Shown: positions 1-60,879 of the stretch, in pieces
Numbering within the stretch: position 1 is the stretch's first letter
Layout: each line of letters opens with the position of its first letter
Origin: a virus
DNA length: 60,879 nucleotides
IMG/VR virus record: IMGVR_UViG_3300046000_009431
Span: 1-60,879 of that record
Direction: 5' to 3' (one strand)
Translations under genes and position numbers: made by a program
The notes under the pieces: generated by a model
Told to the model about the DNA's origin: nothing
Database searches by the model: none
The model's input: only the letters and a program-made list of their open reading frames with translations

Positions 1-2
1 CA

Positions 3-2597
3 CAATGGGAAATTAGAGATGTTAATAGTAATACATCATATTATAAAATAACTACAAAAAATGAATTAGATGGAGCAAATACATTTTTAACAACATTGAT
101 TGGTAATAAATTTACTAATGCAGCAACATTCGGTAGCGATTTAACTGTTGCAGGTAATTTGGTTGTTAACGGATTAACAACTACAATTAATACAAATACA
201 TTATCTATTGATGATAAAAATATAACTCTTGGCGATGTTGCTTCATACACTTCAGTTACATTTACTTGCAGTAGTGGTTCTCCAATTATAGCTGTTACAT
301 CAACTGCTGGGTTAATTCCTGGAATGATTATTACTAAAACTGGCGGTCAAGCTACTCCTCCAGGTGGAGCGGCTACAATTGTTTCTGTTGATTCTACCAC
401 ACAAATTACTGTTAATGTTAATATAAACACAACTAGCGGAACGCAATTTGTTGGTGATATTGCCGGCGTCTCAGACTTAACTGCTAATAGCGGAGGTATC
501 ACATTAAAAGGCACAATCGACAAGACTTTTAATTGGGCAAATACAACTTTTTCTGCGTGGACTAGTTCCGAAAACATTGCATTAGCTAGTGGTAAATCTA
601 TTATACTTAATGGTTCTTCTTCTGGTATAACTACAGTACAACCAAGCGCGATTGCTGGGGGAGTTTTAACATTATCAGCTAATACTGGAACTGTAATATC
701 TACTGGTGATACTGGAACTGTAACTAACGCAATGTTAAATGGTTCTATCACAAACAATAAATTCGCAAATAGTTCTATAACTATTGGAACTACAAATATT
801 GCATTAGGTTCTTCTAATACTACATTAAGAGGAATTACAAACTTAACTTTTGCAAATACTATCAATTCAGGAAATACAGTTTCTTTGATTGCTGATAATA
901 TTGGTGGGAATAATATAATTATATTCCCGAATCAATCCGGAACAGTAATTCTTTCTGGAGCAACAGGAGCTCCAATTACTGCTGCTATGATTGCAAATAA
1001 TTCTATTGCAAATAATCATATTCATGATAATGCTGCTATTGCAACATATAAATTAGCTGCAAATTCAGTAACACTTGGAACTACTAAATTAAATTTAGGC
1101 GAATCAAGTAATTCAATTCAAAATATTGTTAATATAAAATTTGCAAATACTATCAATTCAGGAAATACAGTTTCTTTGATTGCTGATAATATTGGTGGGA
1201 ATAATATAATTATATTCCCGAATCAATCCGGAACAGTTGTACTTTCAGGCGGTGGTGGCGGCTCTAGTGGTGCATCAATTACTGCTGCTATGATTGCAAA
1301 TAATTCTATTGCAAATAATCATATTCATGATAATGCTGCTATTGCAACATATAAATTAGCTGCAAATTCTATATCTGGAATATATTTGGGTAACAATTTA
1401 AATGCGTTAGCTAATGGTACTGGATTAACTTGGTCAACTGGAACAAATTATAATGGTTCAGCTGCTGCAACTTTAGCAATAGATTCTACCGTTGTTGCTT
1501 CTAAATCTGGCAAATTAAGTCAATTTGCATCAACAACTAGTTCTGAATTCCTTGGAATTATTAGTGACAAACAAGGAACTGGTCCATTAGTTGCAAATAA
1601 TAGCCCAACATTAACTACTCCTAATATTGGTGTAGCTACTGGAACATCTTTATCATTATCAGGCGATTTATCAGCTAGAAATTTAACTATTAGCGGAACT
1701 ACGACAACAATTAATTCAAGTACATTATCTATTGATGATAAAAATATTACTCTAGGTGATGCAGCTGGAATTCCAAATTTAACATTTATTTGTACTGCGG
1801 GTTCTGCAGTTTTAACTGTTGCATCAACTGCTGGAATGATTCCCGGAATGATTCTTACAAAAGATTCTGGCCAAGCTATACCGCCAGCTGGAGCAACAAT
1901 TGTATCTATTAATTCTGACACACAAATTACTATTAGCGGAACGGTTAATGCATCTGGTGGAACTCAATTTGTAGGGCATTTTGATGGATATACTGATGCA
2001 ACTGCTGATCAAGGTGGTATTACATTAAAAGGTACAACCGAAAAAACTATAATATATTCCACTGCTGCAGTAGGCGGAGCTAGTGCATGGAGATTTTCAG
2101 AAAATATTGATTTAGTTACTGGAAAATCGTTTAATATTAATAATACGTTAATTGCTAACTCAACACATTTAGGTGCTTTATCTGGCTCATCGATAACTAA
2201 TGTAACTGCAAAAGGTTTATCTGCTAATTCTGATATTTCAACATATAGAGAGAAAGTTACTGATATAACTATTAGTTCAGGCGGAGTTACTAATATAGAT
2301 GTAAGTGCTGGTAATATTTTTAATATAACACTTAGCTCTGGAATTGCAAGTCCAGTTGCTTTAAATTTAAATAACTATAATGTTGGTAGTGGATATACAC
2401 GACCAATAACATTAATAATTAAACAACCAGCGACAAGCTCAGGAAAGCTTGTTACTGTAAATGGAGCTAAATATACTGATGGGATTGCTCCAATTTTATC
2501 AACCGCTGCCAATGCTATGGATGTATTAACCTATTGGTCTATAGATAATGGTACAAACTGGTTTGGTACTTTTGCCATGGCTGGCATTATAATTTAA
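3..2597 (+). CDS. Tail-fibre-like structural protein, 5' end outside window
   Basis: The reading frame is open from base 3 with no start before the window edge, so this is the C-terminal 864 residues of a longer protein. An in-frame TTG at 96 has no ribosome binding site and the frame continues upstream of it. The protein is low in charge and rich in Gly, Ser, Thr, Asn and Ile, like beta-rich phage fibres. A unit of about 110 residues containing LSIDDKNITLGD occurs twice (bases about 160-530 and 1660-2040). The middle (849-1369) holds a recent tandem duplication. The end (about 2260-2590) is a separate non-repeated domain. Followed by two virion-type genes. Fibre is inferred from composition and position; no receptor-binding fold is recognised. 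Confidence 0.7.
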   Translation, partial: QWEIRDVNSNTSYYKITTKNELDGANTFLTTLIGNKFTNAATFGSDLTVAGNLVVNGLTTTINTNTLSIDDKNITLGDVASYTSVTFTCSSGSPIIAVTSTAGLIPGMIITKTGGQATPPGGAATIVSVDSTTQITVNVNINTTSGTQFVGDIAGVSDLTANSGGITLKGTIDKTFNWANTTFSAWTSSENIALASGKSIILNGSSSGITTVQPSAIAGGVLTLSANTGTVISTGDTGTVTNAMLNGSITNNKFANSSITIGTTNIALGSSNTTLRGITNLTFANTINSGNTVSLIADNIGGNNIIIFPNQSGTVILSGATGAPITAAMIANNSIANNHIHDNAAIATYKLAANSVTLGTTKLNLGESSNSIQNIVNIKFANTINSGNTVSLIADNIGGNNIIIFPNQSGTVVLSGGGGGSSGASITAAMIANNSIANNHIHDNAAIATYKLAANSISGIYLGNNLNALANGTGLTWSTGTNYNGSAAATLAIDSTVVASKSGKLSQFASTTSSEFLGIISDKQGTGPLVANNSPTLTTPNIGVATGTSLSLSGDLSARNLTISGTTTTINSSTLSIDDKNITLGDAAGIPNLTFICTAGSAVLTVASTAGMIPGMILTKDSGQAIPPAGATIVSINSDTQITISGTVNASGGTQFVGHFDGYTDATADQGGITLKGTTEKTIIYSTAAVGGASAWRFSENIDLVTGKSFNINNTLIANSTHLGALSGSSITNVTAKGLSANSDISTYREKVTDITISSGGVTNIDVSAGNIFNITLSSGIASPVALNLNNYNVGSGYTRPITLIIKQPATSSGKLVTVNGAKYTDGIAPILSTAANAMDVLTYWSIDNGTNWFGTFAMAGIII
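849..946 (+). repeat. 98-nt exact direct repeat, copy 1 (copy 2 at 1140-1237)
   Basis: Bases 849-946 and 1140-1237 are identical, offset by 291. Both lie in the fibre gene in the same frame and encode the same 32-residue segment beginning FANTINSG. Silent drift is absent, so the duplication is recent or kept identical by recombination. Confidence 0.95.
973..1066 (+). repeat. 94-nt exact direct repeat, copy 1 (copy 2 at 1276-1369)
   Basis: Bases 973-1066 and 1276-1369 are identical, offset by 303. The two repeat pairs are parts of one duplicated unit of about 300 bp. The 12-nt difference in offset corresponds to an extra glycine-rich linker (GGGGSSG) in the second copy. Confidence 0.95.
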
Positions 2598-2623
2598 CGT
2601 TTCTTTTAATAAGGAGAAAATTT

Positions 2624-2971
2624 ATGACATTAAGATTAATTGACGAAGTTTATTTGTATACATCTTCTCAACCAGAAGATGCGTTAACAAACAGAGAATT
2701 AGTTTCTTGGTTTGACCATTCTGGTATTCCATATATTCATTTATCATATGGAAATGATAATCACGAAGAGGTTTTAACTGCAGTAAATACTTGGTGGCGA
2801 CACGATATTGACACTGGAATTTTACAAGAACCTCTTACGGGATTTCCATTTGTGGTATATACGGAATCGCATTCAGATAAACCAATATCATATTTACCAA
2901 GAAAATATATTACAACTAAAGAAAATATAGTTGAACAATTACCTTCTCTTTATTCATTAGGTAGAGATTAA
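2624..2971 (+). CDS. Hypothetical protein, possible thioredoxin-like fold
   Basis: 115 residues, preceded by AAGGAG. No family is recognised with confidence. The pattern strand (EVYLYTSS), helix, strand (IPYIHLSY), helix, then FPFVVYTE is compatible with a glutaredoxin-like fold, with a proline where such proteins carry a cis-Pro. There is no CxxC pair, so redox activity is not supported. It lies between two putative adhesion/fibre genes and may be a virion accessory or assembly protein; that is inference from position only. Confidence 0.75.
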   Translation: MTLRLIDEVYLYTSSQPEDALTNRELVSWFDHSGIPYIHLSYGNDNHEEVLTAVNTWWRHDIDTGILQEPLTGFPFVVYTESHSDKPISYLPRKYITTKENIVEQLPSLYSLGRD

Positions 2972-2982
2972 AAGGATAAAAA

Positions 2983-5493
2983 ATGCCAATTGGTATCGGA
3001 ACACAAATTAGAAGAACCATAGTTAATGCAGGAACAACAACTATAAGCATTGGCTCAGGGAATCAAGCATTTCCATTTGGGGTTAATTCAGTTAAAGTTA
3101 ATATGAGTGGAAATCCAGGAACAGCTGGCATTGCAGGTAAAGGAGGATCAGCAGGATTAGCTGGTCCTGGAAGTTGCGGTGGAGCTGGAGGTCCTGGAGG
3201 AGCTGCAGGTAAAGGCGGTAAAGGAGCTTGCGGTGGTCCTGGAGGTTGCGGTGGAGCTGGAGGTACTGCTGGCATTGCAGGTAAAGGCGGTAAAGGAGCT
3301 TGCGGTGGTCCAGGAGGCGCAGGAAGTGCCGGAGGAACTGGGGGAGCTGGAGGTACTGCAGGAGCATATTTAGGGTTAGGGGTGTTAGGTGGTCCTGGAG
3401 GTTGCGGTGGAGCTGCAGGTAAAGGTGGAGCTGGCGGAACTGCAGGAACTGCAGGAAAAGCCAGTTGCGGTCCAGCTGGACTTGGTGGTCCAGGAGGCGG
3501 AGCAGGAGGAGGATCTTCATCTATTTCCTGCGGCTCATATTCGCCCACTAAATTTATTTTTACTGGAACTGGTGGAGCAGGAGGAGCATCTTGCTGGCAC
3601 GCAGGAGCAGCAGGTGGAACTGGATCTATATATTCTCCTACTCCAGTAGCTATTTTAGGGGGATATGGAGGATTCGCATATGGTGCAACTGGAACTTTAT
3701 ATGGCAGTCCTGGAGAAGTTACTACAGGTAGAGGTGGAACATACGGTAAAGCTACTACTGCATGCTCGGTAACTTATTCAAGCGGAAATAGAGGAACTGC
3801 TGGGGGAACAACATTAAATTCTAGTTTTTGCTGTTCTAATTCGTCTTATACGAATATTGCTGGAGCACAAGGCGGGGGCGGAGCTGGCGGAGCAGCATTT
3901 CGTTGGAAATCTAATTGTTGGTATTCAACTGGTGGAGGAGGCGGAGGTGGAGCTGGATCTCCAGGAGGAGCAGGAGTTGCAGGTTCAGTATGGGGCGCAG
4001 GAAAAGGCGGAGCTGGTAGCGCGGGAGCTGCTGGCTCCCCTGGAAAATGCGCTCCAAATACTTTTACTTACGTCTTATGTCCAGTAAATTCAACATATTT
4101 TTGCGGAAGTTGCAGGGGTTATGCCGGCGGATTTGGAGTAGCTGGAGCTAATGCTGCTTTAGATGGTTCTTGTGCGCCAAACACATGGGCATTAACTTGC
4201 CCATCAAATAGCGTTCAATTTTATGGAAATTGTAGAGGTTATGCTGGAACAAAAGGTACAGAAGGAGGTTGCGGTACTAATGGTATATGCGCTCCAAATT
4301 CTTGGCTTGTAACTTGCCCAACAAACGGGCTTACTCATTATGGGTGGTATAAAGGTTTTGTTGGTACTGCAGGAGCTCCTGGTATCGATGGTTCTTGCGC
4401 TACCAGTTGTGCTCCAAATACGTGGACTTCTTGTTCTGGAAATTCTGGAAATGCCGGAACTCCAGGAACTGATGGAAATCAATCTTCTATTTTTTGTATA
4501 ATTGCTAAAGGAGGAACTGCTGGTACTGCAACTGCTGGAACTCCAGGAACCGCAGGAACTAAAGGCACGAAAGGAGCTAAAGGAGCTAAAGGTTATACTG
4601 GTAATGCAGGAGCTTGTGGTAATGTAGGGTTTGCAAGTACATATAAAGGCGCAAAAGGGTCTAAAGGATCTAAAGGTACTGATGGCACCTATGGATTCGC
4701 CGGATATAAAGGATTAAAAGGAGTAAAAGGCGCCAAAGGTTACACGGGAAATAATGGATGTACCGGAGGTAAAGGATATAAAGGAACAAAAGGCTCTCCT
4801 GGTGGACAAGGTGTAACTGGATGTCCAGGTAATGATGGAACAGCTGCTATTGCTGGGGTAGGTACTGCAGGAAATTGGGGAGGAGGCGGAGCTGGAGGCT
4901 ATGCAGGTTCTATATTCAATTCCAAATTATATGTACCAACAGTTTTTGGTAGCGATGGAGCAACATATCCAGGAGGCGGAGCTGGAGGTATCGGAAAAGC
5001 GTGCGTAGGTCAATCAATGACAGGTTCTCCAGGAACTGCAGGAACTGTTGGCGTTTCAACTCAAGGAAAAGCTGGAACTGTTGGCGCAACCGGAAAAGAT
5101 GGTAATGCAGGAACTCCTGGATGTATAGGTTTAAGGGGTAACGTAGGACCTGCAGGAAATCAAGGAAAAGATGGAAGTGCTGGAACTCCAGGAACTGCTG
5201 GAAATGCCGGAACTCCCGGAAAAGATGGAACTCCTGGATCAGTTGGAAGCGTAGGTCTTAAAGGTGCATCAGGAACTCCAGGTAATACTGGGGCTGATGG
5301 AAATTCAGGAAAAAATGGATGCATAGGTCTTAAAGGCGCATCCGGATCTGCAGGATCCCCAGGAAAAGATGGTAGCGCAAATTGCGGGGGGGCTGCAGAT
5401 ACGCTTAGTTGCGTTAGCGCAAAAATTTCTTCTAGAGTTTCATATCCATATGTTGCTGCGCAAAAAATTACCGTTTCATGGCCAAGACAATAA
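2983..5493 (+). CDS. Glycine-rich, collagen-like, cysteine-containing fibre protein
   Basis: 836 residues with ribosome site AAGGA. After about 40 ordinary residues most of the protein is Gly-rich: GAGGPGG-type runs (about 40-175), a middle part with four copies of a 40-residue Cys repeat (356-490), then Gly-X-Y stretches with Lys often in Y (GAKGAKGYTG, about 520-610) and more GTPGTAG/GKDG collagen-like blocks to about 800. It ends in a short non-repeated segment. I count about 34 cysteines, unusual for a phage fibre. The DNA is visibly richer in GC than its neighbours because of glycine codons. Likely a surface fibre or decoration protein. The three oxygenase genes just downstream could act on its Pro or Lys residues (inference). 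Confidence 0.8.
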   Translation: MPIGIGTQIRRTIVNAGTTTISIGSGNQAFPFGVNSVKVNMSGNPGTAGIAGKGGSAGLAGPGSCGGAGGPGGAAGKGGKGACGGPGGCGGAGGTAGIAGKGGKGACGGPGGAGSAGGTGGAGGTAGAYLGLGVLGGPGGCGGAAGKGGAGGTAGTAGKASCGPAGLGGPGGGAGGGSSSISCGSYSPTKFIFTGTGGAGGASCWHAGAAGGTGSIYSPTPVAILGGYGGFAYGATGTLYGSPGEVTTGRGGTYGKATTACSVTYSSGNRGTAGGTTLNSSFCCSNSSYTNIAGAQGGGGAGGAAFRWKSNCWYSTGGGGGGGAGSPGGAGVAGSVWGAGKGGAGSAGAAGSPGKCAPNTFTYVLCPVNSTYFCGSCRGYAGGFGVAGANAALDGSCAPNTWALTCPSNSVQFYGNCRGYAGTKGTEGGCGTNGICAPNSWLVTCPTNGLTHYGWYKGFVGTAGAPGIDGSCATSCAPNTWTSCSGNSGNAGTPGTDGNQSSIFCIIAKGGTAGTATAGTPGTAGTKGTKGAKGAKGYTGNAGACGNVGFASTYKGAKGSKGSKGTDGTYGFAGYKGLKGVKGAKGYTGNNGCTGGKGYKGTKGSPGGQGVTGCPGNDGTAAIAGVGTAGNWGGGGAGGYAGSIFNSKLYVPTVFGSDGATYPGGGAGGIGKACVGQSMTGSPGTAGTVGVSTQGKAGTVGATGKDGNAGTPGCIGLRGNVGPAGNQGKDGSAGTPGTAGNAGTPGKDGTPGSVGSVGLKGASGTPGNTGADGNSGKNGCIGLKGASGSAGSPGKDGSANCGGAADTLSCVSAKISSRVSYPYVAAQKITVSWPRQ
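4048..4530 (+). repeat. Four tandem 40-residue cysteine repeats (CAPN-T/S-W/F units)
   Basis: CAPNTF, CAPNTW, CAPNSW and CAPNTW begin at bases 4048, 4171, 4288 and 4408, a spacing of 41, 39 and 40 codons. The first three units continue with a CP-x-N motif and then an aromatic/Gly-rich stretch such as YGNCRGYAG. The cysteines recur in register, suggesting a repeated disulfide-linked or metal-binding module. The last unit is shortened. Confidence 0.8.
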
Positions 5494-5517
5494 TTAAATT
5501 ACAAAGGAATTAAATAG

Positions 5518-5790
5518 ATGAAAAAATATGAATATACATATAAAATAAAAGATATTAATATAGCCGAAAATGCTCTTCTTGTTGAATATATGGCTACAGA
5601 TGAATCTTTAACATCATATACTCTTCATATTCCTTCCTATATACTGAATGAAGATGAAACGAGAAAAACTATTGACGAAGTTATTAAATTTTGCGCTCCT
5701 CATGGTAGATGGGAATCTCAAGAAATTTTAGTTGAACAATATAATGATATTTTACATAAAACTGAACTGGTGCCTATACAAAATGCTTGA
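5518..5790 (+). CDS. Hypothetical protein (90 aa)
   Basis: Acidic protein of 90 residues with ribosome site AGGAA. No recognised family. The first two-thirds looks beta-rich (YEYTYKIKDINI, LLVEYMATDE) followed by a helix containing EDETRKTIDEVIKF. Its last codons overlap the start of the next gene (ATG at 5783, stop at 5788-5790), so the two are probably translationally coupled. Position after the fibre genes suggests a small accessory or chaperone role, but nothing in the sequence proves it. Confidence 0.75.
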   Translation: MKKYEYTYKIKDINIAENALLVEYMATDESLTSYTLHIPSYILNEDETRKTIDEVIKFCAPHGRWESQEILVEQYNDILHKTELVPIQNA

Positions 5791-6385
5791 AATACAAAAT
5801 AATGGTATTGCTATATTTGACAATGCCTTTAGTGACGAATATTGCGATCAAGTTATAAATTTTTTTGAATGGTCGCAAAAAAATAATAGAACATGGAATA
5901 GATTACAATCAGAAAATGCTCAAGAAATATATAAAAATGATATATCAGCTTCGCTGCATGCATCAATAAATGAAAGATATTTTTCATCAGATAACACCAA
6001 TTTAGTTGCTGAATTTAATGATACGTTTTTTGATGTTTGGTATGCAGAATATTTAAAATATTTTTCGACATTAAATACTGCAGAAAAGCATGGTATTTTT
6101 GCACACAAAATACAAAAAACTTCTCCTGGAGGAGGATATCATTTATGGCATTTCGAAGCCGGAGGATTAATTACTTCCAGAAGATTAGGTGCATATATTT
6201 TATATTTAAACGACATTGATGTTGGGGGAGAAACTGAATTTCTATATCTTCGTCAACGAATAGAACCGAAAAAAGGAAGATTGGTAATTTTTCCTTCTGG
6301 ATACGTATTTACACATAGAGGAAACCCTCCGTTAACTAGCGATAAATATATAATGACGGGTTGGTTGGAGTATATGGGAGGATGA
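5783..6385 (+). CDS. 2OG-Fe(II) oxygenase, prolyl-4-hydroxylase-like
   Basis: 200 residues. ATG 5783 is chosen because it overlaps the preceding stop and starts the conserved domain; a TTG 51 bases upstream is less likely. The double-stranded beta-helix motifs are visible: YHLWHFE with His123 and Glu125 as likely iron ligands (HxE rather than HxD), GRLVIFPSGYVFTHRG with distal His178, then Lys188 near the 2-oxoglutarate site and GWL. The family hydroxylates protein side chains (P4H type) with Fe(II), O2 and 2-oxoglutarate. First of three consecutive oxygenase genes, overlapping the next by ATGA. The substrate is unknown; the collagen-like protein upstream is a plausible target. Confidence 0.85.
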   Translation: MLEIQNNGIAIFDNAFSDEYCDQVINFFEWSQKNNRTWNRLQSENAQEIYKNDISASLHASINERYFSSDNTNLVAEFNDTFFDVWYAEYLKYFSTLNTAEKHGIFAHKIQKTSPGGGYHLWHFEAGGLITSRRLGAYILYLNDIDVGGETEFLYLRQRIEPKKGRLVIFPSGYVFTHRGNPPLTSDKYIMTGWLEYMGG

Positions 6386-6978
6386 GCAAATATTTATTTC
6401 ACCCTATTGTAACAAAAAATCAAGATATTGGAGATTATGTTTTCTGGCAACAAGGGTTTAGCGATAAGGATATTAATGCTATTATTGCATTAGGAGAAAA
6501 TAGAAACCCAATACAAGCAACTATAGATAGAAATAGAGTTGTTAGGGATATTAGAGTTTCAAATACTTCATGGATAGATTTACAAGAAGATTCAGTTTGG
6601 TTATATGATAGAATATGTGATATTGTATGTAAATTAAATTATCAATACTATAAATTTGATTTAAGCGGGTTTTATGAACATATGCAATTTACTATATATG
6701 AAGGTAATGAATTAGGGCATTATGATTGGCATTTAGACAATAATTTAAATTCAGATTCTCCGCCAAGAAAATTATCTTTTGTTTTACAATTATCAGATCC
6801 AAACGATTATGAAGGCGGCGATTTACAATTAATGCATTCAACAAATCCCGTAACTGTAAAAAAAGAAAAAGGGTTAGTAGTTGTTTTTCCAAGTTTTACT
6901 TTACATAGAGTGACTCCAGTAACAAAAGGAATTAGAAAAACCTTAGTTGTTTGGGTGACTGGACCATCATTTAGATAA
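6382..6978 (+). CDS. 2OG-Fe(II) oxygenase, PiuC/PKHD-like
   Basis: 198 residues from ATG 6382, which overlaps the previous stop (ATGA). An upstream TTG would bury the start in the preceding gene. Key motifs are GHYDWHLDN (His117 and Asp119), YEGGDLQL, and FTLHRVTPVTKGIRK with distal His175 and the 2OG-binding Arg. This arrangement matches the PiuC/PKHD-type Fe(II) dioxygenases rather than the gene upstream, so the two are not a simple tandem duplication. Probably a protein or small-molecule hydroxylase; the target is unknown. Confidence 0.88.
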   Translation: MSKYLFHPIVTKNQDIGDYVFWQQGFSDKDINAIIALGENRNPIQATIDRNRVVRDIRVSNTSWIDLQEDSVWLYDRICDIVCKLNYQYYKFDLSGFYEHMQFTIYEGNELGHYDWHLDNNLNSDSPPRKLSFVLQLSDPNDYEGGDLQLMHSTNPVTVKKEKGLVVVFPSFTLHRVTPVTKGIRKTLVVWVTGPSFR

Positions 6979-6991
6979 AGAGATTTATATT

Positions 6992-7672
6992 ATGAAAAAA
7001 CCAAAAATATCCAGAAGAAGAAATACACATCAATATAAAAAAACTAATCAAATAGAATTAGAAACTTTTTTATATTTCCCGACAGCGATTCATGCAACAA
7101 ATCTTCCTGAGTTTTTGGATGTAGCCAATAAAGTATCTAAAGAGTTTCTAGGAAAACAAAAAGAAGAAATTAATGATGTTTATCCTGTTCGTATGACTGG
7201 TCAGATATATAATGACGAAAGATTATCTGAATTATGCGATGCAATATTAGATCTTGGATGGAATGTTTTAGATCAACAAGGTTATGATATGCAACATTTT
7301 AGAGTTATATTAACCGAAATGTGGGTTCAACAACACCACAAATACTCTTTAATGGAGCATCATGTACATGGAGGAGATCAACTTGTTGGATTTTATTTTC
7401 TTAAAGCGCCAAAAAATGGTTCAAAACCTATTTTTTATGACCCAAGACCAGCAAAAGTAATTACAGATTTACCATTAAAACCTTCAGCAGAAATTAATGC
7501 AGCAACAAATATTATAAATTTTGATGCAACTCCAGGAAGAATGTTTATCACAAATTCATTTCTTCCGCATTCGTTTTCAAAAAACGCTTCTAATGAACCA
7601 ACTGAATTTATACATTTTAATTTAAAGGTAGTTCCATATTTTAAAGAAACTTCTAATGTAGAAATTGTATGA
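6992..7672 (+). CDS. Putative 2OG-Fe(II) oxygenase (2OG-FeII_Oxy_5 type)
   Basis: 226 residues. The central block MEHHVHGGDQLVGFYFL followed by FYDPRP is the hallmark of the phage/bacterial oxygenase group with an HxH-type front motif (His124 and His126) and a distal His193 in LPHSF. The N-terminus is basic (KKPKISRRR). It is the third oxygenase in the row and again belongs to a different subfamily, so the cluster was assembled rather than duplicated. Family members are annotated as putative hydroxylases with unproven substrates. Confidence 0.8.
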   Translation: MKKPKISRRRNTHQYKKTNQIELETFLYFPTAIHATNLPEFLDVANKVSKEFLGKQKEEINDVYPVRMTGQIYNDERLSELCDAILDLGWNVLDQQGYDMQHFRVILTEMWVQQHHKYSLMEHHVHGGDQLVGFYFLKAPKNGSKPIFYDPRPAKVITDLPLKPSAEINAATNIINFDATPGRMFITNSFLPHSFSKNASNEPTEFIHFNLKVVPYFKETSNVEIV

Positions 7673-7893
7673 AATATCTTATAAGATTTAATAAAACTAG
7701 AGGTAAACCAAATAGAGGTACAATGGAACACGTTTGGCGAGTGTTTGAGGAAGAAAAAGAATATCTTGTTAAACATGTTGAAATTAATGTCCCATCATTT
7801 AGCGAAAGAACAGGCGAAGAATGGAATATTGCATGCGAAGGAATATTGACTTTAGATAGAGAAACGTCAACTGCAATTATAAATACAGAATAA
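7669..7893 (+). CDS. Hypothetical protein (74 aa)
   Basis: 74-residue protein whose ATG overlaps the upstream stop (ATGA). Charged and Arg/Glu-rich; includes RGTMEHVWRVFEEEKEYLVKH and ends in a beta-like stretch. Short proteins of this sort precede the neck genes in some T4-like phages, but I cannot name it. Coupled to the oxygenase operon; the next gene starts a new late transcription unit. Confidence 0.65.
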   Translation: MKYLIRFNKTRGKPNRGTMEHVWRVFEEEKEYLVKHVEINVPSFSERTGEEWNIACEGILTLDRETSTAIINTE

Positions 7894-7911
7894 CCTTTTT
7901 ACCGTCTCTGT

Positions 7912-7919
7912 TATAAATA
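7912..7919 (+). promoter_or_regulatory. T4-type late promoter (TATAAATA) for gp13
   Basis: Perfect TATAAATA 29 bases before the gp13 ATG, in a short intergenic gap. T4-type late promoters consist essentially of this -10 element, recognised by the gp55 sigma factor with the gp45 clamp, both encoded in this window. Confidence 0.8.
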
Positions 7920-7947
7920 ATATAATACTACATATAAGGAGTTTTAA

Positions 7948-8694
7948 ATGGCTCAAGTTACAACAAGAGACGAATTAAAAGATTATGCTCTAAGAAGATT
8001 AGGTGCTCCAGTTATCACTATCAATGTTGATGACGAACAATTAGAAGATAGAATTGATGATGCGATTCAATTTTATCAAGATTATCATTATGATGCTACA
8101 GAATCGTTTTTCTGGAAGCACGAAATCACCCAACAAGACGTTGATCAAAAATATTTTACTATTGATCCGGGAATTTTAGGTATTACTAGAATTTTTGCGT
8201 TAAATGAAACTATTACTAAAAATAATATGTTTGATTTAAGATATCAACTTCGTCTTCATGAATTATACGATTTTACATCAACATCATATACTAATTTCTC
8301 CATTACAATGCAACATCTCCAAAATTTAAGTGAAATGTTTACTGGGGAAGTTCCAATTAGATTTCAACGTCATACTGGAAGATTATATGTAGATTGGGGA
8401 TGGGGTTCATCACAGATTCCAGTTGGGTCAATGGTTGTTGCTGAAGGATATAAAGCAATTGACCCAGAAACTTTTGAAAGCGTTTATAATGACCGTTGGC
8501 TAAAAGAATATGTTACCGCATTGTTTAAACGTCAATGGGGCGATAATATGAAAAAGTTTGGCGGTATTCAGCTTCCAGGTGGATTAACTTTAAATGGTAA
8601 AGAAACTTTTGATGAAGCAATATCAGATATACAAAGATTAGAAAATGAAATGCAAGATAGATATGAATTGCCAGTTCAATTTTTAGTTGGATAA
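7948..8694 (+). CDS. gp13: Neck protein gp13
   Basis: 248 residues, ribosome site AAGGAG. The start TTRDELKDYALRRLGAPVI and the following NVDDEQLEDRIDDAI are characteristic of T4 gp13, a head-closure/neck protein that with gp14 seals the portal after packaging and receives the tail. Length is close to T4 gp13 (about 300 residues), slightly short. First gene of the neck-tail-head block and immediately followed by gp14. Confidence 0.93.
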   Translation: MAQVTTRDELKDYALRRLGAPVITINVDDEQLEDRIDDAIQFYQDYHYDATESFFWKHEITQQDVDQKYFTIDPGILGITRIFALNETITKNNMFDLRYQLRLHELYDFTSTSYTNFSITMQHLQNLSEMFTGEVPIRFQRHTGRLYVDWGWGSSQIPVGSMVVAEGYKAIDPETFESVYNDRWLKEYVTALFKRQWGDNMKKFGGIQLPGGLTLNGKETFDEAISDIQRLENEMQDRYELPVQFLVG

Positions 8695-8699
8695 TTATT

Positions 8700-9566
8700 A
8701 TGCCAAGTAAATATTTTCAAAATTATGGTAAAGCAGCAGTCGAGATAAATTTAATCGAGGATCTCTACAACGAGGCGATAAACATTCAAGGCTTCAGTGG
8801 GTACTATATTCCAAATTCGAACGTTGAAGGACGAGATTTAATCTATGGAGACGATCCTTTAAAGCAGTTTGACGACGCATATAAAATGGATATGTATTTG
8901 GTTAATACAATGGATTATGGAGACGAACAAGACTTTTTCTCGAAATTTGGATTAGAAGTAAGAAATCAAACTAAAATTCAAATATCGTTTCGTGAATTTA
9001 TGAAACGAACAACTAAACAGTTTGAACGCCCAATAGAAGGTAATTTAATTTTTATACCGTTTTTTAAAGATTCTGGAGAATTATTTGAAATTAAATTTGT
9101 AAATACATCCAAAGATTTATATACTTTAGGTAGAGTTAGACCTTTCTATTATGAATTATCTCTTGAACCATTTAAATATAATGACGAAAGTTTGGATACT
9201 GGTATTGATTCTATTGATATGATTGAAATTATTGAATCATATAAAACTATTTTAGATGTTGAAGCGGGTACTGGTAATTATACTATTGGAGAAATAATTT
9301 ATCAAGGTAATGCTAATAATAAAGTTGCTTATGGTGAAGTTACTGCATGGGATAGCGCAAACTCTATTGTAACTATAATGAATAATAGTGGAGAATTTTC
9401 TAATACAGCAGGATATATTTATGGCGCCAATAGTAATGCACAATATTTATTAACAACTATTGATGCTAGAGTTCATGAATCTCAATTTGATAATATACCT
9501 ATTTTCGATGAAGTCGTTGATTTTATTGATACTTCTGAAGGTTTTGGTAGTTTAAAATACAAATAA
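8700..9566 (+). CDS. gp14: Neck protein gp14
   Basis: 288 residues. N-terminal SKYFQNYGKAAVEIN followed by an acidic middle (GDDPLKQFDDAYKMDMYL) matches T4-type gp14, which completes the neck between portal and tail together with gp13. Five bases after gp13, so co-translated. A Gly/Asn-rich beta segment near 200-250 (YQGNANNKVAYGEVTAWD) resembles one at the end of the next gene and is a shared small beta domain. Confidence 0.9.
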   Translation: MPSKYFQNYGKAAVEINLIEDLYNEAINIQGFSGYYIPNSNVEGRDLIYGDDPLKQFDDAYKMDMYLVNTMDYGDEQDFFSKFGLEVRNQTKIQISFREFMKRTTKQFERPIEGNLIFIPFFKDSGELFEIKFVNTSKDLYTLGRVRPFYYELSLEPFKYNDESLDTGIDSIDMIEIIESYKTILDVEAGTGNYTIGEIIYQGNANNKVAYGEVTAWDSANSIVTIMNNSGEFSNTAGYIYGANSNAQYLLTTIDARVHESQFDNIPIFDEVVDFIDTSEGFGSLKYK

Positions 9567-9578
9567 GGTAAAAAAGAT

Positions 9579-10538
9579 ATGAGTTCATATAGATTACAAT
9601 CAATAAGAAAAACTACTATAGCATTTGCTAGTTTATTTAAAGACATTCCATTAATAAAATATGACGATCAAGGGCGCGAATCAGAAAGAATAATTGTTCC
9701 AATTATTTATGGCGATAAAGAAAAATATGTAAAACGGTTAGACATTTCGCACGAAAAAGTGCAAATAACATTACCTAGAATTGAATATGGTTTAACATCA
9801 ATGGTTTATGATGTAGATCGTAAATTAAATTCAGCAAATAAATTAATGGGTTGTGCTGCAGCTGGAGATATGTATATTAATTCTCCAATTCCATATAATT
9901 TTAATTTAGAGTTAGTGTTATATACTAGAAATATTGAAGATGCCAATCAAATAATGGAGTATATTTTATCGCATTTTACTCCAGATTATAATATAAAAAT
10001 TGTTATGGTTCCAGAAGCAGGTATTGTTAAAACTATACCAATAACATATAACGGCGAATCTGAAGAAGAAGATTCCACTGGATCGTACGATTCTCCAGTT
10101 AGGTCTGTGTTTAGAACATTAACATTTACTGCCAGAAGTTTTATTTACCAACCTCCATTAGAATATAAACCAATTTTACAAGCAAATACATTTGTTTATA
10201 TACCAAGCCCAATTATGAGTTATACGTTAACTGATGGAACTGGATACTTTACAAAAGGAGAAAGCGTATTCCAGGGTTATTCTTATGATAGAGCTTCAGC
10301 AAGAGGAAGTGTTGTAACTTGGAATGCTAATAACTTGATATTAACTCTTGATACTGTTGTTGGAACATTCGTTGCTAATTCAATTATAACTAATTTAACT
10401 GGATCAGCTCAGTATATTATTGCTGAAACTCCAAATAAAGGATTAGCTTATGATACTGGCGTTACGCCAACTCCAAACACATTCCCAGTTGTTGGACCAT
10501 ATACAGTAAATCAATCTAACTTGGATTATACAACGTAA
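9579..10538 (+). CDS. gp15: Tail sheath terminator/stabiliser gp15
   Basis: 319 residues. YRLQSIRKTTIAFASLF and IPLIKYD are typical of T4 gp15, the ring that caps the tail tube and sheath and joins tail to head. T4 gp15 has about 270 residues; here the extra length is a C-terminal Gly/Asn-rich extension (from about 225, GYFTKGESVFQGYSYD) similar to that in gp14. Ends two bases before gp16. Confidence 0.9.
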   Translation: MSSYRLQSIRKTTIAFASLFKDIPLIKYDDQGRESERIIVPIIYGDKEKYVKRLDISHEKVQITLPRIEYGLTSMVYDVDRKLNSANKLMGCAAAGDMYINSPIPYNFNLELVLYTRNIEDANQIMEYILSHFTPDYNIKIVMVPEAGIVKTIPITYNGESEEEDSTGSYDSPVRSVFRTLTFTARSFIYQPPLEYKPILQANTFVYIPSPIMSYTLTDGTGYFTKGESVFQGYSYDRASARGSVVTWNANNLILTLDTVVGTFVANSIITNLTGSAQYIIAETPNKGLAYDTGVTPTPNTFPVVGPYTVNQSNLDYTT

Positions 10539-10540
10539 TT

Positions 10541-10978
10541 ATGACATCTAAATTTAATAAAACAATGGAGGAAATATTTAATGTTCCTTCATTGGTGAAC
10601 GAAGAAGAAACTGAATTTGCAGAATTTTTACCTGCAGAACAATCAACTCATGATTTATCTACTTTATTAGATCACGATTTAAAAACTGATTATGAAAAAA
10701 CTAGAGAAAGTATTGATTCGTTAATTGCAAAAGGAACTGAAGCTATTGATGATATGTTGGCAATTGCTAGGCAATCAGAAAAAGCTCGCGATTTTGAAGT
10801 TGCTGGCAATATGATAAAAACTGTTGTTGATGCGTCAAAAGAATTACTTGAAGTTCAAAAGAAAATGCGCGATATTACAGGTAAAAAAGAAAACGTTACT
10901 CAAAATATTAAAAATGCAGTTTTTGTTGGTTCTACTAAAGATTTAATACGATCTATTAAAAATGAGAATAATGAATGA
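10541..10978 (+). CDS. gp16: Terminase small subunit gp16
   Basis: 145 residues, largely helical and acidic at the N-terminus, with LLDHDLKTDYEKTRESIDSL and a central coiled-coil-like stretch (IARQSEKARDFEVAGNMIK) then LLEVQKKMRDI. This matches the T4-type small terminase, which forms rings and stimulates the large subunit. Overlaps the gp17 start by ATGA. Confidence 0.87.
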   Translation: MTSKFNKTMEEIFNVPSLVNEEETEFAEFLPAEQSTHDLSTLLDHDLKTDYEKTRESIDSLIAKGTEAIDDMLAIARQSEKARDFEVAGNMIKTVVDASKELLEVQKKMRDITGKKENVTQNIKNAVFVGSTKDLIRSIKNENNE

Positions 10979-11883
10979 TTGATTTTGAGGGTAGCAATAA
11001 GTTATATTATAGAGATAATCCTAATCTAAGAAGAGCGGGTATTGAAAATTGGGAATTCGATCAACATCAAACAGATGAACTTAGAAAATGTATTAATGAC
11101 CCAATATACTTTATTCGTAATTATGTAAAAATTATTAATCTTGATGAAGGTCTTGTCTATTTTGATATGCACGACTATCAAGAAGAAATGGTTCAAGCAT
11201 TTCATGAAAATAGATTTTCTATTGTAAGGATTGGCCGGCAATCAGGTAAAACCACAACATCTGTTGGTTATCTTTTATGGTTATCATTATTTACCGAAAA
11301 TTATAATATTGCTATTACAGCTAATAAAAAATCATTAGCTGTTGAGATTCTTTCTCGATATCAATTAGCCTATGAAAATTTACCTATGTGGTTACAACAA
11401 GGTATTGTTATATGGAATAAAGGTAGTATTGAATTAGAAAATGGATCAAAAATGTTAGCAGCTTCTACTGCTGCTAGTTCTGTTCGTGGTGGATCATTTA
11501 ATCTTGTATTTATGGACGAATTTGCTCACGTTCATAATAACTTAGCCGAAGAATTTTTTACTTCAACATATCCTGTAATTTCCTCAGGTAAAACAACAAA
11601 AATTATTATTGTATCTACTCCTCGTGGTATGAATTTATACTACAAAATGTGGATGGATGCAGTAAGTAAAAAGAGTGATTATAAAGCTGTTGATATTCAT
11701 TGGTCTAGAGTTCCAGGGCGCGATGAAAACTGGAAAGAAACTACGATTAGAAATACTTCTGCTCGTCAGTTTAACCAAGAATTTGCATGCGTTACTGGGG
11801 ATACAATAGTTGAAATACAGGATGAATTTGGTAATGAACAAAAAATTACAATGCGTAAATTACATTCGCTTATGAATTCTTAG
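10975..11883 (+). CDS. gp17: Terminase large subunit gp17, N-terminal half fused to split-intein N fragment
   Basis: 302 residues: residues 1-271 are the packaging ATPase N-extein and 272-302 a short N-intein. ATPase motifs: Walker A RQSGKTT (about 88-94), Walker B LVFMDE (177-182), coupling motif STPRG (214-218). The extein stops at QEFA just before Cys272, and CVTGDTIVEI is a classic intein block A. The stop follows 31 intein residues, so this is not a decayed gene. The C-terminal half is encoded at 12502-13731. Trans-splicing would give a 571-residue gp17 (T4: 610). The N-extein alone has no nuclease domain. Confidence 0.93.
   Translation: MIDFEGSNKLYYRDNPNLRRAGIENWEFDQHQTDELRKCINDPIYFIRNYVKIINLDEGLVYFDMHDYQEEMVQAFHENRFSIVRIGRQSGKTTTSVGYLLWLSLFTENYNIAITANKKSLAVEILSRYQLAYENLPMWLQQGIVIWNKGSIELENGSKMLAASTAASSVRGGSFNLVFMDEFAHVHNNLAEEFFTSTYPVISSGKTTKIIIVSTPRGMNLYYKMWMDAVSKKSDYKAVDIHWSRVPGRDENWKETTIRNTSARQFNQEFACVTGDTIVEIQDEFGNEQKITMRKLHSLMNS
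11788..11880 (+). other. Split intein N fragment (IntN, 31 aa)
   Basis: Starts at Cys (TGC 11788) and ends at the stop. Block A CVTGDTIVEI is followed by a short strand and helix (KITMRKLHSLMNS). Ordinary split inteins have an IntN of about 100 residues, so this is the atypical early split of the AceL-TerL/VidaL type (25 and about 16 residues). Cys1 is intact for the N-S acyl shift. Confidence 0.9.
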
Positions 11884-11896
11884 GAATTCATAATAT

Positions 11897-11904
11897 TATA
11901 AATA
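11897..11904 (+). promoter_or_regulatory. T4-type late promoter (TATAAATA) for HNH and C-terminal gp17
   Basis: Perfect TATAAATA in the 47-base gap between the N-terminal gp17 gene and the HNH gene, 27 bases before the HNH ATG. It would give the HNH gene and the C-terminal half of gp17 their own late transcript, independent of the N-terminal half. Confidence 0.7.
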
Positions 11905-11930
11905 ATTATATTTATAATAGGAGCATATTT

Positions 11931-12527
11931 ATGTCAAAACATAGAAAAATATGGGAAGAGCATTATGGTAGTATTCCAAAAGATTATGAAGGAAGAACAT
12001 ATGAAATACACCATATAGACGGTAATAGGAATAATAATGATATTACCAATTTGAAATGCGTATCAATATGCGAGCATTTTAATATTCATCAAGCGCAAGA
12101 GGAATTCGGAGCTTGCGCTATGATAATGAAACGTATGGATATGTCAACAGAACAAATTTCTAATATACAAAAAGGAATTAAAAGACCTGGAATTGGAGGA
12201 GTAAAAAAAGGAACTATTCCATGGAATAAAGGTAAAAAAATATTTGTTTCCGAAGATTTAAAAATAAAACGTTCTAAAAATAGCACTGGGGAATTAAATT
12301 CTAAAGCAAAATTAAAAGAAAACCAAGTTATAGAAATATTAGAATTATATTTTAGTAGACCAAAATTAGAGTCAGAAGGAATAACACAAAGAAACGGTAG
12401 AGTTGATTCATATGAATGGAGTTTTTCTAAGTTTTATGCAAATACTTATGAATTAACTCCAGCAGCTTTAATGCGATTATTAACCAAAAAAAGTTGGAAA
12501 CATGTTTGGGAAAAATACAAAATATAA
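11931..12527 (+). CDS. HNH homing endonuclease inside the fractured gp17 gene
   Basis: 198 residues, ribosome site AGGAG. HNH core at about 24-54: YEIHHIDGNRNNND, Asn in DITNLKC and His in EHFNIH. Further on, TIPWNKGKK is a NUMOD3-type DNA-binding motif, followed by NSKAKLKENQVIEI, a helix-turn-helix-like segment. It is a free-standing gene between the two intein fragments, so it probably cuts intein-less gp17 alleles and spreads the whole split-intein cassette. Its last 26 bases overlap the start of IntC in another frame. Confidence 0.9.
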   Translation: MSKHRKIWEEHYGSIPKDYEGRTYEIHHIDGNRNNNDITNLKCVSICEHFNIHQAQEEFGACAMIMKRMDMSTEQISNIQKGIKRPGIGGVKKGTIPWNKGKKIFVSEDLKIKRSKNSTGELNSKAKLKENQVIEILELYFSRPKLESEGITQRNGRVDSYEWSFSKFYANTYELTPAALMRLLTKKSWKHVWEKYKI

Positions 12528-12828
12528 AATAAAAACTATAAATGGATGGGAAAAGTTTAGAGGTGTAAATAAATTACATAAAAAACGAACCGTTCAGATT
12601 ATAACACAAAATAACTGTTTTCTTGATTGTACTATAGATCATAAAATAAAAACTCTTGATGGTTATAAAGAAATTAGCGAATTATCTGATTTAGATTTTA
12701 TAGAGACTATTCATGGATTTTCTAAAATTGATTTTATTTCTGAAAATTTTGAATTAGAAGAAGTTTTTGATGTCATAGATGCGGGAAACGATAAATGTTA
12801 TTATACTAATGGAATTTTATCGCATAAT
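12502..12828 (+). other. Split intein C fragment (IntC, 109 aa)
   Basis: Because the split is very early, IntC carries block B (CTIDHKIKT, Thr44 and His47) as well as blocks F and G (EEVFDVIDAGND; TNGILSHN). Penultimate His108 and terminal Asn109 are present for Asn cyclisation, and the next codon is TGC (Cys+1). The opening MFGKNT...NGW resembles the IntC of the metagenomic AceL-TerL intein, recalled from the literature, not aligned here. Confidence 0.9.
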
Positions 12829-13731
12829 TGCGAATTTTTAGGTTCTACAAATACATTAATCGATGGATCAAAATTACAAACTCTTGTTGCAGTAGATCCA
12901 TTAGATACTGATGATGAAATATTTGCTGGAATAACAATTCCAAATGAAATGGATGTATTTATTCCTCCAGTTAAAGAATCATTTGATGATGAAACTAAAA
13001 AACAAATAGATAAAGACCATATTTATGCAATGACTGTTGACGTTTCAGAGGGGAAAAACTTAGATTATGCTGCATTTTCCATTTTTGATGTATCAACAAT
13101 TCCATATACACAAGTAGCTACATATAGAAATAATCAATTACATCCAATGTTATTTCCAGATATTATTAAAATGGCTGGAGAATATTATAATAATGCATAT
13201 GTATTAATTGAGGTTAATAATAATCCAACAGTAGCAGATACTTTATTTCAAGATTTAGAATATGAAAATGTATTAAAAGTTTATGCAGGAAACAAAAAAG
13301 CTCAACAAATAAGCGAGAACGGTAAAGCAACACAAAATGGCGTAAATATGAGCCCATTAGTCAAACGTGTTGGCTGTACCACATTAAAGACTTTAATTGA
13401 AACTGATAAATTACGAATTAATTCCAGCGAAACTATATATGAATTAACTCGATTTATTGCAACAAATAACTCATTTGCAGCTGAAGAAGGAGCTAATGAT
13501 GATTTAGCGATGACTTTGGTTATTTTTGCTTGGTTATCAACTCAAAAATTATTTATAGAATTATCTTCTACAGATATCCGTAAAAGATTACAAATAGAAA
13601 ATAATTATATTAAAGAAGATGATATTGACGTTCCACCTATGCCGCAATTTAGTAATCCATTAATGGATAGATTTACATTAGAAGATGGTGATTTATGGGA
13701 AGTTGTTGAACCAGCAGGATTTTATTATTAA
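12502..13731 (+). CDS. gp17: Split-intein C fragment fused to terminase large subunit gp17, C-terminal half
   Basis: 409 residues: 1-109 are IntC, 110-409 the C-extein. IntC ends in ILSHN and the extein begins CEFLGS with Cys+1. Nuclease acids of the RNase H-like domain: Asp180 in TVDVSEG, Glu237 in LIEVNN, and Asp333/334 in NDDLAM. The ATG at 12502 lies inside the HNH gene, with only a weak site (TTGG) upstream, so expression may depend on translational coupling. Together with 10975-11787 it rebuilds the complete motor-nuclease. Confidence 0.92.
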   Translation: MFGKNTKYKIKTINGWEKFRGVNKLHKKRTVQIITQNNCFLDCTIDHKIKTLDGYKEISELSDLDFIETIHGFSKIDFISENFELEEVFDVIDAGNDKCYYTNGILSHNCEFLGSTNTLIDGSKLQTLVAVDPLDTDDEIFAGITIPNEMDVFIPPVKESFDDETKKQIDKDHIYAMTVDVSEGKNLDYAAFSIFDVSTIPYTQVATYRNNQLHPMLFPDIIKMAGEYYNNAYVLIEVNNNPTVADTLFQDLEYENVLKVYAGNKKAQQISENGKATQNGVNMSPLVKRVGCTTLKTLIETDKLRINSSETIYELTRFIATNNSFAAEEGANDDLAMTLVIFAWLSTQKLFIELSSTDIRKRLQIENNYIKEDDIDVPPMPQFSNPLMDRFTLEDGDLWEVVEPAGFYY

Positions 13732-13748
13732 ACATAAACGCTGAAAAT

Positions 13749-13756
13749 TATAAATA
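13749..13756 (+). promoter_or_regulatory. T4-type late promoter (TATAAATA) for gp18
   Basis: Perfect TATAAATA 48 bases upstream of the tail sheath ATG, in the 72-base gap after gp17. Confidence 0.8.
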
Positions 13757-13803
13757 CCTCTATGAAAACTGATTTTCTATTTTTATAACAAGGAGTACAA
13801 TTT

Positions 13804-15924
13804 ATGGGGTTTCAATTATCACCTGGAGTAAATGTATCAGAAATTGATTTAACTAACGTAGTTCCAGGAGTTAGTTCATCAATAGGAGCATTTGCCGGAC
13901 AATTTAGCTGGGGACCAGCAGGTATCAGAACATTAGTAGATTCAGAAAATAGATTAGTTTCTACTTTCGGCAAACCTACAAATGAAAATTACGCATCATT
14001 CTTTACTGCTGCTAATTTCTTAGCGTATACAAACAATCTTAGAGTTGTTAGAGCTATAGACAATTCTAATACATTTAACTCAACATGTATTTCAGAATTT
14101 ATTAATTTAAATTCTTTAACTGCAAATACTCGTTCAGGGAATACAGAAGTAGTATTTAACCAAAGCATTGGATCTTATTTGAGTAGCGGAGATAAATTTA
14201 CATTAACTACAGTTGACGGTCCATTTATTTTGACTGCAAATACAGTTAACGGAAATGTCGTAAATGTTGTTGCTAATATCGTTGGAGCAGCAAATGGAGC
14301 AATTGCAGTTTTACCTACGTCTCAAACAGATGTAAGTATTGCAAACGAAGAAGATTACGAATTAAATTTTGATGCAGGAACATATTCTAAATTTGGTGCA
14401 TTTTTTGGCCGTTATCCAAGCGATTTAGGGAACTCATTAAGTATTTCTGTATGTTCTTCTAATACCTCATTTAGTCAAACAGGATTAACTGCAAATACAA
14501 CATTAGGCTTGCCATCTGTAACATTAAACGTTGGATATGCTAATACATTCTTGACTATTGGCGATATAGTAAAAGTTGGAGGAACCGATTATCCTATTTC
14601 TGGATTTACTTCTACTTCTGCGACAAATACAGTTTTAGCAGTTTCTAAAAATGGAGCAGCAACTGCAACTAATATTACGGCATCAACAAGATGGGCGTAT
14701 GCAGACCAATTTGACTCAAAACCTACTTCATCAGCATATGCTATTGATAGTAAAGGTGCGGAAAACGATGAATTACATATAATTGTAATTGATACTGATG
14801 GAAAAATTACAGGCGAAAAAGGAACTATATTAGAAAAATTTGCTCATGTATCAAAAGCGCAAGACGCTAAAACAGATGACGGCTCGCCAAGCTATTATGT
14901 AACTAAAATTTTAAATGAATCAAAATATATCTATGTTGCTAACCATTTAACTGGTTCGACAAATTGGGGTGATATGCTTGATAATGGACTAGTTTACGAT
15001 AAATTAACAAATTATTATCATAAATTGGGAAGAGGAACTAATGTTGCTCCATCTGCAGGAGATTTACAATTAGCATACGATAAATTTAGTAATGCTGATG
15101 AAGTTGATATTTCTTTATTGTTATCTGGCGCTGCTGATGCCACTTTAGCTAATCATGTATTAGATATAGTAAACCAAAGAAAAGATTGCGTTGCATTTGT
15201 TTCTCCATTAAGAGCTGATGCGGTTGATTCAGTTAATTTAGATAACATTATTGAATATAGAAATGCATTAACTCCATCAACTTCTTATTCAGTATTTGAT
15301 TCTGGATGGAAATATCAATTCGATAAATATAACAACAAATATCGTTATGTTCCATTAAATGGTGATACTGCGGGTTTATGTGCTAGAACTGATAATGTAA
15401 GAGATCCATGGTTTTCTCCTGCTGGATTTAATCGCGGTCAAATCTTAAATGCAATTAAATTGTCATGGAATCCAACTAAAGCTCAAAGAGATGAATTGTA
15501 CAAAAATGGAATTAATCCAGTTGTTGCATTCCCAGGAGAAGGAATTATCCTTTATGGCGATAAAACAATGCAAATGAAACCATCTGCATTTGACAGAATT
15601 AATGTTCGTAGATTGTTTATTGTTCTTGAAAAAGCTATTGCAATTGCAGCAAAATACTCTCTATTTGAATTCAACGATTCGTTTACAAGAGCGCAATTTA
15701 TATCTATGGTTGAACCATTCTTAAGAGATGTAAAAGGACGTAGAGGTATCTATGATTTCTCGGTAATTTGCGATGAAACAAATAATACTGCTGAAGTTAT
15801 TGATACAAATAGATTCGTTGGTGATATTTACATTAAACCAGCTAGATCTATCAACTTTATCCAGTTGAATTTCGTAGCAGTTCGTACTGGCGTTGACTTT
15901 ACTGAAATTGCAGGTAAATTCTAA
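13804..15924 (+). CDS. gp18: Contractile tail sheath protein gp18
   Basis: 706 residues (T4: 659), ribosome site AAGGAG. N-terminus GFQLSPGVNVSEIDLTNVVP and the following SSIGAFAGQFSWGPAG are diagnostic of T4-type sheath proteins; the C-terminal core (FDRINVRRLFIVLEKAI; PARSINFIQLNFVAVRTG) holds the interlocking strands of the sheath. The central part (about 110-290) is a variable surface domain. Expressed from its own late promoter, as expected for a high-copy virion protein. Confidence 0.97.
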   Translation: MGFQLSPGVNVSEIDLTNVVPGVSSSIGAFAGQFSWGPAGIRTLVDSENRLVSTFGKPTNENYASFFTAANFLAYTNNLRVVRAIDNSNTFNSTCISEFINLNSLTANTRSGNTEVVFNQSIGSYLSSGDKFTLTTVDGPFILTANTVNGNVVNVVANIVGAANGAIAVLPTSQTDVSIANEEDYELNFDAGTYSKFGAFFGRYPSDLGNSLSISVCSSNTSFSQTGLTANTTLGLPSVTLNVGYANTFLTIGDIVKVGGTDYPISGFTSTSATNTVLAVSKNGAATATNITASTRWAYADQFDSKPTSSAYAIDSKGAENDELHIIVIDTDGKITGEKGTILEKFAHVSKAQDAKTDDGSPSYYVTKILNESKYIYVANHLTGSTNWGDMLDNGLVYDKLTNYYHKLGRGTNVAPSAGDLQLAYDKFSNADEVDISLLLSGAADATLANHVLDIVNQRKDCVAFVSPLRADAVDSVNLDNIIEYRNALTPSTSYSVFDSGWKYQFDKYNNKYRYVPLNGDTAGLCARTDNVRDPWFSPAGFNRGQILNAIKLSWNPTKAQRDELYKNGINPVVAFPGEGIILYGDKTMQMKPSAFDRINVRRLFIVLEKAIAIAAKYSLFEFNDSFTRAQFISMVEPFLRDVKGRRGIYDFSVICDETNNTAEVIDTNRFVGDIYIKPARSINFIQLNFVAVRTGVDFTEIAGKF

Positions 15925-15936
15925 GTAACAGTTAGT

Positions 15937-15964
15937 TTGGTGACGAGTCTAGACTCGTCACCAA
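15937..15964 (+). terminator. Perfect 28-bp palindrome, probable hairpin terminator after gp18
   Basis: TTGGTGACGAGTCT followed by its exact reverse complement, 12 bases after the gp18 stop and five before the next TATAAATA. The RNA would form a very stable stem, but the bases after it (CCATTATAAAT) are not a U-run. It may attenuate gp18 readthrough or protect the 3' end of the sheath mRNA. Confidence 0.6.
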
Positions 15965-15968
15965 CCAT

Positions 15969-15976
15969 TATAAATA
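15969..15976 (+). promoter_or_regulatory. T4-type late promoter (TATAAATA) for gp19
   Basis: Perfect TATAAATA directly after the palindrome and 44 bases before the gp19 ATG. Confidence 0.8.
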
Positions 15977-16019
15977 ATTAAAAGAATATTTACGATTTTC
16001 AAATAAGGAGTATCCGAAC

Positions 16020-16559
16020 ATGGCGTTCAATATTGCAGAATTTAGATCAGCAATGATTGGTGATGGTGCTAGACCGAATTTATTTTCAGTTTCGCTTACA
16101 TTTCCAACTGTTGCTAGTGCACCTGTTGCATCTAAACAATTAACATTTATGGCTCATGCTACAACATTACCTCCATCAATTATGGGCGTTGCATCACAAT
16201 TTTACTTTGGTCGTCAAGTAAAATTTGCTGGCGATAGACAATTTCCAGATTGGAGTATTACAGTTATTAATGACGAAGATTTTAATATTAGAAATGCATT
16301 TGAATCTTGGTCAGATAAGTTAAATAGTCATTCACAAAACGTTCGTGCAGCTGGAGCAATCAATTCAACATTGTATTGCGCTGATGCTGTTGTTACGCAA
16401 TACAGTAAAACTGGTGCAGCAATCAAAGAATATAAATTTGTTGGTATGTTCCCTAATACTGTTGATCCAATTGCTCTTGATTGGGGTTCAAATGATAGAA
16501 TTGAAGAATTTGGTGTAACATTCTCGTATCAATACTGGGAATCTAAATCAGTAACCTAA
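16020..16559 (+). CDS. gp19: Tail tube protein gp19
   Basis: 179 residues (T4: 163), ribosome site AAGGAG. AFNIAEFRSAMIGDGARPNL, then FMAHATTLPPS and PDWSITVINDEDFNIRNAFE, match T4-like tail tube subunits, which stack as hexamers inside the sheath and conduct the DNA. Located between sheath and portal genes as in T4. Confidence 0.95.
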   Translation: MAFNIAEFRSAMIGDGARPNLFSVSLTFPTVASAPVASKQLTFMAHATTLPPSIMGVASQFYFGRQVKFAGDRQFPDWSITVINDEDFNIRNAFESWSDKLNSHSQNVRAAGAINSTLYCADAVVTQYSKTGAAIKEYKFVGMFPNTVDPIALDWGSNDRIEEFGVTFSYQYWESKSVT

Positions 16560-16601
16560 TATATAAGAATATACTATTAATATTTAAAAAGGTAATTTAT
16601 T

Positions 16602-18278
16602 TTGGCTAAATTTTCATTATTCGGTTTTAAAATAGGGAAAGATACACCAGCACAGGAAGTGCTACCTTCTTTTTCAGCTCCAGTACTAGATGATGGTGCA
16701 GTTACTATAACTGCAGCAGCGCATTATGGTACCACTATTGATTTAGATTCAAATTATAAAAATGATGTAGAGTTAATTACTCGATATCGCGAAATGGCTA
16801 TGCAACCAGAAATTGAAAGTGCTGTTGATGATATTATTAATGAAGCAATTATCAATGAAGATGGAGTTATTATAAAATTAAAATTAGATAATTTGAAAGT
16901 TGCACCTAAAATAAAGAAAGCTATTGAAGATGAATTTGATAATATCTTGACTCTTTTGAATTTTAAACAATTGGGTCAAGATATCTTTAGAAGATATTAT
17001 ATTGATGGAAGAATGTATTATAATATTATTCTCGATAAAGCAAATCCAAATGCAGGTATTCAAGAATTAAGATATACAGATCCAAGAAAAATTACAAAAA
17101 TTCGCGAAATTAAAAAAGTAAAAGATCAAACTACTGGTTATGATATTGTTGCTGGTTATGTTGAATATTATATCTATTCTGATACTATATCAACAAAATC
17201 TAACTTAACAAATTCTGGATTAAGAATTGCTCCAGATTCAATGATTTGCGTTACATCAGGTTTATTGGACGCAAAAAGATCAATTATATTAAGTAACTTA
17301 CATAAATGCATTAAACCTCTAAATCAATTAAGAATGATCGAGGATGCTAGCGTAATTTACAAAGTATCAAGAGCTCCAGAAAGACGTATTTTTTATATTG
17401 ATGTTGGTAATCTACCTAAAATGAAGGCAGAACAATATCTTAAAGATATTATGACAAAATATAAAAATAAAGTCGTTTATGATGCTACAACAGGTGAAAT
17501 CAGAGATGATAGAAGATTCCTTTCTATGATGGATGATTTCTGGTTACCTAGACGCTCTGATAATAAATCAACAGAAATTACTACATTACCATCTTCTGCT
17601 GCATTTGATGATATGTCAATGGTAGAATATTTCGAGAAAAAATTATATAAAGCACTTAATGTTCCATTTTCTAGATTAGTTCAACCCGATAGTGCATTTG
17701 ATGTTGGTACAAATCAAGTAATTTCTCGTGATGAAATTAAATTTGACAAATTTATCCAAAGATTAAGAAATAAATTTACTGACGTGTTTGATCAAGCATT
17801 AAAAGTTCAATGCCAATTAAAAGGTATTTGCTCTGATGATGAGTTTGATGTATACAAACAAGATTTCGATTATGAATTTGTTAGAGATAATAATTATGCT
17901 GAAATGAAAGATTCAGAATTATTACAGAATAGATTAAATTTATTGGCAGTTGTTGATCCATATAAAGGCGTTTATTATTCTCAAGAATGGATCCAAAAAA
18001 ATATCCTTAAAATGGATGACGATGAAATCGAACAAATGCAAAAACAAATTGCACAAGAAATTAAAGATCAAGTATATCCGGACCCAAAATTAATGAATGA
18101 TCCAATGGCGGGATTAGGCGGAGATCCAGGAGTTCCCGGAGAAGATCCTAATGCTGATCCAGATGGAGATGGTGTACCTAACGATGAAGATGCAAATGAT
18201 CAAGATCCATCTGTAGGTAGATCTCCTTCAGGAAATAAAAAATCAAATAAACAAGCGCAGAATCCGTACTATGACTAA
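16602..18278 (+). CDS. gp20: Portal vertex protein gp20
   Basis: 558 residues (T4: 524). It matches T4 gp20 along its length: ITRYREMAMQPEIESAVDDI, FRRYYIDGRMYYNII, RAPERRIFYIDVGNLPK, and DDFWLPRRSDNKSTEITTLP. The start is TTG at 16602 with AAAGG upstream; no ATG lies before the conserved region. A weak start may suit a protein needed at only twelve copies per head. A hydrophilic Asp/Pro/Gly-rich tail (DPNADPDGDGVPNDEDAND) is added at the C-terminus. It overlaps the next gene. Confidence 0.96.
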   Translation: MAKFSLFGFKIGKDTPAQEVLPSFSAPVLDDGAVTITAAAHYGTTIDLDSNYKNDVELITRYREMAMQPEIESAVDDIINEAIINEDGVIIKLKLDNLKVAPKIKKAIEDEFDNILTLLNFKQLGQDIFRRYYIDGRMYYNIILDKANPNAGIQELRYTDPRKITKIREIKKVKDQTTGYDIVAGYVEYYIYSDTISTKSNLTNSGLRIAPDSMICVTSGLLDAKRSIILSNLHKCIKPLNQLRMIEDASVIYKVSRAPERRIFYIDVGNLPKMKAEQYLKDIMTKYKNKVVYDATTGEIRDDRRFLSMMDDFWLPRRSDNKSTEITTLPSSAAFDDMSMVEYFEKKLYKALNVPFSRLVQPDSAFDVGTNQVISRDEIKFDKFIQRLRNKFTDVFDQALKVQCQLKGICSDDEFDVYKQDFDYEFVRDNNYAEMKDSELLQNRLNLLAVVDPYKGVYYSQEWIQKNILKMDDDEIEQMQKQIAQEIKDQVYPDPKLMNDPMAGLGGDPGVPGEDPNADPDGDGVPNDEDANDQDPSVGRSPSGNKKSNKQAQNPYYD

Positions 18279-18672
18279 AACATTACATAAAGATTTACCT
18301 CAGGTTCTAATTCTAAAAAGAACTTATGTCCAAAGATTCCCTAACGGGCAACAAGTAGCTTTGTATCACTCGGAGCACTTAAATCAATTTATTACTGTTC
18401 CTTTGGACGGTTCTAGCTTTTCTAATACAACAGAATCAGTTTTAGAAAAGTTAACACAAATATCAGAGAATGATGATATAGGAGTTATTATATTTGACGA
18501 CCAGTCGGAGTTAAATATAAATAAAGAATGCGCTGATGTAATTTTAAATTTCATCAACAATAATGAAGAATTAGCAGAAGAATTACACGTTTCAGATAAA
18601 AGTTTCTTAGAAATTTTGGAACAGGCTGCTCAATTACAATCAACAGATTTATCGGAAGAATCTGGTCAATAA
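18271..18672 (+). CDS. Hypothetical protein in the prohead-core position (between gp20 and gp21)
   Basis: 133 residues; ATG overlaps the end of gp20. Acidic C-terminal half (NNNEELAEELHVSDKSF, then LSEESGQ). In T4 the slot between 20 and 21 is held by the small prohead core genes 67 and 68. This protein does not obviously match either, but its position suggests a prohead core or scaffold accessory. Function unproven. Confidence 0.75.
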   Translation: MTKTLHKDLPQVLILKRTYVQRFPNGQQVALYHSEHLNQFITVPLDGSSFSNTTESVLEKLTQISENDDIGVIIFDDQSELNINKECADVILNFINNNEELAEELHVSDKSFLEILEQAAQLQSTDLSEESGQ

Positions 18673-18688
18673 CAGGAGTTAACAAACG

Positions 18689-19330
18689 ATGAAATTGTTA
18701 AATGAGTTTACCGAAACAGAAGTTCTTGTAGAAGAAGCTAACGGTAAAAAGAATCATACTATTAAAGGTTATTTCATTCATTGTAATGAACAAAACAGAA
18801 ATGGTAGAGTTTATGTAAAAGAGCATATGCTACCTGAAGTAACAAGATATAAAAGAGATTATATTGATACTCGTAGATCTTTAGGTGAATTGTCTCACCC
18901 AGAAGGACCGCAAATTAATCCAGATAAAGTATCTCACCTTATTACCAAATTGGATTTTGATGATCACCGTTGTTATGGTGAAGCTAAAGTTTTAGATACT
19001 CCCAATGGAAATATCGTAAAATCATTTATTGATGCTGGCGTAAATTTTGGCGTATCAACAAGAGGATTGGGTTCTATCAAAGAATCTAATGGAATTAAAT
19101 ACGTCCAACCAGATTTTCGTTTAGTAACAGTTGATATTGTATTAGATCCATCAGGTAAAGATTGCTATGTTGAAGGTTTAATGGAAGGAAAGGAATGGAT
19201 GTTTATTGAAGGTAAAGGTTGGGTTGAACAATATCTTGAAGAATCAAGAGATACTTTAAGAAAACTTACAGCTAAAGAAGTTGAACCGATGGCTCTTAAA
19301 ATCTTCGAAAACTTTTTAAGAAAACTCTAA
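18689..19330 (+). CDS. gp21: Prohead core protease gp21
   Basis: 213 residues (T4: 212). HTIKGYFIHCNEQNRNGRVY and GELSHPEGPQIN supply the conserved fold and likely catalytic His; FGVSTRGLGS carries the nucleophilic Ser. gp21 is the serine protease that cleaves scaffold, gp23 and internal proteins at (L/I)xE sites during head maturation. Candidate targets in this window are gp23 (LME, residues 51-53) and the decapeptide leaders of the genes at 56087 and 60212. Confidence 0.94.
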   Translation: MKLLNEFTETEVLVEEANGKKNHTIKGYFIHCNEQNRNGRVYVKEHMLPEVTRYKRDYIDTRRSLGELSHPEGPQINPDKVSHLITKLDFDDHRCYGEAKVLDTPNGNIVKSFIDAGVNFGVSTRGLGSIKESNGIKYVQPDFRLVTVDIVLDPSGKDCYVEGLMEGKEWMFIEGKGWVEQYLEESRDTLRKLTAKEVEPMALKIFENFLRKL

Positions 19331-19346
19331 TACAAAATTTAATTTA

Positions 19347-19354
19347 TATAAATA
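19347..19354 (+). promoter_or_regulatory. T4-type late promoter (TATAAATA) for gp22-gp23
   Basis: Perfect TATAAATA 32 bases upstream of the gp22 ATG, after the gp21 stop. It would drive scaffold and major capsid genes as one late unit ending at the terminator at 21847. Confidence 0.8.
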
Positions 19355-19385
19355 ATTATTATAAAAATCTAATAGGAGATATTTG

Positions 19386-20465
19386 ATGTCACAAGATAAA
19401 AATTTAAATCTTTCTGAAGCTGCAATGGATATTCTAAACAGCAACAGAAAAGACAAAGGCGCTAAACAAGATAAATTTGGCGAAGGCGAAAAATTACATG
19501 ATACAGTTAATAAAACAACAGGTCATGATGTAGGAAATGCTGATTGGGAAAAATTGAGTGTTGAAGCTCCATCTGCAACTCCTCCAGGTCAAACACCACC
19601 TGTTGGCGCTGAACCAATGAAAAAATTAGCTCCACAACCAGCTGAAGCTTCTTCTAAAGTTGATACAAAAGTAAATCTTCATCCTAAAAAAGGTGTTAAT
19701 GAAGAAGGCGAACCAGACGAAGATGAAGAAGAAGTAAACGAAGATATCGCAGCATTAATGGCTGGCGAAAACTTATCAGAAAGTTTTAAACGTAAAGCAT
19801 CTGCTATTTTTGAAGCTGCTGTTAAATCTAAAGTTGGTGAATTAGCTGAAGAATTAGAAGCGCATTATGTTGCGCAATTTGAAGAAGCTTATGAAGATAT
19901 GAAAGAAGATTTCACTGATAAAGTTGACGAATATTTAGATTACGTTACTGAATCGTGGATGGAAGAAAATAAATTAGCAGTTGAATCAGGCTTAAGAACT
20001 GAAATTGCAGAAGGCTTTATTGAGTCTTTGAAAACCGTATTCGAAGAACACTATATCGATATTCCTGAAGAAAAATTCGATGTAGTAGAAGAATTAGCTT
20101 CTAAAGTAGAGGCATTAGAAAAACAAGTTAATGAAGAAATGAATAAAAACATTAACTTGAAACAAAAATTGTCAGAACAAAAGAAAGTTGAAGCTCTTCA
20201 CGCAGTATGTGAAGGATTAACATTATCTCAAGCTGAAAAAATTAAAACTATCGCAGAGAGCGTAGAATTTGTAAGCGAAAATGATTTTGTTACACAAATG
20301 GAAGATATTAAAGAATCTTATTTCTCAGCATCTACCGTTAAACCAGCTTCTATCGAATCTTTAAATGACGTTATTGACTTAAATGAAGAAGTAAAACCAG
20401 CAAAAAGAGTTGATCCAACAATTGCTGCTTATGCTTCACGTATTTCACAAACAATTTTAAAATAA
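19386..20465 (+). CDS. gp22: Prohead scaffolding protein gp22
   Basis: 359 residues from ATG 19386 (AGGAG seven bases upstream); the TTG one codon earlier is not needed. Very acidic and mostly helical, with a Pro-rich N-terminal region (about 60-100), a run EDEEEVNED, and long coiled-coil segments (VVEELASKVEALEKQV). T4 gp22 (269 residues) forms the core around which gp23 assembles and is then degraded by gp21. Placed between gp21 and gp23 as in T4. Confidence 0.92.
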   Translation: MSQDKNLNLSEAAMDILNSNRKDKGAKQDKFGEGEKLHDTVNKTTGHDVGNADWEKLSVEAPSATPPGQTPPVGAEPMKKLAPQPAEASSKVDTKVNLHPKKGVNEEGEPDEDEEEVNEDIAALMAGENLSESFKRKASAIFEAAVKSKVGELAEELEAHYVAQFEEAYEDMKEDFTDKVDEYLDYVTESWMEENKLAVESGLRTEIAEGFIESLKTVFEEHYIDIPEEKFDVVEELASKVEALEKQVNEEMNKNINLKQKLSEQKKVEALHAVCEGLTLSQAEKIKTIAESVEFVSENDFVTQMEDIKESYFSASTVKPASIESLNDVIDLNEEVKPAKRVDPTIAAYASRISQTILK

Positions 20466-20492
20466 AAATAAAAATTTAAGGAGTTTATCTAA

Positions 20493-21815
20493 ATGGCTTT
20501 ATTAAACGAAGAATTGCAAAATAAATGGAGTCCAGTTCTGGATCATCCAGAATTAGCAAAAATTACTGATCCATACAAAAAAGCAGTTACTGCAATTGTA
20601 TTGGAAAATCAACAAGCAGCGATGGATTCAGATCGCGAAACATTGATGGAAGGAACACCAACTAATACAACTGGTGGTATTTCTAACTTCGATCCAATTT
20701 TAATCAGTTTAGTACGTCGTGCTTTACCTAACTTGATTGCATATGACGTAGCTGGCGTTCAACCAATGACTGGTCCTACTGGATTAATCTTTGCTTTACG
20801 CTCACGTTATGGCGCTCAAGGTAACGGTACATTCCCTAACGGTGGCGGTAACGAAGCATTCTATAACGAAGCTAATACTATTTTCTCTGGTATTATCGGC
20901 ACAGGTGGTTCAACTGCAAATTCAGCTGTAGGTTCTACAGGTCCATTAGCTAATTCAGCTTTTGATACTGGACAAGCAATGACAACTGCTATGGGTGAAG
21001 TATTAGGCGATGGTGCTGGTACTGTATTCGGCGAAATGTCAATTTCAATCGAAAAAGTTACTGTTTCTGCTAGAACTCGTGCATTGAAAGCTGAATACAG
21101 CTTAGAAATGGCTCAAGATTTGAAAGCAATTCATGGTTTGGATGCTGAAACTGAATTATCAAACGTTTTATCTACAGAAATTCTTGCTGAGATGAACCGC
21201 GAAGTAATTCGTACAATCTATACAGTAGCTAAAGCTGGTGCTCAATTCGGTACAGTTACTCCAGGCGTATTCGACTTAGATACAGACTCAAATGGTCGTT
21301 GGTCAGTTGAAAGATTTAAAGGTTTGATTTATCATATCGAAAGAGAAGCTAATCAAATCGCTAAAACAACTCGTAGAGGAAAAGGTAACATCTTAATCGT
21401 TTCTTCTGACGTTGCTTCTGCTCTAGCAATGGCTGGCGTATTACAATATACTCCTGCATTATCAGCTGACTTACAAGTTGATGATACTGGTAATACATAT
21501 GCTGGTTTGTTACATGGTCGTATCAAAGTTTATATTGATCCTTACTTCGGTGGTTCATACCAAAACGTTGAATTATGTACAGTTGGTTATAAAGGTACAA
21601 GTCCTTATGACTCTGGTTTATTCTACTGCCCATACGTTCCTTTACAAATGGTTCGTGCAGTTGATCCAGGTACTTTCCAACCAAAAATCGGCTTTAAAAC
21701 TCGTTACGGTTTAGTAGCAAATCCATTCGCTGAAGGTACAACCCAAGGTCAAGGTTTGATTACTCCACGTAGCAACAACTATTACAGAATCTTTGCTGTG
21801 AAAAACTTAATGTAA
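20493..21815 (+). CDS. gp23: Major capsid protein gp23
   Basis: 440 residues (T4: 521), ribosome site AAGGAG. LLNEELQNKWSPVLDHPELA is the usual propeptide start; the cleavable region ends at LMEG (residues 51-54), a fit for gp21. Mature-form landmarks include LVRRALPNLIAYDVAGVQPM and GPTGLIFALRSRYG. Shorter than T4 mainly in the insertion region. A double hairpin terminator follows, giving a defined end to this abundant message. Confidence 0.98.
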   Translation: MALLNEELQNKWSPVLDHPELAKITDPYKKAVTAIVLENQQAAMDSDRETLMEGTPTNTTGGISNFDPILISLVRRALPNLIAYDVAGVQPMTGPTGLIFALRSRYGAQGNGTFPNGGGNEAFYNEANTIFSGIIGTGGSTANSAVGSTGPLANSAFDTGQAMTTAMGEVLGDGAGTVFGEMSISIEKVTVSARTRALKAEYSLEMAQDLKAIHGLDAETELSNVLSTEILAEMNREVIRTIYTVAKAGAQFGTVTPGVFDLDTDSNGRWSVERFKGLIYHIEREANQIAKTTRRGKGNILIVSSDVASALAMAGVLQYTPALSADLQVDDTGNTYAGLLHGRIKVYIDPYFGGSYQNVELCTVGYKGTSPYDSGLFYCPYVPLQMVRAVDPGTFQPKIGFKTRYGLVANPFAEGTTQGQGLITPRSNNYYRIFAVKNLM

Positions 21816-21820
21816 TTTAG

Positions 21821-21867
21821 TTTTGTTTCATGGATGAAACAAAAAAGGGAGCTTCGGCTCCCTTTTT
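21821..21867 (+). terminator. Double hairpin, bidirectional terminator between gp23 and the minus-strand glycosyltransferase
   Basis: First hairpin 21821-21844 (TTTTGTTTCAT and its complement). Second at 21847-21862: GGGAGC, loop TTCG, GCTCCC, followed by TTTTT on the plus strand and preceded by A6, so it works in both directions. It separates the convergent late head operon and the minus-strand modification gene. Confidence 0.9.
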
Positions 21868-21879
21868 CTATTTGGGAGT

Positions 21880-22689
21880 TTAGAAAAAACTATCTAAATC
21901 AAAAGACGTGGATCTTTGATATTTACCTCCACTGGTATCTCGTAAACGTAATTCAGCATGACCTGTAGTTTCACGAACATATTTTGTACATAAATCAGGA
22001 AATCTACGAACCAAATCATCAGCACTTTTATCAATACGCTCAAGAGTTCGTTCAACTTGCATTCCTCCATCTTCAGTATAATATTTTGATATAACAGTAA
22101 TATTATCTAATCGCGAAACTGACCCATCAAGAACATAATGTTGAAGAGTTCTTTCAAAATCTTCTTTGTCACATAATTGAACCATACGATCTTGATGTTT
22201 ATCGTTAATGCAGCCCCACAGCGACCCAATGCAGTAATATAAACCAGTCTTAGGGGTATAACTCATAAAAAACGCATTCGACGCTGCATAGACACCACAG
22301 AGCTTATTTTCGTTCTCCTGCATAATATTATACATTGGCTCAAATACTTCTTTATGGATATCTTCAATTGGCTCCATTTTCTTTTCATCAGCAGGAGCTT
22401 TGCGCATAATACTCGATAAATCATCATCAAAATTTACAACAAATTCCCCCTCATCATAATAATTTCTAATAAAGTTTCTAATCGGTCCCATACCAACAAC
22501 GCCTACAACAATATTTTTGTTATAAATGTTATCTTTTAATGATGTTTCGTATGCAGTCTTTTCGACATCATTAGCAACAAAGATTGTTACTGTACTTGGA
22601 TCTACATTATATTTCTCCAATACACTTAAAGTTTTATCTCTAAGCGTATCAGATCGTTTATACGAAGGAATTGCAATATTCAATTTCAT
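21880..22689 (-). CDS. TET-associated-type glycosyltransferase (DNA base hypermodification)
   Basis: 269 residues. GT-A fold signs: NIAIPSYKRSDTLRDKTLS at the N-terminus, GPIRNFIRNYY, and the metal-binding FDDDLSS (Asp88-90). This pattern fits the phage glycosyltransferases found next to TET/JBP dioxygenases, which attach sugar to oxidised pyrimidines in DNA; the partner dioxygenase lies upstream on the same strand. It has its own host-type promoter, unlike the surrounding late genes. The C-terminus FDLDSFF resembles a sliding-clamp-binding tail. Family assignment is from motif and context, not a search. Confidence 0.78.
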   Translation of the reverse strand: MKLNIAIPSYKRSDTLRDKTLSVLEKYNVDPSTVTIFVANDVEKTAYETSLKDNIYNKNIVVGVVGMGPIRNFIRNYYDEGEFVVNFDDDLSSIMRKAPADEKKMEPIEDIHKEVFEPMYNIMQENENKLCGVYAASNAFFMSYTPKTGLYYCIGSLWGCINDKHQDRMVQLCDKEDFERTLQHYVLDGSVSRLDNITVISKYYTEDGGMQVERTLERIDKSADDLVRRFPDLCTKYVRETTGHAELRLRDTSGGKYQRSTSFDLDSFF

Positions 22690-22719
22690 AATCTACCCTT
22701 TAATTTTAACTAAAAATAA

Positions 22720-22727
22720 TATAAATA
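22720..22727 (+). promoter_or_regulatory. Possible late promoter (TATAAATA) upstream of the GIY-YIG gene
   Basis: Perfect TATAAATA, 108 bases before the GIY-YIG ATG and overlapping the minus-strand promoter of the glycosyltransferase. The distance is longer than at other late genes and the region is very AT-rich, so it may be chance. Confidence 0.35.
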
Positions 22728-22728
22728 T

Positions 22729-22756
22729 ATTATACTATATTATTTTGATATTGTAA
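22729..22756 (-). promoter_or_regulatory. Host sigma70-type promoter for the glycosyltransferase
   Basis: On the minus strand: TTTACA (22751-22756), 16-base spacer, TATAAT (22729-22734), 40 bases before the ATG at 22689. Suggests expression by host RNA polymerase before late transcription. Confidence 0.75.
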
Positions 22757-22835
22757 AGCAAAAAAAAATGCTTATCACGATCCTGGCAGATCTATAAGCT
22801 CTAAACATTCGTTTTAACATTCATAGAGAATATCA

Positions 22836-23558
22836 ATGCCCAGCAAAAATATTTATACAAATAAAAATAAATTTACCTTAAACTATTATGTTTATGCATA
22901 CATAAGAACAATCGATTCAATAACAGCAAAAAGCGGCACGCCATATTATATAGGAAAAGGTATAAAAAATAGAGCATTTAAAAAACACGGAAAAGTTCCT
23001 GTTCCTAAAGACAAAAATTATATAGTTTTTGTTGAAACTAATTTAACAGAAATCGGTGCATTAGCTATAGAACGAAAATTAATTAAATGGTATGGAAGAA
23101 AAGATTTAGGAACAGGAATTCTATTAAATAGAACTGATGGCGGAGACGGGATATCAAATCCATCAATATGTATTCGTAAAAAAATATCTATAGGGCAAAA
23201 AAATAGAATAATATCTGACAGCGAAAAACAAAATACAGCAAAAAGAATGATCGGTAATACATATGGAACTGGGAAAAATTTAAAAAACACTAATGCAGCA
23301 GGAAAAAGGTCAAAACAAGCTATAGAAAATTCAGCTTTAGCGCATAGAAAAATTTATAATATAATTTCTCCTAATGGAAAGAATTATTTTATTTTAGGGT
23401 TAAAACAAATATGTAAGAAATTAAATTTAAATTATAGTGGTATGTTAAATGTATCAAGAGGAATAAAATTACACCAAAATGGATGGAAATGTATTAAGGT
23501 TGGGAAGATACAAGATTTCCCCAACCTTAATTTAACTTCTCTAGAAGAAATCTTCTAA
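22836..23558 (+). CDS. GIY-YIG homing endonuclease inserted in the modification cassette
   Basis: 240 residues. The GIY-YIG core is visible as YVYAYIR, then TPYYIGKG with NRAFKKHG, and [12 protein letters not shown]. The C-terminal part ([20 protein letters not shown], then [16 protein letters not shown]) is a NUMOD1-like DNA-binding region. It lies opposite to and between the two modification genes, and its last 18 bases overlap the 3' end of the dioxygenase gene antiparallel. Likely a mobile gene; nearby DNA of the dioxygenase or glycosyltransferase could be its target. Confidence 0.85.
23494..23530. terminator. 11-bp hairpin at the convergent gene ends
   Basis: TTAAGGTTGGG (23494-23504) pairs perfectly with CCCAACCTTAA (23520-23530). 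It lies in the last codons of the GIY-YIG gene and just beyond the 3' end of the minus-strand dioxygenase gene, so it can serve transcripts from both sides. No strong U-run follows on either strand. Confidence 0.6.
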
Positions 23559-24959
23559 TCCATTACATTCGTTTGCAGATTTTAACCAAGGGTGACGTTC
23601 AATTAACCATTTTTCTCCAACGTCGCCTTTTGCTTTTAAGAAATCATACCATTCTTTTGCTGCAGAATAATTATAGTTTTTATCTGGAGTATCAGCCCAC
23701 ATTCCTGGAGTAATACCATTCCAACGATATCTTTGGTTTGGATGATTTGGGTTTAATCTGCGACTATCAATAAATTCTCTTCTTGCATCTTCATAATCAT
23801 AAGACCCAAGTTCTAACATTTTTTCATGAAAAAAGGCTATAATAGAAATTCTTTCTGAATTTGGATTATTCTTTATCATTTCAGTATTGCCATGCAAACC
23901 TGCTTGATTATTTACTAATAATAAATCAGTAGGTCTAATATCAACTGCATACCCAATTTCAGGAAATACCAAATAACACCCAGAATAGTCATCATTATTG
24001 CTAATTACACAAAGATTAGCAAACCCGTTTTCCATATTAGCAGGATCGTAATGACCCGCTGTTCTAAAGTCTCTATTTACTGTAATTGTCGTAAATGGAG
24101 TATCCGGTACAACAAATCTTTGATCGATCGATTCTGCAGCACGTTTTTGATTACCATAACGCCATGGCAGCATATCTTTAAAACCTTTAGCTAAAGATTG
24201 TAAGAATGGATAAGACTTAGAAAACTTTTCTAGATTATCTCTTGTATAGGTAGTTGGTCTACCAAAAGGAATTCTAGGATATCTATCATACCAACCAGCA
24301 ATACCAGAATTTACGACATTAGCATAAGTCGTTTTACTAATCAATTTATCTAATACTCGTTGAGCTTCAGCTTTTGCTTCATCAATAGTTAATGCGCATA
24401 ATTTATCGATAAAGTCATTAAATACAAATTTCTCAGCTCTAATTTGCTCAGTCAACCAGACGACACCACGACTATCATCAGATTTAAGATTTTTATACTT
24501 AGCTCGTATTAAATCAACATCTGCCTTTGGCGTATATCCGCCAAATACTGAAGTCGAATTTTTATGTGCAAAGAATTCCAATAAATCAAATTGTTCATCA
24601 GTAACCCATTCTCTTCCTGCGCATGTAGCAGTTCTTGGACCACCAGCCATACCACGATTTTGCGTTTCAACAGCTGCATCGCGCAAACCAGCATAAGCGG
24701 CATCAGCTTCTTCTTTAGTAAAAAAGTTTTTACGAAATTTAAATACGATATTTTTTTCAGATAAGCCTTTTGAACAACCAGAACAATTCATATCATTATC
24801 GCAATTTTCTTCGGCAGTAAAATCTGCGCAATCTGGAGGAAGATATACATCTAAATCTTCTTCAACTAATATCTTATAATGGCTTTCATCAAGCCATTTA
24901 CCAACCAAATCGGGTCTTGGAGTTACCTCTTCTGGTCTTAAAACTACAACTTTTACCAT
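23541..24959 (-). CDS. TET/JBP-like 2OG-Fe(II) DNA-base dioxygenase
   Basis: 472 residues, ribosome site AGGAG. Catalytic domain about 285-385: [17 protein letters not shown] with His303 and Asp305, [26 protein letters not shown] with His356, and [13 protein letters not shown] with Arg370. This is the TET/JBP arrangement; such enzymes oxidise 5-methylpyrimidines in DNA to hydroxymethyl forms. [16 protein letters not shown] upstream is shared with phage members. Four N-terminal cysteines (44, 53, 59, 62) may bind zinc. The protein ends GLEDFF, a clamp-binding-like tail. Whether C or T is oxidised cannot be told. No cytosine methyltransferase is in the window. Confidence 0.85.
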
Positions 24960-24988
24960 CTATATCTCCTATTGTAAGATTCAAGTAT

Positions 24989-25017
24989 ATTGTACTACAT
25001 AACTTAAAAAAAGTAAA
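24989..25017 (-). promoter_or_regulatory. Host sigma70-type promoter for the TET/JBP-like gene
   Basis: On the minus strand: TTTACT (25012-25017), 17-base spacer, TACAAT (24989-24994), 29 bases before the ATG at 24959. It shares the intergenic gap with the divergent late promoter at 25040. Confidence 0.7.
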
Positions 25018-25039
25018 GCTTTTTTTGTATTTAGAATTT

Positions 25040-25047
25040 TATAAATA
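25040..25047 (+). promoter_or_regulatory. T4-type late promoter (TATAAATA) for the gp3-like gene
   Basis: Perfect TATAAATA 27 bases before the ATG at 25075. Confidence 0.8.
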
Positions 25048-25074
25048 CAAGTAAATAAATTATAAGGATTTTTT

Positions 25075-25614
25075 ATGGCTTTCGAAGATACAAACGTCTG
25101 TAATACCGATTTATTACAGTCATCGAAGTTTACTTTTATAATTCCAAGATTAACAGAGGTTCAGTTTTTCTGTCAAGCTGTTAATATTCCTGGAGTAAAC
25201 ACGCAAAGTACAGTTCAGTTATCTCCATTTAGGGATATGGGTGTTCCAGGCGATAAAATGGAATACGAAGATCTTAATGTAGAATTTCTTGTTGATGAAG
25301 AATTGCGCTCTTGGGCGTCAATTTATTATTGGATTAAAGGTTATACGCAAGCTGAAACTTGGGATGATTATAAAAATTTAGATAAATTATCAAAATATAG
25401 TCAATACGAATATTTAAATACTCCACAATATGCAGATGCATTATTAACAACATTATCTGCAGCTGACGATAAACCAAAAGTACAAATACATTTTATTGAT
25501 TTGTTTCCTGTATATGTTTCTGCTATACCTTTAGATGTTAGGATTAGTTCTGAAAAAATTATTACTGCTACAGCAACATTTAGATTTAAAAGGTATGAAA
25601 TAGCATTAGTTTAA
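25075..25614 (+). CDS. gp3: Tail-tube-fold protein, probable tail completion protein gp3
   Basis: 179 residues, ribosome site AAGGA. KFTFIIPRLTEVQFFCQAVN followed by IPGVNTQS and YEDLNVEFLVDEELRSWASI is the beta-barrel pattern shared by T4-type tube proteins, including gp19, gp54 and gp3. Its place between gp23 and uvsY is where T4-like marine phages carry gp3, the tube terminator. gp54 (tube initiator) is an alternative. A late promoter precedes it, as expected for a virion protein. Confidence 0.75.
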   Translation: MAFEDTNVCNTDLLQSSKFTFIIPRLTEVQFFCQAVNIPGVNTQSTVQLSPFRDMGVPGDKMEYEDLNVEFLVDEELRSWASIYYWIKGYTQAETWDDYKNLDKLSKYSQYEYLNTPQYADALLTTLSAADDKPKVQIHFIDLFPVYVSAIPLDVRISSEKIITATATFRFKRYEIALV

Positions 25615-25654
25615 TCGCCTATATATTTTTGTAATGTTTATTTGAGAATTTAAA

Positions 25655-26095
25655 ATGATAAAACTTGACGCAATTATAGAATATTGGAAAACAGATAGTC
25701 AAATCGACGAATCTAAACCTCATCAAGAATTAGTAAATACTCCTCTTTTGCACGCGAAATATGTCGAGATTCTTTCTCAGCATAGACTCGCTGCACAGAA
25801 AGCAAAATTCGACCATGCAAAGATGAAGAAAATTCGTAGGGAGTATTACCTAGGAAATCTTGCAAAGGAAACCTTGGACGAGTATGGATGGGATCAGTTC
25901 GACTTAAAGATTGGCACTAAAGGTAACATTGACACTTATCTTGAAGCTGACGATTTTTTAATAAAAATTCTTGAAAAAAAAGCATACTATGAAGAATGTA
26001 TATACGTTTGTGAAGCTATCCTTAAAGAAATTAATAATAGAACTTGGCAACTCAGGGAATATATGACTTATGCCAGATTCCTAGCAGGAAATTAA
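25655..26095 (+). CDS. uvsY: Recombination mediator UvsY
   Basis: 146 residues (T4: 137). WKTDSQIDESKPHQELVNTP, KYVEILSQHRLAAQKAKFD and KKIRREYYLGNLAKETL match UvsY, which loads UvsX recombinase onto gp32-coated single strands. Directly followed by uvsW, spaced by one base, as in related phages. Confidence 0.94.
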   Translation: MIKLDAIIEYWKTDSQIDESKPHQELVNTPLLHAKYVEILSQHRLAAQKAKFDHAKMKKIRREYYLGNLAKETLDEYGWDQFDLKIGTKGNIDTYLEADDFLIKILEKKAYYEECIYVCEAILKEINNRTWQLREYMTYARFLAGN

Positions 26096-26096
26096 A

Positions 26097-27602
26097 ATGA
26101 TAATTGAAATCGAAAAACATAATGAAACTTATGCTATCCTTAAATGCGATAAGGGGATTGCGCAAGAATTAAGCGATTACTTTTCTTTCTTTGCTACTGG
26201 ATATAAATTTATGCCTAGTTTTAAATCGAGACTCTGGGATGGAAAAGTTCGTTTAGCAAAAATATTACCAAATGGAGATATGGAGTTTTTTATTGGTTTA
26301 ATCCCTCAATTAGAAGCATTCGCTAAAGATAGAGGTTATACTATAGAACACAATTATAAAGATAACTACGACCCAGTTACGGACACTGAGCTGCACAAAT
26401 TTATTACTACATTAAATATTCATTCTAATGGAAAGAAAATTGAAGTTAGAGATTATCAATTTAAAGGCGTTCTCGATTTTCTTAATGAAAAACGTTTAAT
26501 GTTATTATCCCCGACAAGTTCAGGTAAAAGTTGTATCCTTTATATTATTGTTAGATATTTGTTAGCACATAAAAGAAAGAAAGGTTTACTGTTGGTTCCA
26601 AACACATCATTATGCCATCAGCTTACATCAGATTTTGCTGATTATTCAAGCCATAATGGATGGGATGTAAATAAACATATTCATATGATATTTGCCGGTC
26701 AAGATAAAAATGCCGACAAACAACTATACATTAGCACGTGGCAATCATTATTTAATCATAAGAGCCGAACTTATTTTGACCAATTTGATTTTGTATTATG
26801 CGATGAAGCTCATTTAGCATCTGCAAATAGTTTAACAGGTATTGTACAAAAATGCATTAATGCTGATTATCGAGTTGGGGTTACTGGAACTCTAAATGGA
26901 CAAAAAATACATTCATTGCAATTAGAAAGTTTATTTGGTCAAGTTAGAAAAGTTATTACAACCAAACAATTAATGGATAACAAACAAGTTACGAAACTAA
27001 GCATTAAATGTATCGTACTAAAATATCCCGAGGAAACGTGTAAATTATCTAAAGGTTTAAAGTATCAACAAGAACTAGAATATTTAATTGCTAATGCTGG
27101 TAGAAATAAATTTATTAAGAATCTATCATTATCATTAAAAGGGAATACGTTATTATTATATCAATATGTTGAAAAACATGGAGATGTACTATATGACTTA
27201 ATTTCAAATTCAAAACATGCTGTTAATAAAAAGATATATTATATTCATGGTAATATTAAGGCTGAAGAAAGAGAAGAAATTAGAAAGGCAATGGAGACTG
27301 AACATAATGTAATTTTAATAGGTTCTGTTGGAACAGTGTCTACTGGAACTAATATTAAAAACCTACATAATATTATATTTGCTAGCCCTTCTAAATCTAG
27401 AATAAGAAACCTCCAAGCTATTGGTCGCGTTTTACGTTTAAATGAAAATAAAGATGAAGCAGTATTATATGACCTTGCTGATGATTTACGGTATAAAAAA
27501 CATCAAAACTATACTCTAACACATTTCCAAGAAAGAATCAAGATTTACAATGAAGAAAAATTTGATTATAAAATTATTAAAGTAGATATGGAAACATTAT
27601 GA
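26097..27602 (+). CDS. uvsW: Recombination helicase UvsW
   Basis: 501 residues (T4: about 500). SF2 helicase motifs: SPTSSGKS (Walker A), CDEAHLAS (motif II), VTGTL (motif III), STGTNIKN (motif V) and QAIGRVLRL (motif VI), with the N-terminal domain of UvsW (GYKFMPSFKSRLWDGKVRL). It unwinds R-loops and branched DNA and drives the shift from origin to recombination replication. Stop overlaps the next ATG (ATGA). Confidence 0.96.
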   Translation: MIIEIEKHNETYAILKCDKGIAQELSDYFSFFATGYKFMPSFKSRLWDGKVRLAKILPNGDMEFFIGLIPQLEAFAKDRGYTIEHNYKDNYDPVTDTELHKFITTLNIHSNGKKIEVRDYQFKGVLDFLNEKRLMLLSPTSSGKSCILYIIVRYLLAHKRKKGLLLVPNTSLCHQLTSDFADYSSHNGWDVNKHIHMIFAGQDKNADKQLYISTWQSLFNHKSRTYFDQFDFVLCDEAHLASANSLTGIVQKCINADYRVGVTGTLNGQKIHSLQLESLFGQVRKVITTKQLMDNKQVTKLSIKCIVLKYPEETCKLSKGLKYQQELEYLIANAGRNKFIKNLSLSLKGNTLLLYQYVEKHGDVLYDLISNSKHAVNKKIYYIHGNIKAEEREEIRKAMETEHNVILIGSVGTVSTGTNIKNLHNIIFASPSKSRIRNLQAIGRVLRLNENKDEAVLYDLADDLRYKKHQNYTLTHFQERIKIYNEEKFDYKIIKVDMETL

Positions 27603-27976
27603 CCGAAAAATTTGAAATTAAAATTGTTAGATTAAAAACTGGTGAAGACTTAATTGGATTTTATTATCAAGATAAAGAATCCAATACTGTAATAATAAAA
27701 TACCCAAAAACATTCTACCCTACTATTGATATCGAAAACGAAACTGAAGAAATTATTATGGTTGATTGGATGCCTTTAGAAGCATTTCCCCTTCAAGAAG
27801 CACCTATTCCAATGGATCACATTTTATTTGTTTCTTATTCATCTATAGAGTTTGGATATCGATATCTTGATGCAATATTGGAATATCTAGATCCCGAATC
27901 AACATTAGCTAAACAAATTAAAGAAACAATAATAGCTGAAACAGATATTCCGCCAGAAGGATATAGTATTCACTAA
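27599..27976 (+). CDS. Small Sm-like protein (paralogue of 41412-41735)
   Basis: 125 residues, coupled to uvsW by ATGA. The N-terminus FEIKIVRLKTGEDLIGFYY has the Sm1-like strand-loop-strand pattern (LxTGE followed by GxY), repeated in the protein at 41412. The acidic C-terminus is helical (YRYLDAILEYLDPESTLAKQ). Such small proteins are common in T4-like phages of aquatic bacteria. An RNA-binding Sm/Hfq role is an inference from the N-terminal pattern. Confidence 0.75.
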   Translation: MTEKFEIKIVRLKTGEDLIGFYYQDKESNTVIIKYPKTFYPTIDIENETEEIIMVDWMPLEAFPLQEAPIPMDHILFVSYSSIEFGYRYLDAILEYLDPESTLAKQIKETIIAETDIPPEGYSIH

Positions 27977-28110
27977 TTTAATCCTCTTCGAGGATCTGCT
28001 ACGCAGTAATTCTATTTTGAGACTTTAATGTTTATGGAACGAGCTTTAGCGAAGTTCCAAACAACACTTAGAGTATAATGTAACCTACAAATTTAATTTC
28101 GTCAAGCACT
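27977..28110 (-). ncRNA. Possible small RNA in the 270-base gap upstream of gp55
   Basis: The gap 27977-28246 contains no gene. On the minus strand a promoter (TTGACG 28100-28105, 17-base spacer, TACATT 28077-28082, with the AAAAGTGCTTGAC extension seen elsewhere) points into a segment that can fold into three hairpins: GGAAC/GTTCC (28037-28058), CTGC/GCAG (27997-28007) and ATCCTC/GAGGAT (27981-27995). No U-run terminator is visible and the transcript would run antisense to the end of the 27599 gene. Low certainty. Confidence 0.3.
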
Positions 28111-28181
28111 TTTTTTCAACTTATTATATTTTAACGAGAAATAGTTCTTGACGAAAATTAACCCTCCATAAGAAATAATTC

Positions 28182-28210
28182 TTGCTATTTTAGCTTTTTT
28201 ATAGTATAAT
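28182..28210 (+). promoter_or_regulatory. Host sigma70-type promoter for gp55
   Basis: TTGCTA (28182-28187), 17-base spacer, TATAAT (28205-28210). The -10 element lies in an 11-base palindrome AGTATAATACT (28203-28213). It precedes the late sigma factor by 36 bases. Confidence 0.75.
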
Positions 28211-28246
28211 ACTGTTAAATAACTGATAATACATGGAGTAATTGCT

Positions 28247-28912
28247 ATGAAAGAATTAAAATTTGATTTCGCCGATGTCCCAGATTTTACTGAAGAAATA
28301 CCTTCTTTATTAGAAGATCTTCCGGAAGAAAAACCCGTTGTTGCTAAAGTAAAAAGAAAAAAAGTTACTAGAGAATATATTAATAATGCTGATTTTTGCG
28401 CTGCTTTAGAGAAATATAAAGCTGATTGCGCTCTTGCTAAAGCTGAAGGGAAAATTAAACCTAGAATTCCAAATTATATTGGAGAATGTTTCGTTAAATT
28501 ATCAGAGGGATTAGCTCGTAGACCTAATTTCTTTGGGTATTCATATAAAGATGAAATGATTGCTGATGGAATTGAAAACTGTTTAATGTATTTTGAAAAT
28601 TTTGATTCAGCAAAAACTAAAAATCCCTTTGCTTATTTTACTCAGATTCTTTGGTGGTGTTTTGTTCGTAGGATCCAAAAAGAAAAAAAACAACAGTATA
28701 TAAAATATAAAGCAACAGAAAATTTCGGTATTCTTGATGAAGCTGAGTTATTGGAACTTGGTGAAGGTCAAATTAAACAAATTGAAGTTTATGATAATAT
28801 GTATGATTTTATTCAAAAATTTGAAGATACTGAATTCAAAAAAAGCACTAAAAGTCCTGTAGCGAAGAAAAAGAAAAAAGCTAAAGGGATTGAAACTTTC
28901 TTGGAGGATTAA
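28247..28912 (+). CDS. gp55: Late-transcription sigma factor gp55
   Basis: 221 residues (T4: 185). The core IPNYIGECFVKLSEGLARRP, DEMIADGIENCLMYFENFD and NPFAYFTQILWWCFVRRIQK is the sigma region-2-like part that binds host RNA polymerase and TATAAATA. The C-terminus after a Lys-rich linker reads KGIETFLED, fitting the clamp-binding tail through which gp45 activates late transcription. Starts the operon 55-47-46; the following ATG overlaps its stop. Confidence 0.94.
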   Translation: MKELKFDFADVPDFTEEIPSLLEDLPEEKPVVAKVKRKKVTREYINNADFCAALEKYKADCALAKAEGKIKPRIPNYIGECFVKLSEGLARRPNFFGYSYKDEMIADGIENCLMYFENFDSAKTKNPFAYFTQILWWCFVRRIQKEKKQQYIKYKATENFGILDEAELLELGEGQIKQIEVYDNMYDFIQKFEDTEFKKSTKSPVAKKKKKAKGIETFLED

Positions 28913-29976
28913 TGAGTAAAATTGTATTTTTAGGTGATACGCATTTTGGTTGTCGCGGGGATAGTCAACATTTTCATGAATTTTTTGATAAATTCTATAC
29001 TGATGTATTTTTTCCTTATTTAATTGCTAATAATGTTAAACACGTTATTCAATTAGGTGACATTTTTGATAGACGTAAATATTCTAACCATTATACTCTT
29101 GATGAAGCAAAAAGATATTTCTTTTCTAGATTTGATAAATTGGATATACAATTAACTACGCTATTAGGAAATCACGACCTCTTTTATAAAGAATCATTGA
29201 GTATTAGTAGTTCTGGGTTATTCTTAACACAATTTAAAAATGTAACTGTTGTAAAAGAACCAACTAAACTTCTTAATGGAATTTCTATTATTCCATGGAT
29301 TTGTAAAGAAAATTATCAAGAATGTTTGGATTTTATTAAACAAGATACTTCTACTGTTTGTGTTGGGCATTTTGAAATAGAAGGTTTTAAGATGTACCAA
29401 AGTAGTATCCTATCGGAGCATGGATTGTCCGCTAAGGCGTTTTCTAATTATGAAAGGGTATTATCCGGTCATTATCATCACGCGTCTAAGAGAGGGAATA
29501 TCGAGTACATAGGGACTCCTTATGAGATGACTTGGCAAGATTATGCCGATCCAAAAGGTTTTAGAGTTTTTGACTTAGAAACTAGGGAATTGGAAACTGT
29601 ACTTAATCCAAATTCAATTTTCTATAAGATGGATTATGATGATTCTGGATCTAGTGATGTCACTAATTCCAGTTATCTTGATAAAGAATTTTTATCTAAC
29701 GTAATTGGTAAATATGTTAAGATTCAAGTTAAGGCCAAAACTAATCCATATTTGTTTGATTTATTTGTCGATCAAGTTTATGCGAATAACCCTATAGATG
29801 TATCAATTACTGAAGATGTAGTTGATTTAGAAATTGATGAGGATGTTGATGAAACTGATGATACATTAACAATTACTTACAAATATATTGATAGTATTAA
29901 TCAACAAGAATTAGATAAAAACAAATTGAAGACTATGATGTCTAATTTATATACTGAAGCAATGGCGGTTGAATAA
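28912..29976 (+). CDS. gp47: Recombination endonuclease subunit gp47 (Mre11-like)
   Basis: 354 residues (T4: 339). Calcineurin-type metallophosphoesterase motifs: GDTHFGCRGD, QLGDIFDRR, GNHD, VGHFEIEGF and SGHYHH. With gp46 it forms the nuclease that resects ends for recombination-dependent replication. Overlaps gp55 and gp46 by TAATG junctions. Confidence 0.96.
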   Translation: MSKIVFLGDTHFGCRGDSQHFHEFFDKFYTDVFFPYLIANNVKHVIQLGDIFDRRKYSNHYTLDEAKRYFFSRFDKLDIQLTTLLGNHDLFYKESLSISSSGLFLTQFKNVTVVKEPTKLLNGISIIPWICKENYQECLDFIKQDTSTVCVGHFEIEGFKMYQSSILSEHGLSAKAFSNYERVLSGHYHHASKRGNIEYIGTPYEMTWQDYADPKGFRVFDLETRELETVLNPNSIFYKMDYDDSGSSDVTNSSYLDKEFLSNVIGKYVKIQVKAKTNPYLFDLFVDQVYANNPIDVSITEDVVDLEIDEDVDETDDTLTITYKYIDSINQQELDKNKLKTMMSNLYTEAMAVE

Positions 29977-31697
29977 TGGTAATTTTTGAAACAATCCGGT
30001 TTAAAAACTTTCTTTCCTATGGAAATAACTTTACTGAAATTGAATTAAATAAAGATAGAACTACTTTATCCACTGGAATTAACGGGCAAGGCAAATCAAC
30101 ATTTATTGATGCAATTACCTTTGCCCTTTATGGAAAACCTTTTAGAAAAATTAACAAAAGCGGTTTAATAAATTCAATTAATAAATCTGAATTGGTTACT
30201 GAAGTTGAGTTTTCTATTGGTCCAAACAAATATAAAATTATTCGTGGTATTAAACCAAATATTTTTGAAGTTTATTGTAATGGCGATTTAGTTCGCCAAG
30301 ACGCAAAAGTAAAAGATTATCAAGAACAATTAGAAAGATATATACTTAAAATGAGTTATAAATCTTTTACTCAAGTTGTTATTCTTGGCTCAGCTAGATA
30401 TACTCCTTTTATGCAGTTATCAGCTGGAGATAGACGCTCTGTTATTGAAGATTTGCTTGATATTCAGATTTTCTCTAACATGAACTCTATTGTTAAAGAT
30501 AAAGTATCTGGAATTAAAGAAACTGTTCAAGATTGTAAATTTAATATTGAATTATTTAAAGACAAAATAGAACTTCAAAAACAAAATATTAAACGTACCA
30601 ATCAAGTTTCTGATGAACTAATTCTTAGAAAAAAAGAATTAATTGCAAATACTTGTGTTGAGGTTGAAGATTTACAGCAAACTATCTCTGAGTTATTGTC
30701 TGAAAACGAACGACTGGGTCATGAAATTTCTGATATGGATGTCGTTGAAAAAAAGAAAAATAAATTATTATTAATTGAAGGTAAATTGCGCGATAATATA
30801 TCTAAGGTAGAAAAAGATAATACATTCTATCATTTAAATGATAATTGTCCAACATGTCGACAATCGATTGATTCTGCGTTTAAACAGGAAATTATTGAAA
30901 AAAATAGCACTAAATTAATAGAATTAGTTGATGGCGAAAAAAAATTATCTAAGGAATTAAAGGTTGCTACTGATAGATTAGTTGCTATATCCAAGATAAA
31001 CGCTAAAATTTTAAAGAATTCAAGTATTTTATCAGAGAAAAATTCAAATATTGTTTCTGCGCAAAAATATATAAAACTAGTTTCTAATGAAATTGATCAA
31101 CTAAAAGATTCATCAAATACCACTGATAATGGTTCAGATAAACTGCAAGAATTAATTGAATCATTAGATATTTATGTTGAAAAATATGAAGAATATATAA
31201 ATGAAAAAAGTTATTATGATTTTATTTCTGTTATGTTAAAAGATGGAGGAATTAAAACTCGTATAATTAAACAGTATCTTCCTATTTTAAACAAATATAT
31301 AAATCAGTATTTGGCTCAATTAGATTTCTTTGTTAATTTTAATATTAATGAAAATTTTGAAGAAGTAATTAAATCGCGTCATAGAGATGAATTTACTTAT
31401 GCTAATTTTTCTGAGGGTGAAAAAACTCGATTAGATTTAGCTATTTTGTTTTCGTTTAGACAGCTGGCTAGATTAAAAAATTCAGTTAATACTAATCTAT
31501 TAATTTTAGATGAGATTATGGACGGCAGCCTCGATACTGGGGGTACTGATGTTTTTATGAATTTATTATCATCAGTTGATAAAAGTACAAATATATTTGT
31601 TATTAGTCATAAGTCTGATCAAGTATCAGATAAATTCGATACTGTATTAAAGTTCGAAAAAATAAAAAACTTTTCAAAGATGAAGGTTATACAATGA
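29976..31697 (+). CDS. gp46: Recombination endonuclease subunit gp46 (Rad50-like SMC ATPase)
   Basis: 573 residues (T4: 560). Walker A GINGQGKST (about 34-42), paired coiled coils around a zinc hook CPTCRQ (about residue 290), ABC signature NFSEGEKTRLDLA and Walker B NLLILDEIMDG. It drives gp47 in end processing. The next gene overlaps its last codon. Confidence 0.96.
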   Translation: MVIFETIRFKNFLSYGNNFTEIELNKDRTTLSTGINGQGKSTFIDAITFALYGKPFRKINKSGLINSINKSELVTEVEFSIGPNKYKIIRGIKPNIFEVYCNGDLVRQDAKVKDYQEQLERYILKMSYKSFTQVVILGSARYTPFMQLSAGDRRSVIEDLLDIQIFSNMNSIVKDKVSGIKETVQDCKFNIELFKDKIELQKQNIKRTNQVSDELILRKKELIANTCVEVEDLQQTISELLSENERLGHEISDMDVVEKKKNKLLLIEGKLRDNISKVEKDNTFYHLNDNCPTCRQSIDSAFKQEIIEKNSTKLIELVDGEKKLSKELKVATDRLVAISKINAKILKNSSILSEKNSNIVSAQKYIKLVSNEIDQLKDSSNTTDNGSDKLQELIESLDIYVEKYEEYINEKSYYDFISVMLKDGGIKTRIIKQYLPILNKYINQYLAQLDFFVNFNINENFEEVIKSRHRDEFTYANFSEGEKTRLDLAILFSFRQLARLKNSVNTNLLILDEIMDGSLDTGGTDVFMNLLSSVDKSTNIFVISHKSDQVSDKFDTVLKFEKIKNFSKMKVIQ

Positions 31698-32305
31698 GCG
31701 AGTTTATATATAATACTGCTGATGTAGTTTCTCAGGCTGCAGCAGTGCCTGAACCTCAATTTCTTGGTTATGAATTATGTGATCAAAAAGATCCAGTTTT
31801 AACTACAAAGTTAAAACACTTCGATTTTACCAATACTGAATTAAATTCTAGCGAAATTGCTTCAAAGTTAATTGCAACATGTAAATTCCATAAAGTATAT
31901 GGAATTGCTGCAAATCAATGCGGATTAGAACACAAAGTATTAGTTGCTGGCGCTGAGGATAATTTTGTTGCATTTTTTAACCCTATTGTTATTGAATCGC
32001 ATGGCGAAATTTTATTAGAAGAATCTGATTTAAGTAATATGGGTTTATTAATTGCAGTTAAACGCCCTACTACAGTTATTGTTTCATATCAAGATTTCGA
32101 AGGAAATGAAAAGATGACTAGGTTCGATGGTTTAACTTCAAGAATTATTCAACAAGGAATAGATAGATTAAATGGAATTGATTTTAAAACTAAAGTTTCT
32201 AAATTTGTTTTAGAACGAGCTGAAACTGCTCTAAATAAAAAAATTAAGAAATTCATAAAGAGTCACATAATTACGAAAAAGAGAGGTAAAAATGGCAAGA
32301 AGTAA
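31694..32305 (+). CDS. Peptide deformylase homologue lacking metal ligands
   Basis: 203 residues. Motif 1 GIAANQCGLEHKVLVAG (70-86) is intact and identifies the deformylase fold. Motif 2, normally EGCLS, reads EESDLS (109-114) with no Cys ligand. Motif 3, normally QHExDHLxG, reads QQGIDRLNG (153-161): both His ligands and the catalytic Glu are gone. The enzyme should not bind Fe/Zn or deformylate. The gene is otherwise intact and in an operon, so a non-enzymatic role, such as binding nascent N-termini, is possible. The basic C-terminal tail (KKIKKF...KKRGKNGKK) is extra. Confidence 0.85.
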   Translation: MSEFIYNTADVVSQAAAVPEPQFLGYELCDQKDPVLTTKLKHFDFTNTELNSSEIASKLIATCKFHKVYGIAANQCGLEHKVLVAGAEDNFVAFFNPIVIESHGEILLEESDLSNMGLLIAVKRPTTVIVSYQDFEGNEKMTRFDGLTSRIIQQGIDRLNGIDFKTKVSKFVLERAETALNKKIKKFIKSHIITKKRGKNGKK

Positions 32306-32594
32306 ATGTCGTACATGCGTAACTATTTCTACTATTTGGAAATTAAGTAAAATACATTTTAGGCATTTTATAGAAGATATTCGAGCATTTAATGAAGTTC
32401 AAGAATATTCATGTAAAATTCATTATTATGAAGATATGACAAAAGTAAGTTTAATTCCTGAAATTGAAGCAATTAAAAAGGTACGAGAAACTGCTGCATC
32501 TAAATATAATTCCGAGATTACCGAAAAGATATTCGCAATACCAGAAGATATACAAAATAAAATTAACGAACAAATTTTAAAAGAGACTACTTAA
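32292..32594 (+). CDS. Hypothetical protein (100 aa)
   Basis: ATG overlaps the end of the deformylase homologue. It contains KCRTC near the N-terminus, aromatic/His-rich segments (HFRHFIEDIRAF), and a helical C-terminal half. No family recognised. Encoded between the deformylase homologue and a glycosyltransferase in a tightly packed operon. Confidence 0.7.
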   Translation: MARSKCRTCVTISTIWKLSKIHFRHFIEDIRAFNEVQEYSCKIHYYEDMTKVSLIPEIEAIKKVRETAASKYNSEITEKIFAIPEDIQNKINEQILKETT

Positions 32595-32597
32595 ATT

Positions 32598-33392
32598 ATG
32601 GAAATTAAATTATCAAAAGAAAATCTAGAAGGCAAAAAACTATTTGTTGCTACTCCAATGTATGGCGGTAGTTGTCTTGGTGCTTATATGAAGTCTTGTT
32701 TAGACTTACAAATGGCCGGATTACAATATGGATTGGAAATTAAATTCTCGTTCTTATTTAATGAAAGTTTAATTCAGCGAGCAAGAAATTATTTGGTTGA
32801 TGAATTTTTACGTTCTGATTGTTCTCATATGATGTTTATTGATGCTGATATTGGTTTTAATGCAATGGATGTTATTGCCATGTTAGTATTAGATAAAGAT
32901 ATTATTGGCGCTCCGTACCCAAAGAAAACTATTAAATGGGAAAATATTAAAAAGGCAATTATTAAAAATCCTAATATTTCGACTGGAGAATTAGAGAGAT
33001 TAGGTGGAGATATTGTATTTAATCCTGTTGCTGGAACTAAACAGTTTAATGTTACTGAGCCATTACAAGTTCTTGAGATTGGAACTGGTATGATGATGAT
33101 TCGTAAAGATGTTCTATCTAAATTTAAAGAAGCGTTTCCGCAATATGAATATACGCCCGATCATGTTGGAACTCAACATTTTGGTGGTGATAGAAAAATT
33201 CATTCGTATTTTAACGTTGAAATTGATGAAGAATCTAATCGCGTATTAAGCGAAGATTATCACTTCTGTCAACAATGTAGAAAAATCGGAATTGAAGTTT
33301 GGATGGCGCCATGGGTTAACTGTTTACATGTCGGAAGCTATCAGTTCCAAGGTAATTTACCAGCTGTAGCAAATTATCTCGGCGAACTGTAA
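32598..33392 (+). CDS. GT-A glycosyltransferase-like protein
   Basis: 264 residues. KKLFVATPMYGGSCLGAY, then IQRARNYLVDEFLRSDCSHM, and MFIDADIGFN with a DxD motif mark a GT-A fold close to Anp1/GT2-type phage proteins. EDYHFCQQCRKIGIEVWMAP near the C-terminus contains the usual acceptor-site acidic residue. The acceptor (DNA, LPS or protein) is unknown. It ends the 55-47-46 operon. Confidence 0.8.
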   Translation: MEIKLSKENLEGKKLFVATPMYGGSCLGAYMKSCLDLQMAGLQYGLEIKFSFLFNESLIQRARNYLVDEFLRSDCSHMMFIDADIGFNAMDVIAMLVLDKDIIGAPYPKKTIKWENIKKAIIKNPNISTGELERLGGDIVFNPVAGTKQFNVTEPLQVLEIGTGMMMIRKDVLSKFKEAFPQYEYTPDHVGTQHFGGDRKIHSYFNVEIDEESNRVLSEDYHFCQQCRKIGIEVWMAPWVNCLHVGSYQFQGNLPAVANYLGEL

Positions 33393-33410
33393 AATAATTT
33401 AAAAAAGTGC

Positions 33411-33439
33411 TTGACTTTATAGAGGTGTTAATATATAAT
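33411..33439 (+). promoter_or_regulatory. Host sigma70-type promoter for the tRNA region
   Basis: TTGACT (33411-33416), 17-base spacer, TATAAT (33434-33439), preceded by AAAAAAGTGC. An inverted repeat TAGAGGT (33420-33426)/ACCTCTA (33440-33446) brackets the -10 element and could be an operator. Confidence 0.8.
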
Positions 33440-33512
33440 ACCTCTATACTAAAAAAGTTAGAAATAATTTTAAAAAAGTTGTAAAAATTGACTAAATAGA
33501 ATAAAGTATTTT

Positions 33513-33520
33513 TATAAATA
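33513..33520 (+). promoter_or_regulatory. T4-type late promoter (TATAAATA) before the tRNA genes
   Basis: Perfect TATAAATA 21 bases before the first tRNA. With the upstream host-type promoter it would allow tRNA expression early and late. Confidence 0.6.
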
Positions 33521-33541
33521 GGTACTTTACCAAGAATATTT

Positions 33542-33616
33542 GCCTTTTTAGTATAATGGCTATTACAGTTGACTTGTAATCTTCAGATCTCAGTTCGATT
33601 CTGGGAAGAGGCTCCA
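33542..33616 (+). tRNA. tRNA-Thr(TGT), weak anticodon stem
   Basis: Acceptor GCCTTTT/AAGAGGC, T-arm CTCAG-TTCGATT-CTGGG and loop CTTGTAA giving anticodon TGT. TCCA follows (encoded CCA). The anticodon stem GTTGA/TCTTC has two T-T mismatches (positions 28-42 and 29-41), so function may be impaired or depend on modification. Confidence 0.7.
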
Positions 33617-33624
33617 AATTATTA

Positions 33625-33701
33625 CTCCCATTAGCTCAGTCTGGTAGAGCGATCCGTTTGGGGCGGATAGGTCGGCAGTTCGAATCTGTCATGGGAGACC
33701 A
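33625..33701 (+). tRNA. tRNA-Pro(TGG)
   Basis: Acceptor CTCCCAT/ATGGGAG, anticodon stem ATCCG/CGGAT with loop TTTGGGG (anticodon TGG), T-arm with TTCGAAT, encoded CCA. Confidence 0.93.
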
Positions 33702-33723
33702 AATGTTTATTGAGAATTATATT

Positions 33724-34335
33724 ATGATTATAGGTTTACTTGGTTTTATTGGTTCCGGAAAAGGAACTGCTGGCGATATTTTAGTAGAAAATGATTTTAC
33801 TGCTTTATCCTTTGCTGGTTCGTTAAAGGATGCAGTATCTTCTATTTTTGGTTGGGATAGAGCTCTATTAGAAGGTGATACTGAAGAATCGCGAGTTTTT
33901 CGTGAAACTGTTGATAATTTTTGGTCAGTTAAATTTGGTAAATCTATAACGCCTAGATATATTTTACAGTATTTTGGTACAGAAGTTTGTAGAAATAATT
34001 TACTTGATAGTATTTGGGTTGATTCTCTAGAAAGAAAAATTCAACAGTATGATAATGTAGTTATTACTGATGTTAGATTTAAAAATGAAATTAGTTTTTT
34101 AAGGTCTATTGGGGCTAAATTTATACATATTGACAGAAAAGAAACGCGACCTGAATGGTATGGATTTCTTGACTCAGTAGATAGACCTGTATTTGTAGCT
34201 TATGCTGAAGCTAGAGATATTCATAAATCTGAATATGAATGGTATAGTAATCCTCATATTGACTATATAATTCAAAATAATGGAACTCTACAAGAATTAG
34301 AGCTAAAAATATTAGATGTAATTGTAAATAATTAA
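33724..34335 (+). CDS. gp1: Deoxynucleoside monophosphate kinase (T4 gp1-like)
   Basis: 203 residues from ATG 33724; this start puts the P-loop GFIGSGKGT near residue 7 as in the family. ATG 33703 is possible, while a frame opening inside the Pro tRNA is not credible. TPRYILQYFGTEVCRNNLL, WVDSLERKI and VITDVRFKNE match T4 gp1-type dNMP kinases, which phosphorylate dNMPs for phage DNA synthesis. Embedded among the tRNA genes. Confidence 0.88.
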   Translation: MIIGLLGFIGSGKGTAGDILVENDFTALSFAGSLKDAVSSIFGWDRALLEGDTEESRVFRETVDNFWSVKFGKSITPRYILQYFGTEVCRNNLLDSIWVDSLERKIQQYDNVVITDVRFKNEISFLRSIGAKFIHIDRKETRPEWYGFLDSVDRPVFVAYAEARDIHKSEYEWYSNPHIDYIIQNNGTLQELELKILDVIVNN

Positions 34336-34337
34336 AT

Positions 34338-35009
34338 ATGATTTCTAAATATCTAACACAAATACAAAATGACGGGTTACAAATAGATGTTGTTTATGAT
34401 ATTGGCGCTCATCAAGGTAGTTGGTCTAGTTATTTAAAATCCAACGTTTTACCTGTTAGCGATTTTTATTTATTTGAAGCTGACTCAATACATCAGTCGT
34501 CTTTAGAAGAATTAGGTTTTCCATATTTTATTGGAGTATTAAGTAATCCTGGGAGAAAATTTGTTGAGTTTTATAACACAAATTCAACTGATTGTAGCAC
34601 TGGTAGTTCTTATTATAAAGAAAATACTGTTTATTATGATAATTTTTCTGCAGTTAAATTTCCTTGTACAACGTTAGAATCACTTATAATTGAATATGGT
34701 TTACCAATACCTAATCTACTGAAAATAGATACGCAAGGTTCTGAATTAGATATTTTGCGCGGCGTTGAATCATATATAGATAATATTGATTTGATATATT
34801 TAGAATGCCCTATAATTAAATATAACATTCATGCTCCATCTATTCAAGATTATATAGATTATATGAAAGAAAAAGGATTTATTCCTACTGAAGTAATGGA
34901 AATCCATAGATATGAACATGTATTATTACAAATAGATATTATGTTTATTAATTGCGCAACAAAAGAATGGCTTTATGGTCCAACTGAATTTAGTCGACCT
35001 TTAGTTTAA
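34338..35009 (+). CDS. FkbM-family methyltransferase
   Basis: 223 residues, two bases after the kinase gene. SAM-binding motif VVYDIGAHQGSWS, acidic residue in FYLFEAD, and NLLKIDTQGSELDILRG are the FkbM signature. Members O-methylate sugars or small molecules; here it may modify a glycan made by the 47243-56041 operon or block a host glycan (inference). Confidence 0.88.
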   Translation: MISKYLTQIQNDGLQIDVVYDIGAHQGSWSSYLKSNVLPVSDFYLFEADSIHQSSLEELGFPYFIGVLSNPGRKFVEFYNTNSTDCSTGSSYYKENTVYYDNFSAVKFPCTTLESLIIEYGLPIPNLLKIDTQGSELDILRGVESYIDNIDLIYLECPIIKYNIHAPSIQDYIDYMKEKGFIPTEVMEIHRYEHVLLQIDIMFINCATKEWLYGPTEFSRPLV

Positions 35010-35017
35010 AAGATAAT

Positions 35018-35092
35018 TCCCTAGTAGCTCAGTGGTAGAGCTGACGGCTGTTAACCGTCCGGTCGGTGGTTCGAACCCATCCTAGGGAGCCA
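35018..35092 (+). tRNA. tRNA-Asn(GTT)
   Basis: Acceptor TCCCTAG/CTAGGGA, anticodon stem GACGG/CCGTC with loop CTGTTAA, T-arm with TTCGAAC, encoded GCCA end. Confidence 0.95.
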
Positions 35093-35109
35093 AATAAGAC
35101 CCATTAGGT

Positions 35110-35183
35110 GTGACTATGACGGAATTGGTAGACGTCCTCGATTGTGATTCGAGATTTTGTGGGTTCAAGTCCCACTAGTCACC
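35110..35183 (+). tRNA. tRNA-His(GTG)
   Basis: Acceptor GTGACTA/TAGTCAC, anticodon stem CTCGA/TCGAG with loop TTGTGAT, T-arm GTGGG-TTCAAGT-CCCAC. Discriminator C73 as usual for tRNA-His; CCA is not encoded. Confidence 0.9.
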
Positions 35184-35206
35184 CCTAATGGGTTTAAAAA
35201 ATAATT

Positions 35207-35281
35207 GTCGCTATCGTCTATCGGTTAGGACACAAGAATGAATGCATTCTTGTAAGCGGGGTTCGACTCCCCGTAGCGACG
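35207..35281 (+). tRNA. tRNA-like gene with enlarged anticodon arm, isotype unclear
   Basis: Acceptor GTCGCTA/TAGCGAC, D-arm GTC...GGAC and T-arm CGGGG-TTCGACT-CCCCG are perfect and resemble tRNA-Glu. The anticodon arm is 20 nt instead of 17: CAAGA, ten bases ATGAATGCAT, TCTTG. It can pair as a 7-bp stem with a 6-base loop GAATGC. No Glu anticodon (TTC) is present. If T at 35239 is position 33 the anticodon would be GAA. A GAAT-GAAT tandem duplication may have caused it. Confidence 0.7.
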
Positions 35282-35289
35282 CTAATATT

Positions 35290-35366
35290 GGGTAGGTAGT
35301 TTAATTGGATAAAACGTGTGCCTCCAAAACACAAAGATGAGAGTTCGAATCTTTCCCTGCCCGCCA
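35290..35366 (+). tRNA. tRNA-Trp(CCA)
   Basis: Acceptor GGGTAGG/CCTGCCC, anticodon loop CTCCAAA (anticodon CCA) with stem TGTGC/ACACA (innermost C-A mismatch), T-arm with TTCGAAT, encoded GCCA. Confidence 0.88.
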
Positions 35367-35388
35367 AATAATTTAATACGAGGAAGTT

Positions 35389-35571
35389 ATGAAAACTTTA
35401 TTTTTAGTTATTTTATGTTTATTTGTAACAGGTTGCGCTAGTTCTGGTGATTTAGCTAAATTGCAGGATGATCATGCTGCTTTAACTGCAAAGGTTGAAT
35501 CTTTGACAAATTCAAATAAACAGTGTGATAAAAAATTAGATAATTTCTTCAAAAAAGTTCAGAAGAAATAA
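35389..35571 (+). CDS. Small Lpp-like lipoprotein within the tRNA array
   Basis: 60 residues, ribosome site GAGGAAG. Signal peptide KTLFLVILCLFVTGC with lipobox VTGC (Cys16) predicts lipidation and outer-membrane anchoring. The mature part (SSGDLAKLQDDHAALTAKV then ESLTNSN) has heptad-like leucines and a Lys-rich end, like Braun's lipoprotein. It could stabilise or alter the infected cell envelope, act in superinfection exclusion, or serve as an outer-membrane spanin; no inner-membrane partner is adjacent. Confidence 0.85.
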   Translation: MKTLFLVILCLFVTGCASSGDLAKLQDDHAALTAKVESLTNSNKQCDKKLDNFFKKVQKK

Positions 35572-35576
35572 TATAT

Positions 35577-35652
35577 GCCCCTTTAGCTCAATGGTTAGAG
35601 CGTCCGACTCATAATCGGTTGGTTCTAGGTTCAAGTCCTAGGAGGGGCACCA
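35577..35652 (+). tRNA. tRNA with CAT anticodon (Met elongator or Ile2)
   Basis: Acceptor GCCCCTT/GAGGGGC, anticodon stem CCGA/TCGG with loop CTCATAA, T-arm CTAGG-TTCAAGT-CCTAG, encoded ACCA. The CAT could be Met, or Ile if the host lysidine enzyme TilS modifies it. In this AT-rich genome an ATA-reading tRNA-Ile2 would be useful. Confidence 0.92.
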
Positions 35653-35658
35653 AATATT

Positions 35659-35732
35659 GCGGGATTGGTATATAGGTTGTGCCTTAGCCTTCCAAGCTAA
35701 TGAAACGAGTTCGACTCTCGTATCCCGCTCCA
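35659..35732 (+). tRNA. tRNA-Gly(TCC)
   Basis: Acceptor GCGGGAT/ATCCCGC, anticodon stem TTAGC/GCTAA with loop CTTCCAA, T-arm ACGAG-TTCGACT-CTCGT, encoded TCCA. It reads GGA, abundant in the glycine-rich fibre gene. Confidence 0.93.
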
Positions 35733-35764
35733 AATTTTATTATGTATTTTATTATGGGAGATTT

Positions 35765-36316
35765 ATGAAACATAGATCATATAATGTTGATGGATATGCA
35801 ATAGATGTCTATGACGATCTATTTACATTAGCTGAAAGAACTCATTTCTATAACTATATTTCTAATTCAAGTTTTCGGTTTGGCTGGGAAGATACTAGTG
35901 AAATTGAATACGGTAATTATAGATATTTTTATTCAGCATATAATCAAGAAGATCGTAATAATTTAGGAATTTTTGATTCATTAAGTCGTCATGAAGGTTT
36001 GCGATATACCCTTAGTCAATATAATATTAACAAAAGTATTGTTAATTTATCAATTCCGGTAAATACATATTTTAACCATAGTCATGTTGAAGACAAAGTT
36101 TTATTATATTATGTAAACCTTCGATGGAAAGAAGAATGGGGTGGAGAAACTCTTTTCTATGATGATAGTTTAAACGATATTTTATTTGCAAGCCCATTTA
36201 CTCCAGGTAGATTAATTTTATTTGATGGACAAATTCCGCATACATTAAGACCGCAGGCTGGTTCAGCTCCGCATTTCCGTTTCACATTCACAACATTCTT
36301 TACTAAAAACTTATGA
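35765..36316 (+). CDS. 2OG-Fe(II) oxygenase (P4H-like)
   Basis: 183 residues from ATG 35765 (GGGAG seven bases upstream); a frame opening inside the Gly tRNA is not a real start. NHSHVED (His105/His107 with Glu109/Asp110) supplies the front iron ligands, WGGETLFYDD and PGRLILFDGQIPHTLRP hold the barrel and distal His159, and FRFTFTTFF has the 2OG-binding Arg. Resembles phage prolyl-hydroxylase-like proteins. Substrate unknown. Overlaps the next gene by ATGA. Confidence 0.83.
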   Translation: MKHRSYNVDGYAIDVYDDLFTLAERTHFYNYISNSSFRFGWEDTSEIEYGNYRYFYSAYNQEDRNNLGIFDSLSRHEGLRYTLSQYNINKSIVNLSIPVNTYFNHSHVEDKVLLYYVNLRWKEEWGGETLFYDDSLNDILFASPFTPGRLILFDGQIPHTLRPQAGSAPHFRFTFTTFFTKNL

Positions 36317-36735
36317 TTGAAAATAAACCTAGATCTTGTGGCGATTGTTCAGCTTGTTGCGAAGGATGGCTCCATGGAGAAGCGCACGGGCATAAATTTT
36401 GGCCAGGAAGACAATGTCATTTTAATGGAAAAAATGGTTGTACTATTTATGAAGATAGACCGGAAAATCCATGTAAATCTTTTAAATGTTTGTGGTTATC
36501 TGGGGAACAAAATGTTCCCGCGTGGATGAAACCGGATGAATGTAAAGTTATTCTCTCGTACCAAAATAAAAACGGAAAACCTTATATTTTAGTTTCTGAA
36601 GCAGGTAAACCTTTAAGTGCTGAAGTTTTATCTTGGTTATTTATGGAATATTTTAATGGTAATATAGGGAATTTTGCATATGAACTAAATGGTGGTATGA
36701 ATTTTGTTGGGGACAATGAATTTTTAAATACATAA
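36313..36735 (+). CDS. YkgJ-type cysteine-cluster (CxxCxxCC) protein
   Basis: 140 residues. CGDCSACC (9-16), then CHFNGKNGC and CTIYEDRPENPCKSFKC, match the CxxCxxCC family, whose eight cysteines are thought to bind zinc or iron. Biochemical role unsettled; family members are often near oxygenases or flagellin-modifying enzymes. Here it is coupled to a 2OG oxygenase, so it could supply or guard the metal, or be a co-enzyme in the same modification. Confidence 0.85.
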   Translation: MIENKPRSCGDCSACCEGWLHGEAHGHKFWPGRQCHFNGKNGCTIYEDRPENPCKSFKCLWLSGEQNVPAWMKPDECKVILSYQNKNGKPYILVSEAGKPLSAEVLSWLFMEYFNGNIGNFAYELNGGMNFVGDNEFLNT

Positions 36736-36741
36736 AATTGC

Positions 36742-36770
36742 TTGACTTTTTATGTGTATTAAGTTATACT
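36742..36770 (+). promoter_or_regulatory. Host sigma70-type promoter for gp45
   Basis: TTGACT (36742-36747), 17-base spacer, TATACT (36765-36770), 47 bases before the clamp gene ATG. Confidence 0.78.
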
Positions 36771-36817
36771 ATATATGTACTGTGTACTTTTGTTATTATT
36801 TTAAATAAGGTGATTAA

Positions 36818-37501
36818 ATGAAAATTTCTCAAGAAACAACTGCTATTCTAAAAAACTTTGCTCACATCAATCAAGGCATCTTTTTTAGAAAAGGTAATAC
36901 TGTTTCAACTATGAGTCCAGGTAAAAATATTTTATCTGTGGCTACTATCTCAGATACAATTCCTCAAGACTTTGGTATTTACGATTTAAATAATTTCTTA
37001 TCCGTTGCTTCTTTATTTAAAGAAGGTCCAGAATTAGAATTTGATGATAAACATGTTATTATTAAAGGTCGTGGAGGTCGTAGTAAAATTAAATATCGTG
37101 TTGCTGATCAATCAATGATTGTTGTTCCGCCAGAAAAACTTCCTAATGTTCCAGCTCCAGATGTTAAATTTACATTCTCTAAAGAAGATTTTGAGTGGGT
37201 ATTAAAAACTGCAACTGTTCTTGGTGCACCTCATGTTGCCGTTGAATCGGATGGAACTACTGTATCTTTAGTTACTTTTGATGAAGCAAATGATTCAAGT
37301 CATGTTAATTCATTAGAAATGGCTGACGTTGATCCAGAAGGTAAAGTATTTAAATTAGTATTTAAAGCTGAAAATTTAAAAGTTATTCCAGATACGTATT
37401 CGGTTGAGATTTCTAGTAAAGGTATTTCAGCATGGACTTCTACTACAGCTGAATTAAAATATTGGATTACTATTGAAACGAGTTCAACATTTGGTAAATA
37501 A
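36818..37501 (+). CDS. gp45: Sliding clamp gp45
   Basis: 227 residues (T4: 228). KISQETTAILKNFAHINQG, YDLNNFLSVASLF and IKGRGGRSKIKYRVAD are characteristic. gp45 is the trimeric clamp that holds DNA polymerase and, as a mobile activator, stimulates late transcription via gp55 and gp33. It opens the replication operon 45-(57 aa)-dsbA-44-62-regA. Confidence 0.97.
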   Translation: MKISQETTAILKNFAHINQGIFFRKGNTVSTMSPGKNILSVATISDTIPQDFGIYDLNNFLSVASLFKEGPELEFDDKHVIIKGRGGRSKIKYRVADQSMIVVPPEKLPNVPAPDVKFTFSKEDFEWVLKTATVLGAPHVAVESDGTTVSLVTFDEANDSSHVNSLEMADVDPEGKVFKLVFKAENLKVIPDTYSVEISSKGISAWTSTTAELKYWITIETSSTFGK

Positions 37502-37504
37502 AAT

Positions 37505-37678
37505 ATGAGCGATTTTAATAATACAATGTTAGATAACTGGAATTCTTATATTCCAGCTACTTCAAGTTATAAAATGAAACAAATATTTTTATTTACTTTA
37601 TTAGATGCTTATATTAGTGAAGAAGTTGATAAAAAAGAATTAATACATGGCATTAAATCAATTTTGACAGAGGAATAA
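37505..37678 (+). CDS. Small hypothetical protein (57 aa)
   Basis: Starts at ATG 37505, three bases after the gp45 stop, and encodes MSDFNNTMLDNWNSY... ending IKSILTEE. Composition and codon use match its neighbours and it fills the whole gap between gp45 and dsbA without overlaps. In T4 the late co-activator gene 33 is next to dsbA; this protein is half that size and lacks the gp33 clamp tail, so identity with gp33 is not supported. Confidence 0.65.
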   Translation: MSDFNNTMLDNWNSYIPATSSYKMKQIFLFTLLDAYISEEVDKKELIHGIKSILTEE

Positions 37679-37682
37679 TATT

Positions 37683-37967
37683 ATGACTGAAACTTTAGAA
37701 ACAGTATTTGGTACGCTTGATGATAAACAATTAAAAATTCTTACTGATGGGTTGAAAGAAATTTCAGTTCATTTTTCTAGAGTTGAGCGCGAAAAAGAAG
37801 CAATTAAAGATATCGTTGATGCCGTTAAAGATCAAATTGAGTTACCAAAGAAAATTATTAATCGTTTAGCTAAAACGTATCATAAACAAAATTTTGCTGA
37901 ACAAAATACTGAAGATAAAGAATTTGCTAAACTTTATGTAAGTGTTGTATCAGGTCATACAGCTTAA
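37683..37967 (+). CDS. dsbA: Double-stranded DNA-binding protein DsbA
   Basis: 94 residues (T4: 89). The C-terminal half, KKIINRLAKTYHKQNF followed by a Glu-rich helix and KLYVSVV, matches T4 DsbA, which binds double-stranded DNA at late promoters and stimulates late transcription. Followed by a strong terminator, which makes the 45-dsbA unit a separate message. Confidence 0.82.
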   Translation: MTETLETVFGTLDDKQLKILTDGLKEISVHFSRVEREKEAIKDIVDAVKDQIELPKKIINRLAKTYHKQNFAEQNTEDKEFAKLYVSVVSGHTA

Positions 37968-37977
37968 ATTGATTTTT

Positions 37978-38000
37978 GGGTGGCTTCGGTCACCCTTTTT
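37978..38000 (+). terminator. Rho-independent terminator with TTCG tetraloop after dsbA
   Basis: GGGTGGC (37978-37984), loop TTCG, GTCACCC (37989-37995), then TTTTT. The C(TTCG)G loop is the extra-stable type favoured in T4. Confidence 0.92.
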
Positions 38001-38026
38001 ATTATTTTTATTTTGGAGTTTATATT

Positions 38027-38968
38027 ATGATACGTGAGCATATGTTATGGTGCGAAAAATACAGACCAGAAAAAATTTCAGATTGTATTCTTCCTGAATC
38101 AATCAAATCGACATTCCAAGAATTTGTTACTCAAAACAAAATCCCTCATTTATTAATTGCAGGTTCAGCTGGCGTTGGTAAAACAACTATTGCAAAAGCC
38201 TTATGTAAAGAAACAGATTGCGACTATATTGTCATTAATGGTTCTGATGAAAATGGTATTGATGTTCTTCGTGGTAAAATTAAAAATTATGCATCTTCAG
38301 TTAGTTTATCTGGCGGACGTAAAGTAATTATTATTGATGAAGCAGATTATTTAAATGCTAATTCACTACAACCAGCTTTGCGTAATGCAATTGAAGAGTT
38401 TTCTCGTAACTGTTCTTTTATATTTACTTGTAACTATAAAAACCGTATTATTGAACCGCTACATTCAAGATGTTCAGTTGTCGATGTAAAGATTACAAAA
38501 GAAGATAAACAGAAATTAATGGCTCAGTTTTTTAAACGAGTTTGTTGGATTTTAGATGAAGAAAAAGTTGAATATAACAAAGAAGTTGTAGCTCAGGTTA
38601 TTGCTAAATATTATCCAGATAATCGTAGAGTTTTAAACGAACTTCAGCGTTATGCAATGGGTGGTGTTATTGATGCGGGTTTATTATCACAAGTTTCTGA
38701 TGTAAATTTAACACCATTAATTAAAGGTTTAAAAGAAAAATCGTTTGCTGACGTTAGAAAATGGGTTGTTGATAACTTAGATAATGATAGTCAAACAATT
38801 TATCGCAAGATGTATGATTCAATGTATGATATTTTAAAGCCAAATTCAATACCCCAGTTAGTGTTATTAATTGGTCGATATCAATATCAAACAGCTTTTG
38901 TTATTGATCACGAGATTAATTTAATGGCTTTCTTTACAGAATGTATGGTTGACTTAGAATTCAAATAG
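38027..38968 (+). CDS. gp44: Clamp loader large subunit gp44
   Basis: 313 residues (T4: 319) from ATG 38027 with TTGGAG upstream; a TTG further up lies in the terminator. MLWCEKYRPEKISDCILPES, Walker A GSAGVGKTT, Walker B IIIDEAD, sensor TCNYKNRII and the HSRC motif identify the AAA+ clamp loader ATPase. It loads gp45 together with gp62. Confidence 0.97.
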   Translation: MIREHMLWCEKYRPEKISDCILPESIKSTFQEFVTQNKIPHLLIAGSAGVGKTTIAKALCKETDCDYIVINGSDENGIDVLRGKIKNYASSVSLSGGRKVIIIDEADYLNANSLQPALRNAIEEFSRNCSFIFTCNYKNRIIEPLHSRCSVVDVKITKEDKQKLMAQFFKRVCWILDEEKVEYNKEVVAQVIAKYYPDNRRVLNELQRYAMGGVIDAGLLSQVSDVNLTPLIKGLKEKSFADVRKWVVDNLDNDSQTIYRKMYDSMYDILKPNSIPQLVLLIGRYQYQTAFVIDHEINLMAFFTECMVDLEFK

Positions 38969-38975
38969 GTGAGTT

Positions 38976-39359
38976 ATGGATTTATTTAAAGAAGTTTTAC
39001 CATCATTGCTTCAATATAAAAAATCTATTATTACATCCGATAACGAAAAACAATACGAACCTTATATTGTAAATCGAGCATTAAGTCAGCATAATGATTG
39101 TTTGTTATATGTAAATGAAATGAATCAGTATTCTGGTTTAGATAAAAAAATGCAATATGATTTTTACCTAAATATATTAGTTGCTAAGAAAAGACCTTTT
39201 CAAAAATGGTATAAAGCAAGCGAATCAAAAGATATTCAGGTAATTAAGGAGTATTTCGGTTATTCATCAGAAAAAGCTAAAGATGCATTAAGAATTCTTA
39301 CTCCTGAACAAATTGATAAAATTAAGGAAGTTGTTGATAAAACAGGAGTTATAAAATGA
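38976..39359 (+). CDS. gp62: Clamp loader small subunit gp62
   Basis: 127 residues. IVNRALSQHNDCLLYVNEMN, then QYDFYLNILVAKKRPFQKW, match T4-like gp62, the single-copy partner of gp44 (T4: 187 residues, so this is a short form as in other aquatic T4-like phages). Overlaps regA by ATGA. Confidence 0.93.
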   Translation: MDLFKEVLPSLLQYKKSIITSDNEKQYEPYIVNRALSQHNDCLLYVNEMNQYSGLDKKMQYDFYLNILVAKKRPFQKWYKASESKDIQVIKEYFGYSSEKAKDALRILTPEQIDKIKEVVDKTGVIK

Positions 39360-39757
39360 GTGACATTTTTAATGGATATGGCGTTGAGGTATTTATTGAT
39401 GAAAATAATTTTTTAAAAATTAAAGAAACATTATCTAGAATTGGCGTATTATCTAAAAAAGATAAAACTTTATATCAATCATGTCATATTTTACATAAAC
39501 AAAGTAGATATGTAATTATCCATTTTAAAGAATTATTTGGTCTAGATAACAAATCTCATGAAATTAGTGAAAATGATATTGCTAGAAGAAATACTATTGT
39601 AAATCTTTTAAGAGATTGGGAATTATTGGAAATTAGACACGAAGATGAATGTAAATCTCCGTTAGTTCCTATTAGTCAAATTAAAATTTTATCGTATAAA
39701 GAAAAAGATGAATATAATTTGGTTAGTAAATATAACATTGGCAAAGTTAAAAAATAA
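39356..39757 (+). CDS. regA: Translational repressor RegA
   Basis: 133 residues (T4: 122). FLKIKETLSRIGVLSKKDKT, LYQSCHILHKQSRYVIIHFK and YNLVSKYNIGK closely follow T4 RegA, which binds start regions of many early messages, including 44 and 45, and represses translation. Order 44-62-regA is as in T4, but gp43 is moved downstream by eight kb-scale insertions of small genes. Confidence 0.95.
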   Translation: MSDIFNGYGVEVFIDENNFLKIKETLSRIGVLSKKDKTLYQSCHILHKQSRYVIIHFKELFGLDNKSHEISENDIARRNTIVNLLRDWELLEIRHEDECKSPLVPISQIKILSYKEKDEYNLVSKYNIGKVKK

Positions 39758-40020
39758 TGCCTGGAGTTACTAGAAAAAGTACGGATTCAGCTGGAGGTAA
39801 ATTAGCTGCTGGATCCGGTGATGTATTTGTTAATGGAGCTGCAGCAGTTAGAATAGGTGATGCAGTTACAGGTCATGGGGTCGCCCCTCATGATTCCCCA
39901 ACTATGGCTGCTGGTTCTGGTTCAGTATTTGTTAATGGCATTGCAGTTTGTCGAGCTGGCGATGCCGCTACTTGTGGCCATTCAGCGTCAGGGTCGGGAG
40001 ACGTTTTTGCTGGTGGCTAA
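39757..40020 (+). CDS. PAAR-repeat tail spike tip protein
   Basis: 87 residues, overlapping regA by one base. Repeats of the PAAR type: GSGDVFVNGAAAVRIGDAV and GSGSVFVNGIAVCRAGDAA, with His/Cys (GHGVAPH, CGHS) for the metal site. Such proteins cap the gp5 needle (T4 gp5.4) and sharpen the membrane-piercing tip. A virion gene placed within the replication operon. Confidence 0.92.
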   Translation: MPGVTRKSTDSAGGKLAAGSGDVFVNGAAAVRIGDAVTGHGVAPHDSPTMAAGSGSVFVNGIAVCRAGDAATCGHSASGSGDVFAGG

Positions 40021-40101
40021 ATAGTTTTGCGAGAATGGTTCTCGTGGAAAAATGACCTGCTTCGGGGGTCGAAATTAAATCTTGCTTTTAAGGAGAAAAA
40101 T

Positions 40102-40530
40102 ATGTACGCTAAAGACTTAACTACTTTTAGAACAATTCATAATTCAGCATTAATTGGTTTTGACGAATTATTTCGTAGAATCAATGAATTGGAAAAGCCG
40201 CAAACTGGGTTTCCTCCATATGATATTATTAAACAGTCTGAAGAGAAGTTTGTTATCAAAATGGCAGTTGCTGGATATACAAAAGATCAAATCTCAGTTA
40301 CTTTAGATACAGGTAAACTTGTTGTTACAGGTAAAATTAAACCAGATGAATCTAAAAAAGATTCGGAATTCTTATATAAAGGAATTGCTGAAAGAGATTT
40401 TACTAGAACATTTACCATAGCTGATACAGTTGAAGTCGATAAAGTATCATTATCCGATGGTATGTTATATGTATCGCTAAGAAATGTAATACCAGATAAC
40501 AAAAAGCCTAAAATATTTCAAATAGAATAA
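40102..40530 (+). CDS. Small heat shock protein (Hsp20/IbpA-like)
   Basis: 142 residues from ATG 40102 with AAGGAG upstream. The alpha-crystallin core runs from FPPYDIIKQSEEKFVIKMAV through LYKGIAERDFTRTFTIAD to LSDGMLYVSLRN, with C-terminal IFQIE resembling the IxI tail. Phage Hsp20 homologues occur in T4-like marine phages and probably protect folding during virion assembly. Followed by a terminator. Confidence 0.95.
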   Translation: MYAKDLTTFRTIHNSALIGFDELFRRINELEKPQTGFPPYDIIKQSEEKFVIKMAVAGYTKDQISVTLDTGKLVVTGKIKPDESKKDSEFLYKGIAERDFTRTFTIADTVEVDKVSLSDGMLYVSLRNVIPDNKKPKIFQIE

Positions 40531-40548
40531 TTAGGTTTTATAACTATA

Positions 40549-40580
40549 GGGGCAATCAGAAATGGTTGCCCTTTTTTTTT
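40549..40580 (+). terminator. Rho-independent terminator after Hsp20
   Basis: GGGCAATC (40550-40557) pairs with GGTTGCCC (40564-40571), loop AGAAAT, then nine T residues. Confidence 0.93.
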
Positions 40581-40582
40581 GC

Positions 40583-40611
40583 TTGACGAAAAATGACTTA
40601 TATAGTATAAT
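40583..40611 (+). promoter_or_regulatory. Host sigma70-type promoter for the dCMP deaminase-polymerase operon
   Basis: TTGACG (40583-40588), 17-base spacer, TATAAT (40606-40611), directly behind the terminator and 29 bases before the next ATG (AGGAGG present). Confidence 0.82.
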
Positions 40612-40640
40612 ATTATTATAGTTTAAATGTAGGAGGTATT

Positions 40641-40913
40641 ATGTCTTATAGCCGTTGGTCTTGTTCAGATTGGTATGCATTTCATACAACTGAATCCGGT
40701 GAAACAAAAGAAACTCAAAAACTAGCTTTATGGTATGCTGGAGCTGATGAAAATCCAATTTATACCTATGAAGAATTAAAAGTAATTACGCCAGAAATAA
40801 TTAGAGCAAGGTGTGATATGGAAATTGGTGAAAGTAATATGGAAGAAGCGTTTTATATTATAAAGCAATTTATATTTGATATTGATGATGAATTTAACCC
40901 TGATAAAAAATGA
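40641..40913 (+). CDS. Hypothetical protein (90 aa)
   Basis: 90 residues with a strong AGGAGG site. Trp/Tyr-rich N-terminus (SYSRWSCSDWYAFHTTESG) and a helical acidic C-terminus (IIKQFIFDIDDEFN). Unknown. It leads the operon ahead of dCMP deaminase and overlaps it by ATGA. A T4-like early regulatory or nucleotide-metabolism accessory is possible but unproven. Confidence 0.75.
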   Translation: MSYSRWSCSDWYAFHTTESGETKETQKLALWYAGADENPIYTYEELKVITPEIIRARCDMEIGESNMEEAFYIIKQFIFDIDDEFNPDKK

Positions 40914-41422
40914 AAGATAAATTTGTTAAATACTTTATGGATGTCGCCGAGAGAACTGCTCAGTTGTCCTATGCGACTCGTTTACAAGTTGGTACGGTCA
41001 TAGTAAAGAATAATCGTATCATTAGCTGTGGGTACAATGGAATGCCTGCAGGGTGGACGCCTAATGATTGTGAATATCCAGTTTCTATTGATAATGTTGA
41101 ATTTTCAAAATTACCTCTTGACGAACAAGCTAGATTCACGTATAATTTCAATAAAAATGAGTGGGAAGGATTAAAAACCTATGATGAGTTAATTCATTCT
41201 GAAGCAAATGCAATTAGTCAGTTAGCGCGTTCAACAGAATCTGGTATAGGTGCAACAATTATTTGTACTCATAGTCCTTGTTTACAGTGCGCAAAAATTA
41301 TATACAGTTCTGGTATAAAAACTTTATATTATAAAAACGAATATCGTTCAGCCGCAGGTATTCGTTTTCTTGAAAAATGCGGTGTTAAAATATATAAAAT
41401 TGAGGAAGAAAATGACAGTTAA
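40910..41422 (+). CDS. cd: dCMP deaminase
   Basis: 170 residues (T4: 193). Zinc-dependent deaminase motifs: HSEANAI (His, Glu) and SPCLQCAKII (two Cys), plus SCGYNGMPAGW near the N-terminus. Converts dCMP to dUMP for dTTP synthesis. It has consequences for base modification, because it shifts the C/T precursor balance; no dCMP hydroxymethylase or dCTPase is in the window. Confidence 0.95.
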   Translation: MKDKFVKYFMDVAERTAQLSYATRLQVGTVIVKNNRIISCGYNGMPAGWTPNDCEYPVSIDNVEFSKLPLDEQARFTYNFNKNEWEGLKTYDELIHSEANAISQLARSTESGIGATIICTHSPCLQCAKIIYSSGIKTLYYKNEYRSAAGIRFLEKCGVKIYKIEEENDS

Positions 41423-41735
41423 ACAATTTAAATTATTATCTGGTGAAACAGTTCTTGGAACATATCTTGGTCCATGCGAAACGAGACCTGAATGTGATTT
41501 ATTCGAAGATACGATTCAATTAGTTATTACTGACTCATTGGAAAATCCAAAAGAACAATCAGTTGGTTTTGCTCCATTTCCGGAATATAATAACCCAAAA
41601 AATAAAAATAAGATTGAAATTAATAAAAATTTAGTTGTATTCTATATTGAACCAGATGAACAATTTGTTGAACAATATAATAAAATTTTTGGTAAAATCT
41701 TAACTGCGCCACAAAAAATCTTTACAGGAAAATAA
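41412..41735 (+). CDS. Small Sm-like protein (paralogue of 27599-27976)
   Basis: 107 residues from ATG 41412, overlapping the deaminase end by 11 bases (GAGGAAG site). FKLLSGETVLGTYLG has the same LxxGExxxGxY pattern as the protein coupled to uvsW, and both continue with beta-strands and a C-terminal Tyr-containing helix. An Sm/Hfq-type RNA-binding fold is a hypothesis. It sits directly upstream of DNA polymerase, whose ATG follows its stop. Confidence 0.7.
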   Translation: MTVKQFKLLSGETVLGTYLGPCETRPECDLFEDTIQLVITDSLENPKEQSVGFAPFPEYNNPKNKNKIEINKNLVVFYIEPDEQFVEQYNKIFGKILTAPQKIFTGK

Positions 41736-44252
41736 ATGTCAAAATTCTACACTGACGTATCTATATTAGGGAATAGTATTTTATACAAAGGGATTGAAAA
41801 TGGTAAGCGAGTTCAGTTCAAATATGAATATTCGCCTAAAGTTTATGTTAAATCAAATAAACAAAGTGATTGGAAAAATCTTTTCGGTCAATATGTTGAA
41901 GAAATCCAACCTGGAGATATTAAAGAAACCCGTGATTTTATTAAAAGATACGAAGATGTAGATAATTTTGAAATTTATGGTGATATCGGATTCGATGTCC
42001 AATTTATCTCTGATCAATTTCCAAAAGTTATTGATTGGGATATAGAATACATTAATTCATATGTATTGGATATCGAAACTGCAACAGAAAATTCCGGTTT
42101 TCCATCTCCTGATTTAGCAGCAGAAGAAGTTCTTCTTATCACTATGAAAAACATGAAAACAAAACGCTCTACAACTTTTATGTCTAGAGAATATACTGGA
42201 AATAAAAAAGAAAACTGTGAGTTTATTTTATGTGATGATGAGTATTCTTTATTGAACCGTTTTGTTGATTTCTGGAAACATAGCGATATTGATATTATTA
42301 CAGGTTGGAACGTTGAAGGGTTCGATATAAAATATCTTGTTAATCGTATTGCTAAAATTATTAGCGAAGATAGAGTTAAGGATTTAAGTCCATGGAACAG
42401 GATTAAAGAACGAAAAACTAAAGACGATTTTGGTAAACCAACAACTCTATTTGAAATTGTTGGAGTTAACGTTGTTGACTTTCGAGATCTTTATAAAAAA
42501 TACGGACAGAAAAAACCAGAAAATTTACGATTAGAAACTGTAGCTCAGTTAGTTTTAGGTCATGGTAAATTAGATCATAGTGAATTTGATACATTTAAAG
42601 ATTTTTACACTAATGGTTGGAATAAGTTTGTGGATTATAACATTATCGACTGCGATAGAGTCGATGAGCTAGAAGATTCAGAAAAACTTATTGATTTGTG
42701 CTTAACCATGAGTTATTTGGCCAAAATTAATTATGGTGATATTTATAGCCAAATTAGAATGTGGGATGCAATTATTTTTAATCATTTAAAAGCGAATAAA
42801 ATTGTAATTCCACCTAGATCTAAAAATAGTAAAAATGAACAGTTTGAAGGTGCTTTTGTTCGTGAACCAGTTCCTGGGTTTTATCGTAATATTGCTAGTT
42901 TCGATGCCACTAGTTTGTATCCAAGTATTTTACAAACATGGAATATTTCGTTGGAAACTTTTACTGGTATGTTTGATGGTAATATTACAACTAAAGGTTT
43001 ATTAGATAAAGAATATACTTTTCCAGAAGAATATGCTGTTGCAGCTAATGGTGCTATGTATCGCAAAGACAAAGTTGGTATGATTCCTGAGTTGATTGAC
43101 GTTTATATGAAAAAACGTAAAGAGGCGAAATCAACAATGTTAAAATATGAATCTGAAATGGAGTTATTAAAAGCTAATAAAGATTATGATAAAAAAGAAT
43201 ACAAAAGAATATCTAATTTAATTTCAAAGTTTAATAATGAGCAGATGGCATTTAAAATTGCTATGAATAGTTTGTATGGAGCTTTAGGTAACGCTTTCTT
43301 TAGATATTACACCTTAGAAAATGCTCGAGCTGTAACTTTATCTGGTCAATACATTATTATTTCCGTTGGTGAATTTGTTAAATTAAAATTAGATAAAATG
43401 TTTAAAGCTGATTATCCATGGGTAATTTATCAAGATACAGATTCAATTTATCTTTCGTTAGAACCTATTGTTAATAAATTTTATTCTGATAAAGAATTTA
43501 AAGAAATTGTTCCTGTTTTAAGTAAAATTTGTAAAGAAAAGATTGATCCAATTATTAATGAATGTTGTGATGATTTGCAAGCCTATACTCATGTAAAACG
43601 TAACTGTATTTCATTTAAACTTGAGGGTATTAGTTCTAATGGTTTTTGGACTGGTAAAAAACGATATGCATTAAATGTGTATGAAAATGAAGGTGTTGTT
43701 TATAACGAACCTAAGATAAAAATTATGGGTCTTGAAGTTGTTAAATCTTCAACTCCATTAGTTATTCGCGATAAACTTCGTAGCTCAGTTGGTTTGATTT
43801 TAAATGGAACTGAAGAGGATATTCAAAATTTTGTTTCTGAAGTAAAAAGCGAGTTTAAAAAATATTCTGTCGAAGAGATTGCGTTTCCTCGTGGAGTAAA
43901 TGGTATTGAAAAGTATTCTGATTCAGAAACCATTTATGGTAATAAATGTCCGATTCATACTAAAGGTTCGATCCTATATAACAATAAACTTCGTGAAATG
44001 AGTCTTCAGAATAGATATGAAATGATTGGTGAAGGTGCGCATATTAAATTTTGTTATTTAAAATTACCTAATCCATTAAAACATGAAGTAATTTCATTTC
44101 CAGTTTCAATTCCACCTGAGTTTGATTTAGAACAATATGTAGATTACGATAAACAGTATGAAAAAACTTTCTTGGACCCATTAAATGGTATGTTGGAAGC
44201 CATTGGTTGGTCGCATGAAAGAAGAAATTGTATTGATGACTTTTTTGCTTAA
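41736..44252 (+). CDS. gp43: DNA polymerase gp43 (family B)
   Basis: 838 residues (T4: 898). Exonuclease: DIETATENSGFP (Asp112, Glu114), ITGWNVEGFDIKYL, YNIIDCDRVDELE. Polymerase: motif A DATSLYPSI (Asp390), motif B KIAMNSLYGALGN, motif C YQDTDSIYL (Asp567, Asp569). The C-terminus CIDDFFA fits the clamp-binding tail of T4-type polymerases. No intein or split is present. Confidence 0.98.
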   Translation: MSKFYTDVSILGNSILYKGIENGKRVQFKYEYSPKVYVKSNKQSDWKNLFGQYVEEIQPGDIKETRDFIKRYEDVDNFEIYGDIGFDVQFISDQFPKVIDWDIEYINSYVLDIETATENSGFPSPDLAAEEVLLITMKNMKTKRSTTFMSREYTGNKKENCEFILCDDEYSLLNRFVDFWKHSDIDIITGWNVEGFDIKYLVNRIAKIISEDRVKDLSPWNRIKERKTKDDFGKPTTLFEIVGVNVVDFRDLYKKYGQKKPENLRLETVAQLVLGHGKLDHSEFDTFKDFYTNGWNKFVDYNIIDCDRVDELEDSEKLIDLCLTMSYLAKINYGDIYSQIRMWDAIIFNHLKANKIVIPPRSKNSKNEQFEGAFVREPVPGFYRNIASFDATSLYPSILQTWNISLETFTGMFDGNITTKGLLDKEYTFPEEYAVAANGAMYRKDKVGMIPELIDVYMKKRKEAKSTMLKYESEMELLKANKDYDKKEYKRISNLISKFNNEQMAFKIAMNSLYGALGNAFFRYYTLENARAVTLSGQYIIISVGEFVKLKLDKMFKADYPWVIYQDTDSIYLSLEPIVNKFYSDKEFKEIVPVLSKICKEKIDPIINECCDDLQAYTHVKRNCISFKLEGISSNGFWTGKKRYALNVYENEGVVYNEPKIKIMGLEVVKSSTPLVIRDKLRSSVGLILNGTEEDIQNFVSEVKSEFKKYSVEEIAFPRGVNGIEKYSDSETIYGNKCPIHTKGSILYNNKLREMSLQNRYEMIGEGAHIKFCYLKLPNPLKHEVISFPVSIPPEFDLEQYVDYDKQYEKTFLDPLNGMLEAIGWSHERRNCIDDFFA

Positions 44253-44265
44253 AGGAAAATAAAAT

Positions 44266-45348
44266 ATGAGTTTGTTAGATAAAATTAAAAAGAATAGTAC
44301 AATTAAAGAAACTTCGGTTCTTTCTAAATCAAAATTCTTTGTTGATAAAGATATGATTCAAACGCCAATTCCAATTATTAATGTGGCTTTATCTGGTTCA
44401 TTAGATGGAGGGTTTACTCCTGGATTTACTATGTGGGCTGGTCCAAGTAAACATTTTAAAACTGCATTTAGTTTATTAATGGCTAAATCGTATATGGATA
44501 AATATCCAGAATCAGTTTTGTTATTTTATGATTCAGAGTTTGGTACGCCGCAATCATATTTCCAATCTTTTGGTATTGATATGGATAGAGTGATCCACAC
44601 TCCTCTTAAAAACGTCGAGGAATTGAAGTTTGATATAATGAATCAGATTGATAATATTGTCCGTGGAGATCGAATTCTTATCCTTATAGACTCTATTGGT
44701 AATTTGGCTAGTAAGAAAGAAGTTGATGATGCCTTAGATGGTAAATCAACAGCTGATATGACAAGAGCTAAACAATTAAAATCTTTGTTTAGAATGATTA
44801 CTCCTCATTTAATGTTAAAAGATATTCCATTGGTAGCTGTTAATCATACCTATAAAACAATGGAACTTTATGCAAAAGATGTTGTTGGTGGCGGTACTGG
44901 TTCATATTATGCAGCTGATAACATTTATATTTTAGGTCGCCAACAAGAAAAAGAAGGAACTGAAGTAATTGGATATAACTTTATTATTAACGTTGAGAAA
45001 TCTCGATATACCAAAGAGAAATCTAAAATTCCAGTTTGCGTAAGTTTTAAAGGTGGTATTAGTAAATGGTCTGGTTTAATTGATTTAGCATTAGAATCTG
45101 GTATCGTTATTAAACCGAGTAATGGTTGGTATCAAAAAGTTAATTTAGCAACTGGTGAACTTTTAGAGAAAAAATATCGATTAAAAGAAACTGAATCTGC
45201 TGAATTTTGGGATCCTATTTTGGAAAGCACTCAATTTAAAGCATTTATTGAAAGTAAATATAAAGTATCTCATGGAGATATTTTTGGTAATGATATTGAT
45301 GAAGATATTGATGCTGTATTTGCTGATGAGGAATTGGAAGATGCATAG
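44266..45348 (+). CDS. uvsX: RecA-like recombinase UvsX
   Basis: 360 residues (T4: 391). Atypical Walker A GPSKHFKT (59-66) as in T4 UvsX, LLFYDSEFGTPQSYFQSFGI, Walker B ILILIDSIGNL, and VAVNHTYKTMELYAKDVVGG. Catalyses strand exchange, helped by UvsY. The very acidic C-terminus (DIDEDIDAVFADEELEDA) is typical. The last bases overlap the next ATG. Confidence 0.97.
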   Translation: MSLLDKIKKNSTIKETSVLSKSKFFVDKDMIQTPIPIINVALSGSLDGGFTPGFTMWAGPSKHFKTAFSLLMAKSYMDKYPESVLLFYDSEFGTPQSYFQSFGIDMDRVIHTPLKNVEELKFDIMNQIDNIVRGDRILILIDSIGNLASKKEVDDALDGKSTADMTRAKQLKSLFRMITPHLMLKDIPLVAVNHTYKTMELYAKDVVGGGTGSYYAADNIYILGRQQEKEGTEVIGYNFIINVEKSRYTKEKSKIPVCVSFKGGISKWSGLIDLALESGIVIKPSNGWYQKVNLATGELLEKKYRLKETESAEFWDPILESTQFKAFIESKYKVSHGDIFGNDIDEDIDAVFADEELEDA

Positions 45349-45544
45349 ATTAACTAGAATTGATATTAATGATATTTTTTATGTAACGCTTATTATTAGT
45401 TTTCTTTGTTGGACAATAGCATCTTGGTTTACTCATATTATAGTTTGTATTAACAATAAAGAATGGTTATTTTTAATTGCCGGAGCCATAATGGCTCCAA
45501 TTGCGTGGGTTCATGGAACTGGCGTTTGGTTTAATGTTTGGTAG
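45341..45544 (+). CDS. Small inner-membrane protein
   Basis: 67 residues from ATG 45341, overlapping the uvsX stop. Two hydrophobic segments (IFYVTLIISFLCWTIASWF, about 12-31; LFLIAGAIMAPIAWVHGTG, about 42-60) separated by a short hydrophilic loop. No family recognised. A holin-like, membrane-anchoring or exclusion role cannot be distinguished; no lysozyme gene is nearby. Confidence 0.72.
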   Translation: MHRLTRIDINDIFYVTLIISFLCWTIASWFTHIIVCINNKEWLFLIAGAIMAPIAWVHGTGVWFNVW

Positions 45545-45553
45545 GAGAAAAAA

Positions 45554-45892
45554 ATGGTTGACGAAAGAACAGTTGTAGAGTATAATTTCATTGAGGTCAA
45601 TGGAGCAAATGGATTAAAATTAGAATCCGGTGAATTTGACGGGGTTATCGTAACATTAAGCGATCTTAGTGTTCAAGATGATGGTACAGATAATCCAGAT
45701 GGATCTGCTGTGTTAAGTTTTAATTATGATGTCGTTTATGACGCCGAAAAACCAAAAGAATTATTTGAAACTATAGATTTTAAAAATACTATAGGTGATA
45801 TATTAATGAAAATTCTTACTGACAGTATTAAAGAAGCAGGAGAAAATATTGAATCTGAATACGCTGATTTTGAAGAACCTTCATTACTCTGA
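45554..45892 (+). CDS. Hypothetical protein (112 aa)
   Basis: Ribosome site AGGAG. Beta-rich, acidic: TVVEYNFIEVNGANGLKLES, FDGVIVTLSDLSV, AVLSFNYDVVYDAE, then a C-terminal helix (NTIGDILMKILTDSIKEAGE). No family recognised. Its 3' end overlaps the gp41 start by 44 bases and carries the gp41 ribosome site. Conserved position between uvsX and 41 suggests replication-linked function, unproven. Confidence 0.75.
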   Translation: MVDERTVVEYNFIEVNGANGLKLESGEFDGVIVTLSDLSVQDDGTDNPDGSAVLSFNYDVVYDAEKPKELFETIDFKNTIGDILMKILTDSIKEAGENIESEYADFEEPSLL

Positions 45893-47246
45893 AGAATTTA
45901 CGAGAAAAGTATTACCTTTTTTAAGGGCAGATTATTTTAATGATAGAAATGAACGAACAATTTTTAACGAGATTAGTTCGTTCATTACAAATTATGGAAA
46001 TATTCCAACATATGAAGCTCTTATTATTCAGTTAAATGAAAAAACAGTTTCCGAAGAAGAACATAAAGAAACTCTTACATTATTAAATGAATTGCATGAA
46101 GCTAAATCTGAAACTGTAGATTTGGAATGGTTAGTTGATAAAACGGAAACTTTTTGTCAAGACCAAGCAATCTTTAATGCTGTTAGAGAATCTATTACAA
46201 TTCTCGATGGAAAACATAAAGATTTATCAAAAGGAAGTATTCCTACGTTATTATCTGAAGCATTATCTGTTTCTTTTGACTCAAGCGTTGGTCATGATTA
46301 TTTGGGTGATGCTGATAGCCGTTATGAATATTATCATAGAACTGAAGAAAAAGTTCCTTTCGGGCTAAACTATTTTAATCTTATAACAAATGGTGGATTA
46401 CCAAAGAAAACTTTAAATGTTATCTTAGCTCCACCTCATGGCGGTAAAAGTTTAATGATGTGTAACTTTGCAGCTGATTTTCAAACAGCAGGTAAAAATG
46501 TTTTATACATAACTTGTGAAATGGCTGAAGAAGAAATTGCAAAACGTATTGATGCTAATTTGCTTAGAATATCTATGGATGATTTAATGCAAATGGATAA
46601 ATCAACTTTTGATAAAAAGATTAATTATGTTAAATCAAAAACTGTTGGTAAGTTATTTGTCAAAGAATACCCAACAGCTGCAGCTAATGTAAATCATTTT
46701 AGAACTTTATTAAATGAATTGCGTTTAAAAAAGAATTTCGTTCCAGATGTAGTGTTTATTGATTATTTAAATATTTGTGCTAGTTCTAGAATGAAGATGT
46801 CTGGTAGTATCAACACTTATACATATATTCAGGCTATTGCGCAAGAATTGCGTGGCTTTGCTCAGGAGTTTAGTATTCCTGTTGTGACAGCAACTCAGAC
46901 AACTAGAAGCGGATCTCAAAGTAGTGATGTTGATATGAGTGATGTATCTGAATCATTTGGTGTTCCTGCTATTGCTGATTTTATGTGTGCAATCATTAAC
47001 AGCGAAGAATTATATGATTTAAATCAAATGATGATTAAACAGTTAAAAAATCGTTATAGAGATTTAAATTTAAATAAACGATTTGTTGTTGGTGTTGATC
47101 GAGCTAAAATGAAATTGTTTGATGTTGAACAATCAGCTCAGGAAGGTATTACTGATGCTGGAAGCATGGATCCATCTGAGTCGTATAAATCTATGCAAAA
47201 ACAAAATAAATTTGAAAAGAAATCATTTGATGGGTTTAAAGTATGA
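45849..47246 (+). CDS. gp41: Replicative DNA helicase gp41
   Basis: 465 residues (T4: 475). The start is TTG 45849 with AGGAG six bases upstream, inside the preceding gene; no ATG lies ahead of the conserved N-terminus. P-loop APPHGGKS (about 194-201), CEMAEEEIAKRIDANLL, VVFIDYLNIC and SDVDMSDVSESFG are DnaB-type motifs matching T4 gp41, the 5'-3' helicase. Not fractured by an intein, although gp41 is a known split-intein site in metagenomes. Confidence 0.96.
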   Translation: MNLNTLILKNLHYSEEFTRKVLPFLRADYFNDRNERTIFNEISSFITNYGNIPTYEALIIQLNEKTVSEEEHKETLTLLNELHEAKSETVDLEWLVDKTETFCQDQAIFNAVRESITILDGKHKDLSKGSIPTLLSEALSVSFDSSVGHDYLGDADSRYEYYHRTEEKVPFGLNYFNLITNGGLPKKTLNVILAPPHGGKSLMMCNFAADFQTAGKNVLYITCEMAEEEIAKRIDANLLRISMDDLMQMDKSTFDKKINYVKSKTVGKLFVKEYPTAAANVNHFRTLLNELRLKKNFVPDVVFIDYLNICASSRMKMSGSINTYTYIQAIAQELRGFAQEFSIPVVTATQTTRSGSQSSDVDMSDVSESFGVPAIADFMCAIINSEELYDLNQMMIKQLKNRYRDLNLNKRFVVGVDRAKMKLFDVEQSAQEGITDAGSMDPSESYKSMQKQNKFEKKSFDGFKV

Positions 47247-47962
47247 CAAAAAGTGCAGTAGTAATAATTCCAACAACAGGAGCTGATACTCTTATAGAAA
47301 CAATTGAGAGTGTTGCCAAACAAACATATGATAATGTTACTGCCCTTATTGTGGTTGATGGGAAACAATTTGCATCTAAAGTAAGGAAACTGCTTTTAGG
47401 TAAAGGTTTTAGTATTCCTTTGCGAGTTGAATATCTAGATGAAAATGTTGGAGCTAACGGCTTTTATGGTCATAGGATTTATGCAGCTTATTCTCATTTA
47501 GTTAATGAGGATTATATTTTCTTTCTTGATCAAGATAATTTGTTTGAGTCAAATCATATTGAAACTATGATTGCTAAATTAGAATCAACTAATTCTGATT
47601 GGGCGTATAGTTTGCGTAATATTTGCGATAAAAATGGAAATTATATTTATCAAGATAATTGCGAAAGTTTAGGTAAATGGGAAGCATGGACTAATTGTTA
47701 TCATATAGATACTAATTGTTATTGTTTTTCAAATAAAGTTGCTGTTACTATTGCAGGAGCTTGGCACGGCGGATGGGGTCAAGATAGAATTGTATTCCAG
47801 GCACTAAAACAATATTTTCCTAATTTTGAATGTTCTAACTATTATACAGTTAATTATAGGCTTGATGGTAACGAGGGATCTGTTACTAAAGATTTTTTTG
47901 AGCATGGAAATAAATTAATGAGCGAAAAATATAATAATAAATTTCCATGGAGTAAAATATGA
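47243..47962 (+). CDS. Family 2-like glycosyltransferase
   Basis: 239 residues. VVIIPTTGADTLIETIESVA and FFLDQDNLFE (DQD metal motif) define a GT-A, GT2-like enzyme; WHGGWGQDRIVFQAL contains the acceptor-side acid. Coupled to gp41 by overlap and to the next gene by ATGA. First gene of a continuous sugar operon ending at 56041. Its acceptor could be DNA, virion or LPS. Confidence 0.87.
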   Translation: MTKSAVVIIPTTGADTLIETIESVAKQTYDNVTALIVVDGKQFASKVRKLLLGKGFSIPLRVEYLDENVGANGFYGHRIYAAYSHLVNEDYIFFLDQDNLFESNHIETMIAKLESTNSDWAYSLRNICDKNGNYIYQDNCESLGKWEAWTNCYHIDTNCYCFSNKVAVTIAGAWHGGWGQDRIVFQALKQYFPNFECSNYYTVNYRLDGNEGSVTKDFFEHGNKLMSEKYNNKFPWSKI

Positions 47963-48612
47963 AAATTGATATACATACATTATATTGGAATAATGGAGAA
48001 TATTTAATTAAATCGCAAAAAAAAGTAATGGATCATTTTCAAATACCAGTAATATATCATAATTTAGATGGTTATCCACACGGTAAATGGATGGATGAGG
48101 TTCTTGAAAACAGTACGTCAGATATTGTTGGATTTTTTGATAATGATTGCGTCCCTTTAAATAGACAAATTGTTGATTATGCAATAAATTATGTTGCAAC
48201 AAATAAAACGTTTATTGGTACAGCTCAAGTATCAAATCATATTGCGCCATATTCGCATATATTTGCTGCTCCGTGTTTTTTCTTTATTTGTCGAGAAGCA
48301 TGGATACAGCTTGGTAAACCTTCTTTTTCTGAAAATACAAGATCAGATGTTGCTGAAGAAGTTTCTTATAGAGCTGAAGAACATAAATTATCATATAAAG
48401 CTTTATATCCAACTCATTTTGAGCGAGAATCAACAGAAGGTATTTGGAAATTAAGTAACTATGGATATTTTGGTATAGGAACTGTTTTTGCTAATTCCAT
48501 CTATCATTTATATCAAGGTCGTTTTAAACAAAATGCAGATTTATTTGCTAAACGTTGCCAAGAAATAATTGATGGTACGTTTACTACAAACGGTATGCGT
48601 AATTCAATTTAG
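47959..48612 (+). CDS. Putative glycosyltransferase
   Basis: 217 residues. HTLYWNNGEYLIKSQKKVMD, HGKWMDEVLENSTSD and VGFFDNDCVPLN (DND in place of DxD) suggest a GT-A fold. HIFAAPCFFFICREAWI and YHLYQGRF follow. No close family recalled. Linked by overlap to the previous gene and nine bases from the next, so it acts in the same pathway. Confidence 0.75.
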   Translation: MKIDIHTLYWNNGEYLIKSQKKVMDHFQIPVIYHNLDGYPHGKWMDEVLENSTSDIVGFFDNDCVPLNRQIVDYAINYVATNKTFIGTAQVSNHIAPYSHIFAAPCFFFICREAWIQLGKPSFSENTRSDVAEEVSYRAEEHKLSYKALYPTHFERESTEGIWKLSNYGYFGIGTVFANSIYHLYQGRFKQNADLFAKRCQEIIDGTFTTNGMRNSI

Positions 48613-48621
48613 GAAATAATT

Positions 48622-49434
48622 ATGAGTAAAATTAGTATAGTAACTGCTTTTTTTGATATTGGTAGGGGAGAATGGACTCCAGATAAAGGATTGCCTCATT
48701 ATTTACAAAGATCTACTGATGTTTATATCAAAAGGTTTTCTTATTTGTTGAACTTAGATACAGATATTACTGTTTATACATCTCCTGACCTTGTTAATAC
48801 GTTGACAGAATTAAGCGTTGGTAAATTAGCAAAAACAACTATAGTTGGAATTGATTTATCTGAATTTGATAGTATAAAAGAACGTATTGTAGATATTCAG
48901 CAAAACGAATTATTTAAAAATAGTATTTCTCCGAATCAGCTAAAAAATCCTGAATATTGGAATTCAGATTATGTATTGGTTACTAACTTAAAAGCATATT
49001 TCGTCGATTTATCTATTAAAAATGGATTATCTAAAAATGATATGGTTGCTTGGATTGATTTTGGTTATTGTAGAAGCGAACAAAATATACCACAAAGTAA
49101 TTCCTGGGAATATAATTTTGACCCAACAAAACTTCATTTATTTGCATATAAGCAATATGATGGTAAAAATATATTAGAAATAATTGCAACAAATGATGTA
49201 TACATACTTGGAGCTAAAGTTGTTGCGCATAAATCTATGTGGTCAATTATGGCACAATTAATGAAATCTTCTCAAGATAAATTATTTGAAAATAATTTTG
49301 TTGATGACGATCAAGGTTTATGGTTAATTTCCAGTTTAATGGAACCCTATTTATTTGAGTTGCATACAATACCAGATCATCAATTAGGTGGAGATCCTTT
49401 TGTTTTGTTTAACGAGTTTAACGATACTGTATGA
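48622..49434 (+). CDS. HtrL/YibB (WlaTC)-family protein, putative glycosyltransferase
   Basis: 270 residues. ISIVTAFFDIGRGEWTPDKG and LPHYLQRSTDVYIKRF are the signature of the HtrL/YibB family found in bacterial LPS and capsule loci; MVAWIDFGYCR carries a DxG in place of DxD. The biochemical activity of the family is not settled. Overlaps the next gene by ATGA. Confidence 0.88.
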   Translation: MSKISIVTAFFDIGRGEWTPDKGLPHYLQRSTDVYIKRFSYLLNLDTDITVYTSPDLVNTLTELSVGKLAKTTIVGIDLSEFDSIKERIVDIQQNELFKNSISPNQLKNPEYWNSDYVLVTNLKAYFVDLSIKNGLSKNDMVAWIDFGYCRSEQNIPQSNSWEYNFDPTKLHLFAYKQYDGKNILEIIATNDVYILGAKVVAHKSMWSIMAQLMKSSQDKLFENNFVDDDQGLWLISSLMEPYLFELHTIPDHQLGGDPFVLFNEFNDTV

Positions 49435-50813
49435 ATAAATTAATAATTTTTGATTTAGATGGCGTTTTAATAGATTCTAGGAATTTACATTATTATGCTT
49501 TAAATGAAGCATTAAGTCATATTGATGATAGCTATACTATAAGTATAGAAGAGCATTTAAGCGTTTATGATGGATTAAATACTACAAAAAAGCTTAAATT
49601 ATTAACTCAAACTAAAGGTTTAGAACCTAAACATTATGATACTATTTGGGAAAATAAACAAAATGCTACATTTAAATATATAAAAGAATTTCAGGAACAC
49701 TTTTTATTACAAAAGATATTTGCTAAAATAAAAAATAGAGGTTATAAAATTGCTGTTGCTAGTAACTCAATAAGAGAAACTGTAAAATTATCTTTATTGA
49801 GTATCGGTGTATTAGAATTTGTTGACTATTACGTTAGTAATGAAGATGTAACTAGAACTAAACCATATCCAGAAATGTATTGGAAATGTATGATAGCTAT
49901 GAATGCTCTTCCTAAAAATACAATAATTGTTGAAGATAGTCATATTGGTAGACAAGGAGCTATAGATTCTGGCGCGCATTTATTAGCAGTTGATGATTCT
50001 CATGAAGTTAATTCAGAACATATATTAGATAGGATTTATAATATGATGGATAAAATCGAAGGAGTTGGTAAAAAGCCTTTGCCATGGAAAGATACAAAAT
50101 TAACAGTATTAATTCCAATGGCTGGCGCGGGTAGTAGGTTTTCTGCTGCAGGTTATACTTTCCCTAAACCTTTAATTGAGGTTAGAGGAAAACCTATGAT
50201 TCAAGTTGTTGTTGAAAACTTGAATATAGAAGCTAATTATGTATTTTTAGTACAAAAAGAACACTATGAGCAATACAATTTAAAATATTTGTTAAATTTA
50301 ATTGCGCCAAATTGTGAAATTGTATTGGTTGATGGTATTACTGAAGGTGCTGCTTGTACAACTTTATTAGCTAAAAAGTATATTGATAATGATAATCCAT
50401 TGGTTATGACTAATTCTGATCAATTTATTGAATGGAATTCTAATGAATGTTTATATGCATTTTCAGCTGATGCTATTGATGGAGGTATATTAACATTTAA
50501 TGCTACACACCCTAAATGGTCATATGCTAAAGTCGATGAAACTGGTTTTGTTTCTGAAGTTGCAGAAAAGAAAGTTATATCTGATCAAGCAACAGTAGGA
50601 GTTTATTATTGGAAAAAAGGTTCTGATTATGTTAAATATGCTGAACAAATGATTGAAAAGGATATACGAACTAATAATGAGTTTTATGTATGTCCAGTAT
50701 TTAATGAAGCTATTGCTGATGGTAAAAAAATACGAGTAAAAACTGTTGAAAAAATGTGGGGTATTGGTACTCCTGAAGATTTAAATTATTTTCTAGATAA
50801 TCATAAAGAATGA
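49431..50813 (+). CDS. Fusion of HAD phosphatase and sugar nucleotidyltransferase
   Basis: 460 residues in two domains. HAD domain 1-215: FDLDGVLIDS (Asp8, Asp10), SNS (111), Lys144 and VEDSHIG (Asp169). Nucleotidyltransferase domain 224-460: VLIPMAGAGSRF (227-237), FPKPLIEVRGKPMI, MTNSDQFIEW and WGIGTPEDLNYF. Together they could remove a phosphate from a sugar phosphate and activate a sugar-1-phosphate to NDP-sugar. A single polypeptide supplying activated sugar fits the surrounding glycosyltransferases. Specific sugar unknown. Confidence 0.87.
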   Translation: MNKLIIFDLDGVLIDSRNLHYYALNEALSHIDDSYTISIEEHLSVYDGLNTTKKLKLLTQTKGLEPKHYDTIWENKQNATFKYIKEFQEHFLLQKIFAKIKNRGYKIAVASNSIRETVKLSLLSIGVLEFVDYYVSNEDVTRTKPYPEMYWKCMIAMNALPKNTIIVEDSHIGRQGAIDSGAHLLAVDDSHEVNSEHILDRIYNMMDKIEGVGKKPLPWKDTKLTVLIPMAGAGSRFSAAGYTFPKPLIEVRGKPMIQVVVENLNIEANYVFLVQKEHYEQYNLKYLLNLIAPNCEIVLVDGITEGAACTTLLAKKYIDNDNPLVMTNSDQFIEWNSNECLYAFSADAIDGGILTFNATHPKWSYAKVDETGFVSEVAEKKVISDQATVGVYYWKKGSDYVKYAEQMIEKDIRTNNEFYVCPVFNEAIADGKKIRVKTVEKMWGIGTPEDLNYFLDNHKE

Positions 50814-51613
50814 AAAACATTATATTTTTTATAACTCATAAAACATTAGGCGTTGAACACGCTACAGCTTGTTTTTATAGTTTATCTAAACAAGAAAATG
50901 TTTCTGGTAAATTTGATGCCTTATATATTTACAATACGCACCAAGATGAATTATCAAATGATACGTTAATAGATTTATACGAAAAATTTAATTTAAATAC
51001 TTTTTTTGCTGAAATTAAATTATTTGATTATAATCCTAATACCGAAAAGGCATTAGGTGCAGATATATCAACTATTAGAAATTACGTTACGGAAAATTAT
51101 GTTCAAGAAGATAGAGTTTTATTATTAAAATCTGATTGCCTTTTATCTAAAAATTATTTTAGCGATATTCTTTCTTTACCTGTAGATATTCCCGCATATT
51201 TTGTTGCTCCATTTATTTGTGCAAAAGAAAGAATAACTGATACTGAAATATTTGAATATATTTCTAGAGATTCGTATATTCAGTCAGATGATATAACGTT
51301 TTTTGTGGAAGATCAAATAGGTAGTAGTAATAATGATTTTAATAACCGTCCTGAAGTAAATATAACTGATAATAGCATAAAATTTACTTCTTGTTATGTT
51401 ATTAGAGATTTTTCTTGTCATTTCCTTTCTGTTGGATTATTTGATTTCGTACATATAGCTGTTCAGAGTTGGGGTGGGGTTAATTTTTCTTCTTTATTTA
51501 AGTATTTTATTGGAACTAATCGAAGTTTTGTAGTTCACAAATATCATAGTATTGTTAGTGAAAACAGAGTTACAGATAGAGAAGGTCCAGTTGTTTCTTG
51601 GTTAAAGAGTTAG
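50810..51613 (+). CDS. Unknown, possibly GT-A-like sugar-operon protein
   Basis: 267 residues, coupled by ATGA. IIFFITHKTLGVEHATACFY at the start, then RVLLLKSDCLLSKNYF where SDC could replace a DxD, suggest a divergent glycosyltransferase. The C-terminal part (HFLSVGLFDFVHIAVQSWGG) is not recognised. Function inferred only from the operon. Confidence 0.68.
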   Translation: MKNIIFFITHKTLGVEHATACFYSLSKQENVSGKFDALYIYNTHQDELSNDTLIDLYEKFNLNTFFAEIKLFDYNPNTEKALGADISTIRNYVTENYVQEDRVLLLKSDCLLSKNYFSDILSLPVDIPAYFVAPFICAKERITDTEIFEYISRDSYIQSDDITFFVEDQIGSSNNDFNNRPEVNITDNSIKFTSCYVIRDFSCHFLSVGLFDFVHIAVQSWGGVNFSSLFKYFIGTNRSFVVHKYHSIVSENRVTDREGPVVSWLKS

Positions 51614-51616
51614 TGT

Positions 51617-52282
51617 ATGAGAATAGCAGTTTTAATAGCAGGTCATATAAGATCATGGGATTTTTGTAAACAAAATTTTTTAGAAAATTTGTATAACGCC
51701 AATCATCAAATTGATGTTTTTGTTGACACGTATAATGAAATTTTTAGGTCAGATTATCATCTTCATAAAGAATATGAAATGAATATTATTAAAAATTCTG
51801 ATCAAATTAAACAAATGTTTTCTGGTATTAATGTTGTAAATTTTGGTATAGAACCTGAGGTTGTTGGACCCCCTCAAGATATGCAAAAAAGAAAATTATT
51901 ACGAGTATTTAATGATTTTTTACAACATGAAAATATTTATGGAACATATGATTTAGTTATAAGATATAGATTTGATATATTATTAAATAAACCTTTAAAT
52001 TATGAATATATATTACAAGAATGTACCAATAATCCTAAATTAATTTTTATTGGTGATGGTGCTGTTCATATGCCGCAAAACGATATGATGGCAATATGTA
52101 ATTTCGATGCATTTAAAATATATTTAAATAGATTAAATACTTATCCATATCAACTTGATCCAATGATACATCATTATAGTATGGATCATTTAATAGCAGA
52201 TTTTGGAATTGAATATAGCCAAACAATTGGTATTTCTATTGTTAGGCTTGATGGTAATAAAAATTATAGGATTGAAAAATAA
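51617..52282 (+). CDS. Glycosyltransferase-like protein, paralogue of 52983
   Basis: 221 residues. IAVLIAGHIRSWDFCKQNFL, DVFVDTYNE, and YDLVIRYRFDILL are shared in order with the protein at 52983 (ILLVGNIRTWSYCKENFLQ, YDLVIKTRCDLLY). This pattern is found in uncharacterised glycosyltransferase-like proteins of phages and bacteria. Overlaps the next gene by TAATG. Confidence 0.75.
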   Translation: MRIAVLIAGHIRSWDFCKQNFLENLYNANHQIDVFVDTYNEIFRSDYHLHKEYEMNIIKNSDQIKQMFSGINVVNFGIEPEVVGPPQDMQKRKLLRVFNDFLQHENIYGTYDLVIRYRFDILLNKPLNYEYILQECTNNPKLIFIGDGAVHMPQNDMMAICNFDAFKIYLNRLNTYPYQLDPMIHHYSMDHLIADFGIEYSQTIGISIVRLDGNKNYRIEK

Positions 52283-52986
52283 TGGTGAATTTATATAATA
52301 ATGAATCAGATATACATGATAATCAAAATATTTATGATTCGTTTAATAATTTTATTTTTAGTAATGATAGAAATGTTTTTAATAAATTACATAGTAAATT
52401 TGAATTTTACGATAAAACAAAACATTTACTTGGAGATATTGTAGAATGCGGGGTATTTAAAGGTTCTGGTTTATTATCTTGGTTGAAAATTTTGGATATT
52501 AATGAACCGCATAGTATTAAAAAGGTTATGGGTTTTGATTTTTTTAATCCATCATTTGTAGATGAATTAAAAGATGAAACTGATAAACGAACAATGCAAC
52601 AAGTTTTTGATCGAGATAAAGATTTAGATTTAAATTCTATTTCATATGATGGTATATCTAAAAAAATTATTTCAGCTGGATTTAATACTTCTAAGTTTGA
52701 ATTGATACAAGGTGATGTTAGTAAAACTTCTAAACAAATTGTTGTTTCTAGACCTGGATTTAGAATTAGCATTTTATATCTTGATATGGATTTAGCAGAA
52801 CCAACATATGATGCATTAGTTAATTTTTGGGATAATATTGTTTCAGGTGGTATTGTTGTATTTGATGAATACGCATATCATAGTTGGAGCGAAGCTAATG
52901 GGGTAGATAAATTTATAAGAGAATTTGGTATTGAATTGCATAGAACAAATATTAAAGCCCCTACTGCATATATTATTAAACCATGA
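52282..52986 (+). CDS. TylF/MycF-family O-methyltransferase
   Basis: 234 residues. GDIVECGVFKGSGLLSW is the TylF-type SAM-binding start; VMGFDFFNPSF, ISILYLDMDLAEPTYDAL and GGIVVFDEYAYHSW provide the metal-binding acids. Family members methylate sugar hydroxyls on macrolides and surface glycans. It lies between the two paralogous glycosyltransferase-like genes and overlaps the second. Confidence 0.87.
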   Translation: MVNLYNNESDIHDNQNIYDSFNNFIFSNDRNVFNKLHSKFEFYDKTKHLLGDIVECGVFKGSGLLSWLKILDINEPHSIKKVMGFDFFNPSFVDELKDETDKRTMQQVFDRDKDLDLNSISYDGISKKIISAGFNTSKFELIQGDVSKTSKQIVVSRPGFRISILYLDMDLAEPTYDALVNFWDNIVSGGIVVFDEYAYHSWSEANGVDKFIREFGIELHRTNIKAPTAYIIKP

Positions 52987-53654
52987 AAACTGCAATATTA
53001 TTAGTTGGAAACATAAGAACTTGGTCTTATTGTAAAGAAAATTTTTTACAAACATTTGGACATTTAAATCCTGATATTTTTGTGTCGACGTATAATTTAC
53101 AGTATAATCATCATCCATATATACGAAATTTAATTGGAGATAATGAAGATGCATGGCTAACCAATGAAGAAATTGCTGATATTTTTTCTGGAATTAATGT
53201 TAAAAATATTAGTATTGATAGTAATTTACATTATAATTTGCCTGAAGATGTTAATAGTTTATTTACCGGATTAGAAACTACATTTTTTCAATATCTTAAA
53301 TTTTTTCAATCTGTTCAAATAATGAATGAATATGATGAATATGATTTGGTTATTAAGACTCGTTGCGATTTATTATATAACCCAATTAATTTTGATAATG
53401 TTTTAAATTCTATTATTATTGATTCGGGTAATGTTTATCCTAATGATTGTATTTTAATCGCAAATAAAAATAATATTGTAAATATTTCTGAATTTATTAT
53501 GCAAGAATTTTTTAATCCAATATATAGCAATAGTCATGATACTCCTCCACATGGACTATTGTGTAATGCTATTAACCATTTAAATATTCCTGTTCAGCAA
53601 CAAAAAATTATGAATTGTGTTGTTAGAAAGGGAAATAAAATACAACAATATTAA
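52983..53654 (+). CDS. Glycosyltransferase-like protein, paralogue of 51617
   Basis: 223 residues; ATG overlaps the methyltransferase stop. TAILLVGNIRTWSYCKENFL and EYDLVIKTRCDLLYN match the gene 1.3 kb upstream, with identity low enough to indicate an old duplication. Central FSGIN-V motif also shared. Ends two bases before the next ATG. Confidence 0.75.
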   Translation: MKTAILLVGNIRTWSYCKENFLQTFGHLNPDIFVSTYNLQYNHHPYIRNLIGDNEDAWLTNEEIADIFSGINVKNISIDSNLHYNLPEDVNSLFTGLETTFFQYLKFFQSVQIMNEYDEYDLVIKTRCDLLYNPINFDNVLNSIIIDSGNVYPNDCILIANKNNIVNISEFIMQEFFNPIYSNSHDTPPHGLLCNAINHLNIPVQQQKIMNCVVRKGNKIQQY

Positions 53655-53655
53655 T

Positions 53656-54102
53656 ATGAAAATTATATCGCATAGAGGAAATTTAACTGGACCTTGTTCA
53701 GATACAGAAAATCATCCCGATCAAATTAATTTATGTATATCTAAAGGATATGATGTAGAAATTGATTTGTGGTTTATAGATGGAGATTATTTTCTAGGGC
53801 ATGACACTCCAACTTATAAAACTTCTTTTAGTTTTTTATTGGAAAGAAAGGATAAATTATGGATTCATTGCAAAAATCAAGATGCTGTATTTGCGTTGAA
53901 TAACACTGGATTTAATTATTTTTGGCATCAAGAAGATGATATTACATTAACTTCTCAAGAATTTATTTGGGCTTATCCAGATAAGCATGCAAAATATTTT
54001 AAAAACCTTGTTATATTGGATTTTACAAAAAACGTTGATTTTGATTTTTATAAAAGCCGTGGAGTATATGCAGTTTGCATTGATTATATTATAGGTAATT
54101 AA
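53656..54102 (+). CDS. GDPD/PI-PLC-like phosphodiesterase
   Basis: 148 residues from ATG 53656; an upstream TTG would overlap the previous gene. ISHRGNLTGP (His-Arg), TENHPDQI, VEIDLWFIDGDYFLGHD and LWIHCKN follow the glycerophosphodiesterase pattern with the metal-binding Glu/Asp and catalytic His. About half the usual length (about 250), so a minimal version. It may process a glycerophosphate-containing glycan or supply a precursor. Confidence 0.78.
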   Translation: MKIISHRGNLTGPCSDTENHPDQINLCISKGYDVEIDLWFIDGDYFLGHDTPTYKTSFSFLLERKDKLWIHCKNQDAVFALNNTGFNYFWHQEDDITLTSQEFIWAYPDKHAKYFKNLVILDFTKNVDFDFYKSRGVYAVCIDYIIGN

Positions 54103-54103
54103 A

Positions 54104-55072
54104 ATGAAAATAGCTTTTCAAACGAATACAATTTGTCATAGAGGTACCACTGTGGCAATTTTAGATTATGCAAAATATAATCAGGAAATTTTAGGTAATG
54201 AGAGTATAATTGTTTATCCTACAAATTTTAGTGATTCTGGAGTTAGTTCTGATTCATTAACGCAACAAGATGTTTTGGTGGAAGTTAAGAAACAATTTAC
54301 CGTAATCGGTTATACTTCTCTTGCTGAATTGGATAAAATAGTAGAAGATAATAATGTTGATGCTACTTATTTTATTAAAGGTGGATTTAATGATGGTTTA
54401 GTTACAACAAAATCTAAAAATTTAATTCATGCAGTATTTCAGGCTAATCAGCCTCATGGAGACAAATATGTTTATATCTCAGAATGGTTGTCGGATTATG
54501 TTAGTAATGGTAAAATTGATTTTGTTCCACATATAGTTGATTTACCAAAAACTAAACAAACTAATTTTAGAGAAAAATTAGGAATAGATAAAAATAAAAT
54601 AGTTGTTGGTCGAATTGGTGGGTTGCACCAATTCGATATTCCTTTTGTGTTAGAAACTATTGCTCAATTTGCATACAAAAATTTAGATTATGTTTTTGTA
54701 TTTGTAAATACATTTAAATTCATTAATTTACCAAATGTTATATTTATTGATCCAATAATTGATGAACAAGAAAAAACTGATTTTATTTTATCTTGTGATG
54801 CGATGATTCATGGTAGAAGCGATGGAGAATCTTTTGGTTTAGCTATTTGTGAAGGGTTATTTCATAATAAACCTGTATTTTGTTTTAATGGTGGTCGTGA
54901 TAAACATCATATAACTTTATTAAAAGATAGTGGATTATTATATAATAATGCTATTGAATTGCGCGATATGTTACTTAATGTTAAATTATATAATAAAAAT
55001 TATTCTAAATTAGTAGAAAAATTTAACCCGCATACAGTTATGGAAAAGTTTAAAACCGTTTTCCTTGATTAA
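54104..55072 (+). CDS. GT-B (family 4-like) glycosyltransferase
   Basis: 322 residues. RHGTT-like start ICHRGTTVAILDYAKYN, then IVVGRIGGLHQFDIPFVLET and AMIHGRSDGESFGLAICEGL, the donor-binding EX7E-type element. A retaining GT-B enzyme is likely. It follows the phosphodiesterase by one base and closes this transcription segment before the promoter at 55079. Confidence 0.85.
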   Translation: MKIAFQTNTICHRGTTVAILDYAKYNQEILGNESIIVYPTNFSDSGVSSDSLTQQDVLVEVKKQFTVIGYTSLAELDKIVEDNNVDATYFIKGGFNDGLVTTKSKNLIHAVFQANQPHGDKYVYISEWLSDYVSNGKIDFVPHIVDLPKTKQTNFREKLGIDKNKIVVGRIGGLHQFDIPFVLETIAQFAYKNLDYVFVFVNTFKFINLPNVIFIDPIIDEQEKTDFILSCDAMIHGRSDGESFGLAICEGLFHNKPVFCFNGGRDKHHITLLKDSGLLYNNAIELRDMLLNVKLYNKNYSKLVEKFNPHTVMEKFKTVFLD

Positions 55073-55078
55073 AAGTGC

Positions 55079-55107
55079 TTGACAATATAGATGTTTTATA
55101 TTATAAT
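55079..55107 (+). promoter_or_regulatory. Consensus sigma70 promoter for the epimerase gene
   Basis: TTGACA (55079-55084), 17-base spacer, TATAAT (55102-55107): a perfect consensus, preceded by AAAAGTGC. An inverted repeat ATAGATG (55087-55093)/CATCTAT (55112-55118) brackets the -10 element. Confidence 0.9.
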
Positions 55108-55135
55108 AGGGCATCTATTTAAAAAAAGGTGATAT

Positions 55136-56041
55136 ATGAAAGTATTGGTTACTGGTGGTTGCGGTTTTATTGGAAGTCATTTAATTGATGCACTAGTTGG
55201 CTCTGGTTATACCGTTGTTAATGTTGATGATTTGTCAGCTGATAATGATCAATTTTATTTTAATGAAAACGTTAAAAATTATCATTTTGATATTTGTAAT
55301 ACTAAACAATTAATTTCAGTTAGTAAAGGGTGTGAATTTATATTTCATTTAGCCGCTGAATCTAGATTAGGTGCTTCTATTGCTAATCCAAGAAAGGCAA
55401 TTGATTCTAATATTAAAGGCGTTGTTTCTGTATTAGAAGCAGCAAAAGCAAATAAGATTAAAGGTATTGTTTTCTCTTCAACTTCTTCAATATATGGATT
55501 AAATACAAATTTTCCATTAAAAGAAACTGAGCGAGAAGATTGTTTAAACGCATATGCATCAACTAAATATGCAGCAGAATTATTTTTGAGAAACTATTAT
55601 GAAATTTACGGAATTAAATCAGTTATTCTTCGCTATTTTAATGTTTATGGCGAACGTTCTCCCAAATCTGGCCAATATGCGCTAGTATTGGGTATCTTTG
55701 AAAAATTATTAAAAGATGGTAAACCATTAACAGTTACTGGTGATGGAACCCAAGAGCGAGATTTTATACATGTAAAAGATATTGCTCAGGCTAATATACG
55801 GTGTATTGCTAATTTTGATGCAAACCCAGATATGTGGAAAGCTCAAGTATTTAATATTGGATATGGACAAACAAAAACTATTAATGAAATTGCTAATACT
55901 TTATCAGATAGTATTGTTTATATTAAAAAACCCGCTGGTGAGGCATTAAATAATTTATCAGATAATACTAAATTTAAGTTAGCAACAGATTGGGTTCCAA
56001 CTATAAATGTGCTTGACTGGATTAAAGAAAAACTATTATAA
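55136..56041 (+). CDS. NAD-dependent sugar epimerase/dehydratase (extended SDR)
   Basis: 301 residues, ribosome site AAGGTG. Rossmann motif GGCGFIGSH (7-15), VDDLS, HLAAESR, catalytic SSTSSIYG and YxxxK (Tyr140, Lys144), RYFNVYGER and GDGTQERDFIHV. Similar to UDP-glucose 4-epimerases and related NDP-sugar enzymes. It has its own strong early promoter, suggesting the sugar is needed early, as for DNA glycosylation or host-surface change. Confidence 0.92.
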   Translation: MKVLVTGGCGFIGSHLIDALVGSGYTVVNVDDLSADNDQFYFNENVKNYHFDICNTKQLISVSKGCEFIFHLAAESRLGASIANPRKAIDSNIKGVVSVLEAAKANKIKGIVFSSTSSIYGLNTNFPLKETEREDCLNAYASTKYAAELFLRNYYEIYGIKSVILRYFNVYGERSPKSGQYALVLGIFEKLLKDGKPLTVTGDGTQERDFIHVKDIAQANIRCIANFDANPDMWKAQVFNIGYGQTKTINEIANTLSDSIVYIKKPAGEALNNLSDNTKFKLATDWVPTINVLDWIKEKLL

Positions 56042-56049
56042 TATAAATA
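56042..56049 (+). promoter_or_regulatory. T4-type late promoter (TATAAATA) for the 56087 operon
   Basis: Perfect TATAAATA right after the epimerase stop and 37 bases before the next ATG. It marks the following genes as late, consistent with virion-associated products. Confidence 0.8.
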
Positions 56050-56086
56050 GTTAATTATATTATACACATTAAACCAGAGAGGTTAT

Positions 56087-57259
56087 ATGCTAAGTTTTAA
56101 AGATTTTCTTGTTGAGAACGAGGAAGAAGGTGCTAAATTAAAGCACATTAAACATCCAGAAGATAGAGTTTTTGAAGGTTCAAATGGATATGCTCATGCT
56201 CGAGGTGCATTGCATCATGCGCATGATGCAATTAAATCTGGAGAACATAGCACTAACCTTACCATGAAATACGATGGATCTCCTTCCATCGTATATGGTC
56301 ATCATCCAGAGAATGGTAAATTCTTTGTAGCCAGTAAATCTGCATTTAATAAAAATCCAAAAATAAATTATACTCACGAAGATATTGAGCAAAACCATGG
56401 CCATGCTCCTGGATTAGTTGAGAAGTTAAAAGATTCGTTGGATCATTTACATAAAATTACTCCAAAAAAGGGTGTATATCAAGGCGATTTAATGTTTAGT
56501 GGAGATGATAAGAAACATAATGATAATGGATCCGTATCATTTACTCCAAATACAATTAAATATACTGCTCACGGCGAAGAAGCAGATAAAGTTAAAAAAG
56601 CAAAATTAGGTATTGTTACTCATACTCAGTATCATGGAGATACCTTATCTTCTATGAAAGCTGATCCTCATCCAGATTTACATAATTTTAAATCTCATGA
56701 TCATGTTTGGAGTAAAACTCCAGAACATGATACCAAAAACGTTCATTACAGCGAATCCGATCAAGCTAAATTTCAAAAACATATGGATGCCGCTGATAAA
56801 ATTCATAAAGCGCATAAAGATACTATATATGATTCTACAGCACCTCATGGTGGTGACAGTGGGCATTTAGCGACATATATTAATCATACGGTTAGAACTG
56901 GCGAAAAACCTTCTGCAGATGGATTGCAGAATCATATAGCAGGTAAATATGAAAAACAAATTGATAAGTTAAAAAGTGATGCAGGTAAAGCTAGAAAACA
57001 TACTGAACTGACTAGTCATCTATCTCATATTGCTGGTAATTCTGATCATTATAATCGTTTATTAAAAATGCATGGCCATTTACAGTCGGCTAAAAATATT
57101 TTAACCAAAACATTAAATCAACATGAAGGTGGATTAGAACACCATATTGGTGACAAAAGAACTAATCCGGAAGGATTTGTTATTCATCATAATGGAGAAC
57201 CAACTAAACTTGTTAATAGAGAAGAATTTTCTAAAGCTAATTTGTTAAAGGTACGTTAA
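56087..57259 (+). CDS. Capsid-targeted nucleotidyltransferase/ligase-fold protein (KxDG motif)
   Basis: 390 residues, ribosome site AGAGG. Residues 1-10, MLSFKDFLVE, resemble the T4 capsid-targeting decapeptide, ending in an LxE protease site. Next comes a domain with ligase/capping-enzyme motifs: I LTMKYDGSPSIVY (Lys61), III VYQGDLMF (130-137), IV PEGFVIHH (Glu362) and V Lys374. His-rich, with a long helical insertion (about 215-340). It corresponds to an uncharacterised family of T4-like aquatic phages (I believe DUF6267). Ligase or adenylylation activity and packaging into the head are inferences. Confidence 0.8.
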   Translation: MLSFKDFLVENEEEGAKLKHIKHPEDRVFEGSNGYAHARGALHHAHDAIKSGEHSTNLTMKYDGSPSIVYGHHPENGKFFVASKSAFNKNPKINYTHEDIEQNHGHAPGLVEKLKDSLDHLHKITPKKGVYQGDLMFSGDDKKHNDNGSVSFTPNTIKYTAHGEEADKVKKAKLGIVTHTQYHGDTLSSMKADPHPDLHNFKSHDHVWSKTPEHDTKNVHYSESDQAKFQKHMDAADKIHKAHKDTIYDSTAPHGGDSGHLATYINHTVRTGEKPSADGLQNHIAGKYEKQIDKLKSDAGKARKHTELTSHLSHIAGNSDHYNRLLKMHGHLQSAKNILTKTLNQHEGGLEHHIGDKRTNPEGFVIHHNGEPTKLVNREEFSKANLLKVR

Positions 57260-57882
57260 TGAGCACTAAAAATCCTGTTGTTACTGCTTTTGGTAGAATG
57301 AATCCACCTACAACTGGGCACTTACAGTTAATTAATGCTGTTCGTTCTACTGCAGAAAAAGAAAATGCTGATCATGATATTATCGCTTCAGGTAGTCATG
57401 ATCCAAAGAAAAATCCATTAACTTCAGAACACAAATTAAAACATTTATCTAGATATTCTCCTGGAACTAATTTTTCTGTAGCTGATTCTAAATCTCCAAC
57501 ATTATTACATCATTTATCTAAATTACACGATAAAGGTCATGATCATTTAATTTATGTTGCGGGTTCGGATCGCACAAAAGATATGGAAGAATTAATACAT
57601 AAATATAATGGAGTGCCGTCTAAACATGGATATTATAATTTTAAAAAGATAGAAGTGCGTTCAGCTGGTCATAGAGATCCAAATGCAGAAGGAACTGCTG
57701 GTATGTCTGGAACTAAAATGCGAGAATTTGCTAAAAACAATGATTTTCATTCATTTAGACAAGGAGTTCCATCTCACGTTTCAGATGATCATGCAAAAGA
57801 ATTGATGAGTGATGTTAAATCTGGTATGAATGTTCATGAATCATATATTCGTGGATTTTTAAACAAACTAAGACTATTTTAA
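57259..57882 (+). CDS. HIGH-type nucleotidyltransferase
   Basis: 207 residues, TAATG overlap with the upstream gene. AFGRMNPPTTGHLQLI (TxGH, 18-21), IASGSHDP, LIYVAGSDR and GMSGTKMREFA (148-158) are the motifs of the NadM/cytidylyltransferase superfamily. Members transfer AMP or CMP to a phosphate, for example NMN to NAD+. Encoded between a ligase-fold protein and a P-loop kinase. Substrate not readable. Confidence 0.88.
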   Translation: MSTKNPVVTAFGRMNPPTTGHLQLINAVRSTAEKENADHDIIASGSHDPKKNPLTSEHKLKHLSRYSPGTNFSVADSKSPTLLHHLSKLHDKGHDHLIYVAGSDRTKDMEELIHKYNGVPSKHGYYNFKKIEVRSAGHRDPNAEGTAGMSGTKMREFAKNNDFHSFRQGVPSHVSDDHAKELMSDVKSGMNVHESYIRGFLNKLRLF

Positions 57883-57883
57883 A

Positions 57884-58693
57884 ATGCAAAATAAACAAGC
57901 AATTTTTATTATCGGATCTCCTGGATCCGGAAAGGATGTCGTAATTAGAGATATTGCATCTAATTACGGTATTGTAGAATTTACGTCAACTCAAATTGAT
58001 GAGATGTTGTATAATGACGCAGTATTTAAACGAGCTAAATCGGAAAAACAAGATTCTCTTTTAGAAAGATATTCCATACTCGTTACTGGAAATTTATTCG
58101 ATCTGGGGTTTGTTATAACTAAAGATATATTAGAAACAATTGGTTATACAACGCATTTAATTGTTGTTGAGGCTAATTTAGGAATTGCTGTAGAACGATT
58201 AAAAGATAGAAAAAATTTAAAAGAATCATTGGATAGAATTAGTGTTGGAAATGCAAATAGACAAGCAATTATTAGTTTATTTAACTCTTATATTACTGTG
58301 GATAATTCAAAATCATTGGATTTAACTGAATCAAGAGAATTTATTTATGATATTTTAGAAGATTTAACATTTAAATCAGATTTACGTTTAGAAGAAATTG
58401 TAAAAATTAATTTGAAGAAAAAGGTTAATAAAATTGTTCCATTAAAACTTCCTGCTGATTCTTCTGATACTAGAAGTATGACTCCAGGAACATGGTCTGT
58501 TTATAATGGAGTTGCTGAATCAGTTGAATCGCCTAATTATGATATTTCTCCAATAGCTACTGGTCCTATGCAAAGTACCGCGTCTTCAACAGTTAGTATG
58601 CAATCTGATCAAGATAAAGAAAATACTAGAAAAGTGTTGAATAAAATTAAAAAAATAAATTTTAAAAAGGTGGTTCCCCGTGGAATTGGATGA
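57884..58693 (+). CDS. P-loop kinase-like protein
   Basis: 269 residues, one base after the preceding gene. N-terminal AIFIIGSPGSGKDVVIRDIA (Walker A 11-18), HLIVVEANLGIAVERLKDR with an Arg finger region, and RISVGNANRQ. Residues about 175-269 are a low-complexity Ser/Thr/Lys-rich extension (PGTWSVYNG; STASSTVSMQSDQD). With its two neighbours it forms a kinase-nucleotidyltransferase-ligase trio. Substrate unknown; a polynucleotide or nucleoside kinase is possible. Confidence 0.82.
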   Translation: MQNKQAIFIIGSPGSGKDVVIRDIASNYGIVEFTSTQIDEMLYNDAVFKRAKSEKQDSLLERYSILVTGNLFDLGFVITKDILETIGYTTHLIVVEANLGIAVERLKDRKNLKESLDRISVGNANRQAIISLFNSYITVDNSKSLDLTESREFIYDILEDLTFKSDLRLEEIVKINLKKKVNKIVPLKLPADSSDTRSMTPGTWSVYNGVAESVESPNYDISPIATGPMQSTASSTVSMQSDQDKENTRKVLNKIKKINFKKVVPRGIG

Positions 58694-59384
58694 ACAAATG
58701 CATAATAAATTAAAGTCTTTATTTAAATCTACTGATCCATCAAAGCATTTTCATGGAACTAAACCTAGAAAATTCTCTACTGGGAAAGATCAAATGGATC
58801 CATCTCATGCACAGTTAACTTCTAAATCAAATTCAAATAATGCTCCTGTATCAATGGGATTTAAAGATAAGTTACTGAATCATTATAGAGAAAATTTTAC
58901 TGAATTAAATGAAGATAACTCAACTAGGATTTACCATAATGCATTATCTGCTAAATCAGCTTATGCTGGAATTAAACTGTATTCAAAATATACTAATCCA
59001 CAAATATTAAAAAATACTCGTAAATTTGCAAATAGAGAAAAACAGATAACTAAATCTGATAGTGAAAATAAAGCTGATACTGCATTAATGACTACTATAA
59101 ACAGAGAGCATGAACATAATTATGAAATGCAACATCATCAACAGCATCATCCAGAGCCAGTAGAACCTAGATTAAAACAGCGCGTTTTATCTAAATTTAT
59201 GCCAAAGAAACCAAATATTTCTAGTTCTGCTATGCATAATTCGCGACAAATTGCACAGAAACAAGATTCATTAGCGGTTCATCGTGCGCCTACTGCTCAT
59301 GCTGTACATATAGATACAACTCCATCGCATTCAATTAGTCATCCAACTCCAGTGCATCCAGTAAAACCAAACAAAACTAAATAA
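58680..59384 (+). CDS. Hypothetical His-rich protein
   Basis: 234 residues, GTG start overlapping the previous gene by 14 bases; AAGGTGG upstream supports it, whereas the first ATG is six codons on. Basic and largely disordered, with His runs (HEHNYEMQHHQQHHPEP; HPTPVHPVKPNKTK). A central helical segment (IYHNALSAKSAYAGIKLY) looks folded. Could be a DNA- or metal-associated head protein; no homologue recognised. Confidence 0.72.
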   Translation: MELDEQMHNKLKSLFKSTDPSKHFHGTKPRKFSTGKDQMDPSHAQLTSKSNSNNAPVSMGFKDKLLNHYRENFTELNEDNSTRIYHNALSAKSAYAGIKLYSKYTNPQILKNTRKFANREKQITKSDSENKADTALMTTINREHEHNYEMQHHQQHHPEPVEPRLKQRVLSKFMPKKPNISSSAMHNSRQIAQKQDSLAVHRAPTAHAVHIDTTPSHSISHPTPVHPVKPNKTK

Positions 59385-59398
59385 TAGGAGATATATAA

Positions 59399-59812
59399 AT
59401 GGATTTACAAAGTATTAAAGCGCTTAAATTAGAAAATTCTTTATCTGATATTGAAATTACAGAAGAAATTGAACAAATTAATGAAGTTAGTAATTATGAC
59501 CAAGTTGTAACTTATTATAGACATTTAGGATTAGATCCATATAAATTGCGTGGAATTACCGGAGCAAAACTTCGCGATAAAATTAAGAATTCTCCTGCAT
59601 TTAAAGCATGGTTACAATTAAAAAATAGATTAGAAGATGTAGAACAAGATTCAACGAAATCATTAGTTGAAACAATTAAAGATGCTAAGAAAGATAGTAT
59701 TGGAAAAAAGGCAAAAGTAACATTTTACGGTTATCCAGATAAAAATGCTAAAGTAAGTAATACTGACTTGGAGCAGGCTAATACTCCAAATAATTATCTT
59801 AACCAAAATTAA
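59399..59812 (+). CDS. Hypothetical protein (137 aa)
   Basis: AGGAG six to ten bases upstream. Acidic N-terminus (LSDIEITEEIEQINEV), a helical middle (YDQVVTYYRHLGLDPYKLRG; SPAFKAWLQLKNRL) and a hydrophilic C-terminus. No recognised family. Late operon; small head-associated protein is a guess from context. Confidence 0.75.
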   Translation: MDLQSIKALKLENSLSDIEITEEIEQINEVSNYDQVVTYYRHLGLDPYKLRGITGAKLRDKIKNSPAFKAWLQLKNRLEDVEQDSTKSLVETIKDAKKDSIGKKAKVTFYGYPDKNAKVSNTDLEQANTPNNYLNQN

Positions 59813-59831
59813 AACTTATTACCTATAAATT

Positions 59832-60215
59832 ATGGATGACTTGACTGAAGATAATTTTTTATTATTTGCTGCAAAACATTATTATTCTGTGCATTATTCT
59901 ATGACTGAATTTAATTCCGATTTAAAAAGAATAATTTACATTAAACGATTGTTAAAGAAATATAAAAAATCCGGCGAATTAGCTGAACGGTTAATTTTAA
60001 ATCATTTAATATTATTATATAACGTTTTTGAACCAACTATAGCTGTAAATAAAATGTTGTTTTTTAAATTAGATGATAATTGCTATAGTGCATTAAAAAC
60101 GTTTTTAGTTTATCTAAATAGAATGCCTACAGAAATTTTGTATGATGGAACTAAATTAATTTCCTCTGATATTCCTTTAGATATGGAAATCGCAAAAATA
60201 TTAAGAGAATTATGA
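59832..60215 (+). CDS. Hypothetical helical protein (127 aa)
   Basis: All-helical pattern: FLLFAAKHYYSVHYSMTEF, IYIKRLLKKYKKSGELAERL, ILNHLILLYNVFEPTIAVNK. Proteins with this layout recur in T4-like aquatic phages next to the same neighbours, but I cannot name a function. Its stop overlaps the next ATG (ATGA). Confidence 0.75.
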   Translation: MDDLTEDNFLLFAAKHYYSVHYSMTEFNSDLKRIIYIKRLLKKYKKSGELAERLILNHLILLYNVFEPTIAVNKMLFFKLDDNCYSALKTFLVYLNRMPTEILYDGTKLISSDIPLDMEIAKILREL

Positions 60216-60388
60216 AAACATTTAAACAATTTTTAGAAGAAGATGGAGAAGGTGCTCCTGCTGCGGTTAGTACCGCTCCAACTAATACTACAAATGGTAT
60301 AGCAGGACTTAAAGATCCTGGAGTAAAAATGCCAAGAAAAAAACAATCTCCAGTTATGACTGGAACTCCAATAACAAGGGCAGGATAA
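60212..60388 (+). CDS. Small internal-head-type protein with capsid-targeting leader
   Basis: 58 residues, ATG overlapping the upstream stop. Begins MKTFKQFLEE, very close to the T4 internal-protein leader MKTYQEFIAE, with an LxE site for gp21 at residues 8-10. The remaining 48 residues are Ala/Thr/Pro/Gly-rich and end basic (PRKKQSPVMTGTPITRAG). Probably packaged and cleaved in the prohead. Too short for an enzyme. Confidence 0.75.
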   Translation: MKTFKQFLEEDGEGAPAAVSTAPTNTTNGIAGLKDPGVKMPRKKQSPVMTGTPITRAG

Positions 60389-60389
60389 A

Positions 60390-60879
60390 ATGGATAATAA
60401 ATATAAAAATAAATTAACTTCTATTATTGAAGATTGCGGTTTTAATAGAACACGTAAAGCTAATCAAAAAGAAATAGAACAAGCTTTATTTGAAGCTACA
60501 AAACCTGGATATCCGCCTGAAGAAGCTCAAGATCCAAGTTCAAAAGAAGGAATTTCCAATGCAATTGCTTCTGAATTTTTTGCTCGCTGTAGAGCTCTAG
60601 CTACAACTACTCATTTTGCTCATTTAAGTACAGATTCTTTTTCAGAACATTCTGCTCTAACAACTTTTTATGAAGAAATTGTTGAAACTGTAGATAAATT
60701 CTGTGAAGCTTATATTGGATTATATGGTAAATTTATTAGTTTGCCTCCAATTACTGCTGAAATGAAAATCGCAGTTGATGCTATTATAGAATTTAGGGAT
60801 TGGATTTCTAAAAATAGAGGATTAATTACTGATGATACTTCTATGCAAAATATAATTGACGAATCTATTGAATTATGCA
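60390..60879 (+). CDS. Dps-like ferroxidase-fold protein, 3' end outside window
   Basis: 163 residues are visible before the window ends. THFAHLSTDSFSEHSALTTF and YEEIVETVDKFCEAYIGLYG look like the two central helices of Dps. His75, His87, Asp102 and Glu106 have spacings of 12, 15 and 4, the same as the Dps ferroxidase ligands (for example His31-His43-Asp58-Glu62). An iron-oxidising, DNA-protecting role is therefore plausible. Last gene of the late, capsid-linked operon; AGG lies before the ATG. Confidence 0.75.
   Translation, partial: MDNKYKNKLTSIIEDCGFNRTRKANQKEIEQALFEATKPGYPPEEAQDPSSKEGISNAIASEFFARCRALATTTHFAHLSTDSFSEHSALTTFYEEIVETVDKFCEAYIGLYGKFISLPPITAEMKIAVDAIIEFRDWISKNRGLITDDTSMQNIIDESIELC

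What the first reader, a model, noticed from the sequence alone, without database searches (positions are those of the whole stretch)
10975..13731. Terminase gp17 is a fractured gene: early-split intein with an HNH endonuclease gene between the halves
Seen: the N-half ends in QEFA then Cys1 block A and stops after 31 intein residues. The C-half starts with 109 intein residues ending in His-Asn, then CEFLGS. All splicing residues (Cys1, block B Thr/His, His-Asn, Cys+1) are present. Known: metagenomic AceL-TerL and VidaL inteins have this rare very short IntN, and fractured genes with endonucleases in between are described. New here is the complete locus in its phage context, with a NUMOD3-HNH nuclease, a late promoter inside the gap, and a C-half ATG within the nuclease gene.
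Basis: partly seen in the sequence, partly recalled or inferred. Interest (0 to 1): 0.9.

Follow-up and report, generated by a model that had tools for sequence, protein, structure and literature searches.

The report
Split terminase gene with nuclease inside
A virus of bacteria makes its DNA-packaging motor protein as two separate pieces that very probably weld themselves together, and the DNA that splits the gene also carries a likely cutting enzyme and has moved between related viruses; the type is known, but the locus comes with a natural uninterrupted twin, and some relatives appear to split the same gene into three or four pieces.

Summary
Confirmed. A T4-type phage terL (gp17) gene is coded as an N-half (271 extein + 31 IntN residues) and a C-half (109 IntC + 300 extein residues), with an HNH endonuclease gene between. 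It is an early-split intein of the AceL/GOS/Cat-TerL kind: each fragment hits its counterpart chain of the solved Cat intein (6DSL; IntN weakly), the IntC model is closest to Cat, and contiguous inteins at the same terL site indicate one HINT domain.

The cassette is 0.3% diverged where flanking terL is 5% diverged, and an extein tree rejects one origin (AU p=0.004), so it has moved as a unit. One relative lost the nuclease yet stays split.

That a full phage locus is new fails: Serratia, Providencia and Vibrio phage records hold the arrangement, and Campylobacter phage CP81 codes terL halves 22 kb apart. Some contigs code terL in three or four pieces. Splicing and cleavage are untested. New member of a known kind; the multi-piece relatives are the more novel part.

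The parts
10975..11883 (+). terL (gp17) N-half gene, 302 aa: ATPase-domain extein (10975-11787) plus IntN
   Evidence: ORF; Terminase_6N 1e-21; phrog_5989 9.5e-66
11785..11787 (+). -1 extein codon GCA (Ala); a Gly codon in all 20 intein-less junctions printed
11788..11880 (+). IntN, 31 residues from Cys1 to the N-half end
   Evidence: only PDB sequence hit at E<=10 is CatN, 6dsl_A, E=0.0097; weak alignment (2.6 bits) to positions 1-28 of the contiguous-intein HMM
11869..11878 (+). 10-bp direct repeat CTTATGAATT, copy 1 (deletion endpoint in relative L011)
   Evidence: sequence comparison
11897..11904 (+). T4-type late-promoter-like TATAAATA in the gap, ending 27 nt before the HNH start
11931..12527 (+). 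free-standing HNH endonuclease gene, 198 aa, I-TevIII-like at its N-terminus
   Evidence: HNH_3 2e-14; phrog_12324 intron-like DNA endonuclease 9.9e-27; 57.9% over residues 4-79 to T-even intron-associated endonuclease 3
12445..12454 (+). 10-bp direct repeat CTTATGAATT, copy 2, inside the HNH gene
12502..12527 (+). 26-nt double-coding overlap: HNH C-terminus / IntC start; the C-half start also lies inside the gap gene in L034, L041 and L050
12502..12828 (+). IntC, 109 residues (block B TIDH; terminal SHN)
   Evidence: 6dsl_B (CatC) E=1e-7, query residues 1-111, starting at the Met of CatC; AF2 pLDDT 91.5, best PDB fold match 6dsl_B
12829..13728 (+). C-extein (terL nuclease domain), 300 aa, starts with Cys+1
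   Evidence: Terminase_6C 3.8e-13; identical protein sequence in intein-less L012/L020
12502..13731 (+). terL C-half gene, 409 aa
11788..12828 (+). whole mobile cassette, 1041 bp (IntN + gap + HNH + IntC)
   Evidence: absent as one 1041-bp gap in L012 and L020; 3 of 1038 differences from L010 against 87 of 1719 in flanking exteins
7948..18278 (+). context: T4-type late module: head-tail adaptor, head closure, tail sheath stabilizer, terS, terL, tail sheath, tail tube, portal
   Evidence: PHROGs

Best explanation
The terL gene of this T4-type phage has been entered by a mobile cassette made of an early-split intein and a free-standing HNH homing-type endonuclease gene. Two polypeptides are translated: ATPase half + IntN (31 aa), and IntC (109 aa) + nuclease half. 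The fragments associate as in the Cat/AceL-TerL inteins, fold into one HINT domain and ligate the exteins by Cys1/Cys+1 protein trans-splicing, giving a 571-residue terminase (...QEFA-CEFLGS...). The HNH protein, probably made from a late promoter in the gap and translationally coupled to the C-half through a 26-nt overlap, cuts the intein-less allele near QEFG|CEFLGS during co-infection, and repair copies the whole cassette. Shown: anatomy, family, empty site, cassette mobility. Inferred: trans-splicing, late expression and coupling, HNH cleavage as the driver.
For: IntN and IntC each hit the matching chain of the Cat split intein. IntC model pLDDT 91.5, closest fold 6DSL chain B. Contiguous inteins at the same site join both parts in one frame; predicted HINT fold for the L099 one; an HMM of five contiguous inteins is matched by IntC at positions 35-140 and, weakly, by IntN at 1-28. 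Empty alleles: 20 junctions printed, all uninterrupted with Cys+1; L012/L020 exteins 0.82% different from the window around one 1041-bp gap. Mobility: cassette 3/1038 against exteins 87/1719 differences from L010, Fisher p=8e-15; four-fold sites 2/91 against 35/197; single origin of occupied alleles rejected, AU p=0.004. terL in unlinked pieces in a viable isolate: CP81 has an IntN-ended N-half at 125.2 kb (+) and an IntC-headed C-half at 101.9-103.2 kb (-), and the window's N-half has only these two matches in the record at E<=0.01. HNH_3 2e-14.
Against: No protein or transcript data. The IntN match is weak by itself (E=0.0097; 2.6 bits, where the HNH protein as control scores 0.3 and intein-less L012 -1.5). 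In the wide IntC alignment of 50 sequences only G15, F19 and H47 are invariant and Cys+1 is at 90% or more; the last residue Asn is below 90% (many Walker-B-site relatives end in Gln). HNH active site and target were not tested; cassette spread could be ordinary recombination. In relatives L035 and L041 the gap gene has NUMOD3 but no HNH domain found by Pfam, and at most 18 of 40 gap ORFs match any of seven nuclease-type Pfam families, so the gap gene is not shown to be a nuclease everywhere. The -1 residue after splicing is Ala where empty alleles have Gly. Recombination within terL weakens tree tests.
Confidence: 0.86

Rival explanations
1. Genes in pieces without splicing: the two halves act as separate subunits (ATPase and nuclease chains) that associate non-covalently, the intein remnants being inert, as for a phage ribonucleotide reductase split by an endonuclease gene.
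For: The break lies between the Terminase_6N and Terminase_6C matches; a HEG-split reductase that keeps its function is on record (a sentence in PMC10448857; Friedrich 2007 seen only as a reference entry in PMC3322345).
Against: In relatives breaks also fall at Walker A and Walker B (motif names recalled), where unjoined fragments could hardly work; splicing residues are kept in the close family (Thr44, His47, His108, Asn109, Cys110 invariant in 6 of 6 aligned); contiguous relatives exist at the same site.
Confidence: 0.08
2. RNA splicing: the gap is a group I (or II) intron with a HEG, inserted in the gene of a contiguous intein; one precursor is made and splices in cis.
For: Introns with HNH HEGs are common in T4-type phages (recalled); a paper on Campylobacter phage IBB_35 described its terL as interrupted by an intein and an intron enclosing an HNH gene (PMC3322345, passages).
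Against: No intron family in Rfam at E<=5 over 10500-14100; only 47 nt lie between the N-half stop and HNH, and HNH overlaps the C-half, leaving no room for a ribozyme core; an own C-half start at this place is common among relatives.
Confidence: 0.03
3. The split intein splices, but its spread is passive: co-infecting phages recombine the late module and the cassette hitch-hikes; the HNH protein is inactive or serves another role.
For: Window and L009/L010 are mosaic (identity falls to 61-79% in blocks outside terL); L011 carries the cassette with most of the HNH gene deleted; gap genes of L035/L041 lack a detected HNH domain.
Against: The drop in divergence coincides with the cassette ends: nearest differences from L010 lie at 11757 and 12843; the HNH gene is intact and 1 of 53 four-fold sites differs from L010; gap genes of part of the wider set match nuclease-type families.
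Confidence: 0.28
4. The locus is an assembly artefact or a decaying pseudogene.
For: All IMG/VR loci used here are assembled contigs, mostly from metagenomes; near-identical copies may come from one population.
Against: The same occupied locus is in four other contigs at 99.9-100% DNA identity (L006, L007, L008, L028) and in two at 88% over the region (L009, L010); ORFs are intact; isolates have the same layout.
Confidence: 0.01

Closest known systems
AceL-TerL and GOS-TerL split inteins and the engineered consensus Cat intein (PDB 6DSL)
   Same: Host protein TerL; very short IntN (AceL 25, Cat 30, GOS 37 aa per review PMC11766414, passages seen; here 31) and IntC of 104 in Cat (here 109); match of IntC to CatC from its Met and of IntN to CatN.
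   Different: Natural locus with complete neighbourhood, HNH gene in the gap, a 26-nt coding overlap, empty alleles and evidence of transfer. The gene layout of the AceL and GOS loci was not available to me. GOS-TerL uses Ser1.
Fractured genes (Dassa et al. 2009): split intein with a free-standing endonuclease gene between halves
   Same: Same genomic arrangement.
   Different: Recalled as featuring a Vsr-like endonuclease family; here HNH_3. Paper not held, so compared from recall; citing papers seen.
MIJ3 jumbo phage PolB split intein with HNH orf154
   Same: Isolate with a putative split intein and an HNH gene between halves (PMC6892783, passages seen).
   Different: Other host protein; block B lies in its N-terminal region, so it is not the early split.
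Serratia phage 92A1, Providencia phage PSTRCR_127, Vibrio phage K364 terL loci
   Same: TerL split at or next to the same site, early split, C-half start inside the 3' end of the nuclease-coding ORF.
   Different: GIY-YIG-like nuclease, fused to IntN in K364; the Serratia/Providencia insertion appears offset by one codon (read by eye); the C-halves of 92A1 and K364 and the N-half of PSTRCR_127 are annotated as hypothetical.
I-TevIII / mobile HNH endonucleases of T-even phages
   Same: HNH_3 N-terminal domain, 57.9% over residues 4-79 to T-even intron-associated endonuclease 3; 33.6% over residues 4-137 to I-TevIII-like proteins of Salmonella phages; phrog_12324.
   Different: No match reaches 80% of the protein; sits in an intein gap, no intron found.

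Membership tests
Split inteins, early-split TerL type (AceL/GOS/Cat) | Nucleophilic residue 1 (Cys/Ser) and block A | tested here: met
   Cys1 of CVTGDTIVEI; hit to CatN E=0.0097
Split inteins, early-split TerL type (AceL/GOS/Cat) | Block B TxxH, terminal His-Asn, Cys/Ser/Thr +1 | tested here: met
   Thr44, His47, His108, Asn109, Cys110 invariant in 6 of 6 sequences aligned (window, L034, L041, L050, L053, L054; the last two look alike)
Split inteins, early-split TerL type (AceL/GOS/Cat) | Break after block A, giving a short IntN and a long IntC | tested here: met
   31 + 109 aa; IntC residue 1 aligns to the Met of CatC
Split inteins, early-split TerL type (AceL/GOS/Cat) | The two fragments form one HINT fold | tested here: met
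   IntC model matches 6dsl_B and other inteins; a contiguous homologue at the same site is predicted as a full HINT fold. Indirect for IntN: the window's two chains were not modelled together, and the IntN match to the contiguous HMM is weak.
Split inteins, early-split TerL type (AceL/GOS/Cat) | Trans-splicing activity | not testable with these tools
   needs co-expression
Fractured-gene arrangement | Free-standing endonuclease gene between the two halves of an intein-split gene | tested here: met
   HNH gene 11931-12527
Fractured-gene arrangement | Vsr-like endonuclease family of the 2009 description (recalled; may not be required) | tested here: not met
   HNH_3 instead; so it is filed by arrangement, not by nuclease family
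Mobile element with homing | Intein-less allele at the exact site | tested here: met
   20 junctions; exteins of L012 and L020 0.82% from the window, one 1041-bp gap
Mobile element with homing | Cassette less diverged than flanks; scattered distribution | tested here: met
Mobile element with homing | Endonuclease cuts the empty allele | not testable with these tools
   needs purified protein
Group I intron with HEG | Intron core in the gap | tested here: not met
   no Rfam intron match at E<=5; 47-nt gap and coding overlap

The most novel reading that the evidence does not exclude
TerL is a gene that phages have broken again and again at three catalytic or structural points (Walker A, Walker B, QEF|C) with early-split inteins. 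The gaps serve as slots for nuclease genes of unrelated families, so that in some phages the packaging motor is assembled from three or four polypeptides by two or three successive trans-splicing reactions. The middle chains have the IntC-extein-IntN order, the same order that would cyclise a protein (recalled), so the inteins of one gene must have become mutually exclusive. In CP81 the halves need not even be neighbours.
Probability: 0.58. Interest if true: 0.75.

Novelty: new member of a known kind. Interest (0 to 1): 0.52.

Why it matters
The early-split TerL inteins used as protein-labelling tools are presented as rare natural cases (review PMC11766414). Here one sits in a full late module with a near-isogenic intein-less twin, a cassette that has crossed between lineages, a natural nuclease deletion, and contiguous relatives at the same site. 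That makes the question of how naturally split inteins arise and spread (nuclease invasion of a contiguous intein; split kept after nuclease loss) directly testable. The relatives suggest that a packaging motor can be made from up to four chains, a possible source of mutually exclusive short-IntN split inteins.

Tried and rejected
Rfam scan for an intron in the gap: no intron family. DNA of window 1-25000 against named phages gave only pieces of at most 256 bases in 6 records; no named close relative and no host assigned (the best-ranked named record for the C-half is a Synechococcus phage at 44.7%). TATAAATA by count is not above chance; only its position is informative. IQ-TREE gave no tree and a thread-count error; the FastTree run used an alignment in which L022 was out of register by one codon; one search is the corrected run. 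That tree holds 26 of 32 sequences (window + 31 loci): L030-L032 and L034-L036 were left out, six divergent empties (L021, L023-L027) went in with the C-extein only, and L011 with part of the N-extein; some inner nodes are weak (32, 49). NUMOD3 in the window's own HNH protein: not found. Dassa 2009 and Bachmann & Mootz 2015 are not held. Nine paper searches listed no paper whose title or abstract start told of terL in three or more split-intein pieces, but only open-licence papers were searched, and I saw listings and selected passages only. L030 (starts inside the C-extein) is uninformative for the junction; L031 is empty by tblastn but its junction was not printed.
Full report
WHAT IS THERE. 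The window is a single virus record of 60,879 bases. At 7948-18278 lies a T4-type late module: head-tail adaptor, head closure, tail sheath stabilizer, small terminase, large terminase, tail sheath, tail tube and portal, by PHROGs. The large terminase is coded in two ORFs with a third between them: N-half 10975-11883, HNH gene 11931-12527, C-half 12502-13731. Pfam gives Terminase_6N, HNH_3 and Terminase_6C. The N-half has 271 terminase residues and then 31 intein residues; the C-half has 109 intein residues and then 300 terminase residues. The sum, 571, equals the uninterrupted terL of L012.

IT IS ONE INTEIN, SPLIT EARLY. IntC matches chain B (CatC) of 6DSL, the consensus atypical split intein, over its whole length, starting at the Met of CatC (E=1e-7). 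The 31-residue IntN, searched against 177,635 distinct PDB sequences, has one hit at E<=10: chain A (CatN) of the same structure (E=0.0097). The IntC model (47 sequences, pLDDT 91.5) has 6DSL chain B as best Foldseek match, followed by gp41-1 and VidaL. In IMG/VR there are contiguous inteins at the same terL site (L069, L099, L086, L117). An HMM of these four plus one Walker-B intein places the window's IntC at positions 35-140 (E=2e-21 for eight sequences) and its IntN at 1-28; the IntN score is weak (2.6 bits; controls HNH 0.3, intein-less L012 -1.5) though at the right place. The contiguous L099 intein is predicted as a HINT fold (best model pLDDT 90.4 from five sequences; the other four models 61-79) and is nearest to VidaL. 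In the six closest IntC sequences the splicing residues are invariant; in the wide set of 50 only His47 among them is invariant, Cys+1 is at 90% or more, and the terminal Asn is not, because many Walker-B-site relatives end in Gln.

THE EMPTY SITE. The C-half search of IMG/VR gave 31 loci. Seven close ones carry the intein (L006-L011, L028), as do two at 49% identity (L034, L035). Twenty have a printed, uninterrupted junction QEFG|C, all with a Gly codon at -1 and Cys at +1; L031 is empty by tblastn and L030 is uninformative. From about 8.6 kb to the end of their overlap, L012 and L020 are 98-100% identical to the window per 200-bp bin, except bins of 96% and 97% in L012 and one of 96% in L020; upstream of about 8 kb they diverge. 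The only gap inside terL is one of 1041 bp, and the exteins differ by 0.82%. The occupied allele has GCA (Ala) where empties have Gly at -1, so the spliced product would differ by that residue.

IT MOVES AS A UNIT. Between the window and L009/L010 the cassette differs at 3 of 1038 bases and the exteins at 87 of 1719 (Fisher p=8e-15); four-fold degenerate sites differ at 2 of 91 in the cassette and 35 of 197 in the exteins (the count used 11791-12828, leaving Cys1 with the extein, and the 26-nt overlap is counted in both frames). In L011 IntN differs at 0 of 87 and IntC at 3 of 327 bases, against 25 of 292 in the part of the N-extein compared and 99 of 903 in the C-extein. An extein tree of 26 of the 32 sequences puts occupied alleles in three places; forcing them into one clade is rejected (AU p=0.004). 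Some inner nodes are weak, and recombination within terL could disturb this test.

NUCLEASE LOSS WITHOUT REJOINING. In L011 most of the HNH gene is gone. The end points are two copies of CTTATGAATT (11869-11878 and 12445-12454 in the window), leaving a 15-codon stretch of the gene; the halves stay in different frames. The split therefore does not depend on the nuclease being present.

THE NUCLEASE AND THE OVERLAP. The HNH protein is 57.9% identical over residues 4-79 to T-even intron-associated endonuclease 3. Its last codons overlap the C-half start by 26 nt. The C-half start also lies inside the gap gene in L034 (26 nt), L041 (38 nt) and L050, although these share only 54-55% of IntC residues with the window. 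To see how general this is I grouped 139 IntC occurrences into 69 clusters and listed, for representatives classed as split, non-terL ORFs of at least 90 aa ending between 130 nt past and 200 nt before the IntC start: 42 ORFs. I set aside two (a 779-aa ORF in L056 that is a terL N-half by its IntN, and an adaptor gene in L085); 36 of the other 40 overlap the C-half ORF. ORF starts are mechanical, and other split clusters have no such ORF (for example L062, L064, L070). Pfam on these 40 finds nuclease-type families, each in one to six members: MTES_1575, DUF559, HNH_3, HNH, SegE_GIY-YIG, GIY-YIG and a TnsA-like domain; together at most 18 of 40 members, so more than half show none of these. Also against a simple nuclease story, the gap genes of L035 and L041 match NUMOD3 but no HNH domain.

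EXPRESSION. TATAAATA is not over-represented in number (15 against 19.1 expected). Of 11 plus-strand copies, 8 lie within 70 nt upstream of a plus-strand ORF of 70 aa or more (background 8.6%, P=4e-7), among them 11897 before HNH, 13749 before the tail sheath and 15969 before the tail tube. A late promoter for HNH plus C-half is plausible but unproved.

ISOLATES HAVE IT TOO. Serratia phage 92A1 and Providencia phage PSTRCR_127 show N-half, GIY-YIG-like gene and C-half, with a 14-nt overlap; Pfam support for the 92A1 gene is SegE_GIY-YIG at E=0.0024, below its cut-off. Vibrio phage K364 has a GIY-YIG-like sequence fused behind IntN, read by eye without a Pfam call, and a C-half overlapping it. 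Campylobacter phage CP81, an isolate, has an IntN-ended N-half at 125,158-125,874 (+), annotated terL2, and an IntC-headed C-half at 101,876-103,204 (-), annotated terL1; the window's N-half has only these two matches in the record at E<=0.01. Propagating phages thus appear to rely on terL in unlinked pieces.

MORE THAN TWO PIECES. A scan with an IntC alignment gave 80 loci, the cap, of 86 matches. For 16 loci that I picked by hand, I placed the terminase parts on a terL HMM. Twelve of 16 (L011, L064, L065, L068, L079, L090, L093, L094, L101, L108, L109, L122) have terL spread over at least three ORFs in order; neighbouring parts overlap by up to about 40 model positions, where alignments run into intein sequence, L101 leaves positions 181-204 unmatched, and most leave about 282-320 unmatched. 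The other four (L066, L086, L111, L117) show two ORFs in the stretch held. L108 has four: model positions 8-92, 88-172, 171-282 and 323-398 (contig end), broken at Walker A, Walker B and QEF|C (motif names recalled). The middle chains carry IntC in front and, read by eye, IntN behind. These are assembled contigs and nothing is known of their products.

COMPARISON WITH WHAT IS KNOWN. By IntN length, break point, host protein and structure match, the intein is of the AceL-TerL/GOS-TerL/Cat kind (review PMC11766414, passages read). By arrangement it is a fractured gene (Dassa 2009, not held; cited in PMC6892783 and PMC10448857, passages seen). MIJ3 PolB is an isolate example with an HNH gene, but with another break point. 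PMC3322345 (passages) described the terL of Campylobacter phage IBB_35 as interrupted by an intein and an intron enclosing an HNH gene; I suspect, without test, that it is the same kind of split intein. The locus is therefore a new member of a known kind. What I have not seen in print, within the nine searches listed under Tried and rejected, is terL in three or four split-intein pieces.

CHANGES AFTER CHECKING.

Noticed in passing
L108:1831-7236: terL coded in four ORFs with three split inteins (Walker A, Walker B, QEF|C): two gaps hold free-standing ORFs (2165-3169 with a DUF559 match; 5693-6610 with no Pfam family at E<=0.01), and the 617-aa second chain has a long extra C-terminal part.
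   Followed up: partly
L011:1-3415: terL with three inteins; the second has IntN in one frame with a GIY-YIG-like sequence (by eye) whose stop overlaps the next start; the third is the window's cassette with most of the HNH gene deleted between 10-bp repeats.
   Followed up: yes
L005 and L123 (Campylobacter phage CP81): terL halves with IntN and IntC lie about 22 kb apart on opposite strands of an isolate genome (annotated terL2 and terL1).
   Followed up: partly
L034:3265-5475: Contiguous Walker A intein in a 736-aa ORF that also contains, in another frame, a 304-aa ORF (3590-4504) resembling a Vsr-like endonuclease by eye (IIEFDGTYWHS; label recalled, no call).
   Followed up: no
L034:5514-6026, L041:1852-2376: Gap gene keeps the C-terminal part of the HNH protein and NUMOD3 but Pfam finds no HNH domain (same gene in L035 and L041); the overlap with the C-half start is kept. 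Possible non-nuclease role.
   Followed up: partly
L068:6667-7319: A further split-intein-like pair in the same contig, in what looks like a RecA/UvsX Walker A (FAGESG|C ... SHN|SGK; gene name recalled), ORFs 29 nt apart.
   Followed up: no
L059, L060, L062: from 6245: An ORF of 1287-1363 aa just downstream of the split terL carries another intein-like stretch (GIVVHN|SMLDKI, weak HMM score).
   Followed up: no
L065:1457-2275: An additional 272-aa terL-like ORF upstream of the multi-piece terL (HMM positions 17-270).
   Followed up: no
L064:4152-6200 against L069:3024-6197: Inteins that look alike by eye, split in L064 with zero bases between the two ORFs and contiguous in L069: a pair for studying how the split arises.
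   Followed up: no
window 33542-35732: Eight tRNA genes by ARAGORN, one with a four-base anticodon call (aatg) at 35207-35282.
   Followed up: no
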